Assembly (NCBI GenBank): GCA_030536995.1 | Contig: JAUNOY010000003.1 | Coordinates: 1 to 64,000 of the forward strand | Source of the DNA: Eubacteriales bacterium | GTDB lineage: Bacteria > Bacillota > Clostridia > Lachnospirales > Lachnospiraceae | Length of the DNA stretch: 64,000 bases | Reading direction: 5' to 3' | In this document: in pieces, positions 1 to 64,000 of the stretch | How the letters are laid out: every line of letters begins with the position of its first letter | Position numbering within the stretch: the stretch's first letter is position 1 | Position numbers and translations under genes: made by a program | Notes under the pieces: generated by a model | Told to the model about the DNA's origin: nothing | Seen by the model: the letters and a program-made list of their open reading frames with translations, nothing else | Databases searched by the model: none

Positions 1-630
1 CCGCAACAAACAGGTGCTATGCACCCAGCCGGGAGCATAGCGCCGTTTGTTGTCAACAGCCCGTTTCACGGTCTGCGTGTAGTTCCTTGTAAACTGACCT
101 AAATAATCTTTAAAATATTTTCCTTCTAAATTCCCCCAAAAAGTGATATATATTATTTTGCTCATTCCCATAATAATTAAATATGAAAACTCCCACAAAT
201 ATGCCTGAAAAAACGAACATTTGTAAAAACAATATAAAAATAATACCGGAAAGATGTTACCGGATTTTGTCACGGGCATCGAAAAATACGACCCCCAATA
301 TTGCGCAGTAAGTGAGATAATCATTCCAACAAAGAACAAAACTTCCATATTAGGACACTTGTTCATCCTCCATGCCAGTACCATATATATTATAAGTCCA
401 ACAAAGTATATGAATATCACACTGTTCATGTACTGTATTTCATCTTTTAATTCCAAAAATGTCTTGGGAAATGTATAAACTGTTACCATCAGAAATGTAT
501 AAAATCCCCACTCAGTCAAATAATGTCTTCGCTCCATCCGCTCTCTCTTCGGGAACGTTTTTCCGAAAAACCAGATTCCGATTCCCGTCTCCAGAAATGT
601 AGCAATAGAGTATAAAAGAATCTTCAGCAT
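1..630 (-). pseudogene. Truncated third AgrC-like histidine kinase (N-terminal half only)
   Basis: Reading leftwards from an ATG at 630, preceded by the same GGGGGTGATGAG Shine-Dalgarno as its two downstream-numbered paralogues, the frame encodes a membrane sensor domain nearly identical at its start (MLKILLYSIATFLETGIGIW). It follows the paralogues to about position 101 (residue ~176, near KYFKDY). It then continues as an unrelated sequence through a palindrome to the window edge without a stop. The dimerisation and GHKL ATPase parts are missing within the window, so this copy cannot be a working kinase unless the paralogous sequence resumes outside. It is the last gene of the regulator-kinase-kinase-kinase array. 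Truncation by an inserted repeat or by recombination is my inference. Confidence 0.75.
4..52. repeat. Strong imperfect palindrome (REP-like hairpin) at left edge
   Basis: CAACAAAC (4-11) pairs with GTTTGTTG (45-52). Inside it GGT pairs with GCC, and GCTATGC (16-22) pairs with GCATAGC (35-41). The result is an 18-bp stem with one bulged base and a 12-nt loop. It lies just past the point (about 101) where similarity of the broken kinase gene to its paralogues stops. I infer a palindromic repeat unit or the end of an inserted element; the window edge hides the rest. Confidence 0.6.
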
Positions 631-659
631 CTCATCACCCCCGGTATTCCAAATTTTTC

Positions 660-2123
660 TCACAACACATTGTTTATCAATATTTTCACTTCAAAAGTCT
701 TATCATCGTACGCAAAATCCATCTCTCCGTTATATTGATTTACTATATGCTGTACACTTGCAATTCCCCATCCATGTTTTTCGCCCTTATCCGATATAAA
801 CCTTTCTTTTTTCATTACAGCTTTTTTTATACACGAATTTTTTATTTTTATAAGGAAAAAATCATTCCTATTTTTCATGGTAAGATTTACTATTCGTTTT
901 CCTTCTTCACACTTCTGTGATGCTTCGATAGCATTATCCAGTAAATTCCCCATTACAATTACAAAATCTGTTTCTTTCAAAGGAATGGTATCAACATCCA
1001 AATCGCAGAAAAATTTTATATCTGCATCCTTCATAACTCGGAATTTAACATTTAAGATAAAATCCAGATTTTGAATCCCCGTCCATGTACACCCTTCCTG
1101 ATCACTTAAAGTACACTGAACATCTTTCAAAAAGTCCAAAACATCATCTATTTTCCCATTTACTAAACACTCCGTTATATAGGAAATAAGATGTTTTTCA
1201 TCATGTATCAAACATTTAATTTTTTTATATGTCCTGCTTAATTCTCTGTATTGAGATTCTACTGTGTCATTACGTATTTCTAACAACTGCTTCTCTGTTT
1301 CCACAAGTTTACCATAAATTTTCACGCCCAAAATTAATCCCACTGTCATAACAATAACAACTAAAAGAAGTGAAAATATTATATCAATTTTTTCAATCTT
1401 GCCTCTTCCAAATTTAACAGCAGATCCCATAATTCTCCAAACAATTATATTCATAAGTAAAAATATTTTACTATTTTTAATCAACAATTCTCTCAAAATA
1501 TGTTTGGTTGATAAAAATTTCAATATATAATATAAAAGAACATTTAACAATAGCCAATATACAATTTCACTATATGTATGCAGTCTGGGATATAAAAAAT
1601 ATTCTTTAAAATACCCTTTTCTTATTGTGCCCGATAAAGTAATATAGACAACTTTAGCAGTTCCTGTAATCACCAATATAAACAAATTCCATAAATATGC
1701 CTGAAAAAACGAACACTCATAAAATATAAACAGAAATAAAACCGGAATAACTCCTCCCAATATAATATACGGTATTGATATATAAGAATCCCAATACTGT
1801 CCTATTATCAAAACAATCATCCAATAAAAAAACACACGCCCTTTCCAAAATTCTTTCCATATAAAATTAAAAAGAAAATCTATTAGTATCAATAGCAAAT
1901 ATATAACCCCTGATAACCAGCCATGTATTTTTTTATTTTCAGGTAATATATACAGATTAAGCACAGCACATGAAGACACAAACATATAAGTATATAATCC
2001 CCACTCCGCAAAATAATGCCTTCTCTCCATCCTTTCTCTCTTCGGGAACATTTTTCCGAAAAACCAGATTCCGATTCCAGTCTCCAGAAATGTAGCAACA
2101 CCGTATAAAAGTATCTTCAGCAT
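660..2123 (-). CDS. GHKL sensor histidine kinase (AgrC-like), tandem copy
   Basis: The product is 487 aa from the ATG at 2123, chosen because GGGGGTGATGAG lies directly upstream; a longer GTG start at 2156 overlaps the preceding stop. The N-terminal half has six or so hydrophobic segments (about residues 3-275), followed by a linker helix. The conserved phosphoacceptor-region motif is IHDEKH and the ATP-binding N-box is MGNLLDNAIEAS, with a late G-box (HGWGIASVQHIVNQYNGEM). This is the peptide-sensing kinase family (HATPase_c_5) that works with LytTR regulators. It is the second kinase downstream of the regulator and a clear duplicate of the gene at 2153-3625: the last ten residues and the first ~35 are nearly the same. 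The signal sensed is unknown. Confidence 0.9.
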   Translation of the reverse strand: MLKILLYGVATFLETGIGIWFFGKMFPKRERMERRHYFAEWGLYTYMFVSSCAVLNLYILPENKKIHGWLSGVIYLLLILIDFLFNFIWKEFWKGRVFFYWMIVLIIGQYWDSYISIPYIILGGVIPVLFLFIFYECSFFQAYLWNLFILVITGTAKVVYITLSGTIRKGYFKEYFLYPRLHTYSEIVYWLLLNVLLYYILKFLSTKHILRELLIKNSKIFLLMNIIVWRIMGSAVKFGRGKIEKIDIIFSLLLVVIVMTVGLILGVKIYGKLVETEKQLLEIRNDTVESQYRELSRTYKKIKCLIHDEKHLISYITECLVNGKIDDVLDFLKDVQCTLSDQEGCTWTGIQNLDFILNVKFRVMKDADIKFFCDLDVDTIPLKETDFVIVMGNLLDNAIEASQKCEEGKRIVNLTMKNRNDFFLIKIKNSCIKKAVMKKERFISDKGEKHGWGIASVQHIVNQYNGEMDFAYDDKTFEVKILINNVL

Positions 2124-2149
2124 CTCATCACCCCCGGTATTCCAAATTT
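2124..2149 (-). repeat. Relic of the response-regulator 3' end between the two kinases
   Basis: Between kinase copies the minus strand reads TTGGAATACCGGGGGTGATGAG, which corresponds to the final codons of the regulator (L-E-Y-W-G-stop at 3630) with one substitution. The identical unit also precedes the broken third copy (631-656). The duplicated unit therefore began inside the regulator gene and carried the kinase Shine-Dalgarno along. Confidence 0.8.
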
Positions 2150-2152
2150 TTC

Positions 2153-3625
2153 TCACAATACATTGTTTATCAATATTTTCACTTCAAAAGTCTTATCATC
2201 GTACTCAAAATCCATCTCTCCGTTATATTGATTTACTATGTACTGCGCGCTTGCAATTCCAAGCCCATGTTTTTCCTTTTCCTCTTTATCTGTTACAAAC
2301 CTCATTTTATCTCTGGACGCTTTTTTCATACATGAATTTTTAATTTTCAGCATAAACATTTGATTCATATTTTTCATATTTAACTCAATAAATCTTTCTC
2401 CCTCCGGACATTTCTCAGACGCTTCAATGGCATTATCCAGTAAATTTCCCATGAGAATTACAAAATCTGACTCTTCCATTGGTATGTATTCAACATTTAG
2501 ATTACATAGAAACTTTATCTTTGCCTCTTCCATTTTTCGATATTTAATGTTTAAAATAAGATTCAGGCTTTTAATCCTGCTCCAGATTTTTCCCTCTCTT
2601 GCAACTAATGTGTCCTGAAAGTTTTGTAAAAACTCAGCCGCAGTTTTGTTTTCCCCTTTTCTTAAACATTCCGCAACATAAGAAACCATATGTTTTTCAT
2701 CGTGAACCAGCTGTCTGTATTTTTCGTATGAAAGACTCATCTCCTCATATTGAGCCTGTACCGCATGATTTCTTGCATTGAGAAGAAATTTTTCCTTTTC
2801 TATAACCTTACCATAAACTTTTGCAAAAATTATAATCAGGAATAAAATCATTCCTACAAATAATATCATAATAAAGGATAAGTTATCATTCTCAATTTTC
2901 CCAAGACCATAATCAACTAATATATGTATAATCAAAACTATTGCCACATTAGCAATTAATAACATTTTCTTATGTAATAATAAAAGTTTTTCAATTACTA
3001 TTTTGCTTAATTTAAATCTAAGTAAAAAACACATTATCAGACAAATAAGAATCCACCAAACCACCTCACTATATGTATGATTTCTCGGAGGCAAAAAGTA
3101 ATCATAAAAATAATTCCCTTTGAATACTCCACAAAAAGTGATATAGACTACCTTAATTATTCCAATAATAACCGAATAAGAAACTTCCCATAAATATGCC
3201 TGAAAAAATGAACATTCCCAAAAACAGTATAGAAATAAAACAGGAAAAACATTTCCCGTTAATACCATTGGTGTTGAAAAATATGATGCCCAATTTTGTA
3301 CAGTTAGAGATATAATCATACCTGAAAATAATAATAATTGTATATCGGGATGCTTTTTCTTTTTCCATGCCGCATATAAATATAGTATAAGCAGAACACA
3401 ATATATAATTATCACCATATTCATGTAACCTTTTTTATTTTTTAACTCCAAAAATGAACTTGGAAATGAATATGCTGTCACCATCAGAAATGTATAAAAT
3501 CCCCACTCAGTCAAATAATGTCTTCGCTCCATCCGCTCTCTCTTCGGGAACATTTTTCCGAAAAACCAGATTCCGATTCCAGTCTCCAGAAATGTCGCAA
3601 TACCATATAAAAGAACCTTCAGCAT
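2153..3625 (-). CDS. GHKL sensor histidine kinase (AgrC-like), regulator-proximal copy
   Basis: This 490-aa kinase starts at an ATG whose Shine-Dalgarno is formed by the last codons and stop of the regulator (GGGGGTGATGAG), so the two genes are translationally coupled. Hydrophobic segments fill roughly residues 3-280. The catalytic part shows VHDEKH (the phosphoacceptor-region motif of this family), the N-box LMGNLLDNAIEAS, and the G-box GLGIASAQYIVNQYNGEM. It is expected to autophosphorylate on sensing an extracellular, probably peptide, signal and pass phosphate to the LytTR regulator. No AgrB/AgrD pair is visible nearby, so the inducing peptide is unidentified. Being next to the regulator, it is probably the ancestral copy. 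Confidence 0.92.
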   Translation of the reverse strand: MLKVLLYGIATFLETGIGIWFFGKMFPKRERMERRHYLTEWGFYTFLMVTAYSFPSSFLELKNKKGYMNMVIIIYCVLLILYLYAAWKKKKHPDIQLLLFSGMIISLTVQNWASYFSTPMVLTGNVFPVLFLYCFWECSFFQAYLWEVSYSVIIGIIKVVYITFCGVFKGNYFYDYFLPPRNHTYSEVVWWILICLIMCFLLRFKLSKIVIEKLLLLHKKMLLIANVAIVLIIHILVDYGLGKIENDNLSFIMILFVGMILFLIIIFAKVYGKVIEKEKFLLNARNHAVQAQYEEMSLSYEKYRQLVHDEKHMVSYVAECLRKGENKTAAEFLQNFQDTLVAREGKIWSRIKSLNLILNIKYRKMEEAKIKFLCNLNVEYIPMEESDFVILMGNLLDNAIEASEKCPEGERFIELNMKNMNQMFMLKIKNSCMKKASRDKMRFVTDKEEKEKHGLGIASAQYIVNQYNGEMDFEYDDKTFEVKILINNVL

Positions 3626-3629
3626 CTCA

Positions 3630-4334
3630 TCACCCCCAATATTCCAAAAGCGCCTCTCTCACAGCAGTTATACCTCTCTTTCGAATGGGAAGAATCATTC
3701 CATCACGCATATATACTTCCCCCTCTTTCAGTTTCATAACATGCTTAATGTTTATGATAAATCCTTTTTCTATCATCATAAACTCATCTGATTTTAACTC
3801 CTCTATCATTTCATCCAGTGATTTTCGCATTTTGCACTCGCCATACATATGTATGATAACAGTGTATTTCCCCTCCTTCCGCATGTACATAATATCCGAA
3901 TAGTTTAATTTTTCTATCTCTCCTCTCTTTTGTACTACCAGATAACTTTTTTCCCTTTCCTGCAGAATCGGAATCAGAGCATCATATGCTTTCTCCAGTT
4001 TTTCTTCCAGCATTTGTTTGGGAATGTATCGCCAGGTATTCACCTCAAAGGCTTCCATCATATAGTTCATATAATTGGTAATAAAAATAATAATCGGATC
4101 CGGATATCTGATTCTGATAGCCTGTGCAGCTTCCAGTCCTTTTACCTTCGGCATCTCCATATCCAATATATATACATCAAAGGTTTCCTCCTGTATTCCT
4201 GCCACAAACCACTCCGCACTCTGGTAAACCGTCACTTTACATTCAACGCCTTTTCCTGCAAAATAATCCTCTGTAATTTGCCTTTCCTTTTGCAGATAAT
4301 ATTCCTCATCATCTACAATCGCAATTCTGATCAT
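3630..4334 (-). CDS. LytTR-family response regulator (AgrA/LytR type)
   Basis: The product is 234 aa. I chose the ATG at 4334 because AGGAGAAAAAGG precedes it; a TTG at 4352 would add six residues. The receiver domain (1-~120) has the acidic pair IVDDEE and the phosphoacceptor Asp in VYILDMEMPKVKG. The LytTR DNA-binding domain (~135-234) has the typical start of a basic strand (YLVVQKRGEIEKLNYSDIMYMRKEGKY region) and ends in a short tail. It is co-transcribed with the kinases that follow. A direct-repeat promoter at 4690-4748 of the same design as the surface-protein promoters suggests autoregulation; binding by this protein is inferred. Confidence 0.92.
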   Translation of the reverse strand: MIRIAIVDDEEYYLQKERQITEDYFAGKGVECKVTVYQSAEWFVAGIQEETFDVYILDMEMPKVKGLEAAQAIRIRYPDPIIIFITNYMNYMMEAFEVNTWRYIPKQMLEEKLEKAYDALIPILQEREKSYLVVQKRGEIEKLNYSDIMYMRKEGKYTVIIHMYGECKMRKSLDEMIEELKSDEFMMIEKGFIINIKHVMKLKEGEVYMRDGMILPIRKRGITAVREALLEYWG

Positions 4335-4421
4335 CCTTTTTCTCCTTCTCAAACATATAAAATCTGAATGTTCTTACATCCCAAAAATAACTTTCTTATT
4401 CATTGACTTTCTGTTTCCTGA

Positions 4422-4550
4422 TTACCGATACCATCCCAGAAGATTTCCCAGACTTTGGGATACCGTATTTTTTATAAGAATTCCTTTATAATGCTGACTC
4501 TGCATAGTAAACATCATAACATATAATTCCTGTTTTTTCTCATATATCAT
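4422..4550 (-). CDS. Possible 42-aa peptide in the regulator leader
   Basis: An ATG-initiated frame of 42 codons lies in the roughly 350-nt leader between the regulator's predicted promoter and its start. It begins MIYEKKQELYV and ends SQSLGNLLGWYR. The Shine-Dalgarno is weak: AGGAAG lies about 12 nt upstream. Peptide-sensing kinases often have their signal encoded nearby, so it is worth noting, but there is no clear double-glycine leader or AgrD-like pattern. It may be a chance frame. Confidence 0.22.
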   Translation of the reverse strand: MIYEKKQELYVMMFTMQSQHYKGILIKNTVSQSLGNLLGWYR

Positions 4551-4689
4551 GCTCTTTTTAGACTTCCTTTTATTTTTCTCTATTTTCGCCTATCTGATAG
4601 GCATAATACGCGTTTTACTTTTCTTATCAGTATTGATAAAATACCAGATAAGAGATTATTGTCATTTACAGGTTCTCTAATCAGGATTA

Positions 4690-4748
4690 ATTTTATTTCA
4701 TTTTTTATTTTTTTGCAGCAAATGTCCGTTAAAATACAGTTAAGTGTC
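4690..4748 (-). promoter_or_regulatory. LytTR-type direct-repeat promoter of the regulator-kinase operon
   Basis: On the minus strand the half-sites GACACTTAAC (4748-4739) and GACATTTGCT (4726-4717) are 22 bp apart. Exactly 31 bp from the second half-site start lies the -10 TAAAAT (4695-4690). There is no good -35, as expected of an activator-dependent promoter. On the plus strand the same stretch contains GTTAA at 11-bp steps. Start of transcription would be near 4683, leaving a leader of about 350 nt. The rest of 4551-4944 shows no gene. Confidence 0.6.
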
Positions 4749-4883
4749 CGTTAAATACCCTATTTGAGCAAATCTGCCGATATGGGGTATGCTGGCTTCC
4801 GGAGCCGGATGGATTTCTCTGAATTATGCCAGATTTGTTTCTGACAGTAATTTCTGAGTTCTCTGTTTTTCTTATCTCTTTTC

Positions 4884-4927
4884 ATAAAAAAACAGGGGCT
4901 GTCGGTTTTCCCGACATCCCCTGTTTC
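4884..4927 (-). terminator. Rho-independent terminator after the 4945-7125 gene
   Basis: On the minus strand AACAGGGGATGTCGG pairs with CCGACAGCCCCTGTT and is followed by a run of seven T. It lies 18 nt after the stop codon. Confidence 0.8.
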
Positions 4928-4944
4928 CATGTGACTGAAGCGTC

Positions 4945-7125
4945 TTATTTGATGGTTATTTTTATTGTTTTTGAATATGCGCCTTTTGTGGTGTGCTCAC
5001 CGTTTTCATCACGGACGATACTGCGCATACGGAAATAATAACTGTTATTTTTCTTTAAAGCTTTTGTGGTGTAACTTCCTTTCGTATCGGGAAGCCTTGT
5101 CAGTTGCTGATAGCTTTTATCTTTGGCATTGCGGTAGTAGATTATATATTCGCATTTCCCGTTCCGATAAGCAGCGGGAGTTGGTTTCCAGGTAAGTTTT
5201 GCTTTATAGCCTGAAACAGCCTGCACTTTCAGCGAAGGAGTTTTTGGAATGGTAAATGCTATAATCTGACTTTCATTATAGGCTGAATAGTAATTTTTAC
5301 CGTTCACTTTATTATAAGCCCGTACAATAACTTTATAACGCTGACCTGCTTCCAGTCCTTTAATGGTTACAGAACCAATCGTTTTTTTAACTGATACACG
5401 CTTAATGGTTTTTCCTGTATCACTATCCTTGACATAGACAATATATCCGTCAGGGGATATTTTCGCATGATTCCAGCTGCAGGTAAGAGAATCCTTTGTC
5501 CTGCCGGACAGCTTTACCCCTGTTACCGCTGCCGGACGGTAAACCTGTACCTTCTGTATCTCGGAAGGAAGACTGAAGAATTTTTTCTTTCCATCTTTGG
5601 CATATCCCCGTACACTGAGATAATAAGTTCCTTTCTTTACATTTTTGAAGGTAACCTTTGTAGTGTTTTTGTCTTTAAGAGTATATTTCTCAACACTGGG
5701 AACCGTCTGAGTTACCTCTTTATCACTCCGATCACGATAAAGAAATGTTTTTTCCGGTTTGATTCCAAGCACATAATCGTATGCATCTGCATATTTGTCC
5801 CTGTTTTCCAAAGTCACCGTTACTGTTGAACCATTTACAGTAACTTTACCGATTTTCGGCTGAACCGGTGTATTTATTTTAACCGTTGCTTTTTTCGGCG
5901 GACTCCATATTGTCCATGTTTTATCTTTTTTCAAACCACGGACACTGATATAATAATCTACGGCTTCAGATACGTATTGAAATTTCACTTGATTCTTCTT
6001 ATTGTCAACCTTTTGTTCAGTAAAAACTTCCGCCAGAATTAATTCATTCGGGTAGGACATATCAGGTTCCTCTGGTTCGTATTCAATAATCTGAGACAGT
6101 ACATATTCATATTTCACAATATCAGGATGCTCTCCCTCAATAGAAACATCGATGACATTTCCAGACACGACTGGTTTATTCAATTTAAGCACGGGGGTTT
6201 CTGCTGTTTTCCCGTTACTTCTAAATTTAATCCCCATGGAAGAAGCATAAGCCTCTGCATAAGAACCTGTCTCTCCAATAATCGTTATACTGTCTTCAAT
6301 TCCCCAGAAAGCGGTTGCAGATATCTCTTTCACATTGGAAGGAATATAAAGTTCTTTTAAACTGTAACAATTCTTAAATGCACCGTCATCAATCGCTTCC
6401 ACGCTTGTTCCTATATCCACTTTTTTTAAATTAATGCAGTCACTATACTCACTGGTTTTTATACGACGATAACCATTTCCCGTATGTACATATTCCAGCA
6501 TTTTACATTCGCTTGCTATAAATTCTCCATAAATCATTGAAATATGATCCGGAATAATAATCTCGCGGATGTTAGATTCTGCAAACATACAGGTTTCGTA
6601 ATAACCATCCCCTATCTCTCGAATGGTATCTGGGAATTTTACCCTTTCAACCTCATTGTACATCCATGGAAACTCAGTTACCGGTGTACCATATAACCCG
6701 CTCTTTATAGAAATATCTCCTCTCAGACCTGCTGCACTATACCAAGTTCTCTCGTTTCCTGAATACCGAACGCCGTCAATCTCTACCTTATCCTCTCCTT
6801 TGCCATTTACAGGACGTTCTCTTACTATCAGATTTATTTTTTCATTATCCTTAAGGTCATTATAAAGATAAGTGTAGCGATAACACTCAACGGTAAGCCC
6901 CTCACAGCCATCGAAGATATTTTTCCCTACCTCAAAGAAGGCTGATTCAACGGTTACTTTTTTCAGTTTTGTACAATTCTGAAAAGCTTTGTCTGCTATG
7001 GAGTATACAAACAAGTCTTTCGTTCCGTCACTGACGTATTCTTTCAGAGTAAGATTCTCAGGCACGTCCTCTGTGTAGCCTACGATTCCACAGGTATCCC
7101 TTCCGGTATCTTTGCGGTATATCAC
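4945..7125 (-). CDS. BspA-like LRR/Fn3 surface protein, main part (frameshifted from its signal peptide)
   Basis: This 726-codon frame starts at a GTG (7125) that overlaps the stop of the upstream signal-peptide frame. Residues ~15-330 contain BspA-type leucine-rich repeats (CTKLKKVTVES, CINLKKVDIGTSVEAIDDGAFKNCYSLKELYIPSNVKEI split across repeats). Three to four fibronectin-III-like modules follow, at about 340-440, 445-545, 545-640 and 640-726. The last two match the C-terminal pair of the 11550-15853 genes, ending YSKTIKITIK. There is no LPXTG sorting motif. Inserting one G so that GAGTGATA becomes GAGGTGATA joins the two frames into one open product. Either a recent frameshift or stop-start coupling is possible; the intact frame downstream argues for a recent event. 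The likely role is an extracellular adhesin. Confidence 0.85.
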   Translation of the reverse strand: MIYRKDTGRDTCGIVGYTEDVPENLTLKEYVSDGTKDLFVYSIADKAFQNCTKLKKVTVESAFFEVGKNIFDGCEGLTVECYRYTYLYNDLKDNEKINLIVRERPVNGKGEDKVEIDGVRYSGNERTWYSAAGLRGDISIKSGLYGTPVTEFPWMYNEVERVKFPDTIREIGDGYYETCMFAESNIREIIIPDHISMIYGEFIASECKMLEYVHTGNGYRRIKTSEYSDCINLKKVDIGTSVEAIDDGAFKNCYSLKELYIPSNVKEISATAFWGIEDSITIIGETGSYAEAYASSMGIKFRSNGKTAETPVLKLNKPVVSGNVIDVSIEGEHPDIVKYEYVLSQIIEYEPEEPDMSYPNELILAEVFTEQKVDNKKNQVKFQYVSEAVDYYISVRGLKKDKTWTIWSPPKKATVKINTPVQPKIGKVTVNGSTVTVTLENRDKYADAYDYVLGIKPEKTFLYRDRSDKEVTQTVPSVEKYTLKDKNTTKVTFKNVKKGTYYLSVRGYAKDGKKKFFSLPSEIQKVQVYRPAAVTGVKLSGRTKDSLTCSWNHAKISPDGYIVYVKDSDTGKTIKRVSVKKTIGSVTIKGLEAGQRYKVIVRAYNKVNGKNYYSAYNESQIIAFTIPKTPSLKVQAVSGYKAKLTWKPTPAAYRNGKCEYIIYYRNAKDKSYQQLTRLPDTKGSYTTKALKKNNSYYFRMRSIVRDENGEHTTKGAYSKTIKITIK

Positions 7126-7385
7126 TCGTAAACAAACTGATCGGAAGACAGCTCTGTCTCTGTAAAAACAGCGGATTCTGACAATACATCCGGTGTCTCA
7201 AACATGACTTCCGTTCCATCATCAAAGACGTTCTCAGTCAATTCACTTGAGGGAAGCTCTTCTGTCTGCCCTACAGTTCCGCCATCTGTAAACACATCCT
7301 TCTCCGACGCATACACCGATACCGAGAGCAGCGTTAACGTAATTGCAGCTGTCAACATAACATTTTTCAACTTTTTCATAAGCAT
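7122..7385 (-). CDS. Signal peptide and acidic linker of the split LRR/Fn3 surface protein
   Basis: The product is 87 aa from an ATG with AAAGGAGG six nt upstream. It carries a Sec signal peptide (MKKLKNVMLTAAITLTLLSVSVYA) and an acidic linker resembling the paralogues (VFDDGTEVMFETPDVLSES), then stops at FVYE. The stop overlaps the GTG of the next frame (GAGTGA). The signal peptide has no other purpose on its own, so I regard it as the 5' piece of the 4945-7125 gene. It is preceded by the direct-repeat promoter shared with the other surface genes. Confidence 0.75.
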   Translation of the reverse strand: MLMKKLKNVMLTAAITLTLLSVSVYASEKDVFTDGGTVGQTEELPSSELTENVFDDGTEVMFETPDVLSESAVFTETELSSDQFVYE

Positions 7386-7429
7386 TCCATGCCTCCTTTA
7401 CATGATAATTGGAATATATTTTATGTCTT

Positions 7430-7487
7430 ATTGTACCACAGGAGAAAATCATATTTGTAATATGACCTTTATCAGCCTTGAAATGAC
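7430..7487 (-). promoter_or_regulatory. LytTR-type direct-repeat promoter of the split surface gene
   Basis: On the minus strand GTCATTTCAA (7487-7478) and GTCATATTAC (7466-7457) are 21 bp apart, and the -10 TACAAT (7435-7430) starts exactly 31 bp after the second half-site start. This is the same geometry as at 4690, 11409, 13553 and 15652. Confidence 0.6.
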
Positions 7488-7540
7488 CTTGAAATGCTGT
7501 TGAGACTTGTTTCATAATAAATTTTCACCAGATTAGTAAA

Positions 7541-7582
7541 AATGATTCGTCCACTGCACTTTAATACAGTGGACGAATCATT
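7541..7582. terminator. Perfect 16-bp hairpin terminator
   Basis: AATGATTCGTCCACTG (7541-7556) pairs perfectly with CAGTGGACGAATCATT (7567-7582), with a 10-nt loop. On the minus strand it follows the 7598 stop and leads into five T. Confidence 0.8.
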
Positions 7583-7597
7583 GATTTATGACTTAGT

Positions 7598-9355
7598 TTA
7601 AATAAATGTTAAAGTATTTAAGGAATGATACATATCCTGACCGGAATTATCTTTACCCCTGTAACAGTTACCACACATAGTCATTTTTTTAGTTTTTTTG
7701 TTAATATCCATTGATTCTACTTCATAACTGTCGTATCCATCTAATGTAACTGAAATTACAAAATCAGGTGTTAAATTTCTGTCAGCAGAACCTTCCATTA
7801 CCCTTTCAATATCTTCTTTTGCTACATGATATATAATGCTGGTATTCTTCGTTTCTCCGTTTTTATCATATGCCGGTATAAACAAACCATAGCTTCTATG
7901 ATAATATACATCCTGAAGTGTTACATCATCTTTAGTTGCATTGATATCAACCAAAAACGGTTCCTGTTCTGTCATATTCCTTCCATCATAGACAGCTTTA
8001 TTAAAAGCAATTTTGCTGAAATCAACACGCTCCCTATTCATAATAATAAACTCGGACTCACCAGAATTATTACCATAATAAGCAATTCCATACTGTTTTT
8101 TCGTCAGACTTAACCGCCTGATTTCGTTTCCGTCAGGCGTTAAAATTGCCACATGACCTTTTTCTTCAGCTCCAGTTGCGTTGTCAAATGCATAGTAAGT
8201 AACATATAAATTATTATCATCCGGGTTGTAGGTCATTCCATTGCAATGATAAAGTCCGGTATTTTCTGTTTCACCAAATGTTGCAATCACATCCGGCACA
8301 ATGCTTTCCGGGTCCGGTGTCTTATGCAGTGTTGCGTATAAATTGTTTTTATCGCATTTCAAGCAGTAAGCTGTATCATTTGCATCCATAGCCATGCTCT
8401 GGACATTTGGAACAGGAATACCATTCATATTGACTGATGGGATTTTTGCACCGATTTTTACCGAGCCGTTAAATGTAAAATAACCGTTTCCAACTTTATT
8501 AAGATCCGCATGCCATTTTTGGAATTCGATTCCCGGCTGATATACAACACGATCTTTCAGGCTTTTATCGGTGAGGCCAATCACATTGGCAAAAACATAC
8601 ATGTTATTATTATATAAGGTAATACCTTCAAAATTAAACTGTTTGTATTTTTTGCTGTCCATATCTGCCTGAAAAACGGCAAACGGATGATAAGTTCCAC
8701 CTTCTGCGTATGTTGCTGCCTTTACCAGCAGAATCCGGTTTTTACAGGAACTGTAATCATTTATATAATGGTTCGTCAGAATAAACAGTCCATAGTTTCT
8801 GTCATAATAAATTCCGTTCGCTTTTTTATAATCTGTTGCTTCATTTGCCACAACACGGAAATGTATTCCTTTATTTACATTCACGTCCAAATTTTCCATT
8901 GAACCGATTACTAAATTAAACTCTGACGGATTATTCCTGTTAAGATATTCCATCAGAATAAATTCATCCGTTCTATAGCTTGCGATTCCCACATAAGTCT
9001 TAGCGAGTCTGACTTTTCCCAAAATAGTGCCGTCTAAGCCTAATTTAAGCAGATATGGAATGTTGCCGCTGTCTTTACACGTTAAATAAAGAATCTGGTT
9101 TTTAGCTGTCATTCCATAAACAAAATAGTCGAGTGTCGCAAAAACAGAAGACGAAGTGATTGTCCCTGATTTAAAATCGGTAGATTTTAATATCTTACTC
9201 TTACCATTGCTGTTCACTTTAGCAAAATACATAGTGCCGCCTATTCTTGCCATAGCAGCTGCATTTGAAAATCCTGAAGATGGATTATCAACTTCTGCTG
9301 CAAGTTTTGAACTGCAACTGATACGCAATTCTTTATCTGATATTGTTCCTGCCAT
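7598..9355 (-). CDS. Uncharacterised two-lobed beta-propeller-like protein
   Basis: This 585-aa protein begins MAGTISDKELRISC after AAAAAGGAG. I see no signal peptide, membrane segment or known domain. It looks internally duplicated: residues ~80-290 and ~350-560 share the order YGMTA/NGMTY, LDGTILGKVRLAKTYVGIASY / PDGNEIRRLSLTKKQYGIAYY, EFILME/EFIIMN, DRNYGLFI/HRSYGLFI. Such blade-like blocks suggest a beta-propeller or similar repeat fold. It is divergent from a holin-like gene with the Abi_2 module in between. A minus-strand promoter (TTGAAA, 16 bp, TATAAT) lies in the 64-bp repeat upstream. A cargo released by the holin is conceivable but speculative. Confidence 0.8.
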   Translation of the reverse strand: MAGTISDKELRISCSSKLAAEVDNPSSGFSNAAAMARIGGTMYFAKVNSNGKSKILKSTDFKSGTITSSSVFATLDYFVYGMTAKNQILYLTCKDSGNIPYLLKLGLDGTILGKVRLAKTYVGIASYRTDEFILMEYLNRNNPSEFNLVIGSMENLDVNVNKGIHFRVVANEATDYKKANGIYYDRNYGLFILTNHYINDYSSCKNRILLVKAATYAEGGTYHPFAVFQADMDSKKYKQFNFEGITLYNNNMYVFANVIGLTDKSLKDRVVYQPGIEFQKWHADLNKVGNGYFTFNGSVKIGAKIPSVNMNGIPVPNVQSMAMDANDTAYCLKCDKNNLYATLHKTPDPESIVPDVIATFGETENTGLYHCNGMTYNPDDNNLYVTYYAFDNATGAEEKGHVAILTPDGNEIRRLSLTKKQYGIAYYGNNSGESEFIIMNRERVDFSKIAFNKAVYDGRNMTEQEPFLVDINATKDDVTLQDVYYHRSYGLFIPAYDKNGETKNTSIIYHVAKEDIERVMEGSADRNLTPDFVISVTLDGYDSYEVESMDINKKTKKMTMCGNCYRGKDNSGQDMYHSLNTLTFI

Positions 9356-9434
9356 AATTTTTTCTCCTTTTTCTTTTTAATGTTATTTTATATATTCACC
9401 GGTGATACATTTTATAAAGAGTCATAAAAACTGA

Positions 9435-9498
9435 ATTTGTAAACAAAAAATTATATTTTTTATTTTTACAGTTTCAAGTTTACAAACAGATATCCCAA
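9435..9498. repeat. 64-bp exact direct repeat, copy 1
   Basis: This is identical to 10771-10834. It holds an inverted repeat TTTGTAAAC (9436-9444) / GTTTACAAA (9478-9486). On the minus strand it carries a promoter-like TTGAAA-16 bp-TATAAT pointing to the 9355 gene. The two copies bracket the Abi_2 gene and its small RNA. Confidence 0.9.
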
Positions 9499-9504
9499 CT
9501 TAAC

Positions 9505-9545
9505 AAAAAAAGCAGAAAGCATTCTTTTTACAGAAAACTTCCTGC
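9505..9545 (-). terminator. Rho-independent terminator after the Abi_2 gene
   Basis: On the minus strand GCAGGAAG pairs with CTTTCTGC (one G-U) and is followed by seven T. It starts 26 nt after the stop codon. Confidence 0.65.
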
Positions 9546-9570
9546 CATATTACTTATTCTTTATTTGGTT

Positions 9571-10527
9571 TTATAATTTGTATCTGCTTATACTCTTCCA
9601 GTTTTCAGGAAAGCCCATTGTTTTGAGAAATAAATCCTGACTTAGATTGCTCGTCTTTTTCATATACTGGTTAATTATATGATTCAAAGATTTTTTAAAC
9701 TCAGAAAAATCATCTTTTGCGAGCAACATTCGAAACGCAATCACAATAGAAAACAAATCGTTTTTTCTACATTCATATTTATTTCCATTCTGTGGAATTT
9801 TCATTTTTTTATGTAATGCAGTATCTGGAATATCAAACCTGCTCCTATATGAAAACAGTCTTTCATTATGGGCACAAACGTTTCTGTACAAAGTAAGCAC
9901 TTTCATATACTGGATCAATTCTTTTTCACTTACATGCTCAAAATGTATACTGATTTTCGTTTTCATGCTGGTTGTCAAAAATGAATACAGCTTTGACATT
10001 TGTCCAAATGTCAGGGTTTTCATAATGACCCACATCGGAACATTTCCATATGTTTTTCTTTGATAAACCACATATGCGTGATCCGTGTTTTTCTTTGCTT
10101 CTCTATCCAGTATGGCTATTAAACCAGCAATTTTCTTTTTATTTGCTCCTGAATTATTATAATGTGCAGCATCCAGATAATCCTCTTGTTTTTCTGAATA
10201 AGTATTACAAAAATGATAGGAAATCAGCGATCTCATTTTTTGCTCGAAATGACAGAGATACTGGAAAATCAATGCACGAAGCTTTTCATCAAATTCATAT
10301 AAAGCAACAATATCCTCAAAGGTTGTTCCTCTCCTGTATTTTCTTGTCATGGGGTTATAAAATAGATTTTTGTACCCATCTATCAGGGCAAAATAACTGA
10401 TGTCTTCTAACTTAGATGCTGCGAACTTACGGTCAGTAATAACCATCCCTTTTCGCTCAACGAGATTCTGGATTTGTTCTTCATAGTTCAAAAATGGTTT
10501 TATCGGTTTTAATGCTTTTTCTATCAT
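9571..10527 (-). CDS. Abi_2 (AbiD/AbiF-like) HEPN abortive-infection protein
   Basis: The product is 318 aa with start ATG at 10527 and AGGTG five nt upstream. The N-terminal region (IEKALKPIKPFLNYEEQIQNL, then DRKFAASKLEDISYFALIDGY) is typical of Abi_2 proteins. The catalytic HEPN motif R-x4-H is seen as R215-NVCA-H220, the RNase active site of this superfamily. Abi_2 proteins act as phage-triggered toxins that stop growth. Immediately upstream is a self-terminating structured RNA with its own promoter, the layout of an RNA-antitoxin/toxin pair. The module sits between 64-bp direct repeats, suggesting acquisition as a cassette. Family assignment is strong; RNA-based control is inferred from layout. 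Confidence 0.9.
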   Translation of the reverse strand: MIEKALKPIKPFLNYEEQIQNLVERKGMVITDRKFAASKLEDISYFALIDGYKNLFYNPMTRKYRRGTTFEDIVALYEFDEKLRALIFQYLCHFEQKMRSLISYHFCNTYSEKQEDYLDAAHYNNSGANKKKIAGLIAILDREAKKNTDHAYVVYQRKTYGNVPMWVIMKTLTFGQMSKLYSFLTTSMKTKISIHFEHVSEKELIQYMKVLTLYRNVCAHNERLFSYRSRFDIPDTALHKKMKIPQNGNKYECRKNDLFSIVIAFRMLLAKDDFSEFKKSLNHIINQYMKKTSNLSQDLFLKTMGFPENWKSISRYKL

Positions 10528-10558
10528 TTTTCACCTGCTATAAAAATCTGCTATATAG

Positions 10559-10626
10559 AAAAACGGAGGGCCCTCAGGTCCTCCGTCCGGTCGCAGGCAT
10601 CGCAAGTTTCTGCAACCTGATCACTG
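10559..10626 (-). ncRNA. Candidate ~68-nt structured RNA upstream of Abi_2 (AbiF-type RNA antitoxin?)
   Basis: From the predicted start near 10626 the RNA forms a first hairpin, GGTTGCAG / CTGCGACC (8 bp, one G-U, 13-nt loop). A terminator hairpin follows, ACGGAGG / CCTCCGT with five U, ending near 10559. It stops 32 nt before the Abi_2 start codon. Structured RNAs upstream of Abi_2 genes (the AbiF RNA motif) are, to my recollection, described; I cannot test this one against that model here. Position, promoter and terminator resemble type III toxin-antitoxin loci. Confidence 0.6.
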
Positions 10627-10632
10627 ACAGAT

Positions 10633-10661
10633 ATTCTAACACGAACCTTTATAAAAGGCAA
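10633..10661 (-). promoter_or_regulatory. Promoter of the Abi_2-associated RNA
   Basis: -35 TTGCCT (10661-10656), 17-bp spacer, -10 TAGAAT (10638-10633) on the minus strand. It drives the structured RNA, with read-through into Abi_2. Confidence 0.65.
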
Positions 10662-10770
10662 GTGCTTTTTGCGAACATTTGTCAGTATCTATTATATGCT
10701 TATTTTTATATCACATTCCCATCTTTCCCCCTTGTGTGCACCTATGTGAAGGACAACTTTATTAACAAAC

Positions 10771-10834
10771 ATTTGTAAACAAAAAATTATATTTTTTATT
10801 TTTACAGTTTCAAGTTTACAAACAGATATCCCAA
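10771..10834. repeat. 64-bp exact direct repeat, copy 2
   Basis: This is identical and same-orientation to 9435-9498, separated by about 1.27 kb that holds Abi_2 and its RNA. It forms the upstream region of the holin-like gene at 10883. Confidence 0.9.
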
Positions 10835-10882
10835 TGACTCCTTTTACAATGAAACAATCTATTTAGAAAGGAGGCGCCGTAC

Positions 10883-11122
10883 ATGGAGTCAACAATCCTC
10901 GATGCTGCTTTGTCTCAGGGAATATGGGCTGTGCTTGCAATCTTTCTTCTTATTTATATTGTTAAAGCAAACGAGAAACGTGACCAGAAACAGGAAGAAA
11001 GAGAAAAGAACTATCAGACTGTAATCGAAAAGCTTACAGAAAGTTTTCGCATACTGAATGAAGTACAAAAAGACTTACAAGAAATTAAGGACTGTATTTT
11101 GACAACAGAGAAAAAAGAATAG
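10883..11122 (+). CDS. BhlA/UviB-type holin-like peptide
   Basis: This 79-aa protein starts at an ATG nine nt after AAAGGAGG. One hydrophobic helix (IWAVLAIFLLIYIVKA, residues ~14-29) is followed by a highly charged coiled-coil tail (RDQKQEEREKNYQTVIEKLTES...). This is the pattern of the BhlA holin family, which includes the bacteriocin-associated UviB. These proteins permeabilise the membrane and help release phage or bacteriocin products. There are no phage genes around it. Its neighbours are the Abi_2 module and, divergently, the propeller-like protein, which might be its cargo (speculative). Confidence 0.85.
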   Translation: MESTILDAALSQGIWAVLAIFLLIYIVKANEKRDQKQEEREKNYQTVIEKLTESFRILNEVQKDLQEIKDCILTTEKKE

Positions 11123-11205
11123 TCCCCAAACGCAATTCCAGACATTTCAGTCTCAGGAAAATCTAAATTACAAATCGGTTTCAGCCCTGTGTTATCATGC
11201 AAATA

Positions 11206-11282
11206 TGAAAAATGAATCACAGCCAAACTCACTGCATATCGGAGCATATTCAAACATGCTTCGGGCTGTGATTCATTTTTCT
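11206..11282. terminator. Long inverted repeat downstream of the holin-like gene
   Basis: GAAAAATGAATCACAGCC pairs with GGCTGTGATTCATTTTTC across a ~40-nt loop. It has T or A runs at both ends, so it can act in both directions. Confidence 0.6.
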
Positions 11283-11299
11283 ACACCGTATCATATCTT

Positions 11300-11344
11300 T
11301 TGCGCCGGATGAAGACACACTTCCCCCCAATTTCTCCGGCGCAA
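11300..11344 (+). promoter_or_regulatory. Orphan copy of the conserved leader hairpin (copy 1)
   Basis: TTGCGCCGGA (11300-11309) pairs with TCCGGCGCAA (11335-11344) around a loop containing GACACACTTCCCCCC. No gene follows directly. The sequence after it (CAATCAAAAAGAGCG) resembles the Shine-Dalgarno region of the 15853 gene, so this looks like the leader of a lost surface gene, or a free-standing RNA. Confidence 0.5.
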
Positions 11345-11408
11345 TCAAAAAGAGCGCCTACCAGCTCTGATAGATGCTCTCTTACCTATTGCTATTTACT
11401 TGTCTTCT

Positions 11409-11468
11409 GTCAATCCTTTTCCCCTATAAAAGTCAAATTACAACCCCACTTTATTTCTATACTATAAT
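11409..11468 (+). promoter_or_regulatory. LytTR-type promoter of the 11550 surface gene
   Basis: The second half-site GTCAAATTAC (11432-11441) lies exactly 31 bp before -10 TATAAT (11463-11468). The upstream half-site is degenerate (GTCAATCC at 11409, 23 bp away). The block from 11427 to 11490 is nearly identical to 13569-13632. Confidence 0.5.
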
Positions 11469-11484
11469 ATAAGTGTAAAATTTT

Positions 11485-11527
11485 TATACCGGATGGACGA
11501 CACACTTCCCCAGAGTCCTCCGATATA
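11485..11527 (+). promoter_or_regulatory. Conserved leader hairpin (copy 2)
   Basis: TATACCGGATGGAC (11485-11498) pairs with GTCCTCCGATATA (11515-11527) around the loop GACACACTTCCCCAGA. It lies about 10 nt after the predicted transcription start and 22 nt before the start codon. Confidence 0.6.
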
Positions 11528-11549
11528 GCTATAGAAGGAGCGATTATTT

Positions 11550-13481
11550 ATGATGAGAAAAAATTTATGGTTGATTTGTGCCGCAGCCGCAGTTATGGCA
11601 GCAGGCAGCACCGTCTATGCCGCGGATTTCTCCGACGGTGAAACGCCGGTTATCAGCGCTGAAGAATCACAGCTTATGGATTCCGCAGAAATTTTTGACG
11701 ATGGAAACCTTGAAGAACAGGAACCGGTTTTCGGCGATACTGTTTCTGAAACGGAACTTCCGGCAGCAGAAGCTTCTGCCTCCTCTGTTCCTCTTGACGA
11801 GGCTCATTTTCCGAATAAGAAGTTTCGGGAATATTTAGCTACAAAGGATGAAAATAAGAATCAGATTCTTGACTGCAATGAAATCCAGCAAATCACCAGT
11901 TTGAACGCAGGAGATATCGGTACTTATCAAGATAACATTTCTATGGAAGGATATCAATATCTCACTTCTCTGGAGGATTTAACTCTTCTTATGGAGGGGA
12001 AGCATGATGTCTCTCTTACCCTTGATTTCTCATCCCTGCCAAATTTAAAAAAATTAAAGGTTAATCTGTTTTGCGACGATCCCTGGGAGGACGGTATCGC
12101 GTGGTCCACACCTGCAATCCTTTCTCTGACCTCCAACAGCCAGTTGGAAGACCTTACCGTTGACTGTGATGTGAGAGATATCCTCCTTCCGACAGACTGC
12201 AATATCCGGAAATACAGCATCAGTTGCTGGGATAGCGGCTACGATGACTGGGCAAATCATTCCCATGACAAAAATACCCCCAACCGCCTTGTCGATTTGA
12301 TTCCGCAGATGCCGGAGCTTGAAGAAATCTTTATTTCTAACTTTGGTTCCATTGCTCTGGACACCAGCAGAAACCCTCATTTAAGGATTTTAGATCTTGA
12401 TGGCACAGGTGACTGGGGTCTTTCTTCCCTTTTTGATTTCAGCAAAAATCCGGAACTCGAGGTTCTTCGTTTACACAATATGCCCCTGCTTCAGGATAAG
12501 TTGGATCTTTCAAACTGTACCAGACTGCAGACAGTTGATTTTACAAATCTGCGTACCAAGAAATCTGCATATGGCTCGAGTATTGAGGAGACTTTTTCAA
12601 TGATCGATCTGGGCAACTGCCATCCCAAGACTGTCCACGTAGTCTACGATGAATTGCACCATTCCGTTTCTTCCAGCGGTTATATTGATTTTTCCTCTAC
12701 AGATAACTGGAATCCGGATCGTCTCTGCCCAAATAATAATCGTGAAAATTTTGTTTTTCACGATTCCAAACTGTTCCCTGTCAATCTGGCAAACGACCAG
12801 CTCATACAGGGAGGCAAATTCTATTACTATCTGAATGATGCAAAAACTGCCGTTGCAGAAGTTCCGTTCACCATGACAGACATCTACAACCCGGAAATGG
12901 CCACCGGACTTACCGTAACAAAGAAATCCGGCACTTCCCTTACCTGTAAATGGAATCCTGTAAAAAGGCCCCATGACCGCTATGTTGTTTATCTTCAGGA
13001 TTCAAAAACAGATAAAACTATCAAACGGGTAACCTTAAAGAAAAACGTAACTTCCACAACCTTTAAGGGACTGAAATCCGGACAGAGATACAAGCTTGTA
13101 GTCCGCGCCTACCGAACCCAAAATAATAAAAATTACTACTCTCCACACTACGACGGCAATATTTACGACTTTACCATACCGAAAACTCCTTCAGTGAAGG
13201 CAAAACAGGTTTCTGACCGTAAGGTTAAGCTTTACTGGAAAAAGAATCCGGCGCCTTACCGTGACGGCATCAGCCAGTATGGAATCTACTGCCGTAAGGA
13301 AGGCGAGAAGTCGTATCAGAGAATAGCGAAACTTTCCGACACAAAGGACAGCTTTACTACGGGAAAATTAAAGAAAAATACCACTTATTATTTCCGTATC
13401 CGAAGCTTTATCAGAGAAGACCGACACGACAGCCCTACCTCCGGATCATACTCCAAAACCATTAAGATAACCATTAAATAG
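11550..13481 (+). CDS. Secreted LRR/Fn3 surface protein A
   Basis: The product is 643 aa with ATG after GAAGGAGCG. A signal peptide (~1-25, ending VYAAD) is followed by an acidic linker (to ~85). An HFPNKKFREYL segment with an EF-hand-like DENKNQILDCNE loop (~97-108) follows, then irregular leucine-rich repeats (~110-430: LDLSNCTRLQTVDFTNLR). Two Fn3-like modules (~445-535 and ~540-643) end in YSKTIKITIK. There is no sortase signal or transmembrane anchor. It is the first of a tandem trio; the first ~90 codons are almost base-for-base the same as in the 13693 gene. It is probably an adhesin or receptor on the cell surface, controlled by the LytTR system (inferred). Confidence 0.88.
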   Translation: MMRKNLWLICAAAAVMAAGSTVYAADFSDGETPVISAEESQLMDSAEIFDDGNLEEQEPVFGDTVSETELPAAEASASSVPLDEAHFPNKKFREYLATKDENKNQILDCNEIQQITSLNAGDIGTYQDNISMEGYQYLTSLEDLTLLMEGKHDVSLTLDFSSLPNLKKLKVNLFCDDPWEDGIAWSTPAILSLTSNSQLEDLTVDCDVRDILLPTDCNIRKYSISCWDSGYDDWANHSHDKNTPNRLVDLIPQMPELEEIFISNFGSIALDTSRNPHLRILDLDGTGDWGLSSLFDFSKNPELEVLRLHNMPLLQDKLDLSNCTRLQTVDFTNLRTKKSAYGSSIEETFSMIDLGNCHPKTVHVVYDELHHSVSSSGYIDFSSTDNWNPDRLCPNNNRENFVFHDSKLFPVNLANDQLIQGGKFYYYLNDAKTAVAEVPFTMTDIYNPEMATGLTVTKKSGTSLTCKWNPVKRPHDRYVVYLQDSKTDKTIKRVTLKKNVTSTTFKGLKSGQRYKLVVRAYRTQNNKNYYSPHYDGNIYDFTIPKTPSVKAKQVSDRKVKLYWKKNPAPYRDGISQYGIYCRKEGEKSYQRIAKLSDTKDSFTTGKLKKNTTYYFRIRSFIREDRHDSPTSGSYSKTIKITIK

Positions 13482-13488
13482 CAATATT

Positions 13489-13540
13489 CAACCCGAATTA
13501 CTACAGATTTTCTGTAAATAATTCGGGTTGATTTTAATTT
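13489..13540 (+). terminator. Rho-independent terminator after surface gene A
   Basis: CAACCCGAATTA (13489-13500) pairs perfectly with TAATTCGGGTTG (13519-13530), followed by a T-rich tail. Confidence 0.8.
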
Positions 13541-13552
13541 TGCAATTTCAAT

Positions 13553-13610
13553 GTCACTTAAGCGCCGATAAAAGACAAATTACAACCCCACTTTATTTCT
13601 ATACTATAAT
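13553..13610 (+). promoter_or_regulatory. LytTR-type promoter of surface gene B
   Basis: Half-sites GTCACTTAAG (13553) and GACAAATTAC (13574) are 21 bp apart. -10 TATAAT (13605-13610) starts 31 bp after the second. Confidence 0.65.
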
Positions 13611-13629
13611 GCAAATGTAAAATTTTTAC

Positions 13630-13666
13630 ACCGGATGGACGACACACTTCCCCAAAGTCCTCCGGT
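13630..13666 (+). promoter_or_regulatory. Conserved leader hairpin (copy 3)
   Basis: ACCGGATGGAC (13630-13640) pairs with GTCCTCCGGT (13657-13666). The loop is GACACACTTCCCCAAA. Compared with copy 2, a changed base restores pairing in the outer stem (CCGG/CCGG). Confidence 0.6.
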
Positions 13667-13692
13667 ATAGCTATAGAAAGGAGCGATTATTT

Positions 13693-15627
13693 ATGAAGAA
13701 AAAAAATTTATGGATGATTTGTGCCGCAGCCGCAGTTATGGCAGCAGGCAGCACCGTCTATGCCGCGGATTTCTCCGACGGTGAAACGCCGGTTATCAGC
13801 GCTGAAGAATCACAGCTTATGGATTCCGCAGAAATTTTTGACGATGGAAACCTTGAAGAACAGGAACCGGTTTTCGGCGATACTGTTTCTGAAACGGAAC
13901 TTCCGGCAGCAGAAGCTTCTGCCTCCTCTGTTCCTCTTGACGAGGCTCATTTCCCGAATAAGCTTTTCCGGGAATACTTATCTGCAAGAGACGAAAACAA
14001 AAACAATATTCTTGACAGAACTGAAATTGAAAAAATCACCAGTTTGAACGCGAAAGATATCGGTACATTGTATGATAGTTTCTCTATGGACGGCTATCAA
14101 TACCTGACTGCTCTGGAAGATCTGACCCTTCTGATAAAAGGAAATGATAACTCCAATCAGACAATCACTCTGGACTTCTCAACCTTGCCATCCCTGAAAA
14201 AGCTGGATGTAGACTTATATTCCATGAATCTTGAAGATGAGGTAAATAAATCGACCCCAGCCGTCCTCTCCCTCGTATCCAACAGGCAATTAACAGACCT
14301 CTCTGTTTCCTGCGACGTCAGAGGACTCCTTCTCCCGACAGACTGCGGTATTACAAATTACTCCGTAAAGTGCTGGAGTCCGTCTGGTGAACAGGAATGG
14401 TTCGACCACTCCCATGACAGTGATAAAAACCAGTTTCTTGAGCCTATCGCCCAAATGCCTCACCTTGATACTCTGTACATTTCCGGTTTCGATAATTTCA
14501 CTTTAAGCCCTGTCCACAACCCGGAACTCAGAATTGTAGATGTATACAACGGCGACCCTGATTTCATCCAGATATCTGCGGCCTTTGATTTCTCCCATAA
14601 TCCTAATCTGGAGATACTTCGTCTCAGAAGCGTACAGCTCATGCAGGACAAGCTGGATCTTTCCAACTGTACCAAACTTCAGACCATTGACTTTACAGAC
14701 TTTACCACACAGCATAATAATCTTGACTTCACAGTGGAAGACTTCGCAATGATCGACCTTGGAAACTGCCATCCTCAGACAGCCCGCGTGGTTTATGAAA
14801 AGCTTTCTCTTCCTGTTTCAAAGAGCGGATATATTGACTTCTCAAATACCCCCTGCTGGAATCCCGGCCGTATCCGGGAATATGGCAACGACGGCTTTGA
14901 ATTCCATGATTCCAAGATGTTTCCATCCGAACTTGGACGTGAGCAGGATCTGGTATCCGGATCGTTTAAATACTACCTGAACGATGCCCGCACAATTCTT
15001 GCGGAAGTTCCGTTCACCATGACAGACATCTACAATCCGGAAATGATCACCAGCCTTAAGGTAACAGAAAAAACAGAATCCTCCCTCACCTGTAAATGGA
15101 ATCCTGCAAAGAGAGCTCATGACCGCTATGTTGTTTACCTTCAGAATTCTGACACAGAGGAAACCATTAAACGTGTTACCTTAAAGAGTTCCGCAACTTC
15201 TACAACCTTCAAAGGACTCAAAGCCGGTCAGCGTTATAAACTGGTTGTCCGCGCTTATCGCACGGTAAACGGCGTAAATTACTATTCTCCTCATTACGAC
15301 GGCAATGTCATCTGCTTCACCACTCCTAAGTCTCCGACTTTAAAAGCAGACCTTAAGTCCAACCGTAAAGTGAAGTTTACCTGGAAAAAAACTCCGGCGG
15401 CTTACCGTGACGGCGAATGCCAGTACGTCCTCTATTACCGCACTTCTAAAGACAAGCACTATCAGCAGCTTGCCAAGCTTGCAGATACGAAACAGCAGTT
15501 TACTACAAAGAAATTAAAGAAAAATACAACCTACTATTTCCGTATGCGCAGTATCATACGCGATGAGGATGGAAATTACACGACCAAGGGTAAATTCACA
15601 AATACCATTAAGATTACTGTTAAATAG
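13693..15627 (+). CDS. Secreted LRR/Fn3 surface protein B
   Basis: The product is 644 aa with ATG after AAAGGAGCG. The domain order is the same as protein A: signal peptide, acidic linker (identical to A up to about residue 93), EF-hand-like loop DENKNNILDRTE, leucine-rich region with LDLSNCTKLQTIDFTDF, then two Fn3-like modules. The C-terminal end is KGKFTNTIKITVK. The LRR part has diverged from A while both ends are conserved, a pattern suggesting selection or gene conversion at the ends and diversification of the ligand-facing middle. It has its own promoter and leader hairpin, so the trio are separate transcription units rather than one operon. Confidence 0.88.
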   Translation: MKKKNLWMICAAAAVMAAGSTVYAADFSDGETPVISAEESQLMDSAEIFDDGNLEEQEPVFGDTVSETELPAAEASASSVPLDEAHFPNKLFREYLSARDENKNNILDRTEIEKITSLNAKDIGTLYDSFSMDGYQYLTALEDLTLLIKGNDNSNQTITLDFSTLPSLKKLDVDLYSMNLEDEVNKSTPAVLSLVSNRQLTDLSVSCDVRGLLLPTDCGITNYSVKCWSPSGEQEWFDHSHDSDKNQFLEPIAQMPHLDTLYISGFDNFTLSPVHNPELRIVDVYNGDPDFIQISAAFDFSHNPNLEILRLRSVQLMQDKLDLSNCTKLQTIDFTDFTTQHNNLDFTVEDFAMIDLGNCHPQTARVVYEKLSLPVSKSGYIDFSNTPCWNPGRIREYGNDGFEFHDSKMFPSELGREQDLVSGSFKYYLNDARTILAEVPFTMTDIYNPEMITSLKVTEKTESSLTCKWNPAKRAHDRYVVYLQNSDTEETIKRVTLKSSATSTTFKGLKAGQRYKLVVRAYRTVNGVNYYSPHYDGNVICFTTPKSPTLKADLKSNRKVKFTWKKTPAAYRDGECQYVLYYRTSKDKHYQQLAKLADTKQQFTTKKLKKNTTYYFRMRSIIRDEDGNYTTKGKFTNTIKITVK

Positions 15628-15651
15628 TATTTTATGAACCGTAATTTAACG

Positions 15652-15709
15652 GTCACTTCCGAACCTATAAGGGACATTTTGAAGAAAGCGTATTCGCCCA
15701 TGCTATAAT
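15652..15709 (+). promoter_or_regulatory. LytTR-type promoter of surface gene C
   Basis: Half-sites GTCACTTCCG (15652) and GACATTTTGA (15673) are 21 bp apart. -10 TATAAT (15704-15709) starts 31 bp after the second. The rest of this promoter differs from those of A and B, so the retained spacing is informative. Confidence 0.65.
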
Positions 15710-15788
15710 AGGTTATGGAAAAATAATTCCGGTTCATTCACTGCTTATTACATCAACCGCAATTATTTTTCAATCGTATCATATCATT

Positions 15789-15829
15789 CGCATCGGCAGA
15801 CAGCACACTTCCCCCAGTCTGCCGATGCG
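15789..15829 (+). promoter_or_regulatory. Conserved leader hairpin (copy 4)
   Basis: CGCATCGGCAGAC (15789-15801) pairs perfectly with GTCTGCCGATGCG (15817-15829) around AGCACACTTCCCCCA. The stem sequence is wholly different from copies 1-3, yet pairing and loop are kept. Confidence 0.65.
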
Positions 15830-15852
15830 ATTCAGAAAAGGAGCGATTATTT

Positions 15853-17766
15853 ATGAAGAAAAAAAATTTATGGATGATTTGTGCCACAGCCGTATCTATG
15901 GCAGCAGGCAGCACCGTATACGCCGCGGATTTCTCCGACGGTGAAGCGCCGGTTATAAGCGCTGAAGAACCACAGCTTATGGATTCCGCAGAAATTTTTG
16001 ACGATGGAAGCCTTAAAGAACAGGAACCGGTTTTCGGCGATACTGTTTCTGAAACGGAGCTTCCTCCCGCAGAAGTTACGGCTTCGGACGTTCCTCTTGA
16101 CGAAACCCATTTTCCTAATAACAATTTCCGGCAAATGCTTTCTCAGAAAGCTTTCGACCAGAACGAAAACGGTATTCTGGAAGCATCCGAAATTAAGTCT
16201 ATAACAAAAATAACCTCTGATACTCTAAAGGAATTCGGAGCGCCACTTTTCGAAACCTCTATGTACGGCTACCAGTATCTCACTGCTCTGGAAGAACTTG
16301 ACCTTCAATTCCCGGATGAGAATCTGCTCCCGGAATATGCAGTCCTTGACTTTTCCATGCTTCCCAATCTCCGGACTCTCAGTATCAGCACCTACTGGCA
16401 GGATTTCAGTACCGGGGACAGACAAGGCTCCTCCCCTGTAGCTATAAATCTTTCCGGAAATGCACGGCTGACAGATTTAACAGTTTCCTGTGATGTATCC
16501 ATTAAGGTCTTGCCTGCTGAATGTAATATCCGCACATACCGTCTGGAATGTTGGGCAAACGAATACTCCTTCAACCATACAGCCCATCCGGACAACACGG
16601 CTCACCTGTTGGATACAGTCCGTCATATCCCTTCTCTGGAAGAGCTTCGTATTGCCGCTTTCCCTAAGGTAATACCTGATACCTCAGGAAATCCTGCGCT
16701 GAAAAAACTTATTATCAGCGGACAAACGGAAACTCCTGCCGATGTAACTCTCGATCTTACTTCCAATGGGAATCTGACAGAACTCAGGTTGAGCAACTGC
16801 GCTTTGAATCAGTATACGCTGGATCTTTCCAATTGTACCAGAATGGAGAATCTGGAGCTGACAGACCTTCTTGTAAAGCCTACCTCCTCTGAGAATGGGC
16901 TTTCTTTCCTTGATCTGGGAAGCTGCAGTGCAAAAAATGTAACCATTTCCCAAATTGAAGCCTCCGTTAAAATCGGCACGGCAGGCTATCTGAACCTTCG
17001 CGATATCCAGAACTGGAATCCTGACCGTTTCAAAGACAGTTCCGGTTTTTACGTAAATAATTCCAAATTATATCCTGAAATGGACTCTGAACCGGTAGAT
17101 ACTATTACCTGTTATCTTAACGACGAAAAAACAATTGAAGCTAATTATCGCCTGTTTACAGGGCGCCTTCACAACCCGGATATGGTTTCCGGTCTTAAGA
17201 TAAAAGATAAAACTACCTCTTCTCTTACCTGTCAGTGGAATCCGGTAAAACGTGAGCACGACGGCTATGTGGTATATGTTCAGGACAGCGATACAAATGA
17301 AACTGTCAAACGCATAAAGGTAAAGAAATCTGCTACCTCTCTGAAGGTCAGTGGTCTGGAAGCAGGTCAGCTCTATAAGGTAGTTGTCCGCGCCTATAAC
17401 AAACATGATGGAAAAAATTATTATTCCACTCACTACAAGGGCAGCATTCTCTGCTTCACCGCCCCGAAAACTCCCTCGCTAAAAGCGGAGGTAACGGATA
17501 ACCGCAAGGTAAAACTCACATGGAAAAAAACTCCGTCTGCCTATCGTGACGGCTACAGCGAATATGTCATCTATTATCGCAATGCCAAAGACAAGAATTT
17601 CAAGAAGCTTGCTGAGCTTCCTGATACCAAACAGAAATTTACTACAAAGAAATTAAAGAAAGGCAATACCTACTATTTCCGTATGCGCAGCGTCATCTGC
17701 GACGAAGACGGAAATTACACCACTAAAGGCTCATACTCAGAAACAATCAAAGTAACCATTAAATAG
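15853..17766 (+). CDS. Secreted LRR/Fn3 surface protein C
   Basis: The product is 637 aa with ATG after AAAAGGAGCG. The signal peptide (MKKKNLWMICATAVSMAAGSTV) and acidic linker are close to A and B. An EF-hand-like loop DQNENGILEASE follows, then leucine-rich segments such as LDLTSNGNLTELRLSNC and LDLSNCTRMENLELTDL. Two Fn3-like modules end in KGSYSETIKVTIK. No cell-wall anchor is visible. It is followed by a good terminator. It resembles the 17919 protein in the LRR region (both have a SSENGLSFLDLG segment), so those two share a more recent common ancestor there. Confidence 0.88.
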   Translation: MKKKNLWMICATAVSMAAGSTVYAADFSDGEAPVISAEEPQLMDSAEIFDDGSLKEQEPVFGDTVSETELPPAEVTASDVPLDETHFPNNNFRQMLSQKAFDQNENGILEASEIKSITKITSDTLKEFGAPLFETSMYGYQYLTALEELDLQFPDENLLPEYAVLDFSMLPNLRTLSISTYWQDFSTGDRQGSSPVAINLSGNARLTDLTVSCDVSIKVLPAECNIRTYRLECWANEYSFNHTAHPDNTAHLLDTVRHIPSLEELRIAAFPKVIPDTSGNPALKKLIISGQTETPADVTLDLTSNGNLTELRLSNCALNQYTLDLSNCTRMENLELTDLLVKPTSSENGLSFLDLGSCSAKNVTISQIEASVKIGTAGYLNLRDIQNWNPDRFKDSSGFYVNNSKLYPEMDSEPVDTITCYLNDEKTIEANYRLFTGRLHNPDMVSGLKIKDKTTSSLTCQWNPVKREHDGYVVYVQDSDTNETVKRIKVKKSATSLKVSGLEAGQLYKVVVRAYNKHDGKNYYSTHYKGSILCFTAPKTPSLKAEVTDNRKVKLTWKKTPSAYRDGYSEYVIYYRNAKDKNFKKLAELPDTKQKFTTKKLKKGNTYYFRMRSVICDEDGNYTTKGSYSETIKVTIK

Positions 17767-17799
17767 TTTTCAGGAATCTTTTTTAAATATACTTCAAAG

Positions 17800-17832
17800 C
17801 AGGCCGGGATAATTTTCCCCGGTCTGTTTTTT
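17800..17832 (+). terminator. Rho-independent terminator after surface gene C
   Basis: CAGGCCGGG (17800-17808) pairs with CCCGGTCTG (17818-17826, one G-U), followed by six T. Confidence 0.85.
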
Positions 17833-17918
17833 AAGCAAAATGAACAAAATATGTGGAAATTCAGTCATTTTTGTATTATTATGTTACTATAAAGAATAAA
17901 CAAGGAAGTACACAACAT

Positions 17919-19418
17919 ATGAAAAGAAAAACATTTATTCTCCCACTTGCAGCAGCTGCGCTGCTGACAGCAGCCATGTTTTCGGATTCCGGAATTGAGG
18001 TTTCCGCAGCCTCCCCTGAATCTGTTTCTATTGATGAAGCTCATTTCCCGGACAGTAATTTTCGGGACTATCTCTCCATGCCGGAGAGAGACCTTAACCA
18101 GAATGGCTCTCTGGAGGCCGTCGAGCTTGCACAGATAACGACTCTGACTTCCGATACAGTCGAGAACAGCGGCTTATACTACGATGACATCTCCATGAAC
18201 GGATACCAGTACCTGACTTCCCTAAAAAATCTGGAGCTTCATATCATGATGGAAGACAATCCTGCCCAGCTTATGAAACTGGATTTTTCCTCTCTTCCGG
18301 ATTTGAGGATTCTGAAAGTGGATACTGCTTTCCCTGACGATTTGTCCTCCCCTGTTTCTCTTGACCTGACGCGAAATTCCAGTCTTAAAGAGCTGTCTGT
18401 AAGCTGTGACTGTTCTATTAGCGCTCTGCCTGAAAAATGCAGCATCCTGAAATACTCCATAGCCTGCTGGTACTATGAGGAATGCACAGTTTCCCACAAT
18501 CACCCCGAAAATGAGGACAACCTTCTGGGAATCATAAAACATATTCCTACGCTTCAGGAGCTTGATATCACCAATATCCAGAAGCTTTCCCCTGATACCT
18601 CCCATAATCCGGAACTTAAGAAACTGACTGTTTCAGGAATTGACAACGATCCTCTGCTTTCTCTTGACCTGACTTCCAACTATAAGCTCACTGACCTGAC
18701 TCTGTATTCCTGTAAGCTGAACCAGTACACCCTTGACTTATCCGCCTGTACAGAACTTAATAATCTGACTCTGGAATTGCTGCAGGTAAAAAGAGCCTCC
18801 TCCGAAAACGGTCTTTCCTTCCTCGATCTGGGTAAATGCCATGCCAGAAATGCAAAAATTGACGAGTTATTTACAGATGCCGTATGCGGTGGCAGCGGAT
18901 ATCTGAATCTTAAAGATATCCCAAACTGGAATCCTGACCGTCTCAAGGAAACCGGACGTTTCTATGAAGAAGATTCCAAGCTGTTTCCGGTTATCGACAC
19001 AGATGAGAACGACTCAAGAGAATCCGGAACCATCGTATATTATCTGGACGAAGACAAAACTCTTCCTGTCATCTGCCACATTTATATGGCAAATGTATAC
19101 AGCCCCGAAATGGTCACAGGTCTGGAAGTCACAGCAAGTACGGATACTACTCTGACCTGTAAATGGAATCCGGTAAAAAGGCCTCACGACGGCTATGTCC
19201 TCTACGCCTATGACAGCGAAACAGATGAAAAGCTGCAGCGCGTTCCGCTTCCCAAAGAACAGACCTCAGCCACTCTCGAAGGTCTGACCCCCGGCAAACG
19301 CTATAAAATCGTTATCCGCGCCTTTAAAAGACAGGGCAAACAAAATTACTACTCTGCCCATTATATCGGAAACATTGTCTGTGAAACACAGCCCGGAACC
19401 TCTGTTCCGGCTCAATAA
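17919..19418 (+). CDS. Shorter secreted LRR/Fn3 surface protein D
   Basis: The product is 499 aa from the ATG at 17919 (AAGGAAG upstream); an in-frame ATG at 17853 lies before the likely promoter. The signal peptide is MKRKTFILPLAAAALLTAAMF. The acidic linker of the other copies is missing. An EF-hand-like DLNQNGSLEAVE loop and an LRR region follow, with one Fn3-like module (~410-490) and a GTSVPAQ end, so the second Fn3 module is absent. It lacks both the conserved leader hairpin and a clear direct-repeat promoter, so it may be regulated differently from its neighbours. A TATAAA -10 lies at about 17888. Confidence 0.85.
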   Translation: MKRKTFILPLAAAALLTAAMFSDSGIEVSAASPESVSIDEAHFPDSNFRDYLSMPERDLNQNGSLEAVELAQITTLTSDTVENSGLYYDDISMNGYQYLTSLKNLELHIMMEDNPAQLMKLDFSSLPDLRILKVDTAFPDDLSSPVSLDLTRNSSLKELSVSCDCSISALPEKCSILKYSIACWYYEECTVSHNHPENEDNLLGIIKHIPTLQELDITNIQKLSPDTSHNPELKKLTVSGIDNDPLLSLDLTSNYKLTDLTLYSCKLNQYTLDLSACTELNNLTLELLQVKRASSENGLSFLDLGKCHARNAKIDELFTDAVCGGSGYLNLKDIPNWNPDRLKETGRFYEEDSKLFPVIDTDENDSRESGTIVYYLDEDKTLPVICHIYMANVYSPEMVTGLEVTASTDTTLTCKWNPVKRPHDGYVLYAYDSETDEKLQRVPLPKEQTSATLEGLTPGKRYKIVIRAFKRQGKQNYYSAHYIGNIVCETQPGTSVPAQ

Positions 19419-19429
19419 GCACCACATAC

Positions 19430-19485
19430 AATAAGGAGCATTCCCTTCACATACTGCATGTGAAAGGAACGCTCCTTATTTTTAT
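19430..19485. terminator. Bidirectional terminator between convergent genes
   Basis: AATAAGGAGC pairs with GCTCCTTATT, with an inner TTCACAT/ATGTGAA helix. T runs follow in both directions. Confidence 0.85.
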
Positions 19486-22400
19486 TCCACACTCTTTAAG
19501 GATTCTACCATATGAATCTTTTTCAGTTTAAAATGCATAAAAAGATTTACGATTACAGAAAATCCAACGGTAAACAATCCGCTGTAAAGGAAGCTCACCG
19601 GCTTGATATTCCGTCCGAACATCACCGCATCCACCTCAACTGTAGTTATGATATAACGATGGAGGAAGATACCGAATACTGCTCCTGCAAGAACCCCGAT
19701 AAAGGTCAGCAGAACATTTTCACGGAATACGTAAGCCGAAACCTCTTTGTCATAAAATCCCAGAACTTTAAGTGTTGCAAGCTCTCTCTGGCGTTCTGTA
19801 ATGTTAATATTGTTAAGATTATAAAGCACTACGAAAGCAAGCATTCCCGCTGAAACGATCAGAACTACAATAACCATTCCAAGGGTGCTCAGCATACGCT
19901 CCAACTGTGCGGAAAGACTGCTGGTATAACTGATACTTAAGGCTGCCGGATATTTCAGAACTTCATTTCCCGTATCTGTCATCTTATCCTTATACTCTTC
20001 CTTCATGGTAAAAACAGTATTCAGATATTCCGGCTTTTCCCCAAAGGCCTCCTCATACACCTTCTGCGTCATATATACATAGTGTCCCATGTAATTCTCT
20101 GTAATGAGCGCAACCTTCACCTGATATTGCGTATTCTCTTTCGTAAGTGTAATCTCATCTCCGACCTCAAGTCCCAAAAGGCTCGCCGTCTTTTCACAGA
20201 TTACAGCTCCTTCATCTGTCAGTTCATATTCTTCGCGGGTAATTCTGTTTCTAAGTGTCACATCCCTGCCAAATCCTTCCAAATCTTCGGGAACATATAC
20301 ATAAACGCTTAAATTGGATCTGCCTCTTGGCGCATCCATCTTGGTAAGCTGAATATGGGTGTAATGGTCAAGCTGCGTATTGCTTTCCAGATAAGCCTCC
20401 AGCTCCTCTTTCTCTTTATCAGATGCGTCTTCGTCTCCGATAATCGTTCCGTCATAATGCTGAAGCTTCGTGTACTGCTTCGCCGCGATATCCATAATGG
20501 AATCCTGAATTCCGAATCCTACAAGCATCAGCGCCATACTTCCCGCTATGCCGAAAATCGTCATAAACAGACGCTTTTTATAGCGGAAAAGATTTCGAAG
20601 CGTAGACTTCCATGTGAAGCTTAAATGCTTCCAGATAAATGTCAGACGCTCTGCCAGAACACGCTTGCCCTCCTTCGGAGCCGGAGGTCTCATCAGCGAT
20701 GCAGGCGTTTCCACCAGCGCTCTGTAACAGGAAAACAGGGTAGCTCCGATGGTACAGAATATCGCAGCTCCTGACGCGATCATGGCAAACTGGAATTCAT
20801 AGTGAATCTGCAGATTGCTTGCCATATTGTGATACATGATTCCGTATGCCGTTATAATGATATAGGGAAGTATTTTTTCCCCGATCAGAATCCCCAGAAT
20901 ACTTCCGCCTACAGTCGCGAGCAGGGCGTAATTGATATATTTGGATGCTATGGCATATTTCCCGTATCCGAGAGCCTTCAAAGTTCCAATCTGGGTACGC
21001 TGTTCTTCTACCATTCGCGTCATGGTCGTCAGACTCACAAGGGCGGCTACCAGGAAGAAAATCACCGGGAAAACCTGCCCAATGTTTCGAATCCTGTCTG
21101 CATTGTCCCCGTAATCAGAGTACTCCGGCAGGTCGTGCCTGTCTGTAACAATCCACTCCGGCTGTTCCAGTTCGTCAATTTCTTTCTGGGCGTCTTCTAT
21201 TTCTTTTTCGCCGTCTGCAATTTCCTTTTCTGCATCCGCCTTTGCCTCTTCGTATTCCTTCTGACCGTCTGCAAGCTCTTTTTCGCCGTCTTTAATCTCT
21301 TTCCTTGCGTCCGCAAGCTCTTTTTCACCGTCTGCAATTTCCTTTTCGCCGTCTGCAAGCTCTTTTTCACTGTCGCGGATTTCCTTCTCTCCGTCTGAGA
21401 GCTTCTTCTCATTTGTCCGAATCTGTTCCTCCGCAGATACAAGCTGCCCTTCACTTGCATCAATTTCAGCCTGTCCCTGAAGAAGTTCCTGCTTTCCTGC
21501 GTCCAACTGCTGCTTTGCAGCCTTGATTTCCTTTTCTTTTTCCTTGATTTCCTGCTTTGCAGGTTCAAGCTTCGCTTCCTGAGCTCTAAGCTCTTCCCAG
21601 CCCCTGTCTATTTCTTCCTGGGCTTTCGGAAGTCCTGCCTCCTTTTCCAGAAGAAGCTGTTCCTGAGCATCAAGCTCTGCATACCCCTTCTCAATTGCCG
21701 CAAGCCCTGCCTCCAGCTCGCTTCTTGAAGCGGCAAGCTGTGCACGGTTTGCCTCTATTTCTGCTTTCCGGCTGTCTACAGTCTGCTGGAATGCCTCAAT
21801 CTGTACTGCCATCTGTGCAAGCTGCTCTTCTGTATACTGTCCGGAAGCTGCCGCCTGCTCATACTGCGCTTTCATCGCTTCAAGCTGTGCAATTGCCTCT
21901 GCAAGAGCAGCCTCTCCCTGTGCAAGCGCTGCTTCTCCCTGAACTACCTGCTCAAGACCTGCCTCACACTGGGCTTTTTTGTTTCCAAGCTCCGCTCTTC
22001 CTGCTGCAATCTGTTTTTTGCCTTCCTCTATCTGGATTTTTCCAGAGTCAAGCTCTGCCTGTGCATCCTGAAGCTTTTGCTTTCCCTGCTCAATCTGGGC
22101 AATTCCTTTTTCCAGTTCTTTCTTGCCTGCATCAAACTGCTTTTTGCCTTCGTCATATTTCTTTTTATTTACATTATACTCTTCCCAGCCGGCAGCAATC
22201 GTATTCTTCGCATCTGTAAGCTGATTCCAGCCGTCTGCTGTCTTAGCTTTTGCATCTGCAAGCTGTACCCTGCCGTCTGCAATTTCTTTTTTTGCATCTG
22301 CAAGCTGTACACGACCGTCTTCCAGTTCTTTCCTTGCATCCTCAAGCTCTTTTTTGCCTTTATTATACTCTTTTTTGCCATTCTTTAATTCTTTTTCGGC

Positions 22401-23258
22401 TTCTTTTATTTCTTTCGCCGCCTTGTCCAGTTCCTCTTCGGCTTCTTTCTTACCATCCTCCAGTTCTTTTCTGGCATCGTCAAGTTCTGCCTGCGCGTCT
22501 GCGACAACTGAATTATAACGATATTCACATCGCTCCTTCTCAATGCCCTCCACACGCTCCATAATCTTGTCTATCAGATTGTCATAGCCGTCTGTATAGC
22601 TTGTCTGCTCTCTTGCGCCATGAACCTGAATATAAATCTGCGTAAAAATCTCCTGGTCGAAATCTTCCGGAAGTACATAGGCAAAACCGTTGACCTCTCC
22701 GGAACCAATGGTACTGTTGCCTCTGTTAAAAGATATGTAAAGAGGAGAGCTTCCAATTCCTGTAACTGTGAATTCCTCCCTGAGAAGAAGCTCGCTGTCT
22801 TCCTCCTGTGTCAGAGAAATCTTGTCTCCCACCTGATATCCCTGAGCCTCTGCAAAGGCGCTGTCCAGAAAAATCTCACCGCTTTTTTCCGGAATCCTGC
22901 CTTCCTTTGCTTTGAGGGCATTCATGCGTTCATTGACAGACTCGATATGCAGAACTCTCACACTTTCTCCGTCTTCACAAACTACATCTGTGGAATAGGC
23001 GCCTTCCGCATCTTCCACACCGCTGACACTTTTTACGGCGTCTACATCCTCCTGTGTAAGCCCCATAGTTCCCATAACCTTCAGATCCATCAGCTTCGCT
23101 TCGTCATAGTAGGCGTCTCCGGAAAAACGCATATCAGGAGAGGATGCCTGAATGCCTGAGAAAAATGCAACTCCAAGCGCAACAATAAAAAAGATTGAAA
23201 TAAATCTTGCCTTATTCCTTCGAATTTCCATCCAGAAATCCTTATGTAGTGCTTTCAT
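19482..23258 (-). CDS. FtsX-type ABC transporter permease with very long coiled coil
   Basis: The product is 1258 aa. There is one N-terminal membrane helix (~18-38) and an extracellular MacB-like region (~45-245). A heptad-rich helix of roughly 450 residues (~255-715) is built from runs such as ADGEKELADARKEIKDGEKE. A first FtsX permease block (~735-860, with three helices) follows. A second MacB-like region (~905-1120) and a final FtsX block (~1130-1250) complete the protein. The ATPase gene follows the usual order directly upstream (11-bp gap), so the pair forms one exporter. The coiled coil should project outside the membrane and may reach the cell wall. The substrate is unknown. Confidence 0.9.
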   Translation of the reverse strand: MKALHKDFWMEIRRNKARFISIFFIVALGVAFFSGIQASSPDMRFSGDAYYDEAKLMDLKVMGTMGLTQEDVDAVKSVSGVEDAEGAYSTDVVCEDGESVRVLHIESVNERMNALKAKEGRIPEKSGEIFLDSAFAEAQGYQVGDKISLTQEEDSELLLREEFTVTGIGSSPLYISFNRGNSTIGSGEVNGFAYVLPEDFDQEIFTQIYIQVHGAREQTSYTDGYDNLIDKIMERVEGIEKERCEYRYNSVVADAQAELDDARKELEDGKKEAEEELDKAAKEIKEAEKELKNGKKEYNKGKKELEDARKELEDGRVQLADAKKEIADGRVQLADAKAKTADGWNQLTDAKNTIAAGWEEYNVNKKKYDEGKKQFDAGKKELEKGIAQIEQGKQKLQDAQAELDSGKIQIEEGKKQIAAGRAELGNKKAQCEAGLEQVVQGEAALAQGEAALAEAIAQLEAMKAQYEQAAASGQYTEEQLAQMAVQIEAFQQTVDSRKAEIEANRAQLAASRSELEAGLAAIEKGYAELDAQEQLLLEKEAGLPKAQEEIDRGWEELRAQEAKLEPAKQEIKEKEKEIKAAKQQLDAGKQELLQGQAEIDASEGQLVSAEEQIRTNEKKLSDGEKEIRDSEKELADGEKEIADGEKELADARKEIKDGEKELADGQKEYEEAKADAEKEIADGEKEIEDAQKEIDELEQPEWIVTDRHDLPEYSDYGDNADRIRNIGQVFPVIFFLVAALVSLTTMTRMVEEQRTQIGTLKALGYGKYAIASKYINYALLATVGGSILGILIGEKILPYIIITAYGIMYHNMASNLQIHYEFQFAMIASGAAIFCTIGATLFSCYRALVETPASLMRPPAPKEGKRVLAERLTFIWKHLSFTWKSTLRNLFRYKKRLFMTIFGIAGSMALMLVGFGIQDSIMDIAAKQYTKLQHYDGTIIGDEDASDKEKEELEAYLESNTQLDHYTHIQLTKMDAPRGRSNLSVYVYVPEDLEGFGRDVTLRNRITREEYELTDEGAVICEKTASLLGLEVGDEITLTKENTQYQVKVALITENYMGHYVYMTQKVYEEAFGEKPEYLNTVFTMKEEYKDKMTDTGNEVLKYPAALSISYTSSLSAQLERMLSTLGMVIVVLIVSAGMLAFVVLYNLNNINITERQRELATLKVLGFYDKEVSAYVFRENVLLTFIGVLAGAVFGIFLHRYIITTVEVDAVMFGRNIKPVSFLYSGLFTVGFSVIVNLFMHFKLKKIHMVESLKSVE

Positions 23259-23268
23259 CCCACATCAC

Positions 23269-23976
23269 CTACCATTCTATTTCCTCCACTGGGGTAGGAT
23301 GTTCATTTAATGTCATTTTTGATACTTTTCCGTTTTTAATTTTAATCACCCTGTCAGCCATGGGCGTCAGGGCAGAGTTGTGGGTGATTACGATAACGGT
23401 CATTCCCTTTTCTCTGCACATATCCTGCAAAAGCTTCAAAATCGCTTTGCCTGTCTGGTAATCCAGAGCGCCTGTCGGTTCGTCGCACAGCAAAAGCTTG
23501 GGATTTTTAGCAAGGGCACGGGCAATGGAAACCCTCTGCTGCTCCCCGCCGGAAAGCTGCGCAGGAAAATTGGCAAGGCGGTCTTTTAACCCCACCTCCT
23601 CCAGAACCTGTCTGGCGTCCAGAGGATCGGAACAGATTTGCAGCGCAAGCTCTACATTCTCCAAAGCTGTCAGATTCGGCACCAGATTATAGAATTGAAA
23701 TACAAATCCAATATCATCTCTTCGATAGGAGGTAAGCTGCTTATTGGAATACTTTGCAATATCCTTGCCGTCCACCCAAACCTTTCCGCTAGTTGCCTTA
23801 TCCATTCCACCAAGAATATTCAGAACCGTAGTCTTGCCTGCACCGCTGGGACCTACTACTACCACAAATTCCCCCTCTGCGATCTGGAAGCTGATTTCAT
23901 CTACAGCCACAATTTTAACCTCTTTTGTTCCGTATATTTTAGAAACATTTTCCAGTTTCACATAGTCTTCTTTCAT
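23269..23976 (-). CDS. ABC transporter ATP-binding protein (MacB/LolD type)
   Basis: The product is 235 aa from the ATG at 23976, which lies eight nt after AGGAG; an ATG two codons earlier is too close to it. Walker A is GPSGAGKT, the Q-loop lies in [14 protein letters not shown], the signature is [15 protein letters not shown], and Walker B is [12 protein letters not shown]. The tightly linked permease at 19482 is its partner. This subfamily powers export or mechanotransmission by FtsX-type permeases rather than uptake. Confidence 0.95.
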
Positions 23977-24032
23977 TTGCATCTCTCCTGTCAGAATACT
24001 TTTTTTCAGTATAACATTACAGAAGTTTTTGT

Positions 24033-24236
24033 TCAATTCTTTCCCTGCTTTTCTTTCTTTTTTCTCCTGGTCATCAATCCTCCGATTCTTCCTGTTTCCT
24101 TAGCGGAAAGACTTTTCCAACCTGTTTCCAGAACCTTGTCCAGAATCCCCAGTTCCTGTGCGATTTCATATTTTATACTTTCTTCTTTCGAAAGACTTCC
24201 GTTTTTAAAAGCTTCTACTTCCTTGTCTCTGTTCAT
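24033..24236 (-). CDS. Small acid-soluble spore protein, alpha/beta type (SspF/H-like)
   Basis: The product is 67 aa from the ATG at 24236, preceded by AAAGGAGAG; a longer frame to 24329 lacks a ribosome site. The core KYEIAQELGILDKV...GWKSLSAKETGRIGGLM is the spore-protein pattern: an N-terminal E-IA-ELG cleavage/DNA-contact region and the later G-IGG-M segment. The C-terminal RRKKKEK is basic. Such proteins coat and protect DNA in dormant spores. The gene shows that the organism's lineage sporulates. It lies just upstream of the ABC pair on the same strand, probably as a separate unit. Confidence 0.8.
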   Translation of the reverse strand: MNRDKEVEAFKNGSLSKEESIKYEIAQELGILDKVLETGWKSLSAKETGRIGGLMTRRKKKEKQGKN

Positions 24237-24495
24237 GCCTCTTCTCTCCTTTACACCATCCGGAAAATTCCTGCATCTCTTATTTTCAGTTAAATCTGCA
24301 TATTTAATTATGAACAGACTCTTTTCCAAATATACGCCCTTTCCCGAATTTGTAAATTTTTGAATCTTTGAACAATTTGGACTCTTTTCTTTTACCCATT
24401 AAATTTTCTTGCGTTTACCAAAAAACCTTGTTATAATCAAACCACCAGATTAGCCTCTGGTGTTATTATATAAACAGTAGAAAGGAGATTTATTT

Positions 24496-25686
24496 ATGGG
24501 ACGTTTTACATTACCCAGAGATCTTTATCATGGAAAAGGCGCTCTGGAGGCGCTGAAAACTTTTACCGGAAAGAAAGCTGTAGTTGTAGTAGGCGGCGGT
24601 TCAATGAAACGCTTCGGTTTCCTTGACAAGGCTGTATCCTATCTCGAAGAAGCTGGCATGGAAGTAAAATTAATCGAAAATGTGGAACCCGATCCAAGTG
24701 TTGAAACCGTTATGCGCGGTGCAAAAGTTATGCAGGAATTTGAACCTGACTGGATTGTAGCAATGGGCGGCGGCTCTCCAATCGACGCAGCCAAAGCTAT
24801 GTGGGCATTCTATGAATATCCGGAAACCACTTTTGAAGATCTGATTACTCCGTTCAGTTTTCCAACTCTTCGTACCAAAGCCCGCTTCTGCGCAATTTCT
24901 TCTACATCAGGAACTGCTACTGAAGTTACTGCTTTTGCAGTTATTACAGATTACCAGAAGGGCATTAAATATCCATTGGCAGATTTTAATATCACACCGG
25001 ATGTTGCAATCGTTGACCCGACTCTTGCTGAGACAATGCCTCCGAAATTAACCGCACACACAGGTATGGATGCTATGACTCATGCAGTAGAGGCTTATGT
25101 GTCAACTCTCCACTGCGACTATACAGATCCTCTTGCTCTTCATGCAATCAAAATGATCCACAATGACTTAAAAGCATCCTATGACGGGGACTTGGAAGCA
25201 AGAGACAGAATGCACAATGCACAGTGTCTGGCAGGTATGGCATTCTCCAACGCTCTCCTTGGTATCGTTCACTCTATGGCGCATAAGACAGGCGCTGCTT
25301 ATACAGGCGGTCACATTGTACATGGCTGCGCCAATGCAATGTATCTTCCGAGAGTCATCCAGTATAATGCGAAGGTTCCGGAAGCTGCCGTAAGATATGC
25401 TGAAATCGCAGATTTCATTAATCTCGGCGGAGAAACAACAGAAGAAAAAGTTGCTCTTCTTGTTGCAGAATTAAAGAAAATGAACGAAGCGCTCAATATT
25501 CCGAAAGGTATCTTCGAATACGAGGGCGGCATCATTGATGAAAAAGAATTCCTTGAGAAACTGCCTAATGTTGCAGAGCTTGCTATCGGCGATGCATGTA
25601 CAGGCTCCAATCCAAGACAGCCATCACAGGAAGATATGGAAAAACTTCTGAAAGCCTGCTATTACGGCGAAGATATTGATTTCTGA
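24496..25686 (+). CDS. Iron-containing alcohol dehydrogenase
   Basis: The product is 396 aa with AAAGGAG upstream. The N-terminal dinucleotide-binding half has GGGS and GGGSPIDAAKA (~residues 95-105). The C-terminal helical half carries the metal ligands in DAMTHAVEA and in IVHSMAHKTGA...HGCANA. It resembles the butanol/ethanol dehydrogenase branch and the dehydrogenase half of AdhE. It interconverts aldehydes and alcohols with NAD(P)H in fermentation. It is monocistronic, ending in a strong terminator. Confidence 0.93.
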   Translation: MGRFTLPRDLYHGKGALEALKTFTGKKAVVVVGGGSMKRFGFLDKAVSYLEEAGMEVKLIENVEPDPSVETVMRGAKVMQEFEPDWIVAMGGGSPIDAAKAMWAFYEYPETTFEDLITPFSFPTLRTKARFCAISSTSGTATEVTAFAVITDYQKGIKYPLADFNITPDVAIVDPTLAETMPPKLTAHTGMDAMTHAVEAYVSTLHCDYTDPLALHAIKMIHNDLKASYDGDLEARDRMHNAQCLAGMAFSNALLGIVHSMAHKTGAAYTGGHIVHGCANAMYLPRVIQYNAKVPEAAVRYAEIADFINLGGETTEEKVALLVAELKKMNEALNIPKGIFEYEGGIIDEKEFLEKLPNVAELAIGDACTGSNPRQPSQEDMEKLLKACYYGEDIDF

Positions 25687-25695
25687 TTTACACAG

Positions 25696-25742
25696 AAATC
25701 CCCTGCAGAATTGTTTTCTCACAATCCTGCAGGGGATTTTTT
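25696..25742. terminator. Bidirectional terminator
   Basis: AAATCCCCTGCAGaATTGT pairs with ACAATcCTGCAGGGGATTT and has T runs on both sides. It serves the dehydrogenase and the convergent PspC operon. Confidence 0.9.
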
Positions 25743-25769
25743 CATTTCATTTATATCAGATTTTCAGTC

Positions 25770-25955
25770 TCAGCCCCGGGGTATGATAATGGCAGCTACA
25801 ATATATGCCCAGATTCCTGCACCGCCGAAGCATGTGAGTACCACCCATGCCAAGCGCACCAGCGTCGGATCAATCTCAAAATATTCTGCAATACCACCAC
25901 ATACACCACAAAGCATACAATTGGCAGACGATTTATATAAACGTTTATTACTCAT
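25770..25955 (-). CDS. PspC-domain membrane protein
   Basis: The product is 61 aa with AGAAGGGG before the ATG. It is a complete minimal PspC domain: LYKSSANCMLCGVCGGIAEYFEIDPTLVRL, then one membrane helix (~38-57) ending IIIPRG. PspC proteins belong to envelope-stress responses. It is the last gene of the PadR-DUF1700-DUF4097-PspC operon. Confidence 0.9.
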   Translation of the reverse strand: MSNKRLYKSSANCMLCGVCGGIAEYFEIDPTLVRLAWVVLTCFGGAGIWAYIVAAIIIPRG

Positions 25956-26006
25956 ATGGACCCCTTCTTTCTAAACATCAATATTGTTATAAACAATTAT
26001 CTTTTT

Positions 26007-26945
26007 TTATTCAAACTCCACGTTGATTGTGCCGATACCGCACTCAAGATCAATATATTTCTTAGCTCCGGGATTATCTATCTGCTTTTCCTGAGCCAGA
26101 CCGCTGTACTCGTCGCCGTCAATCTGAATGCTTCCGATTCCACACTCCAGAGTATAGCTGTAATCGGATTTCTGACCGGAAATCTTCAAATCCATTGTTC
26201 CCATGCCACATTCACCGCTGATTTCCCTTGCATCCAAGCCTGTAAGATCCATAGTTCCAGCTCCTACTTCCAGATCTGTTTCAATAGCTGTAATACTGCC
26301 TGAATTTTTAAACTCTCCTGCACCAACAGAAATGTCAAGGCTGTTTGCTGCGAAATCACTCCTCAGATCCAGAATTCCGGAATCCACGGAAATCTCTGCA
26401 TCACGGAAAGTCGTTTCCTTCGGGTAAGAAACCTTCACTGTTCTTTTGGACTCTTTCTGCCTGCGTGTGCTGACAATCTCAAGACTGCTGCCTTCTTCTC
26501 TTACACTTATGTCTCCATAGAGATCGTTAATCACCTCTACTGTGACAGTATCATCTTCGTTCTCTTCCAGAATCAGCTCATCGTAGCAAAGATCTATTTC
26601 CAGATTATCCATCTGATGGAAGCTGTATACCTCTCCCTCACCGCTGTTTCTTCCCGCATCTGCCCTCACTGTATTTTCATCCGATAAGGCAACTGTCGTT
26701 TTTTCTATATCCCCTGTCTCCCAGTCATCATCGTAATCGTAATCGTCGTCATAATCATCGTCGTAATCCCCCCAGAAGTCGAAATTGTCGTCGTCCCATT
26801 CAAGAGGATGACGCACGCGATGTCTGATTTCCTGCCAGACGCCGTCGCTTCCTGCGCCCATGACCACTCCCGCTGTGGTAAGTCCGATACCAACTACACA
26901 CAATACAGCTGAAACAGTTACGATAACTTTCATAAATTTCTTCAT
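26007..26945 (-). CDS. DUF4097 (LiaG-like) membrane-anchored protein
   Basis: The product is 312 aa. There is an N-terminal membrane helix (~5-30), then an extremely acidic stretch around residues 50-75 (repeated Asp/Tyr). The right-handed beta-type DUF4097 domain (~110-312) has repeating L-L...G-G motifs such as SVDSGILDLRS, VGAGEFKNSG, VGAGTMDLTG, CGMGTMDLKI and CGIGTINVEFE. Proteins of this kind accompany PspC and DUF1700 genes in Firmicute envelope modules; the molecular role is unknown. The acidic run could bind cations or the positively charged envelope surface. Confidence 0.88.
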   Translation of the reverse strand: MKKFMKVIVTVSAVLCVVGIGLTTAGVVMGAGSDGVWQEIRHRVRHPLEWDDDNFDFWGDYDDDYDDDYDYDDDWETGDIEKTTVALSDENTVRADAGRNSGEGEVYSFHQMDNLEIDLCYDELILEENEDDTVTVEVINDLYGDISVREEGSSLEIVSTRRQKESKRTVKVSYPKETTFRDAEISVDSGILDLRSDFAANSLDISVGAGEFKNSGSITAIETDLEVGAGTMDLTGLDAREISGECGMGTMDLKISGQKSDYSYTLECGIGSIQIDGDEYSGLAQEKQIDNPGAKKYIDLECGIGTINVEFE

Positions 26946-26949
26946 AGGC

Positions 26950-27678
26950 TTACCTCACTTTCTTCTCCCGATGGAGCAAATCATAACAAAAATCAGTAAA
27001 CTTTCTTAATAATTTCGGAAATACCTTCGCTGCTGCCCAGAAAAGAGCCGCTGCAAGGAGAATTCCAACTGCCAGCATGATACAGGCAATTCCAAGCGTC
27101 AGAATTGCAGAAGCTGCAGAGCCGGCAAACAGGCTGATGCCCCAGACTCCCATTCCCAGAGCTCCGATAATAAGCCCCAGAGAAAGAACTCCCGCTCCGA
27201 ATACCAGAAGAAACGGAAGCAGAAGAATCGTTACCAGAACCCCAAGCACACCGCCTACTGCGCCTGTCAGAAACGGGGAAAGAAATACCAGCAGAATCAG
27301 GATTAAAGCAACTTTTCCGCTGCTTCTTGTCTTCCCTGCATGATACCCCCGCTCTGCGCGGTCCGCCTTTCTCTGCTCTCTCGAACTCCGAGAGTAGTCT
27401 CCTCTTTTCTCCGGCATTTGAGCATCATCTGCTGTTCTTGTATCCTCGTAGCCTTGCTCGGTATACTGTGCATATTCTTCACTGCTCTCCTTTAAATCTG
27501 CCTTGATAATCGCAGCTACCTTCCCCGGACTTCCAAGCTCACGGATGACCGCCGCCTCATTCTCCGGTCCTGCGTCGTCAAAGTAGCTCTCATAATAATC
27601 AAGGGCTTCGTCCCTTTCATCTTTCGGGATGTCAGCGAGCAATTTCTTCAATTGTTCCATAAATTGCACCCTGTTCAT
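26950..27678 (-). CDS. DUF1700 (HAAS-domain) membrane protein
   Basis: The product is 242 aa from the ATG at 27678, eight nt after GGAGG; a TTG two codons upstream overlaps the padR stop. An N-terminal helical HAAS domain (~1-70: FMEQLKKLLADIPKDERDEALDYYESYFDDAG) is followed by a charged linker and three to four membrane helices (~125-220). HAAS/DUF1700 proteins are usually paired with a PadR regulator, as here, and link membrane events to downstream envelope genes. Confidence 0.9.
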   Translation of the reverse strand: MNRVQFMEQLKKLLADIPKDERDEALDYYESYFDDAGPENEAAVIRELGSPGKVAAIIKADLKESSEEYAQYTEQGYEDTRTADDAQMPEKRGDYSRSSREQRKADRAERGYHAGKTRSSGKVALILILLVFLSPFLTGAVGGVLGVLVTILLLPFLLVFGAGVLSLGLIIGALGMGVWGISLFAGSAASAILTLGIACIMLAVGILLAAALFWAAAKVFPKLLRKFTDFCYDLLHREKKVR

Positions 27679-27680
27679 AA

Positions 27681-27998
27681 TCAAATTCCTCCCTCAAACA
27701 GTTTCGTAATCTTAGATGAGTAATTCTTCCATTCCACTTTATAGAGATTGAGCTGCGCCGCTCCCTTCTCCGTCAGTTTATAATATCTCCTGTTTCTTCC
27801 TGCATAAGCCATATCGTAGACTTCCAGGCAATCGTCCTTCTGCAGTCTCCGCAATACGGGATAAAGAGTGGACTCGGAAACGTCGAGAACGCCCCGTACA
27901 TCCTGCGTGATCTTATACCCGTAAGTTCCTTCTGCCTCGCTGGCAACAACCGCCAGAACAATCGCATCCAGAAGCGCGGCTCCTGTATTAAATACCAT
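27681..27998 (-). CDS. PadR-family transcriptional regulator
   Basis: The product is 105 aa. The winged helix has the family signatures TYGYKITQDV, SESTLYPVLRRLQKDDCLEVY and GRNRRYYKLTEKG. This is the short (PadR-s2) form with only a brief C-terminal helix. It is the first gene of the four-gene envelope operon. Its stop overlaps the start region of the DUF1700 gene. A perfect palindrome on its own -10 suggests that it represses the operon. Confidence 0.95.
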   Translation of the reverse strand: MVFNTGAALLDAIVLAVVASEAEGTYGYKITQDVRGVLDVSESTLYPVLRRLQKDDCLEVYDMAYAGRNRRYYKLTEKGAAQLNLYKVEWKNYSSKITKLFEGGI

Positions 27999-28054
27999 GG
28001 GCTCACTTCCTTCTGTTTTATATTATATAATTCTTTATATTGTTTTGATGATGA

Positions 28055-28085
28055 TATTATACGTTGTATAATATAGTTTTGTCAA
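28055..28085 (-). promoter_or_regulatory. padR-operon promoter with palindromic operator
   Basis: -35 TTGACA (28085-28080), 18-bp spacer, -10 TATAAT (28061-28056). The palindrome TATTATAC-AAC-GTATAATA (28055-28073) covers the -10, as expected for a PadR autorepressor. Confidence 0.75.
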
Positions 28086-28197
28086 TAGTATTTATGAAAA
28101 AAGTGTTTTCTATTATAATGAGTTAGAAAATTCGTTCCCATTCACAAAAACGAAATTTCCGAAACTATACGCCATTCTCAAAGAAAGGTAACACACT

Positions 28198-29607
28198 ATG
28201 AGCGATAACAATAAAATCCATCTTCTTCCCCAGCCCTTCCTTGACCGGATGAAAACCATGCTAGGGGAGGAATACGATACATTTCTGGACAGCTTCCGTG
28301 CCCCCCGAACCTTCGGACTGCGGGTAAACACATCCAAAATTTCCTGTGAAGAATTTGAACGTCTCTGTCCTTTCCCCATTACAAGGATTCCCTGGACAGA
28401 CAACGGCTACTTCTACAATGAGGAAAACCGTCCTTCCCGCTGCCCTTATTATCAGGCAGGGCTTTATTATCTTCAGGAACCAAGCGCTATGACGCCTGCT
28501 TCCCGCATCCCGATTGTTCCCGGAGATTTCGTCCTTGACCTCTGTGCTGCACCGGGAGGCAAAGCCACTGCTGCAGGCGCAGCCCTTAAAGGCGAAGGGC
28601 TTCTGGTTGCCAATGACATCAGCAATTCCCGGGCAAAGGCGCTTCTTCGTAATCTGGAGCTTTTCGGCATTCACAATGTATTTGCAGCAAATGAAACTCC
28701 TGCAAAACTTGAAAAAGCCTTCCCTGAATTTTTTGACAAAATCATCCTGGACGCTCCATGCTCAGGAGAAGGTATGTTCCGAAAAGAAGACGCCCTTGCC
28801 AGAGACTGGACGCCTGAGAAATCCCATGAGCTTGCCTCCATCCAGAAAGAGCTGATTCTGCAGGCTGCCAATATGCTCCGTCCGGGAGGACTGCTTCTCT
28901 ATTCCACCTGCACTTTCGCGCCTGAAGAAGATGAAGGAACTGTGTCTTTCCTTCTGGAAGAAAGAAATGATATGAAGCTTCTTGATATGGAAGGCTATGA
29001 AGGCTTCTCCTGCGGAGTTCCCCAGTGGGGAAACGGCGATGAACAGCTTACGAAATGTGTCCGTATCTTCCCTCATAAAATGAACGGAGAAGGACATTTC
29101 CTTGCCCTGTTCCAAAAAGAGGGAACTGCAATCCGTCCGGTAAATCTTCCAAACGTGAAGCCAGACAAAAATGCATTCTCTTTACTGGAAGGATTTTTAC
29201 ACGAAATCGGACTTTCTTCTCTCGGCGGTCATCCTTTTGACTGGAATAGAGTAGAGGTCAGAGGAAATAAGGTGTATTATCTTCCTCCTGTTACAGCCCC
29301 TTTCCGCGGACTTACTTTCCTTCGAAACGGTCTCTATCTGGGCGATCTGAAAAAGAACCGTTTCGAACCGGCACAGCCTTTTGCCCTTGCACTTCGCAAG
29401 GGTGAAGCTCAGGCAGTTATCTCCCTCAAAGCAGACGACCCGAGAATTCCCCGCTATTTAAAAGGGGAAACCCTGAACATTGACCCCGGAGAAGCCTCCA
29501 ATGAAAAAGGCTGGCACCTTCTCTGCGCCGACGGTTATCCCATAGGCTTCGGAAAGCTTGTCAACCATATCCTCAAAAATAAATATCCCGCAGGCTGGAG
29601 AGTTTAG
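28198..29607 (+). CDS. RsmF/NOL1-NOP2-Sun family RNA cytosine-C5 methyltransferase
   Basis: The product is 469 aa. The SAM-binding motif is VLDLCAAPGGKATAAG. The catalytic cysteines lie in DAPCSGEGMF and in the STCTFAPEEDEG motif, giving the two-cysteine mechanism of m5C enzymes. The C-terminal part (~310-469) matches the extra RsmF-type and PUA-like domains. It methylates rRNA, probably 16S, in the cytoplasm. The exact target base cannot be read from the sequence. Confidence 0.9.
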   Translation: MSDNNKIHLLPQPFLDRMKTMLGEEYDTFLDSFRAPRTFGLRVNTSKISCEEFERLCPFPITRIPWTDNGYFYNEENRPSRCPYYQAGLYYLQEPSAMTPASRIPIVPGDFVLDLCAAPGGKATAAGAALKGEGLLVANDISNSRAKALLRNLELFGIHNVFAANETPAKLEKAFPEFFDKIILDAPCSGEGMFRKEDALARDWTPEKSHELASIQKELILQAANMLRPGGLLLYSTCTFAPEEDEGTVSFLLEERNDMKLLDMEGYEGFSCGVPQWGNGDEQLTKCVRIFPHKMNGEGHFLALFQKEGTAIRPVNLPNVKPDKNAFSLLEGFLHEIGLSSLGGHPFDWNRVEVRGNKVYYLPPVTAPFRGLTFLRNGLYLGDLKKNRFEPAQPFALALRKGEAQAVISLKADDPRIPRYLKGETLNIDPGEASNEKGWHLLCADGYPIGFGKLVNHILKNKYPAGWRV

Positions 29608-29630
29608 CCTCTCCCCTGCGGGATATTTTA
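29581..29630. terminator. Bidirectional terminator overlapping two gene ends
   Basis: AAATATCCCGCAGG pairs with CCTGCGGGATATTT. It overlaps the last codons of the methyltransferase gene and the very end of addA. Confidence 0.85.
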
Positions 29631-32600
29631 TAACAGTATTGATTTTTTAAGAGTAAAGGAATAAATATATTTCTCTTTTACACACTTTCCTGTCATTCGT
29701 TCAAGCGCCTGAGCATAATCCGAAAGCTGGCTTTGATACATCTCGATCATCTTTCTCTCTCCGGCTTTATCTGTTTTATAATCCACAAGTACGATTCCAT
29801 CTTCCTCATAGAAGTAGGCGTCTATAATTCCCTGTACCAGTACAGTCTCATTTCCCTTCCATTCTTCCTCGATCTCTGAAGCTTTTCTGGATATAACAAA
29901 CGGCTGCTCTCTGCGAAGCTTCTTTCCGTCAAAAGCCTTCGCCATCCTCTTTCCCAGTTCCGATTCCAGAAATCCAAGTATATCTCTTACACGGATACAC
30001 GATGCTTCTTCCTGACTGAGCTTCTTCTGTTCCTGAAGTTCTCCGATAAGCAGTCGGACGTTTTCCTCTGAGACAGGGCGGCTGTAATCGATACATTCCA
30101 TAATCCTGTGATATGCCGTTCCTCTGGCTGCCCCTGTAAATTCCTCATCTTGTCCTTTCTGCACAAATCTCGGAATCACTGAAATGGTTTCTGTTTCTTT
30201 TGTTATGTTTTCTTCTCTGTCGTATTCTCCCTGCCAGCTTCTCTTTTTCAATTCCGAGACACTTACCTTCACAGGAATATCCTTCAGATAATCGTAGGGA
30301 TAAACAAAGGAAAAGCGTTCCTCAATTTCTTTTCTTACTTCTTCATCGTAAACCTTTTCTGTATCCCAGTCTGTCAGCGCCTGTTTTTCCATCTGAGCTC
30401 CTGTCTGATGAAGGATTTCTTCCTGAGCCATCTGTGAAGCTGTTACTTTCACAATTTCAAATTCTGCTGGATCGTCATAAAATCCTCTTTTTCCCCTGTC
30501 AGAGATTCCATACTCTTCCAGTAGCGGATCAAAGCTTCTGTGTCTTGCAAGAGCAGGCAGAACAAAGTCCCAGTAATTTTTCGCCTTCATCCTTGTTTCC
30601 ATAGAAAGCAGCTCTTCTTCTGAATCACGATACCTTGCCAGCTTGTACATCAGTTTTTCCATCTTATTTACTGTTCCTGTCAGAAGCAGCTTTTCTTTTG
30701 CCCTTGTCAGAGCCACATAAAGAACACGCAGTTCTTCTCCCAGACTTTCTTTTACAAGCTGACGCCTTATCATCTGTTTATTCAGGGAAGAAGCCACTAT
30801 TCTTTTTCCGGGCAGGATAACGTCTGCTCCAAGTCCCAGTTCCGGATGAATGAGGAGAGCAGCATTCATATCCTGAAAATTAAACTGTTTCCCCATTCCT
30901 GCCACAAAGACAACAGGAAACTCAAGCCCCTTACTCTTATGAATGGTCATGATCTCTACTGTTTTGCTTCCTGCCCCTAAAAGGCTGACTTCCCCGTAAT
31001 CCACTTCATATTTCTGAAGCTGTTCAATATAGCGGACAAAGTTAAACAATCCTCTGTAGCTTGTTTTTTCGTAATCCATTGCCTTTTCCACAAGCATGGA
31101 CAAGTTTGCATATCTCTGTTCGCCTCCCGGCATGGCACGGGCATAATTTCCATATCCCGTTTCCTTCAGAATATACAGAATCAACTGGTGAACCGGCGTA
31201 TAGGCTGCCATTTTTCGTACTCTTTCCAATAAGTCCAGAAATTTTTTCAGCTTTTCTCCAAGTTCATCTTCCCCCTGACAGGCGCAGACGCTCTCATATA
31301 AAAGCCCTTCCTGTGTCTTTGCTTTCATCTCTGCCAGTTCCTGCGAAGTACAGCCTACCATAGGAGAACGCAGCACCCCCGCAAGAGGAATATCCTGTAA
31401 AGGATTGTCACATACTTTCAGATAATTGAGAACAGTCACGACCTCAGATGCGGAGAAATATCCTGTTCTGGACGCACAGTATACAGGAATCCCCTGTACA
31501 GACAACACCTCACGGAAAGGCTCAGCCCATCCGTAAGCGCTTCGAAGAAGTATCACAATATCCCCGTATTCCACAGGGCGGTAATCTCCTGTCTCTTTAT
31601 CCAGAATCTTCTCTTTTCCTACTATGGCTTTAATCTTCTGCGCGATGGCAAGGGCTTCCAGTTCCACCGCATTTTGTTCGCCCAATTCCTCCTCCAGTTC
31701 TTCGCCGTCTTTTTCTACCAGAAGAACCTCTGTTTTCAGGAAATCCTTATCTTCCCCTTCCGGAAAAACAGCGCCCGGATAAAGAGCGGCCGATTCATCG
31801 TATGTGATACCTCCCAAGTCTTCTCCCATCAACTGTCGGAAAATATAATTGACAGCTTCCAGAACTTCCTTTCTGCTCCGGAAATTTTTGTGAAGGTCTA
31901 TTCTCTGTTCCTTGCTGTCTTCTGTAGAATATGTCTTATACTTTTCCATAAAGAGTTCCGGTCTTGCCAAACGGAAGCGGTAAATGCTCTGTTTCACATC
32001 TCCCACCATAAAGATGTTCTTTCTGCCATTTATCCAGCCTGACACACAGTTTGTAAGCATCTCCTGCACCAGATTGCTGTCCTGATACTCGTCCACCAGA
32101 ACCTCGTCATATTTCTCAGACAACTCTCTTGCAGCCTGACTCATCTTTGCCTCGTCCCCGTCTTCTGCCATCAGTATTTCCAAAGCGAAATGCTCCATAT
32201 CCGTAAAATCCAGAATGTTTTTATCACGCTTGGCAGCTCCGTAACGCTCCATAAAAGCAAGAGTCAATTCCACAAGAATCTCCATCGGCACTTTCGCAAG
32301 CTTTATAAATTCCAGAAGTTCCTCCTGTGTGTTATGGAAAAACCGGGATCCAAGCCCTTTTATAATATCTTTTGCCCCTTCCCGAAGCTCTTTTACATTT
32401 TCTTTTTTGCGAATATCCGCATCCATCTTTTTCGCCGAAAGTCTGGCAAAGGACGGCTTAACAAGAAGCGACGATATTTCGTCGTAATCCTTTTTTTCCG
32501 CAAGCTGCAAAAGCGTATGAAGCATTGTCAGATCGCTGTCCAGCGCATCCTCGTAAAGATACGGTCCGTCCGGCTCCTGACAGATTCTCTTCGCAGTTTC

Positions 32601-33293
32601 AATCAGTTCTTCTGCTCCGTCAAGTTCTTCCTTTGCAGTATCCCATAACAATTTCATCCATTTTGTCTCTTCTAATTCTTTATTGGATGATATTTCATAA
32701 CTTTCAAGACATTCATCCAGCCATTTTTGCGGATACGGATTACTCATGGCAGATTCATAAAGCTTCAGGATTAATTCCTCAAGCCCTTCGTCTGTCTTTC
32801 CGGATGCATAACATTCCACGAACCTGGTATATCTTTCCTCTCCTGAGGCATACCATTCTTCCAGAATCTCTTTCAACACATCCTTTTTCAGAAGCTTAAG
32901 CTCCCCCTCATCTCCTGTGCGATATCCGGGGTCAAGACCGATAAGATGAAAATAATTCCGTATGATATACGCGCAGAAACCGTCAATAGTTGTAATCTGC
33001 GCCGTATGGATTAAATTTGACTGCTTCTGAAGATGTTCATTTTCCGGCTCCTCACAGATGGCTTTTTCCAGCGCTTTCGTAATTCGTTCTTTCATCTCCC
33101 CGGCAGCTGCCCTTGTAAAAGTCATGATCAAAAGCCTGTCTATGTCCACAGGATTCGTTTTGTCCATGATTTTACTCAGAATTCGCTCTACCAGAACTGC
33201 CGTCTTTCCGGAGCCGGCAGCTGCGCTAACTAAAATATTGCGGTTTCGCAGGGAAATTACCTTCTTTTGTTCTTCTGTCCATTTCGTAGCCAT
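29628..33293 (-). CDS. addA: AddA helicase-nuclease subunit
   Basis: The product is 1221 aa. UvrD-type helicase: Walker A AAAGSGKT (25-31), motif II DEYQDS, motif III VGDVKQSIYRFR, late motifs EIMTIHKSKGLEFPVVF and LYVALTRAKEKL. The C-terminal RecB-type nuclease shows the catalytic GIIDAYF...VDYKTDKA. It processes double-strand breaks and loads recombinase at Chi-like sites together with AddB. The start lies a single base after the addB stop, preceded by GGAGGAATGGTGA, so the two are coupled. Confidence 0.97.
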   Translation of the reverse strand: MATKWTEEQKKVISLRNRNILVSAAAGSGKTAVLVERILSKIMDKTNPVDIDRLLIMTFTRAAAGEMKERITKALEKAICEEPENEHLQKQSNLIHTAQITTIDGFCAYIIRNYFHLIGLDPGYRTGDEGELKLLKKDVLKEILEEWYASGEERYTRFVECYASGKTDEGLEELILKLYESAMSNPYPQKWLDECLESYEISSNKELEETKWMKLLWDTAKEELDGAEELIETAKRICQEPDGPYLYEDALDSDLTMLHTLLQLAEKKDYDEISSLLVKPSFARLSAKKMDADIRKKENVKELREGAKDIIKGLGSRFFHNTQEELLEFIKLAKVPMEILVELTLAFMERYGAAKRDKNILDFTDMEHFALEILMAEDGDEAKMSQAARELSEKYDEVLVDEYQDSNLVQEMLTNCVSGWINGRKNIFMVGDVKQSIYRFRLARPELFMEKYKTYSTEDSKEQRIDLHKNFRSRKEVLEAVNYIFRQLMGEDLGGITYDESAALYPGAVFPEGEDKDFLKTEVLLVEKDGEELEEELGEQNAVELEALAIAQKIKAIVGKEKILDKETGDYRPVEYGDIVILLRSAYGWAEPFREVLSVQGIPVYCASRTGYFSASEVVTVLNYLKVCDNPLQDIPLAGVLRSPMVGCTSQELAEMKAKTQEGLLYESVCACQGEDELGEKLKKFLDLLERVRKMAAYTPVHQLILYILKETGYGNYARAMPGGEQRYANLSMLVEKAMDYEKTSYRGLFNFVRYIEQLQKYEVDYGEVSLLGAGSKTVEIMTIHKSKGLEFPVVFVAGMGKQFNFQDMNAALLIHPELGLGADVILPGKRIVASSLNKQMIRRQLVKESLGEELRVLYVALTRAKEKLLLTGTVNKMEKLMYKLARYRDSEEELLSMETRMKAKNYWDFVLPALARHRSFDPLLEEYGISDRGKRGFYDDPAEFEIVKVTASQMAQEEILHQTGAQMEKQALTDWDTEKVYDEEVRKEIEERFSFVYPYDYLKDIPVKVSVSELKKRSWQGEYDREENITKETETISVIPRFVQKGQDEEFTGAARGTAYHRIMECIDYSRPVSEENVRLLIGELQEQKKLSQEEASCIRVRDILGFLESELGKRMAKAFDGKKLRREQPFVISRKASEIEEEWKGNETVLVQGIIDAYFYEEDGIVLVDYKTDKAGERKMIEMYQSQLSDYAQALERMTGKCVKEKYIYSFTLKKSILL

Positions 33294-33294
33294 T

Positions 33295-36200
33295 TCACCA
33301 TTCCTCCTGCCCGGAAATCTCTGTTTCCTCTTCTTTCATCAAAGCCTTCCATAGCTCATCGTCTGTGAAATTTTTCAGACGGCGGAATTCATATCCCGGA
33401 AGCTTTCGGTCGAAGCCGCATACTGTCCCGTACGGACAATAGGTACAAGCATTTTTCCTGTCAATTTCATAAGGTGCAACCATAGCATTTCCACTGAGGA
33501 TAGACTCTTGAATGTCCGCGATTTTTTCTTTGACATAGCGGTTTAATGCCCGAAACTGCTCTCTTCCGGCCACTGCGGAGCCTTTGCGGAAGCTTCCGTC
33601 TTTGTTAAATGCAACCGGAATGGAGAGCAGACTTTTATCCATTTTCTGCACCATCTCAGGCTCCGCCTCCACAAGCCCGTTCATTTTCAGCTCTTTCTGT
33701 ATTTTTCCACTGAGTTCTTCCACATCCGCGTCAATTTTTTCCTGAATCATCGGGTCTTTGATATTATAATAAAATACACCGGCAGGAAGGACTTCCTTAT
33801 CCGGATATTTCTTCTTTTCTGCACGGAGAGCGCCGTCCAGATACACCATAAGCTGAAGCTGAAGCCCATGATAGAGATAAACTAAATCAAATGAGGTATT
33901 TCCGGTCTTATAATCAATCACACGAACCCATACTCTGTCCCCTTCTTCCATTACGTCTACACGGTCTATTCTTCCTCCCCCGATTTTCACTTCGAAACCT
34001 TCCGGACGGAATTCACTGTTTTCCAGCTGCTTCTGAAGCGCCCAGACTGTCCTTTTTAAAATACGTCTGGTCCGCTCTATCATATATTCATTTCTCGCAC
34101 TGCTTTTCAACACTGTATTTCCGTAGTCGGCACATATTCTATCAAGACAGATATCTGCAATCTCCTCTCTCAGCTCATCGGTAAGCTGTGCCCAGTCAAG
34201 GCCTCTTTGCACCAGCTCTTTTGCGAAATCCTCCAGCGCCTGATGCATCACATTTCCCATATCCATAGCTTTAAATTCATATTCTGCTCTCTCACTCAGC
34301 CGCAGACCATACTGTAGAAAGTGGGCAAAAGCACAGGCGGAAAACCGCTCCAGCCTTGTGGCACTGTACGGAGAAATCTCACCGTAAAGTACCCTTGCCA
34401 CACTTTTGCTTATAATGTCCACAGGTTTGCCTGAATAAGACGCTTCCACCAGACGCCTTACAAGAGACGCATATTCCGAACTTTTTAAATACCAGCTATA
34501 AAGCTCTGCAAATACGCTGTCAGACTGTCCCTCTGCCCCCTTAGAAAGCAATTCCAGAAAGTAATCGATTCCGATCTCCGGAAGCTCCGGAATCTGTTCT
34601 TGCTCTTCCTGAGCCCTTTTCACCTCAAGCCCCGGATACAGCGCCTTTACCGCATTCATCAAGTATGCCGGACTTACTGCCTCCCCTTTGCTGTTGGTTT
34701 CACTGCAGGACAAAAACAGCTTCTCCTGAGGCTTGGTCAGATTCAGATACAGATAAAATCTCTGCATATTCATAAGTTCCTTCGGGCCTGGGGCAAGTTC
34801 CATTCCTTCCCCTTCAAAAAACTCTCTGTCCATCTCTGTAAGGATTCCTCCTGACTGAGTGTTTTTCGGAATATTTCCTTCGTTTACACCTACGAAAAAC
34901 AGGGCTCTGATATCTTTCAGACGGGTACGCTCCATATCTCCCACCATAACCTGATCCATGCTCGGAGGAATCAGAGCAACCTTTGCCTCCCCCAAACCTG
35001 TTTCCAGAAGCTGTCTGAACTCCTGACTGGTAACGCTTTCTTCTCCCAGTATCTCCACCATTTTATCAAGAAGTTCCATGACAATCGCATAAATCTGATT
35101 GTATTCTTTTTCCATTGCCTTGTTTCCCAGGGATGCAAACTCCTTCTCCTGAAGATGTATTTTCTCCTCCATGCGGCACTGTACAATATAGGTATAGAGA
35201 ATGCGACAATAATCTTCTACTGTTTTTCTGCCGGAACCAAAACCTTCTGCCAGAATCTTTACTTCCTCAAGAAACAGTTCCCGAAGTTCATTTAATTCTT
35301 CAATTTCTTCCGGTTTCATTCCTCTGTAAATGCGCGTCCATTTCGATGACCATTTCTTAATCCCTCTAATTCCAAGAGCGATTACATAATTCTCCAGCCT
35401 GTCCGCTTCTTCTTTCTCAATCCCGGACATCCCGCTTCTGAGATAACGGAATACACTTTCATAAGTGAATCCTTTTACAGCCATCTCCAGAGCAGCTCTC
35501 AGAACCTCCACAAAAGGATTCATCAAAACACTGTGTTTCTCATCTATGAAATAGGGAATGTGCATCTCCTCGAAGACCTGCTTTGCCAGACTTCCGTAAG
35601 ATTCCAGATTTCCGGTTATCACAGCCACTTCCCCGTACCTGTAACCGTTCCTGCGTACAAGGATAGCAATCTGCCTCGCTGTCTCTCTCATCTCCATCAG
35701 GGGACTGCCTGCGAGATAAAGACTGATTTCTTCCTGTTTCCGATCATAAACAGCCTTCCTATACCGGAATATATTCTGCTCCAGAAAATGCAGAGCCGGT
35801 GCCTTGGCAAATCTGGAATTTTCTCCCTGCCTTACGTAAACAGGCTCGTCCAAATCCTTTGTAAGAGAAGAAAGCGACCGGATCATTTTTCGGCTCATAT
35901 AGAAAAGCTGATAGGGTTTTCCCGGTGAAAAAGCGTTCTCTGCAGCATCCATAGTCACAGTCACAGAAATCTTATCAGTCAGAATAAGAAGTTCCCGGAT
36001 TACATTCATCTGGATAGGAGTAAATCCGGTAAATCCGTCAAAAAGCATTTCACTTCCTCTGATTTTTTCAGAAAAAGGAAGCGCCTTTAAAAGAACGTCC
36101 AACACCTCCTCCCCTGTCATATAATGTCCCTCCAGAAATTCGCAAAAGCCTCTGTAAAGCACTCCCACATCTCTGAGCTTCATCTGGAGAAGGGTTCTGT

Positions 36201-36642
36201 CACCTGTTCTTTCCAGCATTTCTTCCAGATCCTTTTCGTGGATATCATACTGCATAAACTCTGAGAGAAGGGACTTCACCTCATCAAGATATCCTGGCTT
36301 CTTCATCTGGCTTCCCAGATAGGAAAGGTCTTTCTGGTATCTCTGCACCATCTTTCGCAGCACCATGCTCTTTCCTGTATCCTCAAGAACCTTTCTGGTA
36401 TCTCCTCCTGTTTCCTCGAAAACACGGTAGGCAAGACGCTCAAAACTCAAAATATCTATATTTAAAATTCCTTTTCCCGGATGCATCTCTACCAGAGTCT
36501 TTTGTGTCTGCATGGTAAACTGCTCCGGCACGATCACATAATAATTGCGCTCCGGATGTTTCATAGATTCTTCTATAATCCCCTGATATGCCAGATAAGA
36601 TTTCCCCGCTCCGGAACTGCCGATGATAAACTGCAGTGACAT
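33295..36642 (-). CDS. addB: AddB helicase-nuclease subunit
   Basis: The product is 1115 aa. The N-terminal P-loop is IIGSSGAGKSYLA and the large inactivated helicase body is typical of AddB. The C-terminal nuclease (VIDYKTGNTSFDLVYLYHGLQLQLMVYL) is ringed by iron-sulphur cysteines: one in FSACAFAHFLQYG and three in CTYCPYGTVCGF. It forms the AddAB complex with the next gene. It is divergently transcribed from the 36771 gene. Confidence 0.96.
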   Translation of the reverse strand: MSLQFIIGSSGAGKSYLAYQGIIEESMKHPERNYYVIVPEQFTMQTQKTLVEMHPGKGILNIDILSFERLAYRVFEETGGDTRKVLEDTGKSMVLRKMVQRYQKDLSYLGSQMKKPGYLDEVKSLLSEFMQYDIHEKDLEEMLERTGDRTLLQMKLRDVGVLYRGFCEFLEGHYMTGEEVLDVLLKALPFSEKIRGSEMLFDGFTGFTPIQMNVIRELLILTDKISVTVTMDAAENAFSPGKPYQLFYMSRKMIRSLSSLTKDLDEPVYVRQGENSRFAKAPALHFLEQNIFRYRKAVYDRKQEEISLYLAGSPLMEMRETARQIAILVRRNGYRYGEVAVITGNLESYGSLAKQVFEEMHIPYFIDEKHSVLMNPFVEVLRAALEMAVKGFTYESVFRYLRSGMSGIEKEEADRLENYVIALGIRGIKKWSSKWTRIYRGMKPEEIEELNELRELFLEEVKILAEGFGSGRKTVEDYCRILYTYIVQCRMEEKIHLQEKEFASLGNKAMEKEYNQIYAIVMELLDKMVEILGEESVTSQEFRQLLETGLGEAKVALIPPSMDQVMVGDMERTRLKDIRALFFVGVNEGNIPKNTQSGGILTEMDREFFEGEGMELAPGPKELMNMQRFYLYLNLTKPQEKLFLSCSETNSKGEAVSPAYLMNAVKALYPGLEVKRAQEEQEQIPELPEIGIDYFLELLSKGAEGQSDSVFAELYSWYLKSSEYASLVRRLVEASYSGKPVDIISKSVARVLYGEISPYSATRLERFSACAFAHFLQYGLRLSERAEYEFKAMDMGNVMHQALEDFAKELVQRGLDWAQLTDELREEIADICLDRICADYGNTVLKSSARNEYMIERTRRILKRTVWALQKQLENSEFRPEGFEVKIGGGRIDRVDVMEEGDRVWVRVIDYKTGNTSFDLVYLYHGLQLQLMVYLDGALRAEKKKYPDKEVLPAGVFYYNIKDPMIQEKIDADVEELSGKIQKELKMNGLVEAEPEMVQKMDKSLLSIPVAFNKDGSFRKGSAVAGREQFRALNRYVKEKIADIQESILSGNAMVAPYEIDRKNACTYCPYGTVCGFDRKLPGYEFRRLKNFTDDELWKALMKEEETEISGQEEW

Positions 36643-36770
36643 ATAATACCTCCTACTTTATCAAATAGCTTTATTGTATCATATTAATTCGCATAAATCC
36701 CGTACTTTTATAATAAGATATATAAAACCAGTTTGCAATCTTATAACTAAATTCACATGGGAGGGCAGCC

Positions 36771-37208
36771 ATGAGTTCCAAAACAAAAATTGTTGTATTA
36801 CATATGAAAGAAGTCGTCTATACCCTTGTCTTCCTGTTCCTTGCTATTGTTCTGGGCATCGTCCTGTTTTTTATGTTCGGTCCGGGACACTCCTCCAAAT
36901 CCCCCGGAACAGAAAAAGAGCGCTATCATCCGGGAGTATACCGTTCCTCTATCACACTTAATGACAATACCTTTGATGTGGAGGTTACTGTGGATTCTTC
37001 TAAAATCACCTCTATCGACTTAGTAAATTTAAGCGAAACCACCTCTGCCATGTTCCCTCTGATGGAGCCTGTTCTGGAATCTATTTCCAGCCAGATTTAT
37101 ACATCCCAGTCTCTGGAAGAAATCTCCTGGTCGGAGGACAGCAAATACACTTCCATGGTTCTTCTCCATGCAATTGAAGATGCACTAGAAAAAGCGGAGA
37201 ACGACTAA
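36771..37208 (+). CDS. Small membrane protein with degenerate FMN-binding-like domain
   Basis: The product is 145 aa, with GGGAGG before the ATG. One membrane helix (~14-36) is followed by an external domain (GVYRSSITLNDNTFDVEVTVDSSKITSIDLVNL...LLHAIEDALEKA). Its pattern follows FMN_bind domains, but where that family has the flavin-accepting SGAT motif this one reads SWSEDSKYTS. Flavinylation is therefore unlikely. Function unknown; it stands alone between addB and nadE. Confidence 0.75.
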   Translation: MSSKTKIVVLHMKEVVYTLVFLFLAIVLGIVLFFMFGPGHSSKSPGTEKERYHPGVYRSSITLNDNTFDVEVTVDSSKITSIDLVNLSETTSAMFPLMEPVLESISSQIYTSQSLEEISWSEDSKYTSMVLLHAIEDALEKAEND

Positions 37209-37223
37209 GGCTCTCCGCTTTTT
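37189..37223. terminator. Bidirectional terminator
   Basis: AAAAAGCGGAGA pairs with TCTCCGCTTTTT. It overlaps the end of the 36771 gene and also ends the nadE operon. Confidence 0.85.
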
Positions 37224-37236
37224 ATAACAATATTCT

Positions 37237-39153
37237 TTATAATTCTATTTTTTCCACCTGATCAAGCCATACTTTTGCGCTGGCATCACTTGGCATTCTC
37301 AAATCTCCTCTAGGAGAAACCGCAACACTTCCTACCTTAGGACCATCCGGCAAACAGGAACGCTTAAATTGCTGAGTAAAGAATCTCCAGTAAAATTTCT
37401 TCAGCCATTTATAAATTGTTTCTTTCCCGTAAACACCTTCAAATGTTTCACAGGCAATCCTGTAAATCTTGTCCGGATCGAATCCAAGACGAAGCATATA
37501 GTAAATATAGAAATCGTGAAGCTCATAAGGTCCTACCAGATCTTCTGTCTTCTGGGCAATCTCTCCATCTTTCGGAGGAAGCAGCTCCGGACTGACCGGT
37601 GTATCCAGTATATCAAGAAGAACTGCTGAAAGCTTCTCGTCCTTACAGGTGTCAGCATAATAACGCACCAGATGGCGCACCAGTGTTTTAGGCACAGATC
37701 CGTTTACTCCGTACATAGACATGTGATCTCCATTATAGGTTGCCCACCCCAGAGCAAGCTCCGATAAATCTCCGGTTCCCACCAGAATGGAGCCATCCTG
37801 ATTAGACATATCCATCAGGACCTGAGTTCTCTCACGCGCCTGACTGTTTTCAAATGTCACATCATGCACCTCCGGATCGTGTCCGATATCTCTGAAGTGA
37901 AGATTCACTGCATCCTTAATATTCACTTCACTTAAAGATGCGCCAAGGCATCTGCTTAATTCGCAGGCATTCTGATAAGTTCTGTCTGTTGTTCCGAAGC
38001 AGGGCATTGTGACGCAGTGAATCTGCTTTCTCGGCAGCTCCATAAGGTCAAAGGTTCTTGCTATGACAAGAAGTGCCAAAGTGGAGTCCAGTCCTCCGGA
38101 AAGCCCTACCGTAGCTCCCGTGCAGTGAATATGCTCCATTCTCTGTTTCAGTCCCATCGCCTGAATATGAAGAATCTCGTCGCATCTCATCTCACGTTCC
38201 TCTTTTCTATCCGGAACAAACGGGAACTTCGAGAATTTACGGGTGAGAACTGTTTCTTCCACATCCAAATGAAACGCTACCTTCAAATGATCACTGTCAT
38301 CTGATTCCTGGAAAGTTGTCATTCTCCTTCTTTCATCGTTAAGTTTCTGCACATCAATCTCACTGTAAACAATACCGTTTTTAAATCTCTCTCCCTCTGC
38401 AAGGATTTCTCCGTTTTCTGCAATCATGTTCTGACCACCGAACACGAGATCCTGAGTGGATTCTCCTTCTCCGGCATTTGCATAGACATAACCGCAGACA
38501 AGTCGCGCAGACTGCCCCTTCACCAGATTTCTCCTATAGGTATCTTTTCCTACCATCTCATTGCTGGCTGAAAGATTCACAATAAGGTTGGCTCCCGCCT
38601 GTGCATGAAGCACACTTGGAGGAAGTGTCACCCACAAATCCTCACAGATTTCCGCTGCTGTCACAAGCTCCGGTACTTCTTCACATACGAAGAGAAGTTC
38701 CGGCCCAAATGGAATCTTCATTCCATCAATAAGCGCATATTCCAGGCATCCCGCTCCGGAAGTGAAATGACGCTGCTCATAAAATTCACTGTAATTTGGA
38801 AGATGTATTTTAGGTACAAGTCCGATGATTTCACCTCTGTTTAGCACTGCTGCCGTGTTATAAAGCTTGCCGTGGTTTCTCACCGGTACACCGATAAAAA
38901 TCAACCCATCCGTATTTTTTGTCTCTTCTGCAATCTTCAGCAGTGTTTCCCATGCACTGTCCAGAAGACGTCTGTGAAGAAATAAATCTCCGCATGTGTA
39001 ACCTGTGATACAGAGTTCAGGAAACACCATCACCTTGGCGTGTTCTTTCTCCATTTCCCGGATCTTTTGTAAAATTTCTTCTCCGTTGGCTTTACAGTCT
39101 GCAACTGTGATATGAGGGGTTGCTGCTGCAATCTTGATAAACCCGTGTCTCAT
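37237..39153 (-). CDS. nadE: Glutamine-dependent NAD+ synthetase
   Basis: The product is 638 aa. An N-terminal nitrilase-type glutaminase has the triad Glu46 (FPELCITGYTCGDL), a Lys (PKIHLPNYSEFYE) and Cys (EICEDLWV). The C-terminal ATP-pyrophosphatase synthetase has the P-loop GLSGGLDSTLALL. It converts nicotinate adenine dinucleotide to NAD+ with ammonia channelled from glutamine. It is the last gene of an operon with hslO (14-bp gap) and a methyltransferase. Confidence 0.96.
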   Translation of the reverse strand: MRHGFIKIAAATPHITVADCKANGEEILQKIREMEKEHAKVMVFPELCITGYTCGDLFLHRRLLDSAWETLLKIAEETKNTDGLIFIGVPVRNHGKLYNTAAVLNRGEIIGLVPKIHLPNYSEFYEQRHFTSGAGCLEYALIDGMKIPFGPELLFVCEEVPELVTAAEICEDLWVTLPPSVLHAQAGANLIVNLSASNEMVGKDTYRRNLVKGQSARLVCGYVYANAGEGESTQDLVFGGQNMIAENGEILAEGERFKNGIVYSEIDVQKLNDERRRMTTFQESDDSDHLKVAFHLDVEETVLTRKFSKFPFVPDRKEEREMRCDEILHIQAMGLKQRMEHIHCTGATVGLSGGLDSTLALLVIARTFDLMELPRKQIHCVTMPCFGTTDRTYQNACELSRCLGASLSEVNIKDAVNLHFRDIGHDPEVHDVTFENSQARERTQVLMDMSNQDGSILVGTGDLSELALGWATYNGDHMSMYGVNGSVPKTLVRHLVRYYADTCKDEKLSAVLLDILDTPVSPELLPPKDGEIAQKTEDLVGPYELHDFYIYYMLRLGFDPDKIYRIACETFEGVYGKETIYKWLKKFYWRFFTQQFKRSCLPDGPKVGSVAVSPRGDLRMPSDASAKVWLDQVEKIEL

Positions 39154-39167
39154 AGCTTTTCCCTTCC

Positions 39168-40046
39168 TTATTTGCTTCTGCGAAGAATCTCTTTTAATTC
39201 CTCCACGCTGAATGTATAGTTTGTATTACAGAAATGACAATTCATTTCCACTTCCTTGCCTTCCTGAATCAGTTCGTTCAGGTCTTTTCTTCCAATACTT
39301 ACCAGAGCCTTTTCCACTCTCTCCTTACTGCAGTTACAATAAAATTCTGTAGGTACACGGTCATTAATCTCAATATCAAAACCATCTAACACCGCTTCCA
39401 GAAGGCTTTCTGCATTGTGTCCTTCCTCCAGAAGATTTGTAACAGAATTGATTTTTGCCACATTTTCTTCCAATTTGGAAATAACTTCCTCATCTGCAAA
39501 TGGCATAAGCTGTACAATGAAACCGCCCGCCTGACGCACTGTGTTATCCCTGTTCATCAGTACTCCTAGACCTACTGCAGAAGGAACCTGTTCACTGGTT
39601 GCAAAGTAATATGTCAAATCCTCTGCAATCTCACTTGTCTGGAGCGCCACCTGTCCAAGATAAGGCTCTTTTAATCCCATATCTTTGATAACATTCATAA
39701 AGCCGACGCCCACAGCTCCTGCTACGTCGAGCTTACCCTTGCTGTTTGCGGGAATACATACATTTGGATTTCCTACGTACCCTTTTACACGTCCCTGGGA
39801 ATCTGCTGTCACTGTGATTCCCTGAAGAGGACCGCCTGCGTGAATCTGAAGTGTGAGGATATCTTTCTCTCCCTTCATCATTACACCCATCATAGCGCCG
39901 CCTGTAAGAAGACGTCCCAGCGCCGCTGTTGCTACAGGGCTTGTGTTATGTGCTTTTCTTGCTGTTTCTACTGTTTCTGTTGTCACTGCTGCAAATGCGC
40001 GGATCTGGCTGTTTGCAGCAGTTGCTCTTATAATATAATCGCTCAT
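39168..40046 (-). CDS. hslO: Redox-regulated chaperonin Hsp33
   Basis: The product is 292 aa. The Hsp33 core (DYIIRATAANSQIRAFA...; GGFIVQLMP) and the zinc redox switch at the C-terminus (CNCSKERV...CHFCNTNY, CxC and CxxC) are both intact. It is activated as a holdase under oxidative plus heat stress. The start codon follows directly after the methyltransferase stop, implying translational coupling. Confidence 0.96.
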   Translation of the reverse strand: MSDYIIRATAANSQIRAFAAVTTETVETARKAHNTSPVATAALGRLLTGGAMMGVMMKGEKDILTLQIHAGGPLQGITVTADSQGRVKGYVGNPNVCIPANSKGKLDVAGAVGVGFMNVIKDMGLKEPYLGQVALQTSEIAEDLTYYFATSEQVPSAVGLGVLMNRDNTVRQAGGFIVQLMPFADEEVISKLEENVAKINSVTNLLEEGHNAESLLEAVLDGFDIEINDRVPTEFYCNCSKERVEKALVSIGRKDLNELIQEGKEVEMNCHFCNTNYTFSVEELKEILRRSK

Positions 40047-40856
40047 TTATAAATTCTCCTGTTTCTCTCTCTTCGGAATATTTCCGTGATAATCGTTTCC
40101 GGCATTCTTTCCCTTTTCTCTGGCAATGAAAGTAAGTCTTCCGCTGTCCTTTCTCGCAGGCTCTTTCGTATAAGCGTCATAGACGGCTACAAGCTCCAGA
40201 CCTGCTTTTACAAGAAGTTCCTGTATTTTTTCCACAGGGTAGGCTTTCTGATAATGCTCTTCTTCACATTTTTCGTAAAGTCCGTCCTCTCTTGGGAGGA
40301 AAATCGCCAGTTCGTAAATATTGATTCCTGTTTCCGGATCAAAGCTGTTTTCCCAGATAAAGCTTCCGTCCTCGCGATTCTCCGCGATTGTTGCGTCCCC
40401 GATCATAGTCTGGTATTTATATACTGTATTCATGTCAAAGATAAACAATCCGCCCGGATCCAGATAGTTATTTACCAGAGCAAAGACATATTCCAGATCT
40501 TCCTTCTCTGTCAGATAATTCAGACTGTCACAGACGCTGACTACAGCACGGACAGTTCCATAAAGTTCAAAATCCTGCATATCCTGCAGAAGATAGAGGA
40601 TATCGTGACCGGATTCCATTTTTTTCTCCATAGCCTCTGCCAGCATTTCTCCGGAATTGTCAATTCCAATCATATCATATCCCGCATCTGCCAGAAGTTC
40701 CGTCATGGTTCCGGTGCCGCATCCGAGTTCCAGAACAAGCCCCTCTGTGATCCCGTCTTCTTTCAGAATGTCCACAAGGTAGTCTGCCCACTGGGTATAA
40801 TTTATATTATCTTGAAACATATCGTATACTTTTGCAAATTTACCATATGATTCCAT
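40047..40856 (-). CDS. Class I SAM-dependent methyltransferase
   Basis: The product is 269 aa. Motif I VLELGCGTGTMTELLADAG (~40-58), an acidic second motif MIGIDNS, and VVSVCDSLNYL match the UbiE/YqeM-like small-molecule methyltransferases. The C-terminal tail is charged (REKGKNAGNDYHGNIPKREK). It is first in the operon with hslO and nadE. The substrate cannot be predicted. Confidence 0.9.
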   Translation of the reverse strand: MESYGKFAKVYDMFQDNINYTQWADYLVDILKEDGITEGLVLELGCGTGTMTELLADAGYDMIGIDNSGEMLAEAMEKKMESGHDILYLLQDMQDFELYGTVRAVVSVCDSLNYLTEKEDLEYVFALVNNYLDPGGLFIFDMNTVYKYQTMIGDATIAENREDGSFIWENSFDPETGINIYELAIFLPREDGLYEKCEEEHYQKAYPVEKIQELLVKAGLELVAVYDAYTKEPARKDSGRLTFIAREKGKNAGNDYHGNIPKREKQENL

Positions 40857-40943
40857 TTCTCATCCTCCGTCCCGAAGCATTTTTTCCATAGTATCATAAC
40901 ACAATTGACAGAGCACTGCAAACTCTTTGTTATCTTCCTACGG

Positions 40944-40969
40944 AAAAGGGCTATCGTCTCCGATAGCCC
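40944..40969 (-). terminator. Rho-independent terminator after the lipoprotein gene
   Basis: On the minus strand GGGCTATCG-GAGA-CGATAGCCC is followed by TTTT. Confidence 0.85.
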
Positions 40970-40988
40970 CTGAAACTTCTGTGTTCAA

Positions 40989-41987
40989 TTATTCAACCGG
41001 CATATAATATACATCCGCAGCTTCGCCATGGTAGTAGAAATCCTTGCCGTCCTGATCATAAACGTCTTCATCTGTAAAAAATTGATAGCTGTTTCCATTA
41101 TCATCGTACCAGCCGCCGTTACCGTCTGCATAAATGACGCGCGGTCTTCCGTCATCGTTGTCATAAATGGTTCTTGTCTGATTTGTATCACTCAGAGCCG
41201 CATCCCCTGTACTTCCGGATCCGCTTCCGTCAGAACCGCTGCCCTCAGAACTCTGGGACTCTGCCGGAGCCTCTGTATTTCCATCCGTGTTTGTATCACC
41301 CTTGTTTTCCTCATTCGCAGCCTTTTCCGGAGTTGCACTCTTCAGTGCCGAGTCTCCTTTGATCTTAAAGGAGGAAACTGCTTTTTTCACACTGTTGAGA
41401 ATCTTCTCTGTCGCCTTATCGTCCTTGCCCTTCTTAACAGAGCCTGCGACACTGTAGAATTCGTTGTCGTTTGCAAAATATTTATTGACAACATAGGCAT
41501 ATCCGCCCTTGTCATTTAAATACTGTACCGTATAGCTATAAATTCCTACTCCGTCAACATTCTCTGCAGAATAATCAAGAATGTTAAAGTCTGTTCCAGG
41601 CTCAAGATCCGCCGCCTGCTCAAGGGCAGTTGCAATATCCTGGGAATCCGGGATAAGTGCTGCTGCCATCGCTTCGTCTCCCGCTCCGTGAAGAATGAGA
41701 ATCTTACCCTGTTCCGGTGATTCAAAGCTTACCATTTTATCTGTATCATTCTTGTTTGCCCATGTGGCATCCGGAACCGTAATGGAAATACTCTTATCCT
41801 TGGAATTATATGTGGTGCTCTGTCCGTCTGCAGGTGCAGGAGTCGGAGTCGGCGCCTGAGTCGGTTTCGGAGTCGGAGTTGCCACTACTACCTGATCCGG
41901 TTCATCACTGCCAAACCCACATGCGCTCATTGCGCCGGAAGCTATAACTGTCATTGCCAGTAAGGCAAATATCTTTTTATTCTTCAT
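40989..41987 (-). CDS. Secreted lipoprotein of unknown function
   Basis: The product is 332 aa, with AAGGAGG before the ATG. The lipobox is SGAMSAC (Cys ~23), followed by a Pro/Thr-rich spacer (TPTPKPTQAPTPTPAPA). A folded domain (~58-205: ISITVPDATWANKND...) resembles the PsbP-like/lipoprotein-associated type. A Ser/Gly-rich low-complexity linker (~235-260) precedes a C-terminal segment with a repeated YDNDDGRPRVIYADGNGGWYDDNG-like pattern. It is monocistronic. It is anchored to the outer face of the membrane; its role is unknown. Confidence 0.85.
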   Translation of the reverse strand: MKNKKIFALLAMTVIASGAMSACGFGSDEPDQVVVATPTPKPTQAPTPTPAPADGQSTTYNSKDKSISITVPDATWANKNDTDKMVSFESPEQGKILILHGAGDEAMAAALIPDSQDIATALEQAADLEPGTDFNILDYSAENVDGVGIYSYTVQYLNDKGGYAYVVNKYFANDNEFYSVAGSVKKGKDDKATEKILNSVKKAVSSFKIKGDSALKSATPEKAANEENKGDTNTDGNTEAPAESQSSEGSGSDGSGSGSTGDAALSDTNQTRTIYDNDDGRPRVIYADGNGGWYDDNGNSYQFFTDEDVYDQDGKDFYYHGEAADVYYMPVE

Positions 41988-42187
41988 AATATCCTCCTTA
42001 GGTATTCACTGATTCTAATCGTACAACTGTTCATAATTATCTTTTATTTTACTGTTTATTCCAGTGGATGTCAACGTCATTTCCCCTCCACTTTCTAAAA
42101 TAAGTATGAACTTTTTTCTCTTCTTTATACCATATCAGCTTTCCGTCTCTGTAAAACAGGTTTTTCTCTGCACATTTCTTTATCCTG

Positions 42188-44245
42188 TCACTGCTCTACA
42201 GAATACATGTGCAGTTCATGAAGCGCTCTGGTTGCCGCAATATATCTTGCCTGCATGGCAAAAGCTGTTGTGTCTTCTGCCGGAAATACGCAGAAGACCT
42301 GGTCAAACTCCAGACCTTTTGCCAGATAAAACGTAGTGACTGTAAGCCCTTTCCTGAAACTTGTACTGTTTCTGTGCAGATAGGTAAAACGATTATCTGT
42401 ATCAAATCCACACTCTGCCAGACGCTGTTTCAAAATAAGAGAAAGTTCTTCTGCCTCCTTCTCACAGCGTGCAATTACTGCTGCAGTCTCGTACTCTTCC
42501 TCACCAAGTTTTAGTTCGGAAAGAATGTTCTCTGCTGCGCGCTCCATATCCGGAAACGTCTCTTCCCTAACAGGTTCTCCGTGTCTTTCAAAAAGATCAA
42601 TATCGGTGATTCCCGCAAGACGATTGGCATATGAAGCAATTTCCACTGTATTTCTGTAACTTTTATTCATCACAATGGTTTTTATATTTTTGCCGTATAT
42701 CTTCGGAAGAAATAAAGTAACATCCTGTCTGTGGTCGTCCATTGTCTGCGCTCTGTCTCCGAGAATCGTCATCCTGCAGGAAAACATTCCTCTGAGAATT
42801 TCATACTGAAGTCTGGAGTAATCTTGCATCTCGTCCACAACCAGATGTTTAATCTCTCTTTGCTTTTTTGCACCTTTCAGACGATATTTCAGATACAGCA
42901 TAGGATATACATCCTCATAGCGAAGCTTTCTCTTTTCGTAGGAAACTTTCGGAAGAAGCCTCATTCCTTCGGATTTCAGGAAGAGGTTGTAAATCACATA
43001 CAAATCTGTCGTGTCGTACATTTTCCTAAATTTTTCCTTTACAAGCTCCCTCTCCTCCTCCGGAAGGTCACTGTCTCGCAGAGTTTCCATCTCGTCTATA
43101 AAATGTTCGGCAACTGCATCCATTCTGGAAAGCAGCGGAAACTCCTGAAATTTAAAATAGAAAAGTTCGATAATCTCACTCTCTGTCTTGGTAAATCCAC
43201 GATACTCCACATCTTTAAAGTTCATCAGCTCATCTTCGAGCTGTACGGCAAAACCTTCCATATGGTCAATAAATTCTCTTGACTGTTTTTTCTCTGCCCA
43301 TGATTTCATATTCGGAAACTGTATTCTCCATTCAAGTTCATCACAACGGTCTTCACAATCTGCCACCGTATCGAGCAACTCTTTGTAGGCAAAAAGATCA
43401 AAACTCATTTCTCTGATATTTTCTTCTCCAAGCTCCGGAAGAATATGAGAAATATAATCTGAAAAAATCCCGTTCGGAGACAGAACCAGTATATTGGAAG
43501 ATTTCAGATTTTCCCTGTCATGGTACAGAAGATAAGCAATTCTGTGAAGCGCCACGGATGTTTTTCCGCTTCCTGCCGCGCCCTGAATCACCATGATTTT
43601 ATCTTTTGTATTACGGATAATCGCATTCTGTTCCTTCTGAATCGTACGGATAATATTTTTAAGCTGCACTTCCCCGCAGCTTCCAAGCTCTGCTTTCAGA
43701 ATATCATCGTCAATCTTTACATCACTTTCAAATTCATAAACCATCTTACCTCTGCGTATCTTATACTGCCATTTTGATGTTACTTCCCCACAAATGTTTC
43801 CCATAGGCGCCCGATAGGAAGCCGGTCCCTTGTCATAATCATAAAACAAACCGCTGACAGGGGCTCTCCAATCGTATACCAGCGGTATCTGACCTGTTTT
43901 TTCCGCAAAATTCCCGATTCCAATGTAAAAAGTCTCCGGCTCATCCTCATCCTCATAAAGGAAATCTACTCTGCCAAAAAAGGGCGAATCCAGCATTTTC
44001 CGGAAGCGGTATTTCAGTTTGAGCTGTTCTTCATTGGCGCTGATCTGCCCGAAAAGCGCCTGCTGATTATCAAAATTTTCGTAGCCGTACTGGTCCATCT
44101 CCGTATAATTTTCCCAGTAATACTCATGCATACCTTCAATTTCTTTCTGTCCTTCTTCAATGGAAAGATTAATCTGGTGAATCCTGTTTTCCAGTTTTTC
44201 CGTTACATAAGCAAGATATTCCCTGCCATTTTTCTTATCTGTCAT
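42188..44245 (-). CDS. helD: HelD-like UvrD-family RNA-polymerase recycling ATPase
   Basis: The product is 685 aa from the ATG at 44245 (GAGGG upstream); an upstream frame to 44335 is probably untranslated. The N-terminal coiled coil (~10-60) is the HelD arm that enters the polymerase secondary channel. The P-loop is IQGAAGSGKTSVALHRIAYLLYH, motif II is VVDEMQDYSRLQYEIL, and the late motif is TTFYLAKGLEFDQVFCVFP. It releases stalled RNA polymerase from DNA using ATP. It is monocistronic. Confidence 0.88.
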   Translation of the reverse strand: MTDKKNGREYLAYVTEKLENRIHQINLSIEEGQKEIEGMHEYYWENYTEMDQYGYENFDNQQALFGQISANEEQLKLKYRFRKMLDSPFFGRVDFLYEDEDEPETFYIGIGNFAEKTGQIPLVYDWRAPVSGLFYDYDKGPASYRAPMGNICGEVTSKWQYKIRRGKMVYEFESDVKIDDDILKAELGSCGEVQLKNIIRTIQKEQNAIIRNTKDKIMVIQGAAGSGKTSVALHRIAYLLYHDRENLKSSNILVLSPNGIFSDYISHILPELGEENIREMSFDLFAYKELLDTVADCEDRCDELEWRIQFPNMKSWAEKKQSREFIDHMEGFAVQLEDELMNFKDVEYRGFTKTESEIIELFYFKFQEFPLLSRMDAVAEHFIDEMETLRDSDLPEEERELVKEKFRKMYDTTDLYVIYNLFLKSEGMRLLPKVSYEKRKLRYEDVYPMLYLKYRLKGAKKQREIKHLVVDEMQDYSRLQYEILRGMFSCRMTILGDRAQTMDDHRQDVTLFLPKIYGKNIKTIVMNKSYRNTVEIASYANRLAGITDIDLFERHGEPVREETFPDMERAAENILSELKLGEEEYETAAVIARCEKEAEELSLILKQRLAECGFDTDNRFTYLHRNSTSFRKGLTVTTFYLAKGLEFDQVFCVFPAEDTTAFAMQARYIAATRALHELHMYSVEQ

Positions 44246-44322
44246 GAAAGCATATCCCTCAATTTTATTATTTGTGTATAAACTATATTTTTTCATTATA
44301 TCATACCGGCATCTCAGAAAAA

Positions 44323-44360
44323 AGAAAAAAATCAACCTGCCGGATGTTCTCTCCGACAGG
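44323..44360 (-). terminator. Rho-independent terminator after the ABC exporter operon
   Basis: On the minus strand CCTGTCGGA pairs with TCCGGCAGG (one G-U) and is followed by a run of T. Confidence 0.8.
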
Positions 44361-44386
44361 CTGTAGGATATGCGTTATTCTGCAGA

Positions 44387-46225
44387 TTATGCAGTCTCTG
44401 TTTTATCAAACTGACTGTTATAAAGATCGCAGTAAAATCCTTTCTTAGCAAGCAGTTCTTCATGATTTCCCTGCTCAATGATATCTCCGTCCTTCATAAC
44501 AAGAATTAAATCTGCATCCCTGATCGTAGAAAGCCGATGTGCAATTACGAAGCTTGTTCTGCCTCTCATCAGATTGTCCATAGCTTTCTGGATACATACC
44601 TCTGTACGTGTGTCTACAGAGGATGTTGCCTCATCGAGAATCAGAATCTTATTATCTGCAAGGATTGCTCTTGCAATGGTAAGAAGCTGTTTCTGCCCCT
44701 GAGAAATATTGCTGGTTTCCTCATCAAGTACCATCTGATATCCTCCCGGCTGCTGCATGATGAAATGATGAATATGTGCTGCTTTTGCCGCTGCAATGAC
44801 TTCCTCATCTGTGGCATCCAATCGTCCATAACGAATATTTTCCATAATGGTTCCAGAAAACAGCCAGGTGTCCTGAAGCACCATTCCAAACATCTCACGT
44901 AGTTTGCTTCTATCAAACTCTCTGATGTCGTGTCCGTCTACTTTGATACTTCCGCTGTTTACATCATAGAATCTCATAAGAAGTTTTACCATAGTTGTTT
45001 TGCCAGCTCCGGTCGGTCCCACAATTGCAATTTTCTGACCGTCCTTCACATCTGCTGAGAAATCATGAACAATGATCTTATCCGGATTATATCCGAATTC
45101 CACATGTTCAAACTGTACATTTCCGGAAAGTGTACTGATATCCGAGATCACCTGCGAAGGCTGTTCTTCCTCCGGTTCTTCCAGAAATTCAAAAACTCTT
45201 TCAGACGCTGCCGCCGAAGACTGAAGAAGATTTGTAACCTGCGCAATCTGCTGAATCGGCTGGGTAAAGTTTCGTATATACTGGAAGAAAGACTGAATAT
45301 CTCCAACCTCAATACTTCCCCTGATAACAAAAACTCCTCCCAGAAGGGCAACCATCACATATCCCAGATTGCCTACAAACTGCATAATAGGCATCATCAT
45401 TCCTGAGAAAAACTGGGATTTCCACGCAGATTCATAAAGTTTCCTGTTATCTTTTTCGAATTCTTCTACTACATCGTTTTCTTTATTAAATACTTTTACC
45501 ACGTTGTGTCCGCTGAAATTTTCTTCAATCTGCCCGTTGACATTGCCCAAATATTCCTGCTGTTCACGGAAGTATTTCTGTGAATGCTTCATCACATTCT
45601 GGATAATGAACATGGATATCGGAAGAATCAGAACTGCCGCCAGCGTCATCCACCCGTTAATCGAAAGCATCATCACAAATACACCGATCAGGGTAGTAAC
45701 AGAAGTAATCAGCTGCGTCATACTCTGATTCAAACTCATCTGAAGAGTATCCACATCATTGGTAATTCTGGAAAGGATTTCTCCGTTTGTACGACTTTCA
45801 AAATAATTTAAAGGAAGGCGATTAATCTTTTTTGAGATATCCTTTCTCAGACTATATGTCACGTCATTGGAAATCCCGGTCATGACAAATCCCTGAATCA
45901 GGGAAAAGAGGGAACTGATAAGATAAAGTCCCATAACCCAGAGAAGTATCGTACCGATTTTCGCAAAATTTATGCTGCCCGTGCCATTTACCTTTGCAAT
46001 CAATCCGTTAAAAAGCTCTGTTGTTGCTTTACCAAGGATTTTCGGACCTACAATTGTAAATACCGTTCCTGCCACTGCAAACACAAACATCAGGATGAAA
46101 CGGAATTTATACCGTTCCATATATTTAAAAAGTTTCGCCATGGAACCCTTGAAGTCCTTGGCTTTTTCACCTGTCATGGCTCCGCCGTGATGTCCCCCCA
46201 TGGGACCGCGTCTTCTTTCACTCAT
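44387..46225 (-). CDS. Heterodimeric ABC multidrug exporter, subunit 2
   Basis: The product is 612 aa. Six membrane helices (~35-330) are followed by an ATPase domain: Walker A GPTGAGKTTMV, signature NISQGQKQ, Walker B ILILDEATSSVD with the catalytic Glu intact, and H-loop IAHRLSTI. An N-terminal Gly/His-rich stretch (GPMGGHHGGAM) precedes the first helix. Its ATG overlaps the stop of the partner gene by four bases (ATGA), so the subunits are co-translated. It is the catalytically competent half of a BmrCD/TM287-288-type exporter. Confidence 0.93.
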   Translation of the reverse strand: MSERRRGPMGGHHGGAMTGEKAKDFKGSMAKLFKYMERYKFRFILMFVFAVAGTVFTIVGPKILGKATTELFNGLIAKVNGTGSINFAKIGTILLWVMGLYLISSLFSLIQGFVMTGISNDVTYSLRKDISKKINRLPLNYFESRTNGEILSRITNDVDTLQMSLNQSMTQLITSVTTLIGVFVMMLSINGWMTLAAVLILPISMFIIQNVMKHSQKYFREQQEYLGNVNGQIEENFSGHNVVKVFNKENDVVEEFEKDNRKLYESAWKSQFFSGMMMPIMQFVGNLGYVMVALLGGVFVIRGSIEVGDIQSFFQYIRNFTQPIQQIAQVTNLLQSSAAASERVFEFLEEPEEEQPSQVISDISTLSGNVQFEHVEFGYNPDKIIVHDFSADVKDGQKIAIVGPTGAGKTTMVKLLMRFYDVNSGSIKVDGHDIREFDRSKLREMFGMVLQDTWLFSGTIMENIRYGRLDATDEEVIAAAKAAHIHHFIMQQPGGYQMVLDEETSNISQGQKQLLTIARAILADNKILILDEATSSVDTRTEVCIQKAMDNLMRGRTSFVIAHRLSTIRDADLILVMKDGDIIEQGNHEELLAKKGFYCDLYNSQFDKTETA

Positions 46226-48384
46226 GCCAATTCCTCCTCTGATAACTGAGACATTGCAATCTGACGGTAAACTTCACAACCTTCCATCAGTTCTTTATGC
46301 GTTCCTATACCTGCCATTTTTCCTTCGTCCAGTACAATAATCTGATCTGCATGTAAAATTGTACTGATACGCTGAGCCACAATTACGGTGGTAGCATCCT
46401 TTGTATATTCTTTCAAAGCTTTTCTCAATGCACTGTCGGTCTTAAAATCCAGCGCTGAAAAGCTATCGTCAAAGATAAAGATTTCCGGCTCCTTTGCAAT
46501 TGCCCTCGCAATAGAAAGACGCTGTTTCTGACCACCGGAAACATTACTTCCGCCCTGTGCGATAGGAGACTCATACTGCTTTGGCTTCGCTTCAATAAAC
46601 TCTGTTGCCTGAGCTACCTCTGCGGCTTTTTTCACCTTATCTTTACTGATTTCTTTCTTTCCGTAACGGATGTTAGAATCTACGGTTCCCGAAAACAAAA
46701 CACCTTTCTGCGGCACATAACCAAGACGGTCACGAAGGTCTTTTTGTGTCATATCACGGACATCCACTCCATCTATTTTTACACATCCCTCTGTCACATC
46801 GTAGAACCTAGGAATGAGATTAACCAGAGTACTTTTTCCGCTTCCCGTACTTCCGATAACAGCAATCGTATCGCCTTTTTTTGCCTTAAATGTAATATCT
46901 GTGAGAACCTTTTCACCTGCATCCGGATAAGCGAAACTTACATGATCAAATTCGATTTCACCCCTTCTGCTTTCTGACGGAGAAACCGTATCTTCCTTAT
47001 CCTGAATACTTACTTTTATCTCAAGAATCTCATGAATTCTAAGCGCAGCCACATTTGCTCTCGGCAGCATAATGGACATCATGGTGATCATTAAGAAAGA
47101 CATGATAATCTGCATCGCATACTGGATAAACGCCATAACATTTCCCACCTGCATTGTTCCGTTATCTACCGCATGTGCACCTGTATAGATAATCAGAACA
47201 GAAATCCCATTCATGATCAGCATCATAACCGGCATCATAAAAGTCATACAGCGGTTCACAAAAAGATTGGTCTTTGTGAGCCTCTGATTCGCAGCTTCAA
47301 ATCGCTCCTCTTCATGCTTCTCACGGCTGAATGCACGGATAACCGGAATGCCGGTAAGGATTTCACGTGAGACCAGATTCAGTCTGTCTATAAGCTTTTG
47401 CAGTACCGTAAATTTCGGCATTGCCACGGAAAAAAGTACTACAATTACAAGAAAAATAAGCACAACAGCAACTGCCAATATCCAGGTCATAGATGAATCT
47501 GTCTCCAACACCTTCAAAACACCTCCGATACCAAGGATCGGGGCATAAAGTACAATTCGAAACAGCATTGCCATTACCATCTGCACCTGCTGGACATCAT
47601 TTGTACTTCTTGTGATAAGTGAGGCGGTAGAAAATTTGTTATATTCGTTACTGGAAAAACTCATAACCTTCCGGTAAATGCTGTTTCTCAAATCGTGTCC
47701 CAGCGAAGCTGCCACCCTTGCTGAAAGGAAGGTCACACAAATTGCCGCAAGCATGATCACCAATGCCATTCCCAGCATTCTTGCTCCGGAAACTGCAATG
47801 TAACGCATCTGGATTGCATCTGTATCCTCTCCCATCGCCTTGTACTCAGAATAGACGAAAGCAACAGATGCCTGAGTCATGATTGATTCCGGCATGTCTT
47901 TCAACTGCTCTCTCATATCTTCCGTCATATCTGAAACCGCTTCTTCCGGAAGCGCAGCCACAGCATGTACAGGATCTGTTCCTTCCGGAAGTCCCATTTT
48001 CTGTATCATGGCTTTTCCTGTTTCACTGTCTGAGGCAAATGCCCCCACCATCATCATCGGCATACTGAAAATATCATTTAATTCTTTTCTTTCTTCCTCG
48101 GAAATATCGTCCTTCAGGACATATGTTTCCTGTTTTGTTTCATATGCATCGGAAACTATCTGCACATCTTCCTCTGGCATAAAAATTTTCAGACTGTCCA
48201 TCGTTTCTGTACGGATTTTTTCCGGAACTCCGTCTTCGATTCCGTGCTGCTGGATTCCCACATTAATGATCTTTGAAGTGTAATCCGGCAAAGACAGATC
48301 ACAGTACGCCTGGAGAAACAGAAGTCCTACGATCAGAACCAGCGCTCCTGCTGATTTCTTAAGATATTTCATCAGTTTAATCAT
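46222..48384 (-). CDS. Heterodimeric ABC multidrug exporter, subunit 1 (degenerate ATP site)
   Basis: The product is 720 aa. Membrane helix 1 (~12-32) is followed by an unusually large external insert (~35-190, acidic) before helix 2. ATPase: Walker A GSTGSGKSTLV, signature NVSGGQKQR, Walker B IFIFDDSFSALD in which the catalytic Glu is Asp, and Q instead of H in the switch region (VAQRISTI). This is the non-hydrolysing half typical of heterodimeric exporters. It is preceded by a MarR gene 23 bp upstream, which probably regulates the operon. Confidence 0.93.
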   Translation of the reverse strand: MIKLMKYLKKSAGALVLIVGLLFLQAYCDLSLPDYTSKIINVGIQQHGIEDGVPEKIRTETMDSLKIFMPEEDVQIVSDAYETKQETYVLKDDISEEERKELNDIFSMPMMMVGAFASDSETGKAMIQKMGLPEGTDPVHAVAALPEEAVSDMTEDMREQLKDMPESIMTQASVAFVYSEYKAMGEDTDAIQMRYIAVSGARMLGMALVIMLAAICVTFLSARVAASLGHDLRNSIYRKVMSFSSNEYNKFSTASLITRSTNDVQQVQMVMAMLFRIVLYAPILGIGGVLKVLETDSSMTWILAVAVVLIFLVIVVLFSVAMPKFTVLQKLIDRLNLVSREILTGIPVIRAFSREKHEEERFEAANQRLTKTNLFVNRCMTFMMPVMMLIMNGISVLIIYTGAHAVDNGTMQVGNVMAFIQYAMQIIMSFLMITMMSIMLPRANVAALRIHEILEIKVSIQDKEDTVSPSESRRGEIEFDHVSFAYPDAGEKVLTDITFKAKKGDTIAVIGSTGSGKSTLVNLIPRFYDVTEGCVKIDGVDVRDMTQKDLRDRLGYVPQKGVLFSGTVDSNIRYGKKEISKDKVKKAAEVAQATEFIEAKPKQYESPIAQGGSNVSGGQKQRLSIARAIAKEPEIFIFDDSFSALDFKTDSALRKALKEYTKDATTVIVAQRISTILHADQIIVLDEGKMAGIGTHKELMEGCEVYRQIAMSQLSEEELA

Positions 48385-48407
48385 AATTCCAGTCCTTTCC
48401 TGCTGTT

Positions 48408-48911
48408 TTATTTTTTATCCTGCTTTTCCCCCTGCATCATAAAGCCACATTTGCCGGTAAATGTCTCCTGCATATCCTCTGTATTTTTCAGAATCTGTTC
48501 AAAAAATCTGCGCAAAAGGCAAAGCTCTGCTTCGGAAAAGTTTCCAAACATAATCTTCTCTGTTTCCTTTGCCTCTTCGAGGATTTTTTTCATAACATTT
48601 TTTCCTTTTTCGGTGATATAGATTCTGGCAATACGCTGGTCTGTCTCATCGCGCCTTCGCTCTACGATTCCCGACTTCTCCAGCCTCTGAATACTTACAT
48701 TGACTGTCGGTGGCTTAATGTGCAGCCACTCTGCCATCTCTTTCTGACTGCACCCATTATTTCTGTGCAGCATGATCAAAAACGGCATCTGTGTAGGCTG
48801 AAGCCCCTTTTCCGTAATCTGGCGGTAGCATCTTGCCGCATACTGCCTGCTGATCTGCCACAGGAGAAACTGCATACTTTTTTCTAATGGATGTTCTCTT
48901 TCGTTAAGCAT
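48408..48911 (-). CDS. MarR-family regulator of the ABC exporter
   Basis: The product is 167 aa. The winged helix (~45-115) has QKEMAEWLHIKPPTVNVSIQRLEKSGIVERRRDETDQR, the classical recognition helix and wing. It is first in the operon with the two exporter subunits. Two copies of a GTCGGACTAAGTA box lie upstream, likely its operators. The ligand is unknown; drugs exported by the pump are the usual inducers in such operons. Confidence 0.93.
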   Translation of the reverse strand: MLNEREHPLEKSMQFLLWQISRQYAARCYRQITEKGLQPTQMPFLIMLHRNNGCSQKEMAEWLHIKPPTVNVSIQRLEKSGIVERRRDETDQRIARIYITEKGKNVMKKILEEAKETEKIMFGNFSEAELCLLRRFFEQILKNTEDMQETFTGKCGFMMQGEKQDKK

Positions 48912-48930
48912 CCTTTCCCCTCCCTTTTAT

Positions 48931-49062
48931 TTAGTCCGACTAAGTATATAATAATATTTTGCACAAAATATGCAAGTGTTTTTTGTGCAATTCACACTTT
49001 TTTCATATTTCAATTCTATAAATCGTTATGTAACACAGAGCTATTCTATTTGTCGGACTAAG
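48931..49062. promoter_or_regulatory. Paired MarR-type operator boxes
   Basis: TTAGTCCGACTAA (48931-48943) is a 13-bp palindrome at the start of the marR leader. A second, slightly degenerate copy (TTGTCGGACTAA, about 49050-49062) lies ~119 bp upstream. Each is followed by the flank GTAT. The spacing brackets the promoter region. Confidence 0.6.
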
Positions 49063-49071
49063 TATTTTAAC

Positions 49072-49117
49072 ACAAAAAAGTTCCGCAGAACTCCTCCTTG
49101 AAGTCCTGCGGAACTTT
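49072..49117 (-). terminator. Terminator after the DUF4250 gene
   Basis: AAAGTTCCGCAG (49077-49088) pairs with CTGCGGAACTTT (49106-49117). On the minus strand it runs into T residues. Its arm begins at the stop codon of the DUF4250 gene. Confidence 0.8.
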
Positions 49118-49290
49118 CAGACAAACTGGTTTGTTTTTTCATCGTAGTAGTAGTCGATGGCTGCCATCTTCTCTACCAGTTCATTTTTCTTCATTCCCCT
49201 GCAGGTGCAAAGCGCCTCCAGAGATTCATAATAATCCCGAAGCTGAGTGTTTACATAGCTTAACAGCATCACCGGATCTTTAGGTATCAT
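49117..49290 (-). CDS. DUF4250 domain protein (57 aa)
   Basis: This short gene reads MIPKDPVMLLSYVNTQLRDY at the start and IDYYYDEKTNQFV at the end. That is the conserved pattern of DUF4250, a small cytoplasmic family common in Clostridia. The middle has ESLEALCTCRGMKKNELVEKM, a predicted helix-turn-helix-like pair of helices. AAAGGATGG lies just upstream of the ATG. The function is unknown. Confidence 0.85.
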   Translation of the reverse strand: MIPKDPVMLLSYVNTQLRDYYESLEALCTCRGMKKNELVEKMAAIDYYYDEKTNQFV

Positions 49291-49357
49291 ACTCTTCCAT
49301 CCTTTGCTTTCTTTTCAGTAACACTATGGTACCAATCCTCCGATTTGTCAAGTACTG

Positions 49358-51940
49358 TTATTTGATTCTGACTGTAAATTCGTCGTTTTCCACATCAAGA
49401 ACCAGAGTATCACCGGAATGCACATCACCGGAAAGAATTTTACGGGCTGCAAGAGTTTCCACATATTTCTGAAGATATCGTTTCAGCGGACGGGCTCCAT
49501 ATGCCGGATCATATCCGTTCTCAATCACCCTGTCTTTTGCTGCATCTGTAAGCTCCAGAGAAAGCTCCTGATCTGCCAGACGTTTGTTCAGCTCTCTTAC
49601 CATCAGTTCGACAATCGCACCGATATTTTGTTTTGTCAGAGGCTTAAACATAATGATTTCATCAAGACGATTCAAAAATTCCGGACGGAAATGTCCTCTT
49701 AAATCGTTCATGACCAGTTCTTCAGCCTCAGGTTTCACCTCTCCGTCTTCTCCGATTCCGTCAAGAAGGTACGGGGAGCCGATATTAGAGGTCATAATGA
49801 GGATGGTATTTTTGAAATCTACAGTACGTCCCTGAGAGTCTGTGATTCTTCCATCGTCAAGCACCTGAAGAAGTACGTTAAATACGTCCGGATGGGCTTT
49901 TTCAATCTCATCAAAAAGGACAACGCTGTAAGGCTTTCTGCGCACTGCTTCTGTAAGCTGTCCGCCTTCCTCATATCCTACATATCCCGGAGGCGCTCCA
50001 ATCAGTCTGGATACAGAATATTTCTCCATATATTCACTCATGTCAATACGAACCATATTCTGCTCATCGTCAAACAGATTTTCTGCAAGTGTTTTGGCAA
50101 GCTCTGTTTTACCTACTCCTGTTGGTCCAAGAAAGAGGAAAGAGCCGATTGGCTTGGACGGATCCTTGATTCCTGCTTTAGAGCGAAGAATGGCGTCTGT
50201 CACACGTTTCACACCTTCATCCTGACCAATCACTCGCTGATGAAGCTGGTCTTCCAGAGAAAGAAGTTTCGCTCTCTCACCCTCTGTCAGTCTTGTTACA
50301 GGGATTCCTGTCCAGCGGGAAATAATTCTTGCTATTTCATCGTCAGTCACTGCCTCATGCACAAGACGGCGGTCGCTTTCTTTTACATTTCTCTCCTCAA
50401 TTTCAAGCATCTGCTGTAATTTCGGAAGTTCACCATACTGCAGTTCCGCCATTTTATCCAGATCGTATTTCTGCTGGGCAATCTGAATCTGTTTGTTTAC
50501 CTCGTCTATCTGTTCACGGAGCTTCTGAAGTTTCTCCACGGAATGTTTCTCATTGTCCCACTGGGCTTTCTGTGTATTGAAACTGTCACGAAGCTCTGCA
50601 AGCTCTTTCTGCAGTGTTTCCAGACGTTCTTTGCTTAAATTGTCAGTTTCTTTTTTCAGCGCGGATTCTTCAATTTCAAGCTGCATGATCTTTCTGCGCT
50701 GTTCATCAAGCTCTGTCGGCATGGAATCCAGTTCTGTTTTTATCAAAGCACAGGCTTCATCTACCAGGTCGATTGCTTTATCCGGAAGAAACCTGTCTGT
50801 AATATAACGATGAGAAAGCGTCGCTGCTGCCACCAGAGCGCTGTCTGTAATCTTAACTCCGTGATAAACCTCGTAGCGTTCCTTTAAGCCACGGAGAATG
50901 GAAATGGTATCTTCCACAGTCGGTTCATCAACAAGAACCGGCTGAAAACGACGTTCCAGTGCTGCATCCTTTTCAATATATTTACGGTATTCATCAAGAG
51001 TAGTAGCTCCGATACAGTGAAGCTCACCTCTTGCCAGCATTGGTTTGAGCATATTTCCTGCATCCATAGCGCCGTCTGTCTTGCCTGCGCCTACGATTAA
51101 GTGAAGCTCGTCAATAAAGAGGATGATTTTGCCCTCACTCTTCTTTACTTCCTCGAGAACTGCTTTAAGACGTTCCTCGAATTCACCTCTGTATTTCGCG
51201 CCAGCTACCAGAGCTCCCATGTCAAGGGCAAAGATTTTTTTGTCCTTCAGTCCCTCCGGTACATCGCCGCGAACAATTCTCTGGGCAAGTCCTTCGATGG
51301 CTGCTGTTTTACCTACACCTGGTTCACCGATAAGCACAGGATTGTTTTTCGTCTTACGGGAAAGGATTCGGATAATATTTCGAATCTCCGCATCACGGCC
51401 GATTACAGGGTCTAGTTTCTGGCTTCTTGCCTTCTCCACCAGATCCTCGCCGTATTTATTTAAAGTATCATAGGTCGCTTCCGGATTATCGCTTACTACG
51501 CGCTGATTTCCTCTGACAGACTGCAGAGCCTGCAGGAACCGTTCTCTTGTAATTCCAAATTCTCCGAAAATTTTCCGCATGGACGGGCTTGCGTTTTTCA
51601 GCAGAGAAAGAAACAGATGCTCCACGGAAACATATTCGTCACCCATTGCACGGGCTTCATCTTCTGCACTTACCAGAGCTTTATTCAGATATTGTCCGAA
51701 TCGAAGCTCTCCGCCGGATACCTTTACTTTGGCGTCCAATGCCTTCTTCACTGTATTGATAAAATATTCTTTATTTATTTCCATCTTCTCAATTAATTTG
51801 AGAATCAGGCTGTCTTCCTGACTTAATAATGTATAAAGCAGATGCTCCTGCTCTATTTCCTGATTGCCGTACTCATAGGCAACCTTCTCCAGATCCTGGA
51901 CAGCCTGAATTGATTTCTGAGTAAATTTACTGATATTCAT
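49358..51940 (-). CDS. clpB: ATP-dependent disaggregase ClpB
   Basis: The product is 860 aa. There is an N-terminal Clp repeat domain (~1-145). The first AAA+ module has Walker [14 protein letters not shown] and [12 protein letters not shown]. The middle coiled-coil domain (~400-525) distinguishes ClpB from ClpC. The second AAA+ module has [13 protein letters not shown] and [15 protein letters not shown]. It resolves protein aggregates with DnaK. A CIRCE operator upstream places it in the HrcA heat-shock regulon. Confidence 0.97.
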
Positions 51941-52014
51941 AGGCGTTCCTCCTTATATCAACAACACATATAAGACATTTTGTCTCATATGTTTCATTCC
52001 CTTGTTCTAGTCGA

Positions 52015-52057
52015 AATATAACACGTTTTGTTAGCACTGTCAATAGGTGAGTGCTAA
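52015..52057 (-). promoter_or_regulatory. clpB promoter with CIRCE (HrcA) operator
   Basis: TTAGCACTG-N9-GAGTGCTAA (52031-52057) matches CIRCE with one mismatch. It overlaps -35 TTGACA (52043-52038). A 17-bp spacer and -10 TATATT (52020-52015) follow on the minus strand. Confidence 0.85.
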
Positions 52058-52176
52058 TTTTTTTCATAAAATCTATTGCGTCATTTTGTATATGCACATA
52101 TCTTGCGATTTATGTTACAATCAACGCATACCTCCTGCCATTCTGCGAATAATCTATCATGAAAGGATGTGTTACT

Positions 52177-52719
52177 GTGCCATTATTACAAGAGAAACTT
52201 TACACTGTTGAAGATATTTACAATCTTCCGGAAGGCACCAGGGCTGAACTGATTGACGGTCAGATTTATTACATGGCGCCGCCAAGCCGCAAGCACCAGC
52301 GGATAACCGTAGAATTATCAACCATTATAAATAATTACATTAAAAACCAAAACGACTCTTGTGAAGTTGACATTGCCCCGTTTGCCGTATTTCTCGATGA
52401 AAACAGTAGGAACTATGTTGAACCGGATATTTCCGTAATCTGTGATCCAAATAAGCTAAATGATAAAGGCTGTAGCGGCGCACCAGACTGGATTATTGAA
52501 ATTGTCTCCCCCGGCAGCAGGCGCATGGACTATTTCACCAAGCTTTTCAAATACCGTAATGCCGGTGTCCGGGAATACTGGATTGTGGATCCTGACAAAA
52601 ATCGAATCATGGTTTATAATTTTGAAACCGAGGATACCGGAGATTATACGTTCTCTGATTCCGTGAAAGCCGGAATTTACAACGATTTCTTCATTAACTT
52701 CTCAGAAATCAGCTTATAA
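52177..52719 (+). CDS. Uma2-family (DUF820) PD-(D/E)XK nuclease-like protein
   Basis: The product is 180 aa from the GTG at 52177, about ten nt after AAAGG; the ATG at 52159 has no ribosome site but would add six residues. The Uma2 signatures are LPEGTRAELIDGQIYYM, YVEPDISVICD (metal Asp), PDWIIEIVSPGSRRMDYFTKLFKY (Glu and Lys of the PD-(D/E)XK core) and GVREYWIVDP. The family is found widely in mobile and accessory regions and its substrate is unclear. The gene is monocistronic. Confidence 0.9.
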   Translation: MPLLQEKLYTVEDIYNLPEGTRAELIDGQIYYMAPPSRKHQRITVELSTIINNYIKNQNDSCEVDIAPFAVFLDENSRNYVEPDISVICDPNKLNDKGCSGAPDWIIEIVSPGSRRMDYFTKLFKYRNAGVREYWIVDPDKNRIMVYNFETEDTGDYTFSDSVKAGIYNDFFINFSEISL

Positions 52720-52745
52720 CATTTTCAGACAATCCAGCCTTTTAT

Positions 52746-52783
52746 TTAGAACGCTCCGTTCATTTGGTTTTGGAGCGTTCTAA
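52746..52783. terminator. Bidirectional terminator
   Basis: TTAGAACGCTCC pairs perfectly with GGAGCGTTCTAA between convergent genes. Confidence 0.8.
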
Positions 52784-52792
52784 GTTAGCAGG

Positions 52793-53407
52793 TCACTCCT
52801 CTCCTGCTGCCAGAAAATCATCACAAAATCGATTCCATTTTTCTTCATATTCACTATGGCAAACCATCACCATATCTTTTGGCGTAAAAATTTTCCGTTT
52901 TCTTGCTTCCTCTGCAAAGCGAATCGCCCATTCATCCAAAGCTTCTATCACTACTGCACGGACAACGCTCCACTCCTTCATAGCTGCATAATATAAACGA
53001 GTATGTCCATCAAGAGAAATATACCGTCCCTCAAAGCGAAGTACCTGAATAATGATATCCTGCGATTTTTGAATGAAAGTGCTGACAGCATCTATCTTGT
53101 CTTCATCTATAAAAAACTGTGACGGTTGAATCTCATCTAAACAAATATTCAGCAATTGTTCCTGCGGATATTCTCTGACCAACTGCCCGTCCATATTATA
53201 GAACTTTGTAATATGTGGTGTGAAAAATCGAAAATTTTCAATAATTTCCTGATATATGTGTTTATTCTCTCCACGGATTATTGCTTCATGATCAGATATG
53301 ATTTCCACCTCATAGGGAATATCATCCGCCAAAAAGCATCCATGCTGCAAAAGAACTTTCTCTGAAAACCGTTTATCCACGTAAGAATTAATCCGTTGAA
53401 TTTCCAT
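52793..53407 (-). CDS. ParB/Srx-like domain protein
   Basis: The product is 204 aa. Residues ~90-160 follow the ParB/sulfiredoxin nuclease-fold order: IQPSQFFIDEDKIDAVSTFIQ, then FEGRYISLDGHTRLYYAAMKEWSVVRAVVI, with the DGHTR motif that binds nucleotide phosphate in that superfamily. The N-terminal ~85 residues are not recognised and the C-terminus is a helical tail. There is no DNA-binding HTH. It may bind or hydrolyse a nucleotide; a chromosome-partition role is unlikely without the other domains. Confidence 0.65.
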   Translation of the reverse strand: MEIQRINSYVDKRFSEKVLLQHGCFLADDIPYEVEIISDHEAIIRGENKHIYQEIIENFRFFTPHITKFYNMDGQLVREYPQEQLLNICLDEIQPSQFFIDEDKIDAVSTFIQKSQDIIIQVLRFEGRYISLDGHTRLYYAAMKEWSVVRAVVIEALDEWAIRFAEEARKRKIFTPKDMVMVCHSEYEEKWNRFCDDFLAAGEE

Positions 53408-53553
53408 CTATTAATTTATTTCCTCCACGTATGTCGCTTACCTTTTTTCAAAATTATATAATATAACCTTTGAAATTTCCAGTAAATAATGGTATACTCT
53501 TCTTATAAAAAAGACCTTTTTAATCAGTTTTCCAAAGAAAGTGAGGCGCATCT

Positions 53554-53775
53554 ATGAACGAATATGAAGTTTTTGTTGAAGAAATCAATCCCTGCGGCGG
53601 TGAACAGCATCGCAAAAAATCCGTTCTCGAAGTAGAAGCCGAAAGTCCGGAGGCTTATGTAAAAGAAAACGGAAGGTTCCCCATTATGGAAAAAATTGAT
53701 TCTCCCAATGGAGATGTAGTAATTACTACAGGTGACGGAAAAGGCTATCTTGTACGCTATACTTTTACCAAATAA
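53554..53775 (+). CDS. Small hypothetical protein (73 aa)
   Basis: The ATG follows GAAAGTGAGG. The sequence (EYEVFVEEINPCGGEQHRKKSVLEVEAESPEAYV...; GDVVITTGDGKGYLVRYTF) is soluble, acidic and beta-rich by eye. I do not recognise a family. It is followed by a strong terminator, so it appears to be a real single-gene unit. Confidence 0.6.
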   Translation: MNEYEVFVEEINPCGGEQHRKKSVLEVEAESPEAYVKENGRFPIMEKIDSPNGDVVITTGDGKGYLVRYTFTK

Positions 53776-53786
53776 GATTATCCCAC

Positions 53787-53826
53787 AAATCTCCGGTTCC
53801 TGATTTTCAGGAATCGGAGATTTTTT
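53787..53826 (+). terminator. Rho-independent terminator
   Basis: AAATCTCCGgTTCCTG pairs with CAGGAAtCGGAGATTT and ends in six T. Confidence 0.85.
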
Positions 53827-53954
53827 GTAACATTATCACTGACTCTGCCCCTTTGTTTTTGATATACTAAATCTCAGGAAAACAGGAAAGTCCCTTGTAC
53901 GTCACTCGAACGAATTAAAAAAACTTTCCCCGTACATATACAGGAGGTTTTATT

Positions 53955-54167
53955 TTGGAAACAAAAATCAGGAAAAAACGGAAAGCATTTGTAAACAGCC
54001 AGGACTGTGTTGCCTGTGGCTGCTGCGTAAAAGTCTGTCCCAAACAGGCAATCTCCATATGGAAAGGTATTTTGGCAAAGGTAAATCCGGAAACATGTAT
54101 CGGATGCGGAAAATGCGCAAAAGAATGTCCTGCATCAGTAATCACCATAAAGGAGGTTCAGCCATGA
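53955..54167 (+). CDS. Two-cluster 4Fe-4S ferredoxin
   Basis: The product is 70 aa from a TTG start at 53955, seven nt after CAGGAGG; there is no suitable ATG. Two classical cluster motifs are present: CVACGCCVKVCP and CIGCGKCAKECP. It carries electrons in the cytoplasm, presumably to or from the membrane protein encoded next, whose ATG overlaps its stop (ATGA). A rhodanese lipoprotein follows. Confidence 0.9.
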   Translation: METKIRKKRKAFVNSQDCVACGCCVKVCPKQAISIWKGILAKVNPETCIGCGKCAKECPASVITIKEVQP

Positions 54168-54742
54168 AAAAACACTGGTATGATTATCTCTGGATTTTGT
54201 CCCTGACCTATCTGATTCTTGGATTTTTTAATATCCTTTTTGCCTGGCTGGGGCTGCTTTGTTTCTTTATTCCTCTTCTCATCTCCATAATCAAAGGAAG
54301 TAAAGGTTACTGTAACCGCTATTGTGGAAGAGGACAGTTATTCAGTCTTCTGGGCGGCCGTTTCGGTCTTTCCCGAAAAAAAGATATTCCTAAATGGATG
54401 AAAAGCAAATGGTTCCGCTACGGATTTTTGGTCTTCTTTTTTATCATGTTTTTCCAGATGCTCTGGAATACCTGGCTGGTATTTTCCGGCGCACAGAATC
54501 TCAAGCAGATTGTTACTCTTCTGTGGACTTTTAAAGTTCCGTGGCATTGGGCATATCACGGCACTCTGATCCATCCCGGTGTTGCTCAGTTTGCCTTTGG
54601 ATTCTACAGCGTCATGCTCACCTCATCCATTCTTGGGTTTGTTACCATGATTCTTTTTAAACCCCGTAGCTGGTGTGTTTATTGTCCTATGGGCACCATG
54701 ACTCAGCTTATCTGCAAAGCCAGACATCATTCCTTAAAATGA
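54164..54742 (+). CDS. NapH/CcpM-like membrane 4Fe-4S-binding protein
   Basis: The product is 192 aa from the ATG at 54164, seven nt after AAAGGAGG. Four hydrophobic helices are seen: ~12-48, 86-105, 140-160 and a further weak one. The cytoplasmic metal-binding motifs GYCNRYCGRGQLFSLLGG and SWCVYCPMGTMTQL match the NapH/RdxA-type polyferredoxin membrane family, although each has only part of the usual CxxxCP set. It is coupled to the ferredoxin gene. It probably forms an electron conduit at the membrane; the redox partner is unknown. Confidence 0.85.
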   Translation: MKKHWYDYLWILSLTYLILGFFNILFAWLGLLCFFIPLLISIIKGSKGYCNRYCGRGQLFSLLGGRFGLSRKKDIPKWMKSKWFRYGFLVFFFIMFFQMLWNTWLVFSGAQNLKQIVTLLWTFKVPWHWAYHGTLIHPGVAQFAFGFYSVMLTSSILGFVTMILFKPRSWCVYCPMGTMTQLICKARHHSLK

Positions 54743-54794
54743 TGTCTCCGGCTATACTTTTCTTAAGTGAACAGCAACTATTGGAGGATACTTT

Positions 54795-55181
54795 ATGAAA
54801 AAAATCATTCCCCTTCTGCTTCTTTTGTTTCTTTTTGCCGGATGCGGCGTTTCCGCTGAAACAGGGAGCAGTTATAAACAGATTTCCATGGAAGAAGCTA
54901 TTTCCATGATGGAAAAAGAGTCGGATTACATTCTTCTGGATGTACGTACTGCAGAGGAATTTGAGGAAAAGCACATTCCGGGCGCTATCAATATTCCCAA
55001 CGAAACCATTTCCTCAGAAGAAATCCCGGAACTGCCTGACAAAGATCAGTTAATTCTGGTTTACTGCCGCAGCGGAAACCGGAGTAAACAGGCATCCCAG
55101 AAGCTTTCTGAGCAGGGCTATACCAACATTGTGGAATTTGGCGGTATTAACAACTGGCCTTTAGACACTGTTTCCGGATAA
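54795..55181 (+). CDS. Rhodanese-domain lipoprotein
   Basis: The product is 128 aa, with TTGGAGG before the ATG. The lipobox is LFAGC (Cys ~17). The rhodanese domain (~30-125) has DVRTAEEFEEKHIPGAINIP and the active-site loop VYCRSGNRS with its catalytic cysteine. It is an extracytoplasmic sulphur-transfer or persulphide-handling protein. Grouping with the ferredoxin and NapH-like genes suggests a small redox/sulphur operon; the pathway is not evident. Confidence 0.9.
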   Translation: MKKIIPLLLLLFLFAGCGVSAETGSSYKQISMEEAISMMEKESDYILLDVRTAEEFEEKHIPGAINIPNETISSEEIPELPDKDQLILVYCRSGNRSKQASQKLSEQGYTNIVEFGGINNWPLDTVSG

Positions 55182-55189
55182 ATTATTAT

Positions 55190-55495
55190 AGTTGGAAAAC
55201 TGTAGAATCCCCCTTATAATAAAAGTATAAAGGAATCCATGACACCAAAGAAGCATTAAACTCCCAGTACGGGTTTGCAATAAGTGATGATTTTGGAAAG
55301 GAGTTGAATTTAATGTGTAATTTATCCGAAGCATTGATTGAAAAGGGCATTAAACAGGGGCGCTCTGAAGGAGAAAACCGCCTGCAGCAACTCCTTAATT
55401 GTCTGTTAAAAGCAGGCAGACACGTAGAACTGGAGGAAATTCTTGCAGGCAATGAACAGCTCAAACAGCAGCTTTATAAAGAATTTAAGCTGTAA
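55190..55495 (+). pseudogene. Deleted copy of the Rpn-type nuclease gene
   Basis: The promoter-proximal part (55190-55232) resembles 57201-57246. It is fused to a scrap like 57811-57830 (GGAATCC-TGACA-CAAAGA), then to the 3' end of the 57256 gene (55262-55500 matches 57966-58233 almost exactly). The catalytic core is gone. What is left can at most encode a short C-terminal peptide (from ~55314). The deletion joints lie at short A/G-rich microhomologies. The remnant and the intact copy are direct repeats about 2.7 kb apart with the MFS gene between them. Confidence 0.8.
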
Positions 55496-55532
55496 ACCCG
55501 AATACTCTGCAGAATTTTTCATAAGAGTATAC

Positions 55533-55569
55533 AAAAATCCCCAGACTCCCGATTTTGGGAAATCTGGGG
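55533..55569 (-). terminator. Rho-independent terminator after the MFS gene
   Basis: On the minus strand CCCCAGATTTCCC pairs with GGGAGTCTGGGG and is followed by ATTTTT. Confidence 0.8.
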
Positions 55570-55600
55570 AAAGATATTTTCCGGGCAAAATGATTCTTTT

Positions 55601-56698
55601 TCAGGAAAACACATAGCCCATAAACGTAGACATTACAATCATCACAACCGAAAACAGAAAAGAACTTACAGAAACAAGGGTTGCTCTTTGCTCTGAGGGA
55701 ATCATTTCATTAAGGATTACTCCTGTTCTCACTTCCAGAAAATCATCTGCAAAGGCGCCAATGAAGCCGCCCGCTATCATAAGCCATGCTTTTCCTGAAA
55801 AAGTCAGGGCAAATGCGCATCCAACTCCGACCATACTGATTCCAAGGAGGTGTCCGTACCTGCTCCTTGGAAAACAAGAAACCATCTTCGCCCCAAGGGC
55901 AGCGCCAAGTTCCATTACAAATAATGCGGGCCCCAGTAACGATGATGGTAAATCCGCCATCGGAAGCTTTGCCTGCAGAAAAAACAGGACAAGCGTCGCA
56001 ACGGAACCCACCAGCGAATTGACAATCATAATCATTCTTGCCTTTTTGTTCTTAATGAGAAAGCTCCAGCTTTCCCCGAATACCATCTTAAACCTTTTTG
56101 CCACAGGTTCTTTTTTCTCTTCCTTTTGCCTGTGAAAGCTCACTTCCGTAAGTCCAATGGCAGCCAACAGCGCTCCTGCGCAAAACATTATATCAATTGC
56201 ATATGCTCTCTGATATCCCAGCAAAAGAGCCAGTCCCGCACATAAGGTTGCCGTTGATTTACTGAGCCTGTAAAGCACCATCTCCGTTGATGCAAAACGA
56301 TTATATGCATCTTCCTGTCCCGCATATTTCAGGCTGTCATATGCCAATGCTTCTCTTGTCCCCGACGACAGATTATAACTCAAGGCGCTGAACCCGATTG
56401 CCAGCGCAACTGACCAGAAGCTCTTCGAAAAAATCATCAGAATATCTGACATAAACGAAACAATCCAGCTTATAATCAGCGTCTTTTTCCGTCCAAATAC
56501 ATCGGCTACAGCGCCCGATGGAATCTCAAAACACATACTGACAACGTGGAATATACTCTCCAAAATCCCGATTTCAAGAAGGGAAAATCCCCTTGCAGCA
56601 AGAAGCGCCACCCAGGATGCTCCCGCAATCTGAAAATATCCTATCGCTGTAATTCCATATAATTTTCTGATTTGTTTTTCTATATTAAATTTATGCAT
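55601..56698 (-). CDS. Major facilitator superfamily transporter
   Basis: The product is 365 aa from the ATG at 56698, behind AAGGAG. About 11-12 membrane helices fill the protein. The loop 2-3 MFS signature GAVADVFGRKKTL (~62-74) is present. It resembles small drug-efflux-type MFS members rather than sugar transporters. It lies between two direct copies of an Rpn nuclease sequence. Its ribosome-binding site is within a hairpin, so expression may be conditional. Confidence 0.88.
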   Translation of the reverse strand: MHKFNIEKQIRKLYGITAIGYFQIAGASWVALLAARGFSLLEIGILESIFHVVSMCFEIPSGAVADVFGRKKTLIISWIVSFMSDILMIFSKSFWSVALAIGFSALSYNLSSGTREALAYDSLKYAGQEDAYNRFASTEMVLYRLSKSTATLCAGLALLLGYQRAYAIDIMFCAGALLAAIGLTEVSFHRQKEEKKEPVAKRFKMVFGESWSFLIKNKKARMIMIVNSLVGSVATLVLFFLQAKLPMADLPSSLLGPALFVMELGAALGAKMVSCFPRSRYGHLLGISMVGVGCAFALTFSGKAWLMIAGGFIGAFADDFLEVRTGVILNEMIPSEQRATLVSVSSFLFSVVMIVMSTFMGYVFS

Positions 56699-56743
56699 AA
56701 AAAATCTCCTTTTCAAACTTTTTAATCATTTGATAAAGGAGAT
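56699..56743 (-). promoter_or_regulatory. Hairpin sequestering the MFS ribosome-binding site
   Basis: On the minus strand ATCTCCTTT (56743-56735) pairs perfectly with AAAGGAGAT (56712-56704). The second arm contains the Shine-Dalgarno and is followed by TTTTTT and the ATG. The same hairpin could act as a terminator or as a translational lock. Confidence 0.5.
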
Positions 56744-56772
56744 AGCTGCTCAAATATGGATAAGTCCTAGGA

Positions 56773-56957
56773 ACAAAGCGGACAAGTCCGCTTCGAACTC
56801 CCTAAATCCCTCAATCCTTGAGGGACTTGATTCGCTTTGTGCGCCAGATGCAGACTGCCATAGGCAGTCATATTCCATATGCATCTGGTCGCATCCTCGC
56901 GGAGCGTTTTTTGTTTACTAGGAAAGTCAGTACAGAATGTACTACTTTCCTAGTAAA
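56773..56957. repeat. Cluster of nested palindromes upstream of the MFS gene
   Basis: ACAAAGCG (56773-56780) pairs with CGCTTTGT (56833-56840) and encloses two hairpins: GCGGAC/GTCCGC and CCCTCA/TGAGGG. Next, CCAGATGCA (56844-56852) pairs with TGCATCTGG (56880-56888) around GACTGCC/GGCAGTC. A perfect TTTACTAGGAAAGT/ACTTTCCTAGTAAA hairpin (56914-56957) follows. Together these look like an intergenic structured repeat; the last may act as a terminator. Confidence 0.6.
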
Positions 56958-56972
56958 TAAAAAATCTGCTGT

Positions 56973-57071
56973 TTACTTCTTATCTTCTACCCTAAAAAAG
57001 AGCGCACTATCCCCGTAAACAGCCATTTTGCAACCATTATCAAGTTGAATTTCCGGTGTTTTCCAGTACAT
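56973..57071 (-). CDS. Possible 32-aa peptide
   Basis: An ATG behind AAAGAAAGGAACGGACT opens 32 codons (starting MYWKTPEIQLDNGCK, ending FFRVEDKK) before the structured repeat. I recognise no family. The good ribosome site is the only support. Confidence 0.3.
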   Translation of the reverse strand: MYWKTPEIQLDNGCKMAVYGDSALFFRVEDKK

Positions 57072-57255
57072 AGTCCGTTCCTTTCTTTGAGGATTCTAGT
57101 AAAAATTATGGTTTTATGATAACATAAACCTGTCTGTGACGCAAGCATTGATTTAAAAGTATAACAACTTCTAATCATAAAAAACGAAAAAGATATTGTT
57201 ATAGTTGAAAAACAATAAAATCCTCCTTATAATAAAAGCATAAAGGAGGAACTGT

Positions 57256-58230
57256 ATGGATACATTATCAGAAGCACTGCACTATACAGATAAAAAAGCG
57301 ACTTTTGATACTAATGCGAAACGTATTCTGGCAAATAAACAGGTACTTGCCAGGATTCTTAAGAAAACAGTCTCTGAATTCAAAGAATTGTCTTTTCCAG
57401 AGATTATGACCTGTATTGAGGATGAACCTCAAATCAGCACTGTTCTGGTACATCCGGGGATGACCAGTCTTTCCTCCATCACAGGTATGGCTAACGAGGA
57501 TAAGATTCCGGGAGAAGGCAATGTTTTCTTTGATATCCGTTTTTACGCAAGGGTTCCTTATCGTAACGATACGGTGAAAATTATCATTAATGTGGAAGCC
57601 CAGAAGAACTTTCACCCAGGCTATCATCTGGAAACCCGGGGTGTGTTCTACTGTGCAAGACTGATATCCGCACAGCTTAATACCGAATTTAAGGAACCGG
57701 ACTACGATGAACTCAAAAAAGTGTATTCCATCTGGATATGCTTTGAAAGTACCAGAGAACAGGCCAATGCCATTTCTGAATATAAGATTACAAAACACGA
57801 TATCCTAAAAGGAATCCGTGACAACAAAGACGCATATGACAAAATGTCGATTATCATGATCACACTCAATCCGGAGGCTTCTTCCGAAGATCACTTTATC
57901 GATATGTTAAACTGTTTGTTCCACGAAAACGACATCAAAACGAAAAAAGAAGCCTTAAGCTCCCAGTACGGGTTTGCAATAAGTGATGATTTTGGAAAGG
58001 AGTTGAATTTAATGTGTAATTTATCCGAAGCATTAATCGAGAGAGGGATTGAAAAGGGCATTAAACAGGGGCGCTCTGAGGGTCTTATGCAAGGGCGCTC
58101 TGAAGGAGAAAACCGCCTGCAGCAACTCCTTAATTGTCTGTTAAAAGCAGGCAGGCACGTAGAACTTGAGGAAATTCTTGCAGGCAATGAACAACTCAAA
58201 CAACAGCTTTATAAAGAATTTAAGCTGTAA
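57256..58230 (+). CDS. Rpn-family recombination-promoting nuclease / PD-(D/E)XK transposase-like protein
   Basis: The product is 324 aa, with AAAGGAGGAACTGT before the ATG. The nuclease core is visible as NVFFDIRFYAR (metal Asp) and IIINVEAQKNF (ExQ in place of ExK, usual in this family). The C-terminal region (~250-324) is helical with a repeated GRSEG motif (IKQGRSEGLMQGRSEGENR), a duplication missing from the deleted copy at 55190. Such proteins belong to the Rpn/PDDEXK_2 group, associated with recombination and often repeated in genomes. Confidence 0.88.
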   Translation: MDTLSEALHYTDKKATFDTNAKRILANKQVLARILKKTVSEFKELSFPEIMTCIEDEPQISTVLVHPGMTSLSSITGMANEDKIPGEGNVFFDIRFYARVPYRNDTVKIIINVEAQKNFHPGYHLETRGVFYCARLISAQLNTEFKEPDYDELKKVYSIWICFESTREQANAISEYKITKHDILKGIRDNKDAYDKMSIIMITLNPEASSEDHFIDMLNCLFHENDIKTKKEALSSQYGFAISDDFGKELNLMCNLSEALIERGIEKGIKQGRSEGLMQGRSEGENRLQQLLNCLLKAGRHVELEEILAGNEQLKQQLYKEFKL

Positions 58231-58277
58231 ACCCAGCGCCCTGTAAACACAAATAAATACAGGGCGCTTACTATTTT

Positions 58278-59738
58278 TCACACCTCCACAACCCTCGCAC
58301 CGATTTTCTCCCTGAATGCTACGTCGTGTTCAACCAGCAGCATGGTTGGGGAGAATTGTGTGATCATCTCTTCAATCTGTATTCTGGAGTATATATCAAT
58401 ATAGTTCAGCGGTTCATCCCATATGTATAAATGTGCCGGTTCGCAGAGACTTTTCGCAATAAGCACCTTTTTCTTCTGACCTGCCGAAAAATCTTTCATA
58501 TCTTTTTCAAACTGTACCCGTTCGAAATCCAGCTTTCTCAGAATTGCTTTGAAAAGGCTTTCCTCAAGGTTATTTTTTTCTGCAAATTCCGTCAGAGTCC
58601 CCTGAAGGTGAGACGTATCCTGAGGCACATAAGAAATTACAAGTCCTGAACCAATGGTCACTGTTCCCGTATAGTCTATCGGAGCCTTCAACAGCAATTT
58701 CAAAAGACTGCTTTTCCCGCTTCCGTTTCTTCCGTTAAGAATCACCCTCTCTCCGCCCCTGACTTTAAATGTCAAAGGGCCGCATACCTGACACCCCTCA
58801 TAAAAAACGGCTGTTTCCGAAAAAGATACAAGGGTATCGCTGTGATAAGCCAGAGGATTTATTTTTAACAGCTCTGCTGACTCTGCATTTCTAAGCAGCT
58901 TTGATTTTTCTTCCACAGCTTTTTGCTGTCTTGCTTCAACCGTCTTGGAACGCTTCATCATCTTTGCGGCTTTATGACCCACATATCCCTTGTCTGCGGC
59001 TCCTCTCTTTGATGCCTCTACACGGTCAGACCAGTTTTCTGTCTGTTTCGCAGATTCTTTTAAACGGCGGATATCTCTCCTCAACCGCTCATTCTTTGCT
59101 GTTTCAAATTTCTGCTGCCGGTCAAAATTCTCTTTCCAGGATGAAAAATTCCCGCTTTGAACCTCAATATCCGCCCTGTTCAGAGACAGGATATGGTCTA
59201 CACATCTGTCCAGAAGCTGCCGGTCATGGGATACAAGAATAAATCCTTTTTTTCTGTTCAGATAATCTGCCACCTGCCTTCGGGCAGCTACATCCAGATG
59301 GTTCGTCGGTTCATCAATGAGCAGAAAATGCCCCTCATTCAGAAAAAGCGCTGCAAGCATCACCTTTGTCTGCTCTCCGTTTGAAAGCGTTTCAAAAGGA
59401 CGCCACAATACTGTTTCCTCTACTTTGAGATAGGACAGTTCCCGAATCACCTCCCATTGTTTCGCAAACGGGCAGATTTCCCGTAAAACATCTTCAGTAA
59501 ACTGTGTTTTATCCGAGACTTCAAATGGAAAATAATCAAATTTAACGGAACTGGTTATTCTTCCCCTGTATTCATACTCCCCCTGAAGAAGCTTAAGCAG
59601 GGTTGTCTTGCCTTTTCCATTTCTCCCAACAAATCCCAGTTTCCAGTCTGTATCAATCTGGAAATTCGCATTTTCAAAAACAGGATCAAAGCTCGATGGA
59701 TATGAAAAAGTAAGGTTTTCAACACGAATCATTGACAT
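58278..59738 (-). CDS. Lsa-like ABC-F ribosomal-protection protein
   Basis: The product is 486 aa from the ATG at 59738, eight nt after AAGGAGG. There are two ABC domains without membrane segments: Walker A GRNGKGKTTLL and NGRNGSGKSSLL, signatures LSNGEQTKV and FSAGQKKKV, Walker B LLIDEPTNHLD and IWDEPLNYID. A basic linker with KRGAADKGYVGHKAAKMMKRSK joins them. Segments such as FQIDTDWKLGFVGRNG and VLWRPFETLS match the Lsa branch, which dislodges lincosamides, streptogramin A and pleuromutilins from ribosomes. A ~300-nt leader with attenuator structures precedes it. Actual resistance is not shown by sequence alone. Confidence 0.85.
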   Translation of the reverse strand: MSMIRVENLTFSYPSSFDPVFENANFQIDTDWKLGFVGRNGKGKTTLLKLLQGEYEYRGRITSSVKFDYFPFEVSDKTQFTEDVLREICPFAKQWEVIRELSYLKVEETVLWRPFETLSNGEQTKVMLAALFLNEGHFLLIDEPTNHLDVAARRQVADYLNRKKGFILVSHDRQLLDRCVDHILSLNRADIEVQSGNFSSWKENFDRQQKFETAKNERLRRDIRRLKESAKQTENWSDRVEASKRGAADKGYVGHKAAKMMKRSKTVEARQQKAVEEKSKLLRNAESAELLKINPLAYHSDTLVSFSETAVFYEGCQVCGPLTFKVRGGERVILNGRNGSGKSSLLKLLLKAPIDYTGTVTIGSGLVISYVPQDTSHLQGTLTEFAEKNNLEESLFKAILRKLDFERVQFEKDMKDFSAGQKKKVLIAKSLCEPAHLYIWDEPLNYIDIYSRIQIEEMITQFSPTMLLVEHDVAFREKIGARVVEV

Positions 59739-59766
59739 AATTAATTCCTCCTTATTGCCAATTTCT

Positions 59767-60015
59767 TTATCGCTGTACAAAAAGAGACTTTTCTGCATAC
59801 GCAAAAAAGCCTCTCATCATCTCAACCAATTATATACTTATCCAAATCAAAAACATTCGGAAAATTATATAAGGCAATAAATCTGACGGAAGATAATCTA
59901 ATTTAAGCGTACACAAAAAAACTGTTTCCGGAGCATATAAAAATACTCTGACAGCAATTACTTCATAATTTTGCGTTCTACTTAAAATAAATTATCTAAT
60001 AATCATTTCCTCACC
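59767..60015 (-). promoter_or_regulatory. Attenuator leader of the ABC-F gene
   Basis: Between promoter and gene the leader holds: a tiny frame MIIR-stop (60006-59992) behind GGTGAGGAA; a terminator-like hairpin with seven T (about 59953-59911, CTGT/ACAG outer, GAGTAT/ATGCTC inner); a 17-codon frame MMRGFFAYAEKSLFVQR (59820-59767); and, inside that frame, a 13-bp hairpin (59813-59801 with 59796-59784, G-U pairs allowed) followed by five T. TTATTGCC near 59880 can pair with GGCAATAA next to the Shine-Dalgarno (59759-59752). This is the usual logic of antibiotic-induced transcription attenuation. Confidence 0.6.
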
Positions 60016-60049
60016 TTACACAATCGTGCCCTCTCTGTTTATTGGGTTC

Positions 60050-60077
60050 ATTCTAACATAAAATCCATATTTGTCAA
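60050..60077 (-). promoter_or_regulatory. Promoter of the ABC-F leader
   Basis: -35 TTGACA (60077-60072), 16-bp spacer, -10 TAGAAT (60055-60050), minus strand. It lies just beyond the end of proA. Confidence 0.75.
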
Positions 60078-60087
60078 TAGCGAAAAT

Positions 60088-61365
60088 TTACAGATTCCTG
60101 TGATGGAACTGTTTCTTTCCTGACGCATAATCCCCTACAATATGGCCGTTTCCAAACAGCTTATACTTGTAGGTAACCAGTCCTTCCAGCCCTACCGGAC
60201 CTCTGGCGTGAATCTTTCCTGTACTGATTCCTACCTCCGCACCGAAACCGTAACGGAAACCATCTGCAAATCTTGTGGAGCAGTTCTGATATACTCCCGC
60301 AGAGTCCACCATCTGCATAAACTTATTCGCCTGTTCTGCATTTTCCGTTATAATACAGTCTGTATGATGAGATCCAAACCTGTTGATATGTGCAATCGCC
60401 TCATCCATATCCTCTACCAGCTTCACAGACACAATCAAATCAAGATACTCCCCAAACTCCTCTTCTCCAATTGTTTCAACCTCAATAAACCTGCTCACTT
60501 CTTCTGTTCCGCGCAGCCTGACACCATTTTCTTTCAGTGCAGCCGCCATTTTTGGAAGAAACTCCTTTGCTATAGTTCTATTTACAAGAAGAGTCTCTAC
60601 TGCATTGCAGGCAGCAGTATACTGAGTTTTCGCATCAACGATAATCGGTATCGCCTTATCCTGATCCGCCTCTGCATCAACATAAATATGACAGATTCCA
60701 TCTGCATGTCCCATAACAGGAATTTTTGTATTGTTCATAATATACTGTACAAATGCATTGGAACCTCTTGGAATCAGAAGATCGACGCTGTCATGGCAGG
60801 AAAGCAGCTCATCAATTTCATTGTGCTGCTCCGCCTGTAAAAGACAGTTTTTCGGAAGTCCTGCCTCCACCACGCTTTCATGAATATATCGGAATAAAAT
60901 CCTGTTGGTGAAGGTCGTCTCTTTTCCCCCTTTGAGAATCGCGCAGTTTCCGCTTTTAATACAAAGGGTGGATATCTGTACCAGAGCATCCGGCCGCGCC
61001 TCAAAAATAACTCCGATCACACCAATCGGACAACTGATTCTGTATAAGGTCAGCCCCTCATCCAACTCCCTGGCAAGAGACACCTTCTCTAAAGGGTCTT
61101 CCAGTCCGATTAACTGCTCGATTCCCGAAAGAACATCACTGAGCTTCCCTTCATCAAATTTCAGTCTTTTGACAACTGCGGGAGAAATTCCGTTTTTCTC
61201 TGCTTCTTCCAGGTCTCTTTTATTTTCACAAAAAATTTCTTCTTTATGTGCTTTCAGGTTTTCTGCAATAAGTTCCAGTGCCTTATTTCTGGTATCTATG
61301 GAGGATGCAGCTAAAAAAGGCGCATCTTTTTTCATATTCCTTACTTCTTCTCTGATTTTCATCAT
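60088..61365 (-). CDS. proA: Gamma-glutamyl phosphate reductase
   Basis: The product is 425 aa from the ATG at 61365, behind AAGGAGG. It is an aldehyde-dehydrogenase-fold enzyme: IGVIFEARPDALVQI, the nucleotide-binding SGNCAILKGGKE, and the catalytic-cysteine region TQYTAACNAVETLLV. It reduces gamma-glutamyl phosphate to the semialdehyde in proline synthesis with NADPH. The usual partner proB is not adjacent, so it must be elsewhere if the pathway is complete. Confidence 0.96.
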   Translation of the reverse strand: MMKIREEVRNMKKDAPFLAASSIDTRNKALELIAENLKAHKEEIFCENKRDLEEAEKNGISPAVVKRLKFDEGKLSDVLSGIEQLIGLEDPLEKVSLARELDEGLTLYRISCPIGVIGVIFEARPDALVQISTLCIKSGNCAILKGGKETTFTNRILFRYIHESVVEAGLPKNCLLQAEQHNEIDELLSCHDSVDLLIPRGSNAFVQYIMNNTKIPVMGHADGICHIYVDAEADQDKAIPIIVDAKTQYTAACNAVETLLVNRTIAKEFLPKMAAALKENGVRLRGTEEVSRFIEVETIGEEEFGEYLDLIVSVKLVEDMDEAIAHINRFGSHHTDCIITENAEQANKFMQMVDSAGVYQNCSTRFADGFRYGFGAEVGISTGKIHARGPVGLEGLVTYKYKLFGNGHIVGDYASGKKQFHHRNL

Positions 61366-61439
61366 GTCTGCCTCCTTTATATCTTGTCGCAATTTCACTT
61401 AAAATTTCATTTCTCCATTTTACCAGTTTTGCTCTGAAA

Positions 61440-62489
61440 CTACAAATCTTTTTTCTCCTCTTCTTTTACCATATCTTTTTTTCGGAAACATCCGGCAAAA
61501 ATGAAAATTCCGAAAAACAGCGCATTAACCACCAGCGCCATAAAAAGGTCTGACCATGTATATGTCTGATTCTGAAGCGCATCCGCACCTCCTCCGCTTA
61601 AAATTGCCGCCAGATTGTTGTTGAGGAAATGAAGAACCACAGGTACCCAGATATTCTTCGTTTTCATATAAGCATAGGCAAAGAAAATCCCAAGAGTGAT
61701 ACAGGTAATCTGCTGACCTATAACTGCAAGAAATCCCTGATCCGGCGTGGTATAATAAAAGAAATCAACGGGAAGATGCCAAAGTCCCCAGACAACTCCA
61801 AGAACAATCACTCCGCCCTTTAATCCGAATTTCTTCTGAAGCAGCGGCTGCAGATAGTAACGCCATCCATATTCCTCACCGAAAAATGCCGGAACAGAGA
61901 GGAAAAAGTTTACAAACAGAACAGCAATCATAATCCACGTAGAAGGCGTTGTCAATATGATTTCCAGTAATCCCAATTGTCCGGAAACAGCGCAGCTTAA
62001 AGCAGTACGTCCAAAGAAAAGAAGTACAAACAGCAAAATGCACCACCATGATTTCTCCCAGTTATCCCAGTTTAGACCATATGCCTTTCGCTTTTCCTTT
62101 CCTGCTATTAAAAGAAATATCCAGAACAGAATTCCTCCTATAATGATAACATTATTGATTATCTGCTCCCATACGGAAATCGTTATTCCGTTTACAGTGA
62201 TGCTTTTCGGTGCAAAAACAGAAATCACAGACACTCCGATCATAACTGCCGTAAGCAGTAAAAATAAAATATACAAGCCTTTTGGCAGCGTCTTATCTCC
62301 TTTTTTCGTCAGAAGTAATCCAAGCATCACACCTGCTGCCGGATACATCATCTGCGCATTTGGAAAGGCTCCCACATCAGCTCCTCTTGCATTTCCGTAC
62401 CACATCAAAAGTCCCATCAAAAAGGTGATTCCGTAAGCCACTGCAAGGTAAATCCACAATCTTTTTTTCTCTGTATTTCCCTTTTCCAT
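61440..62489 (-). CDS. CPBP-family intramembrane metalloprotease
   Basis: The product is 349 aa with about eight membrane helices. The CPBP (CAAX/Abi) motifs are FFGEEYGWRYYL (EExxxR) and VVWGLWHLPVDFF (FxxxH-type), followed by a third motif, VLHFLNN. Members cleave membrane proteins or peptides and often protect against bacteriocins. It is last in an operon with a GHKL kinase and a DUF3887 lipoprotein, so peptide processing or self-immunity is plausible. Confidence 0.9.
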   Translation of the reverse strand: MEKGNTEKKRLWIYLAVAYGITFLMGLLMWYGNARGADVGAFPNAQMMYPAAGVMLGLLLTKKGDKTLPKGLYILFLLLTAVMIGVSVISVFAPKSITVNGITISVWEQIINNVIIIGGILFWIFLLIAGKEKRKAYGLNWDNWEKSWWCILLFVLLFFGRTALSCAVSGQLGLLEIILTTPSTWIMIAVLFVNFFLSVPAFFGEEYGWRYYLQPLLQKKFGLKGGVIVLGVVWGLWHLPVDFFYYTTPDQGFLAVIGQQITCITLGIFFAYAYMKTKNIWVPVVLHFLNNNLAAILSGGGADALQNQTYTWSDLFMALVVNALFFGIFIFAGCFRKKDMVKEEEKKDL

Positions 62490-62525
62490 AAATCTTTATC
62501 TCCTTTTAAAACTACGTCCCTGTGA

Positions 62526-62957
62526 TTATTTGATCAGAAACTGAATCATCTCCATATTCTGGTCAAAGGCTACTGTAAATTGTATTTTGCCATCTTCGTA
62601 ATCCCCGACCATAACGGCTCCTGCGTAATCAATTCCGGCATTTTTGTCTGTTCCCCCCATAACAACACTTTTACTGATTTCCTCAAAAGCGCCGCATTTA
62701 TCAAGATAAGGGTCACATGCCTGTGCAAACTGTTCCACTGTAATGCTCTCCTTGAGTTCATCGGAACCCATTTCCCAAAGCGCCTCATAATCTCTGGCAT
62801 TAAAAAGCTCTATGGACTGTTCCGCTTTCTCCTTTACTGCAGACTCTTCAAAACCTTCCGGAAGCTTTGCTTTGCCGCAGCCTGTCAGTATCACTGCTGC
62901 CAGAAGCGCTGCTGTTCCTCTTACCAGTACCCGTGTAATGTGTTCTCTTTTTTTCAT
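62526..62957 (-). CDS. DUF3887 lipoprotein
   Basis: The product is 143 aa with GGAGG before the ATG. The lipobox is AVILTGC (Cys ~27). The DUF3887 domain (~40-143: AEQSIELFNARDYEALWEMGSDELKESITVEQF...) has the NTF2-like fold seen in extracytoplasmic sensing or binding proteins. It lies between the histidine kinase (19-bp gap) and the CPBP protease. Confidence 0.88.
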   Translation of the reverse strand: MKKREHITRVLVRGTAALLAAVILTGCGKAKLPEGFEESAVKEKAEQSIELFNARDYEALWEMGSDELKESITVEQFAQACDPYLDKCGAFEEISKSVVMGGTDKNAGIDYAGAVMVGDYEDGKIQFTVAFDQNMEMIQFLIK

Positions 62958-62975
62958 CTCATTTTCCTCCTCTTC

Positions 62976-64000
62976 TCACCCCGGAAAAACAAGGGTGACT
63001 GAAAAAATATTTTCTTTATATTCAATTTTTATCTCACCGTTATAACGCTCCACCGCATGACGTACATTAGAAAGTCCGATTCCTTCATGTCCTTTCTTCT
63101 GAGAATGTCCGGGCTCATACTGCATCTTAGAGGGATTCCAGATTTTCACAACTGTGAAATCCTGAATCTGCTCTCCCCGCAGTTTTAACCAGAAATCTTC
63201 TTTTCCTTCTCCTTCTTCAATGGCATTATCCAGAAGATTTGCAAAAATCGTTGTCAGATCCATATCTGATATTTCATCAAAATTGATTCCTCCAAGATTG
63301 CATTCCACCTGATTTGGCGACAATCGTCTGAACTTGTCATTTAATATAATATTCAGCATACGGTTATCCGAATAAAACTTCATACCAAGACTATTCAGCA
63401 TATTGTGAACATCCTGAAAATACTGGCTGTCATCCATTTTTGCAGACTCTTCCAAAACATGAAGATGATTTCTGATATCGTGAATGATCTTTCGGGAACG
63501 ATTATAATTTTTTTCCATTTCCTCATAATACTGATGGGTGAGTTCATTCTGCTGTTCCATAAGCGCAAGCCTGTGCTTCAGTTCCCTGTTTGCCGCAACT
63601 TCATACCACACATAGATACAGTATCCGTTCAAAAAAAGGAATAACACACAGTAAAGAATAATCCATTCATAACCGTATCGTATAAAAAAGACGTCTCCTG
63701 CGCTTAAATACATAAAAATCAAAATAAAACTGAGTACAGGTACAAGTAGCATCCCCTTTATCTTCAGGTTTTTTCTGTCAAATACTCCTCTTTTTTGTAC
63801 AAGTACCCGAAGCCCTGCTGTTGCAATTACAATACACAGACATTTCAGCAACTGAATGCTACAGCTTCTGACAACCAATTCCATGGAAATCCATCTCTCC
63901 GCCCATATTACAGCGGAAATCGCAATCAACTGAGCTGCATAGGTAACCGCATAAAAAATCATCTGGTATAAAAGCCAGTTTCTGCTCCTGTGATAAAAAA
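62976..64000 (-). CDS. GHKL sensor histidine kinase (AgrC-like), cut by right edge
   Basis: At least 341 codons are visible: the frame is still open at the window edge, upstream of an internal ATG at 63962, so the start and some membrane helices lie outside. It shows hydrophobic helices, then a coiled helix (RELKHRLALMEQQNEL), the IIHDIRNHLHVLEE phosphoacceptor region, the N-box TIFANLLDNAIEEGEG and the G-box HEGIGLSNVRHAVERYNGEI. It is related to, but clearly distinct from, the duplicated kinases at 660-3625. Its regulator is presumably just beyond the edge. Confidence 0.88.
   Translation of the reverse strand, partial: FYHRSRNWLLYQMIFYAVTYAAQLIAISAVIWAERWISMELVVRSCSIQLLKCLCIVIATAGLRVLVQKRGVFDRKNLKIKGMLLVPVLSFILIFMYLSAGDVFFIRYGYEWIILYCVLFLFLNGYCIYVWYEVAANRELKHRLALMEQQNELTHQYYEEMEKNYNRSRKIIHDIRNHLHVLEESAKMDDSQYFQDVHNMLNSLGMKFYSDNRMLNIILNDKFRRLSPNQVECNLGGINFDEISDMDLTTIFANLLDNAIEEGEGKEDFWLKLRGEQIQDFTVVKIWNPSKMQYEPGHSQKKGHEGIGLSNVRHAVERYNGEIKIEYKENIFSVTLVFPG

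Follow-up and report, generated by a model that had tools for sequence, protein, structure and literature searches.

According to the available text of the respective reports, LytTR regulators bind direct repeats with 11–13 bp between them, and positive feedback was shown for HdrR (PMC6193735). The two 10-bp repeats used by SilA are separated by 11 bp, giving a period of 21, and inserting or deleting one base abolishes activation (PMC2766830). AgrA works through direct repeats located upstream of the promoters P2 and P3 (PMC4227749). In the window, by which we mean the whole stretch of 64,000 nucleotides analyzed here, and in other genomes, we found a motif consisting of TTnAnGGACAnTT twice, 21–22 bp apart and 30–31 bp before a −10, without a recognizable −35. 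We consider it very likely that its intact copies, together with one at a second regulator gene (regB, contig C15), serve as operator-promoters for a single family of LytTR response regulators, and that an AgrC/AgrA-like module thereby switches on its own operon as well as genes for secreted LRR/Fn3 proteins nearby.

The regulator of this module, regA (3630–4352, minus strand; by eye, an ATG at ~4334 is the likelier start), has a receiver (PF00072) and a LytTR domain (PF04397), both over cut-off, and of the proteins with solved structures ComE matches it best over the full length (4cbv, E 2.9e-10). Two AgrC-like membrane kinases are encoded on the same strand: k2 (2153–3625), with a GHKL ATPase domain (PF14501) over cut-off and a match to the AgrC model NF046015 (E 2.4e-8) that is below the cut-off of that model, and k1 (660–2156), which is 52% identical to k2. 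A preliminary description of this DNA had noted these duplicated kinases, to which a third, interrupted kinase gene has to be added: its 5′ part (1–650, minus strand) leaves the contig start into unrelated sequence, and the matching 3′ part is found beside regB, where contig C15 ends. Positions 4342–4541 (minus strand) hold the remnant of a ~184-aa helper gene, represented by N-terminal and C-terminal pieces only (tblastn with seven helper proteins, six of which match, E down to 9e-13); in many relatives this helper gene precedes the regulator. Within the window, regA is indeed the only LytTR gene, whereas a total of eight LytTR matches were obtained in the genome. The nearest own-genome relative of regA is regB, which, belonging to the same family, is an equally good candidate for binding the repeats.

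The five stretches were as first described, each with G(A/T)CA as the proximal half-site, at a distance of exactly 31 bp from a −10, and an upstream half-site at 22 bp (4690), 21 bp (7430, 13553, and 15652) or 23 bp (11409). The promoter of the regulator-kinase operon (4690–4748, minus strand) has GGACACTT and GGACATTT 22 bp apart and TAAAAT 31 bp after the second, this −10 being 338 bp upstream of the regA ORF. At 7430–7487 (minus strand), before the LRR_5/Fn3 gene 4945–7385, GGTCATTT and GGTCATAT are 21 bp apart and the −10 is TACAAT. The promoters of genes 13693–15627 and 15853–17766, at 13553–13610 and 15652–15709 (both plus strand), have TGTCACTT and AGACAAAT, and GGTCACTT and GGACATTT, respectively, in each case 21 bp apart and followed by TATAAT. 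The fifth stretch (11409–11468, plus strand), before gene 11550–13481, is a degenerate copy of the 13553 promoter that has kept the proximal half-site and the −10 and lost the upstream half.

The period is thus 21–22 bp in four of the five window sites, as it is in 17 sites from other genomes (20–23 allowed), and 20–21 bp in 15 relatives with sites found by a matrix of our own-genome sites. Spacing also differs within the genome, with 22 bp at 4690 and regB and 21 bp at the others, which contrasts with the one-base intolerance reported in the available text on SilA (PMC2766830).

In the window, the strict pattern of the preliminary description has four occurrences, all of them at sites on its list of five, compared with a mean of 0.03 and a maximum of 1 in 100 Markov shuffles of the window, a test that is not independent because the pattern was taken from the same sites. 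Two tests are non-circular, namely scoring the window with a matrix from other genomes and scoring relatives with a matrix from our own sites. The former matrix, trained on 17 sites that all come from other genomes (L057 was excluded as a near-copy of L056), ranked 4690, 15652, 7430, and 13553 first to fourth among ~128,000 window positions, with scores of 29.8, 23.1, 20.1, and 17.4; elsewhere in the window, no separate place scored above 8.1, and the maximum over 20 shuffled windows was 14.7. By contrast, 11409 scored −7.3, with 146 plus-strand positions above it. The highest-scoring own-genome site seen was that of regB (35.2), first spotted by plain pattern. An own-genome place with spacing 20 (L098) scored 20.4, above 7430 and 13553, but by eye it looks like the start of a coding sequence.

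With a profile model built from other genomes, E was 1.8e-6 for the 4690 site and 0.025 for the 7430 site, and in a search with filters off the 15652 site was third of 59 matches (E 0.098), among which the 13553 site was absent. With profile R1, built from 11 other-genome sites, the best own-genome place was the regB promoter (E 4.7e-4) and the second was 4687 (E 0.158), while 7427 was 11th of 17 and neither 13553 nor 15652 was among the matches listed, 150 of 2185 first-look candidates having been scored. The R1 own-genome matches with E of 0.18–10 were mostly low on matrix rescoring, three reaching 10–13 and one, L098, giving the score of 20.4 mentioned above. Another genome-wide profile search scored 150 of 1627 first-look candidates.

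The strongest columns of the repeat in the other-genome matrix are TTnAnGGACA. By eye, the ACAnTT part alone resembles published LytTR boxes, and the opposite strand fits about equally, so that the register and strand given here are provisional. Agreement with TTGACA at the −35 averages 2.8 of 6, compared with 2.46 at random places, i.e., none above chance, and a sigma-70 consensus scan of 3500–19500 missed the −10s of all five sites, which is what promoters without a −35 should give. Rfam gave no match in the window at gathering threshold. The inner half-site begins 31 bp before the −10, i.e., not at the usual LytTR distance upstream of a −35. The repeats had initially been described as LytTR-type, and their two-turn direct arrangement agrees with this, but they are closer to the −10, and to the start, by roughly a helical turn (about 10 bp) than the published positions for AgrA and for most LRS.

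The genes downstream of the sites other than 4690 encode LRR and Fn3 proteins. The BspA-type LRR_5 and Fn3 protein at 4945–7385 (minus strand) is split over two overlapping ORFs in different frames (7122–7385 and 4945–7125), the latter matching PF13306 (LRR_5) with E 3.7e-25. Three array proteins on the plus strand look secreted by eye: the Fn3 protein of 11550–13481, with a weak LRR match and 66% identity to the next copy; the Fn3/LRR-like protein of 13693–15627, with fn3 over cut-off and LRR_14 below; and the Fn3 protein of 15853–17766, 51% identical to 13693–15627. Two of the three match LRR_14 below cut-off only, and 15853–17766 is without an LRR match. The label "adhesin" would be a putative one, resting only on apparent secretion and domains. 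Enrichment of the pattern at LRR/Fn3 genes elsewhere had been set beforehand as a refutation test, and it was not seen: by matrix scoring, none of the three distant own-genome paralogues, on contigs C27 and C13, carried a site. Since these paralogues are without a site, the regulon looks local. In a duplicated gene pair (window 4945–9355 and contig C13, 71 and 67% identical), only one copy has the element.

One might ask whether the similarity between the promoters reflects recent duplication carried along with the gene family instead of shared regulation. Such copying has plainly occurred, as 11409 is 92% identical to the 13553 promoter over 106 bp, and because this similarity starts inside the spacer, between the half-sites, the copy at 11409 is missing the upstream half. 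Between the 7430 and 13553 promoters, a stretch of 41 bp covering the site is 78% identical (E 1e-5), so the earlier view that these promoters are otherwise unlike applies to the flanks, in which nothing was found, and not to the site itself. However, the sequences flanking the 4690, 15652, and 13553 sites have only short matches of 12–18 bp that are out of register, the C27 and C13 paralogues are without the element, and in other species the same element precedes regulators, LRR_5 genes, and SH3-type secreted proteins. We therefore regard duplication without shared regulation as highly improbable.

When relatives were scored with the matrix of five own-genome sites (the four intact window sites and that of regB), 15 of 18 had a site above all 100 shuffles in the 2.5 kb preceding the regulator, compared with 0 of 12 scorable unrelated LytTR loci (13 loci, one unscorable). 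Since ~1.5 kb upstream was scored in the unrelated loci and up to 2.5 kb in relatives, the comparison rests on the within-locus shuffles. In L058 the best match is in register one repeat downstream, and in L065, L066, L068, and L069 the site is followed first by a gene for a secreted protein and then by the regulator. The relatives include near-copies, namely L068/L069 and L056/L057, the latter both negative with this matrix.

Across 64 genomes of the genus, with 74 candidates scored per genome, profile R2 gave at least 20 matches with E ≤ 0.001 in 11 genomes. Of the 20 matches listed (16 training sites, 2 near-copies, and 2 new), 19 have a close regulator orthologue at a distance of between 23 bp and 11.3 kb. 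Matches were present in 10 of 12 genomes with a close regA orthologue vs. 1 of 52 without (Fisher p 4.6e-9), a count that is partly circular because the training sites were first found near regulators. In another species (G040), two LRR_5 genes start 41 and ~50 bp after a site. The analyses support a conserved two-turn direct-repeat element that appears to track the regA regulator family. The sites and their conservation thus uphold the proposal of a promoter element shared by the regulator operon and LRR/Fn3 genes, except at 11409.

With eight LytTR matches in the genome, the binder could in principle be one of the six other LytTR proteins and neither regA nor regB, and with the other-genome matrix two of their loci reached p 0.03–0.04 (scores 12.6 and 8.1). 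However, with the own-site matrix four of the five scorable loci had p > 0.2 and the fifth, a 218-bp stretch scoring 5.5, had p 0.02, so that none of these genes was convincing as a site carrier. Together with the tracking of close regA orthologues across the 64 genomes and the result for unrelated LytTR loci, this leaves another LytTR protein a very remote candidate.

A different factor of the locus, e.g., an antisense XRE-type (HTH_3) repressor or the TcdR/UviA-like sigma factor of G040, might also bind the repeats. XRE-type genes lie antisense between promoter and helper gene in 4 of 17 loci (L055, L057, L059, and L060; L062 was left out of the 18 relatives). HTH_3 is over cut-off in L055, L059, and, for L057, in its near-copy from G062, while the L060 leader gene matches XRE-type models only below cut-off; the sigma-like gene adjoins the G040 locus. 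Against this, the leaders of the other 13 loci and of the window operon have no XRE-type gene, XRE operators are usually inverted repeats, and alternative sigma promoters are not built as a two-turn direct repeat followed after 31 bp by a normal −10. We consider such a factor unlikely, and regA and/or regB remain the presumed binders.

In our proposed mechanism, an AgrC-type membrane kinase would sense a probably extracellular signal and phosphorylate the regulator, a dimer of which would bind the two half-sites two helical turns apart, the inner one in the place of the −35. The bound regulator could then recruit RNA polymerase to these promoters, in which a −10 but not a −35 can be recognized, with positive feedback on the regulator-kinase operon, and switch on the secreted LRR/Fn3 proteins encoded within ~12 kb, which might act at the cell surface. 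A circuit from signal through kinases and LytTR regulator to adhesins had been suggested before. The kinases and the element linking the parts fit it, whereas regB has to be added, the regulon seems to be local, and AgrB (PF04647) had no match in the own genome (assembly ~92% complete; no control genome above cut-off). Nor was a signal peptide gene recognized here, unlike in the streptococcal bacteriocin and competence systems.

Lanthipeptide loci seem to be a common setting of the module in relatives, as pointed to by LanM after the module in all seven of the relatives scanned (7 of 18). LanM had no match in the own genome, and no control genome passed the family cut-off. We tentatively suggest, with somewhat more doubt than confidence, that a module presumably controlling lanthipeptides in related Lachnospiraceae was rewired here to a local secreted LRR/Fn3 cluster, the inner repeat replacing the −35. 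Possible signs of this are the lack of a LanM match, the helper remnant, the interrupted kinase gene, and the element copies at LRR/Fn3 genes; at least one other species likewise has LRR_5 genes that follow the element.

If the proposed mechanism is true, cell-to-cell or environmental signaling would control secreted LRR/Fn3 proteins in Blautia-type gut bacteria, and the operator sequence would be specific enough to suggest controlled genes. The element also offers a testable candidate binding site for a LytTR family that several gut bacteria carry next to lanthipeptide genes. In the portions of the open-licence literature searched, we found no mention of the motif or of a link between regulator and LRR/Fn3 genes.

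Among known systems, the agr P2/P3 promoters of Staphylococcus aureus are alike in having a LytTR response regulator with an AgrC-type kinase, upstream direct repeats, autoactivation (proposed here), and promoters that need an activator (a suboptimal spacer in agr, no recognizable −35 here). However, AgrA repeats are given as centered near −60 (PMC4227749), compared with about −49 here, no AgrB was found in the own genome, and the proposed targets are secreted LRR/Fn3 proteins. The LRS systems HdrRM and BrsRM likewise have autoregulatory direct repeats, mostly with 12 bp between, upstream of their own operon, but according to the available text those repeats are mostly 10 bp before the −35 (PMC6193735), which the inner repeat replaces here, and the LytTR protein of LRS is paired with a membrane inhibitor, whereas the present module has a receiver domain and kinases. 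In gut Lachnospiraceae, nisin O and ruminococcin A are comparable as lantibiotic loci; the nisin O cluster is described with two regulator-kinase pairs, but the terms LytTR and direct repeats are absent from the available text (PMC11811420). In Clostridium acetobutylicum, the LanM-type gene CA_C0082 directly follows an AgrC/AgrA-like pair, although its product is reported to be without conserved catalytic residues and the system to have an AgrD-derived signal (PMC10301443), while LanM was not found here. Finally, the streptococcal bacteriocin and competence promoters of ComE, BlpR, and SilA appear, by eye, to share an ACAnTT-type half-site, to which the present element adds a conserved TTnAnGG before ACA and, in relatives, a module beside class II lanthipeptide synthetases.

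The window covers the first 64 kb of contig C31 in an assembly of 2.83 Mb. Each of the five candidate promoter elements in the window, named by start coordinate as 4690 and 7430 (minus strand) and 11409, 13553 and 15652 (plus strand), contained the half-sites and -10 assigned to it by the preliminary description when the sequence was read back. The window contains four instances of the strict half-site/-10 pattern, coinciding with the four sites described as complete, whereas 100 shuffles averaged 0.03. Since that pattern was derived from the same sites, further tests were built to be independent of it. Close orthologues (46–56% identical) of RegA, the LytTR response regulator encoded at 3630–4352 (minus strand), are present in 11 further genomes assigned to the genus and also, among named organisms, in Blautia wexlerae, B. 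schinkii, B. caecimuris, Parablautia and several uncultured Lachnospiraceae, and many are preceded by a GGACA direct repeat with a 21–22 bp period and then a -10. A matrix of 17 sites upstream of the relatives' regulators, with none from the window genome, ranked 4690, 15652, 7430 and 13553 first to fourth among about 128,000 window positions (29.8, 23.1, 20.1, and 17.4); the next separate place in the window scored 8.1, and 20 shuffled windows reached at most 14.7. With default filters, a profile of 11 other-genome sites (R1) returned 4690 and 7430 as the only window matches at E ≤ 10, and in an unfiltered search of the first 30 kb its three best matches out of 59 were 4690, 7430 and 15652, with neither 13553 nor 11409 among the 59. 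A further site, outside the preliminary description and first spotted by the pattern, precedes regB, the gene of a second, related regulator on another contig (C15:314155–314227; score 35.2 with the others-only matrix, R1 E 4.7e-4).

In the opposite direction, a matrix of five own-genome sites (4690, 7430, 13553, 15652, and that before regB) was run over up to 2.5 kb of sequence preceding the regulator in 18 named relatives, and in 15 of them it detected a site scoring above all 100 shuffles; at loci L056 and L057 the right place ranked best without being significant against the shuffles, and at L062 no site was found within 2.5 kb upstream. Of 13 loci encoding unrelated LytTR regulators, 12 could be scored, and none of these gave a p below 0.11. 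A profile of all sites (R2), searched under strict filters in 64 genomes with 74 candidates scored per genome, yielded 20 matches at E ≤ 0.001 spread over 11 genomes. A close orthologue of the regulator is present in 12 of the 64 genomes, the own genome counted, and 10 of these had a match, vs. 1 of the 52 lacking one (Fisher p 4.6e-9); for 19 of the 20 matches a regulator gene is located at a distance of 23 bp to 11.3 kb. Given these filters and candidate numbers, and because 16 of the matches are training sites and two are near-copies, the count supports specificity rather than discovery. In two genomes without an R2 match (G011 and G013), a variant site precedes an SH3-type secreted-protein gene adjoining the regulator. 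In the own genome, R2 recovered five sites at E ≤ 3.6e-6, all used in training, and no other scored candidate fell below E 0.068. The repeats might serve another factor of the locus, or be bound by another LytTR protein, and both explanations fit these cross-species data less well than recognition by RegA and/or RegB.

Promoter duplication as the source of the similarity likewise fits the cross-species data less well. The 11409 and 13553 promoters are 92% identical over 106 bp, with the similarity starting between the half-sites; 11409 retains the inner half-site and -10 of 13553, its upstream half is lost (matrix score −7.3), and at most a weak response would be expected of it. The description of 7430 as otherwise unlike 13553 needs qualifying: no similarity was found in the flanks, but around the site itself the two are 78% identical over 41 bp.

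The most informative matrix columns read TTnAnGGACA, followed by a weaker nTT. The inner half-site starts 31 bp ahead of the -10 at each of the five window sites; among the 17 other-genome sites, for which 30–32 bp was allowed, the distance is 30 bp in 4 and 31 bp in 13. Taking the -10 as position −12, the repeats lie at about −64 to −56 and −43 to −35, and thus the inner repeat occupies the −35 place, where TTGACA matches were near chance. The repeat period is 22 bp at 4690 and regB and 21 bp at the other sites, which counts against a rigid complex; SilA activation, by contrast, was abolished by one base added or lost (PMC2766830).

A helper protein of ~184–222 amino acids (recognised by eye; no Pfam match in two members scanned) is encoded first behind the site at 8 of 17 loci examined in relatives, with the genes for the regulator and an AgrC-like kinase next. 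LanM, a class II lanthipeptide synthetase, comes after the module in each of the seven relatives scanned (TIGR03897 over cut-off). The 338-bp leader in the window contains two broken pieces of this helper gene at 4342–4541 (6 of 7 helper queries match, E down to 9e-13), and 4690 is therefore probably the inherited promoter of the regulator operon. The operon has two complete kinase genes, 52% identical to each other, and a third is interrupted at contig ends, with parts at the start of the window's contig and at the end of C15, adjoining regB. At both of these contig ends the gene runs into CAGTTTACAAGGRACTACAC-type sequence (window 1–100; L006:7215–7275, end of C15), in opposite directions and pointing outward, resembling by eye the two inverted ends of one inserted element. 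Neither LanM nor AgrB was found in the own genome, the assembly being ~92% complete and the controls not establishing sensitivity.

At 4 of the 17 loci (L055:6990–7328, L057:6218–6631, L059:7003–7473, and L060:6997–7344), the 410–470-nt leader that separates the LytTR promoter from the helper gene carries an XRE-type gene in antisense orientation, and therefore transcription of the operon would oppose that of this gene. A BhlA holin-like gene (PF10960) is found at 10883–11122 in the window; a BhlA-like gene also occurs by eye near the LanM locus in relatives such as G040 and G062, with endolysin-like and sigma-like genes nearby.

The own genome holds eight LRR/Fn3 genes at E ≤ 2e-74, three with a full site, one with a degenerate site and one in the window (17853) without a site. 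The expected genome-wide enrichment of sites at such genes was not borne out, as none of the three outside the locus (two on C27, one on C13) has a site, and hence the regulon looks local. The three array proteins (11550–13481, 13693–15627, and 15853–17766, plus strand) have clear Fn3 matches and, by eye, signal peptides, with LRR_14 below cut-off in two and no LRR match in the third; calling them adhesins is a guess. A 585-amino-acid protein without a Pfam match and an LRR_5/Fn3 protein are encoded as a pair both in the window (4945–9355) and on C13 (L116:8360–12692), with 67 and 71% identity, and the element lies between the two genes in the window copy but not in the C13 copy, making the two pairs, at the sequence level, a natural comparison for its presence. 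The window LRR_5/Fn3 gene is split near 7122 into overlapping frames (7122–7385 and 4945–7125), reflecting a frame shift, decay or assembly error; its C13 relative is a single open frame of 819 amino acids. An Abi_2 gene (9571–10527) is flanked by a perfect 64-bp direct repeat (9435–9498 and 10771–10834), as if it had arrived or been duplicated as a unit.

Elsewhere, two LRR_5 genes in G040 lie directly behind sites that are themselves 1.5 and 4.9 kb from a regulator gene. In B. schinkii a site precedes a YfhO gene, and 175 bp after that gene starts an LRR_5 protein of at least 1123 amino acids. Other genes behind sites encode secreted SH3-type proteins, and in G003, which has a more distant regulator, what by eye is an AgrB-like gene follows the site. 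Near more distant regulators (32–35% identical), a GGACAGTT pair with a 22-bp period occurs at L050:8364–8422 and L051:12771–12829, the genomes being G002, where by eye an ABC-type gene follows, and G056. The pair is close to the AgrA box, ACAGTTA.

Taken together, a kinase most likely passes a signal to RegA and/or RegB, which would bind the repeats and recruit polymerase, resulting in positive feedback and expression of nearby secreted proteins. Searches of open-licence papers turned up neither the half-site nor its placement over the −35 nor an association with LRR/Fn3 and LRR_5 genes; the kind of system is already known. Positive feedback through such repeats was shown for HdrR (PMC6193735), and by analogy may extend to RegA and RegB. 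AgrA repeats are reported to centre near −60 (PMC4227749) and LRS repeats to lie mostly 10 bp before the −35 (PMC6193735), in both cases further upstream than in the present element. The offset from these reported LytTR promoters is about one helical turn, and the same face of the DNA would thus presumably be presented.
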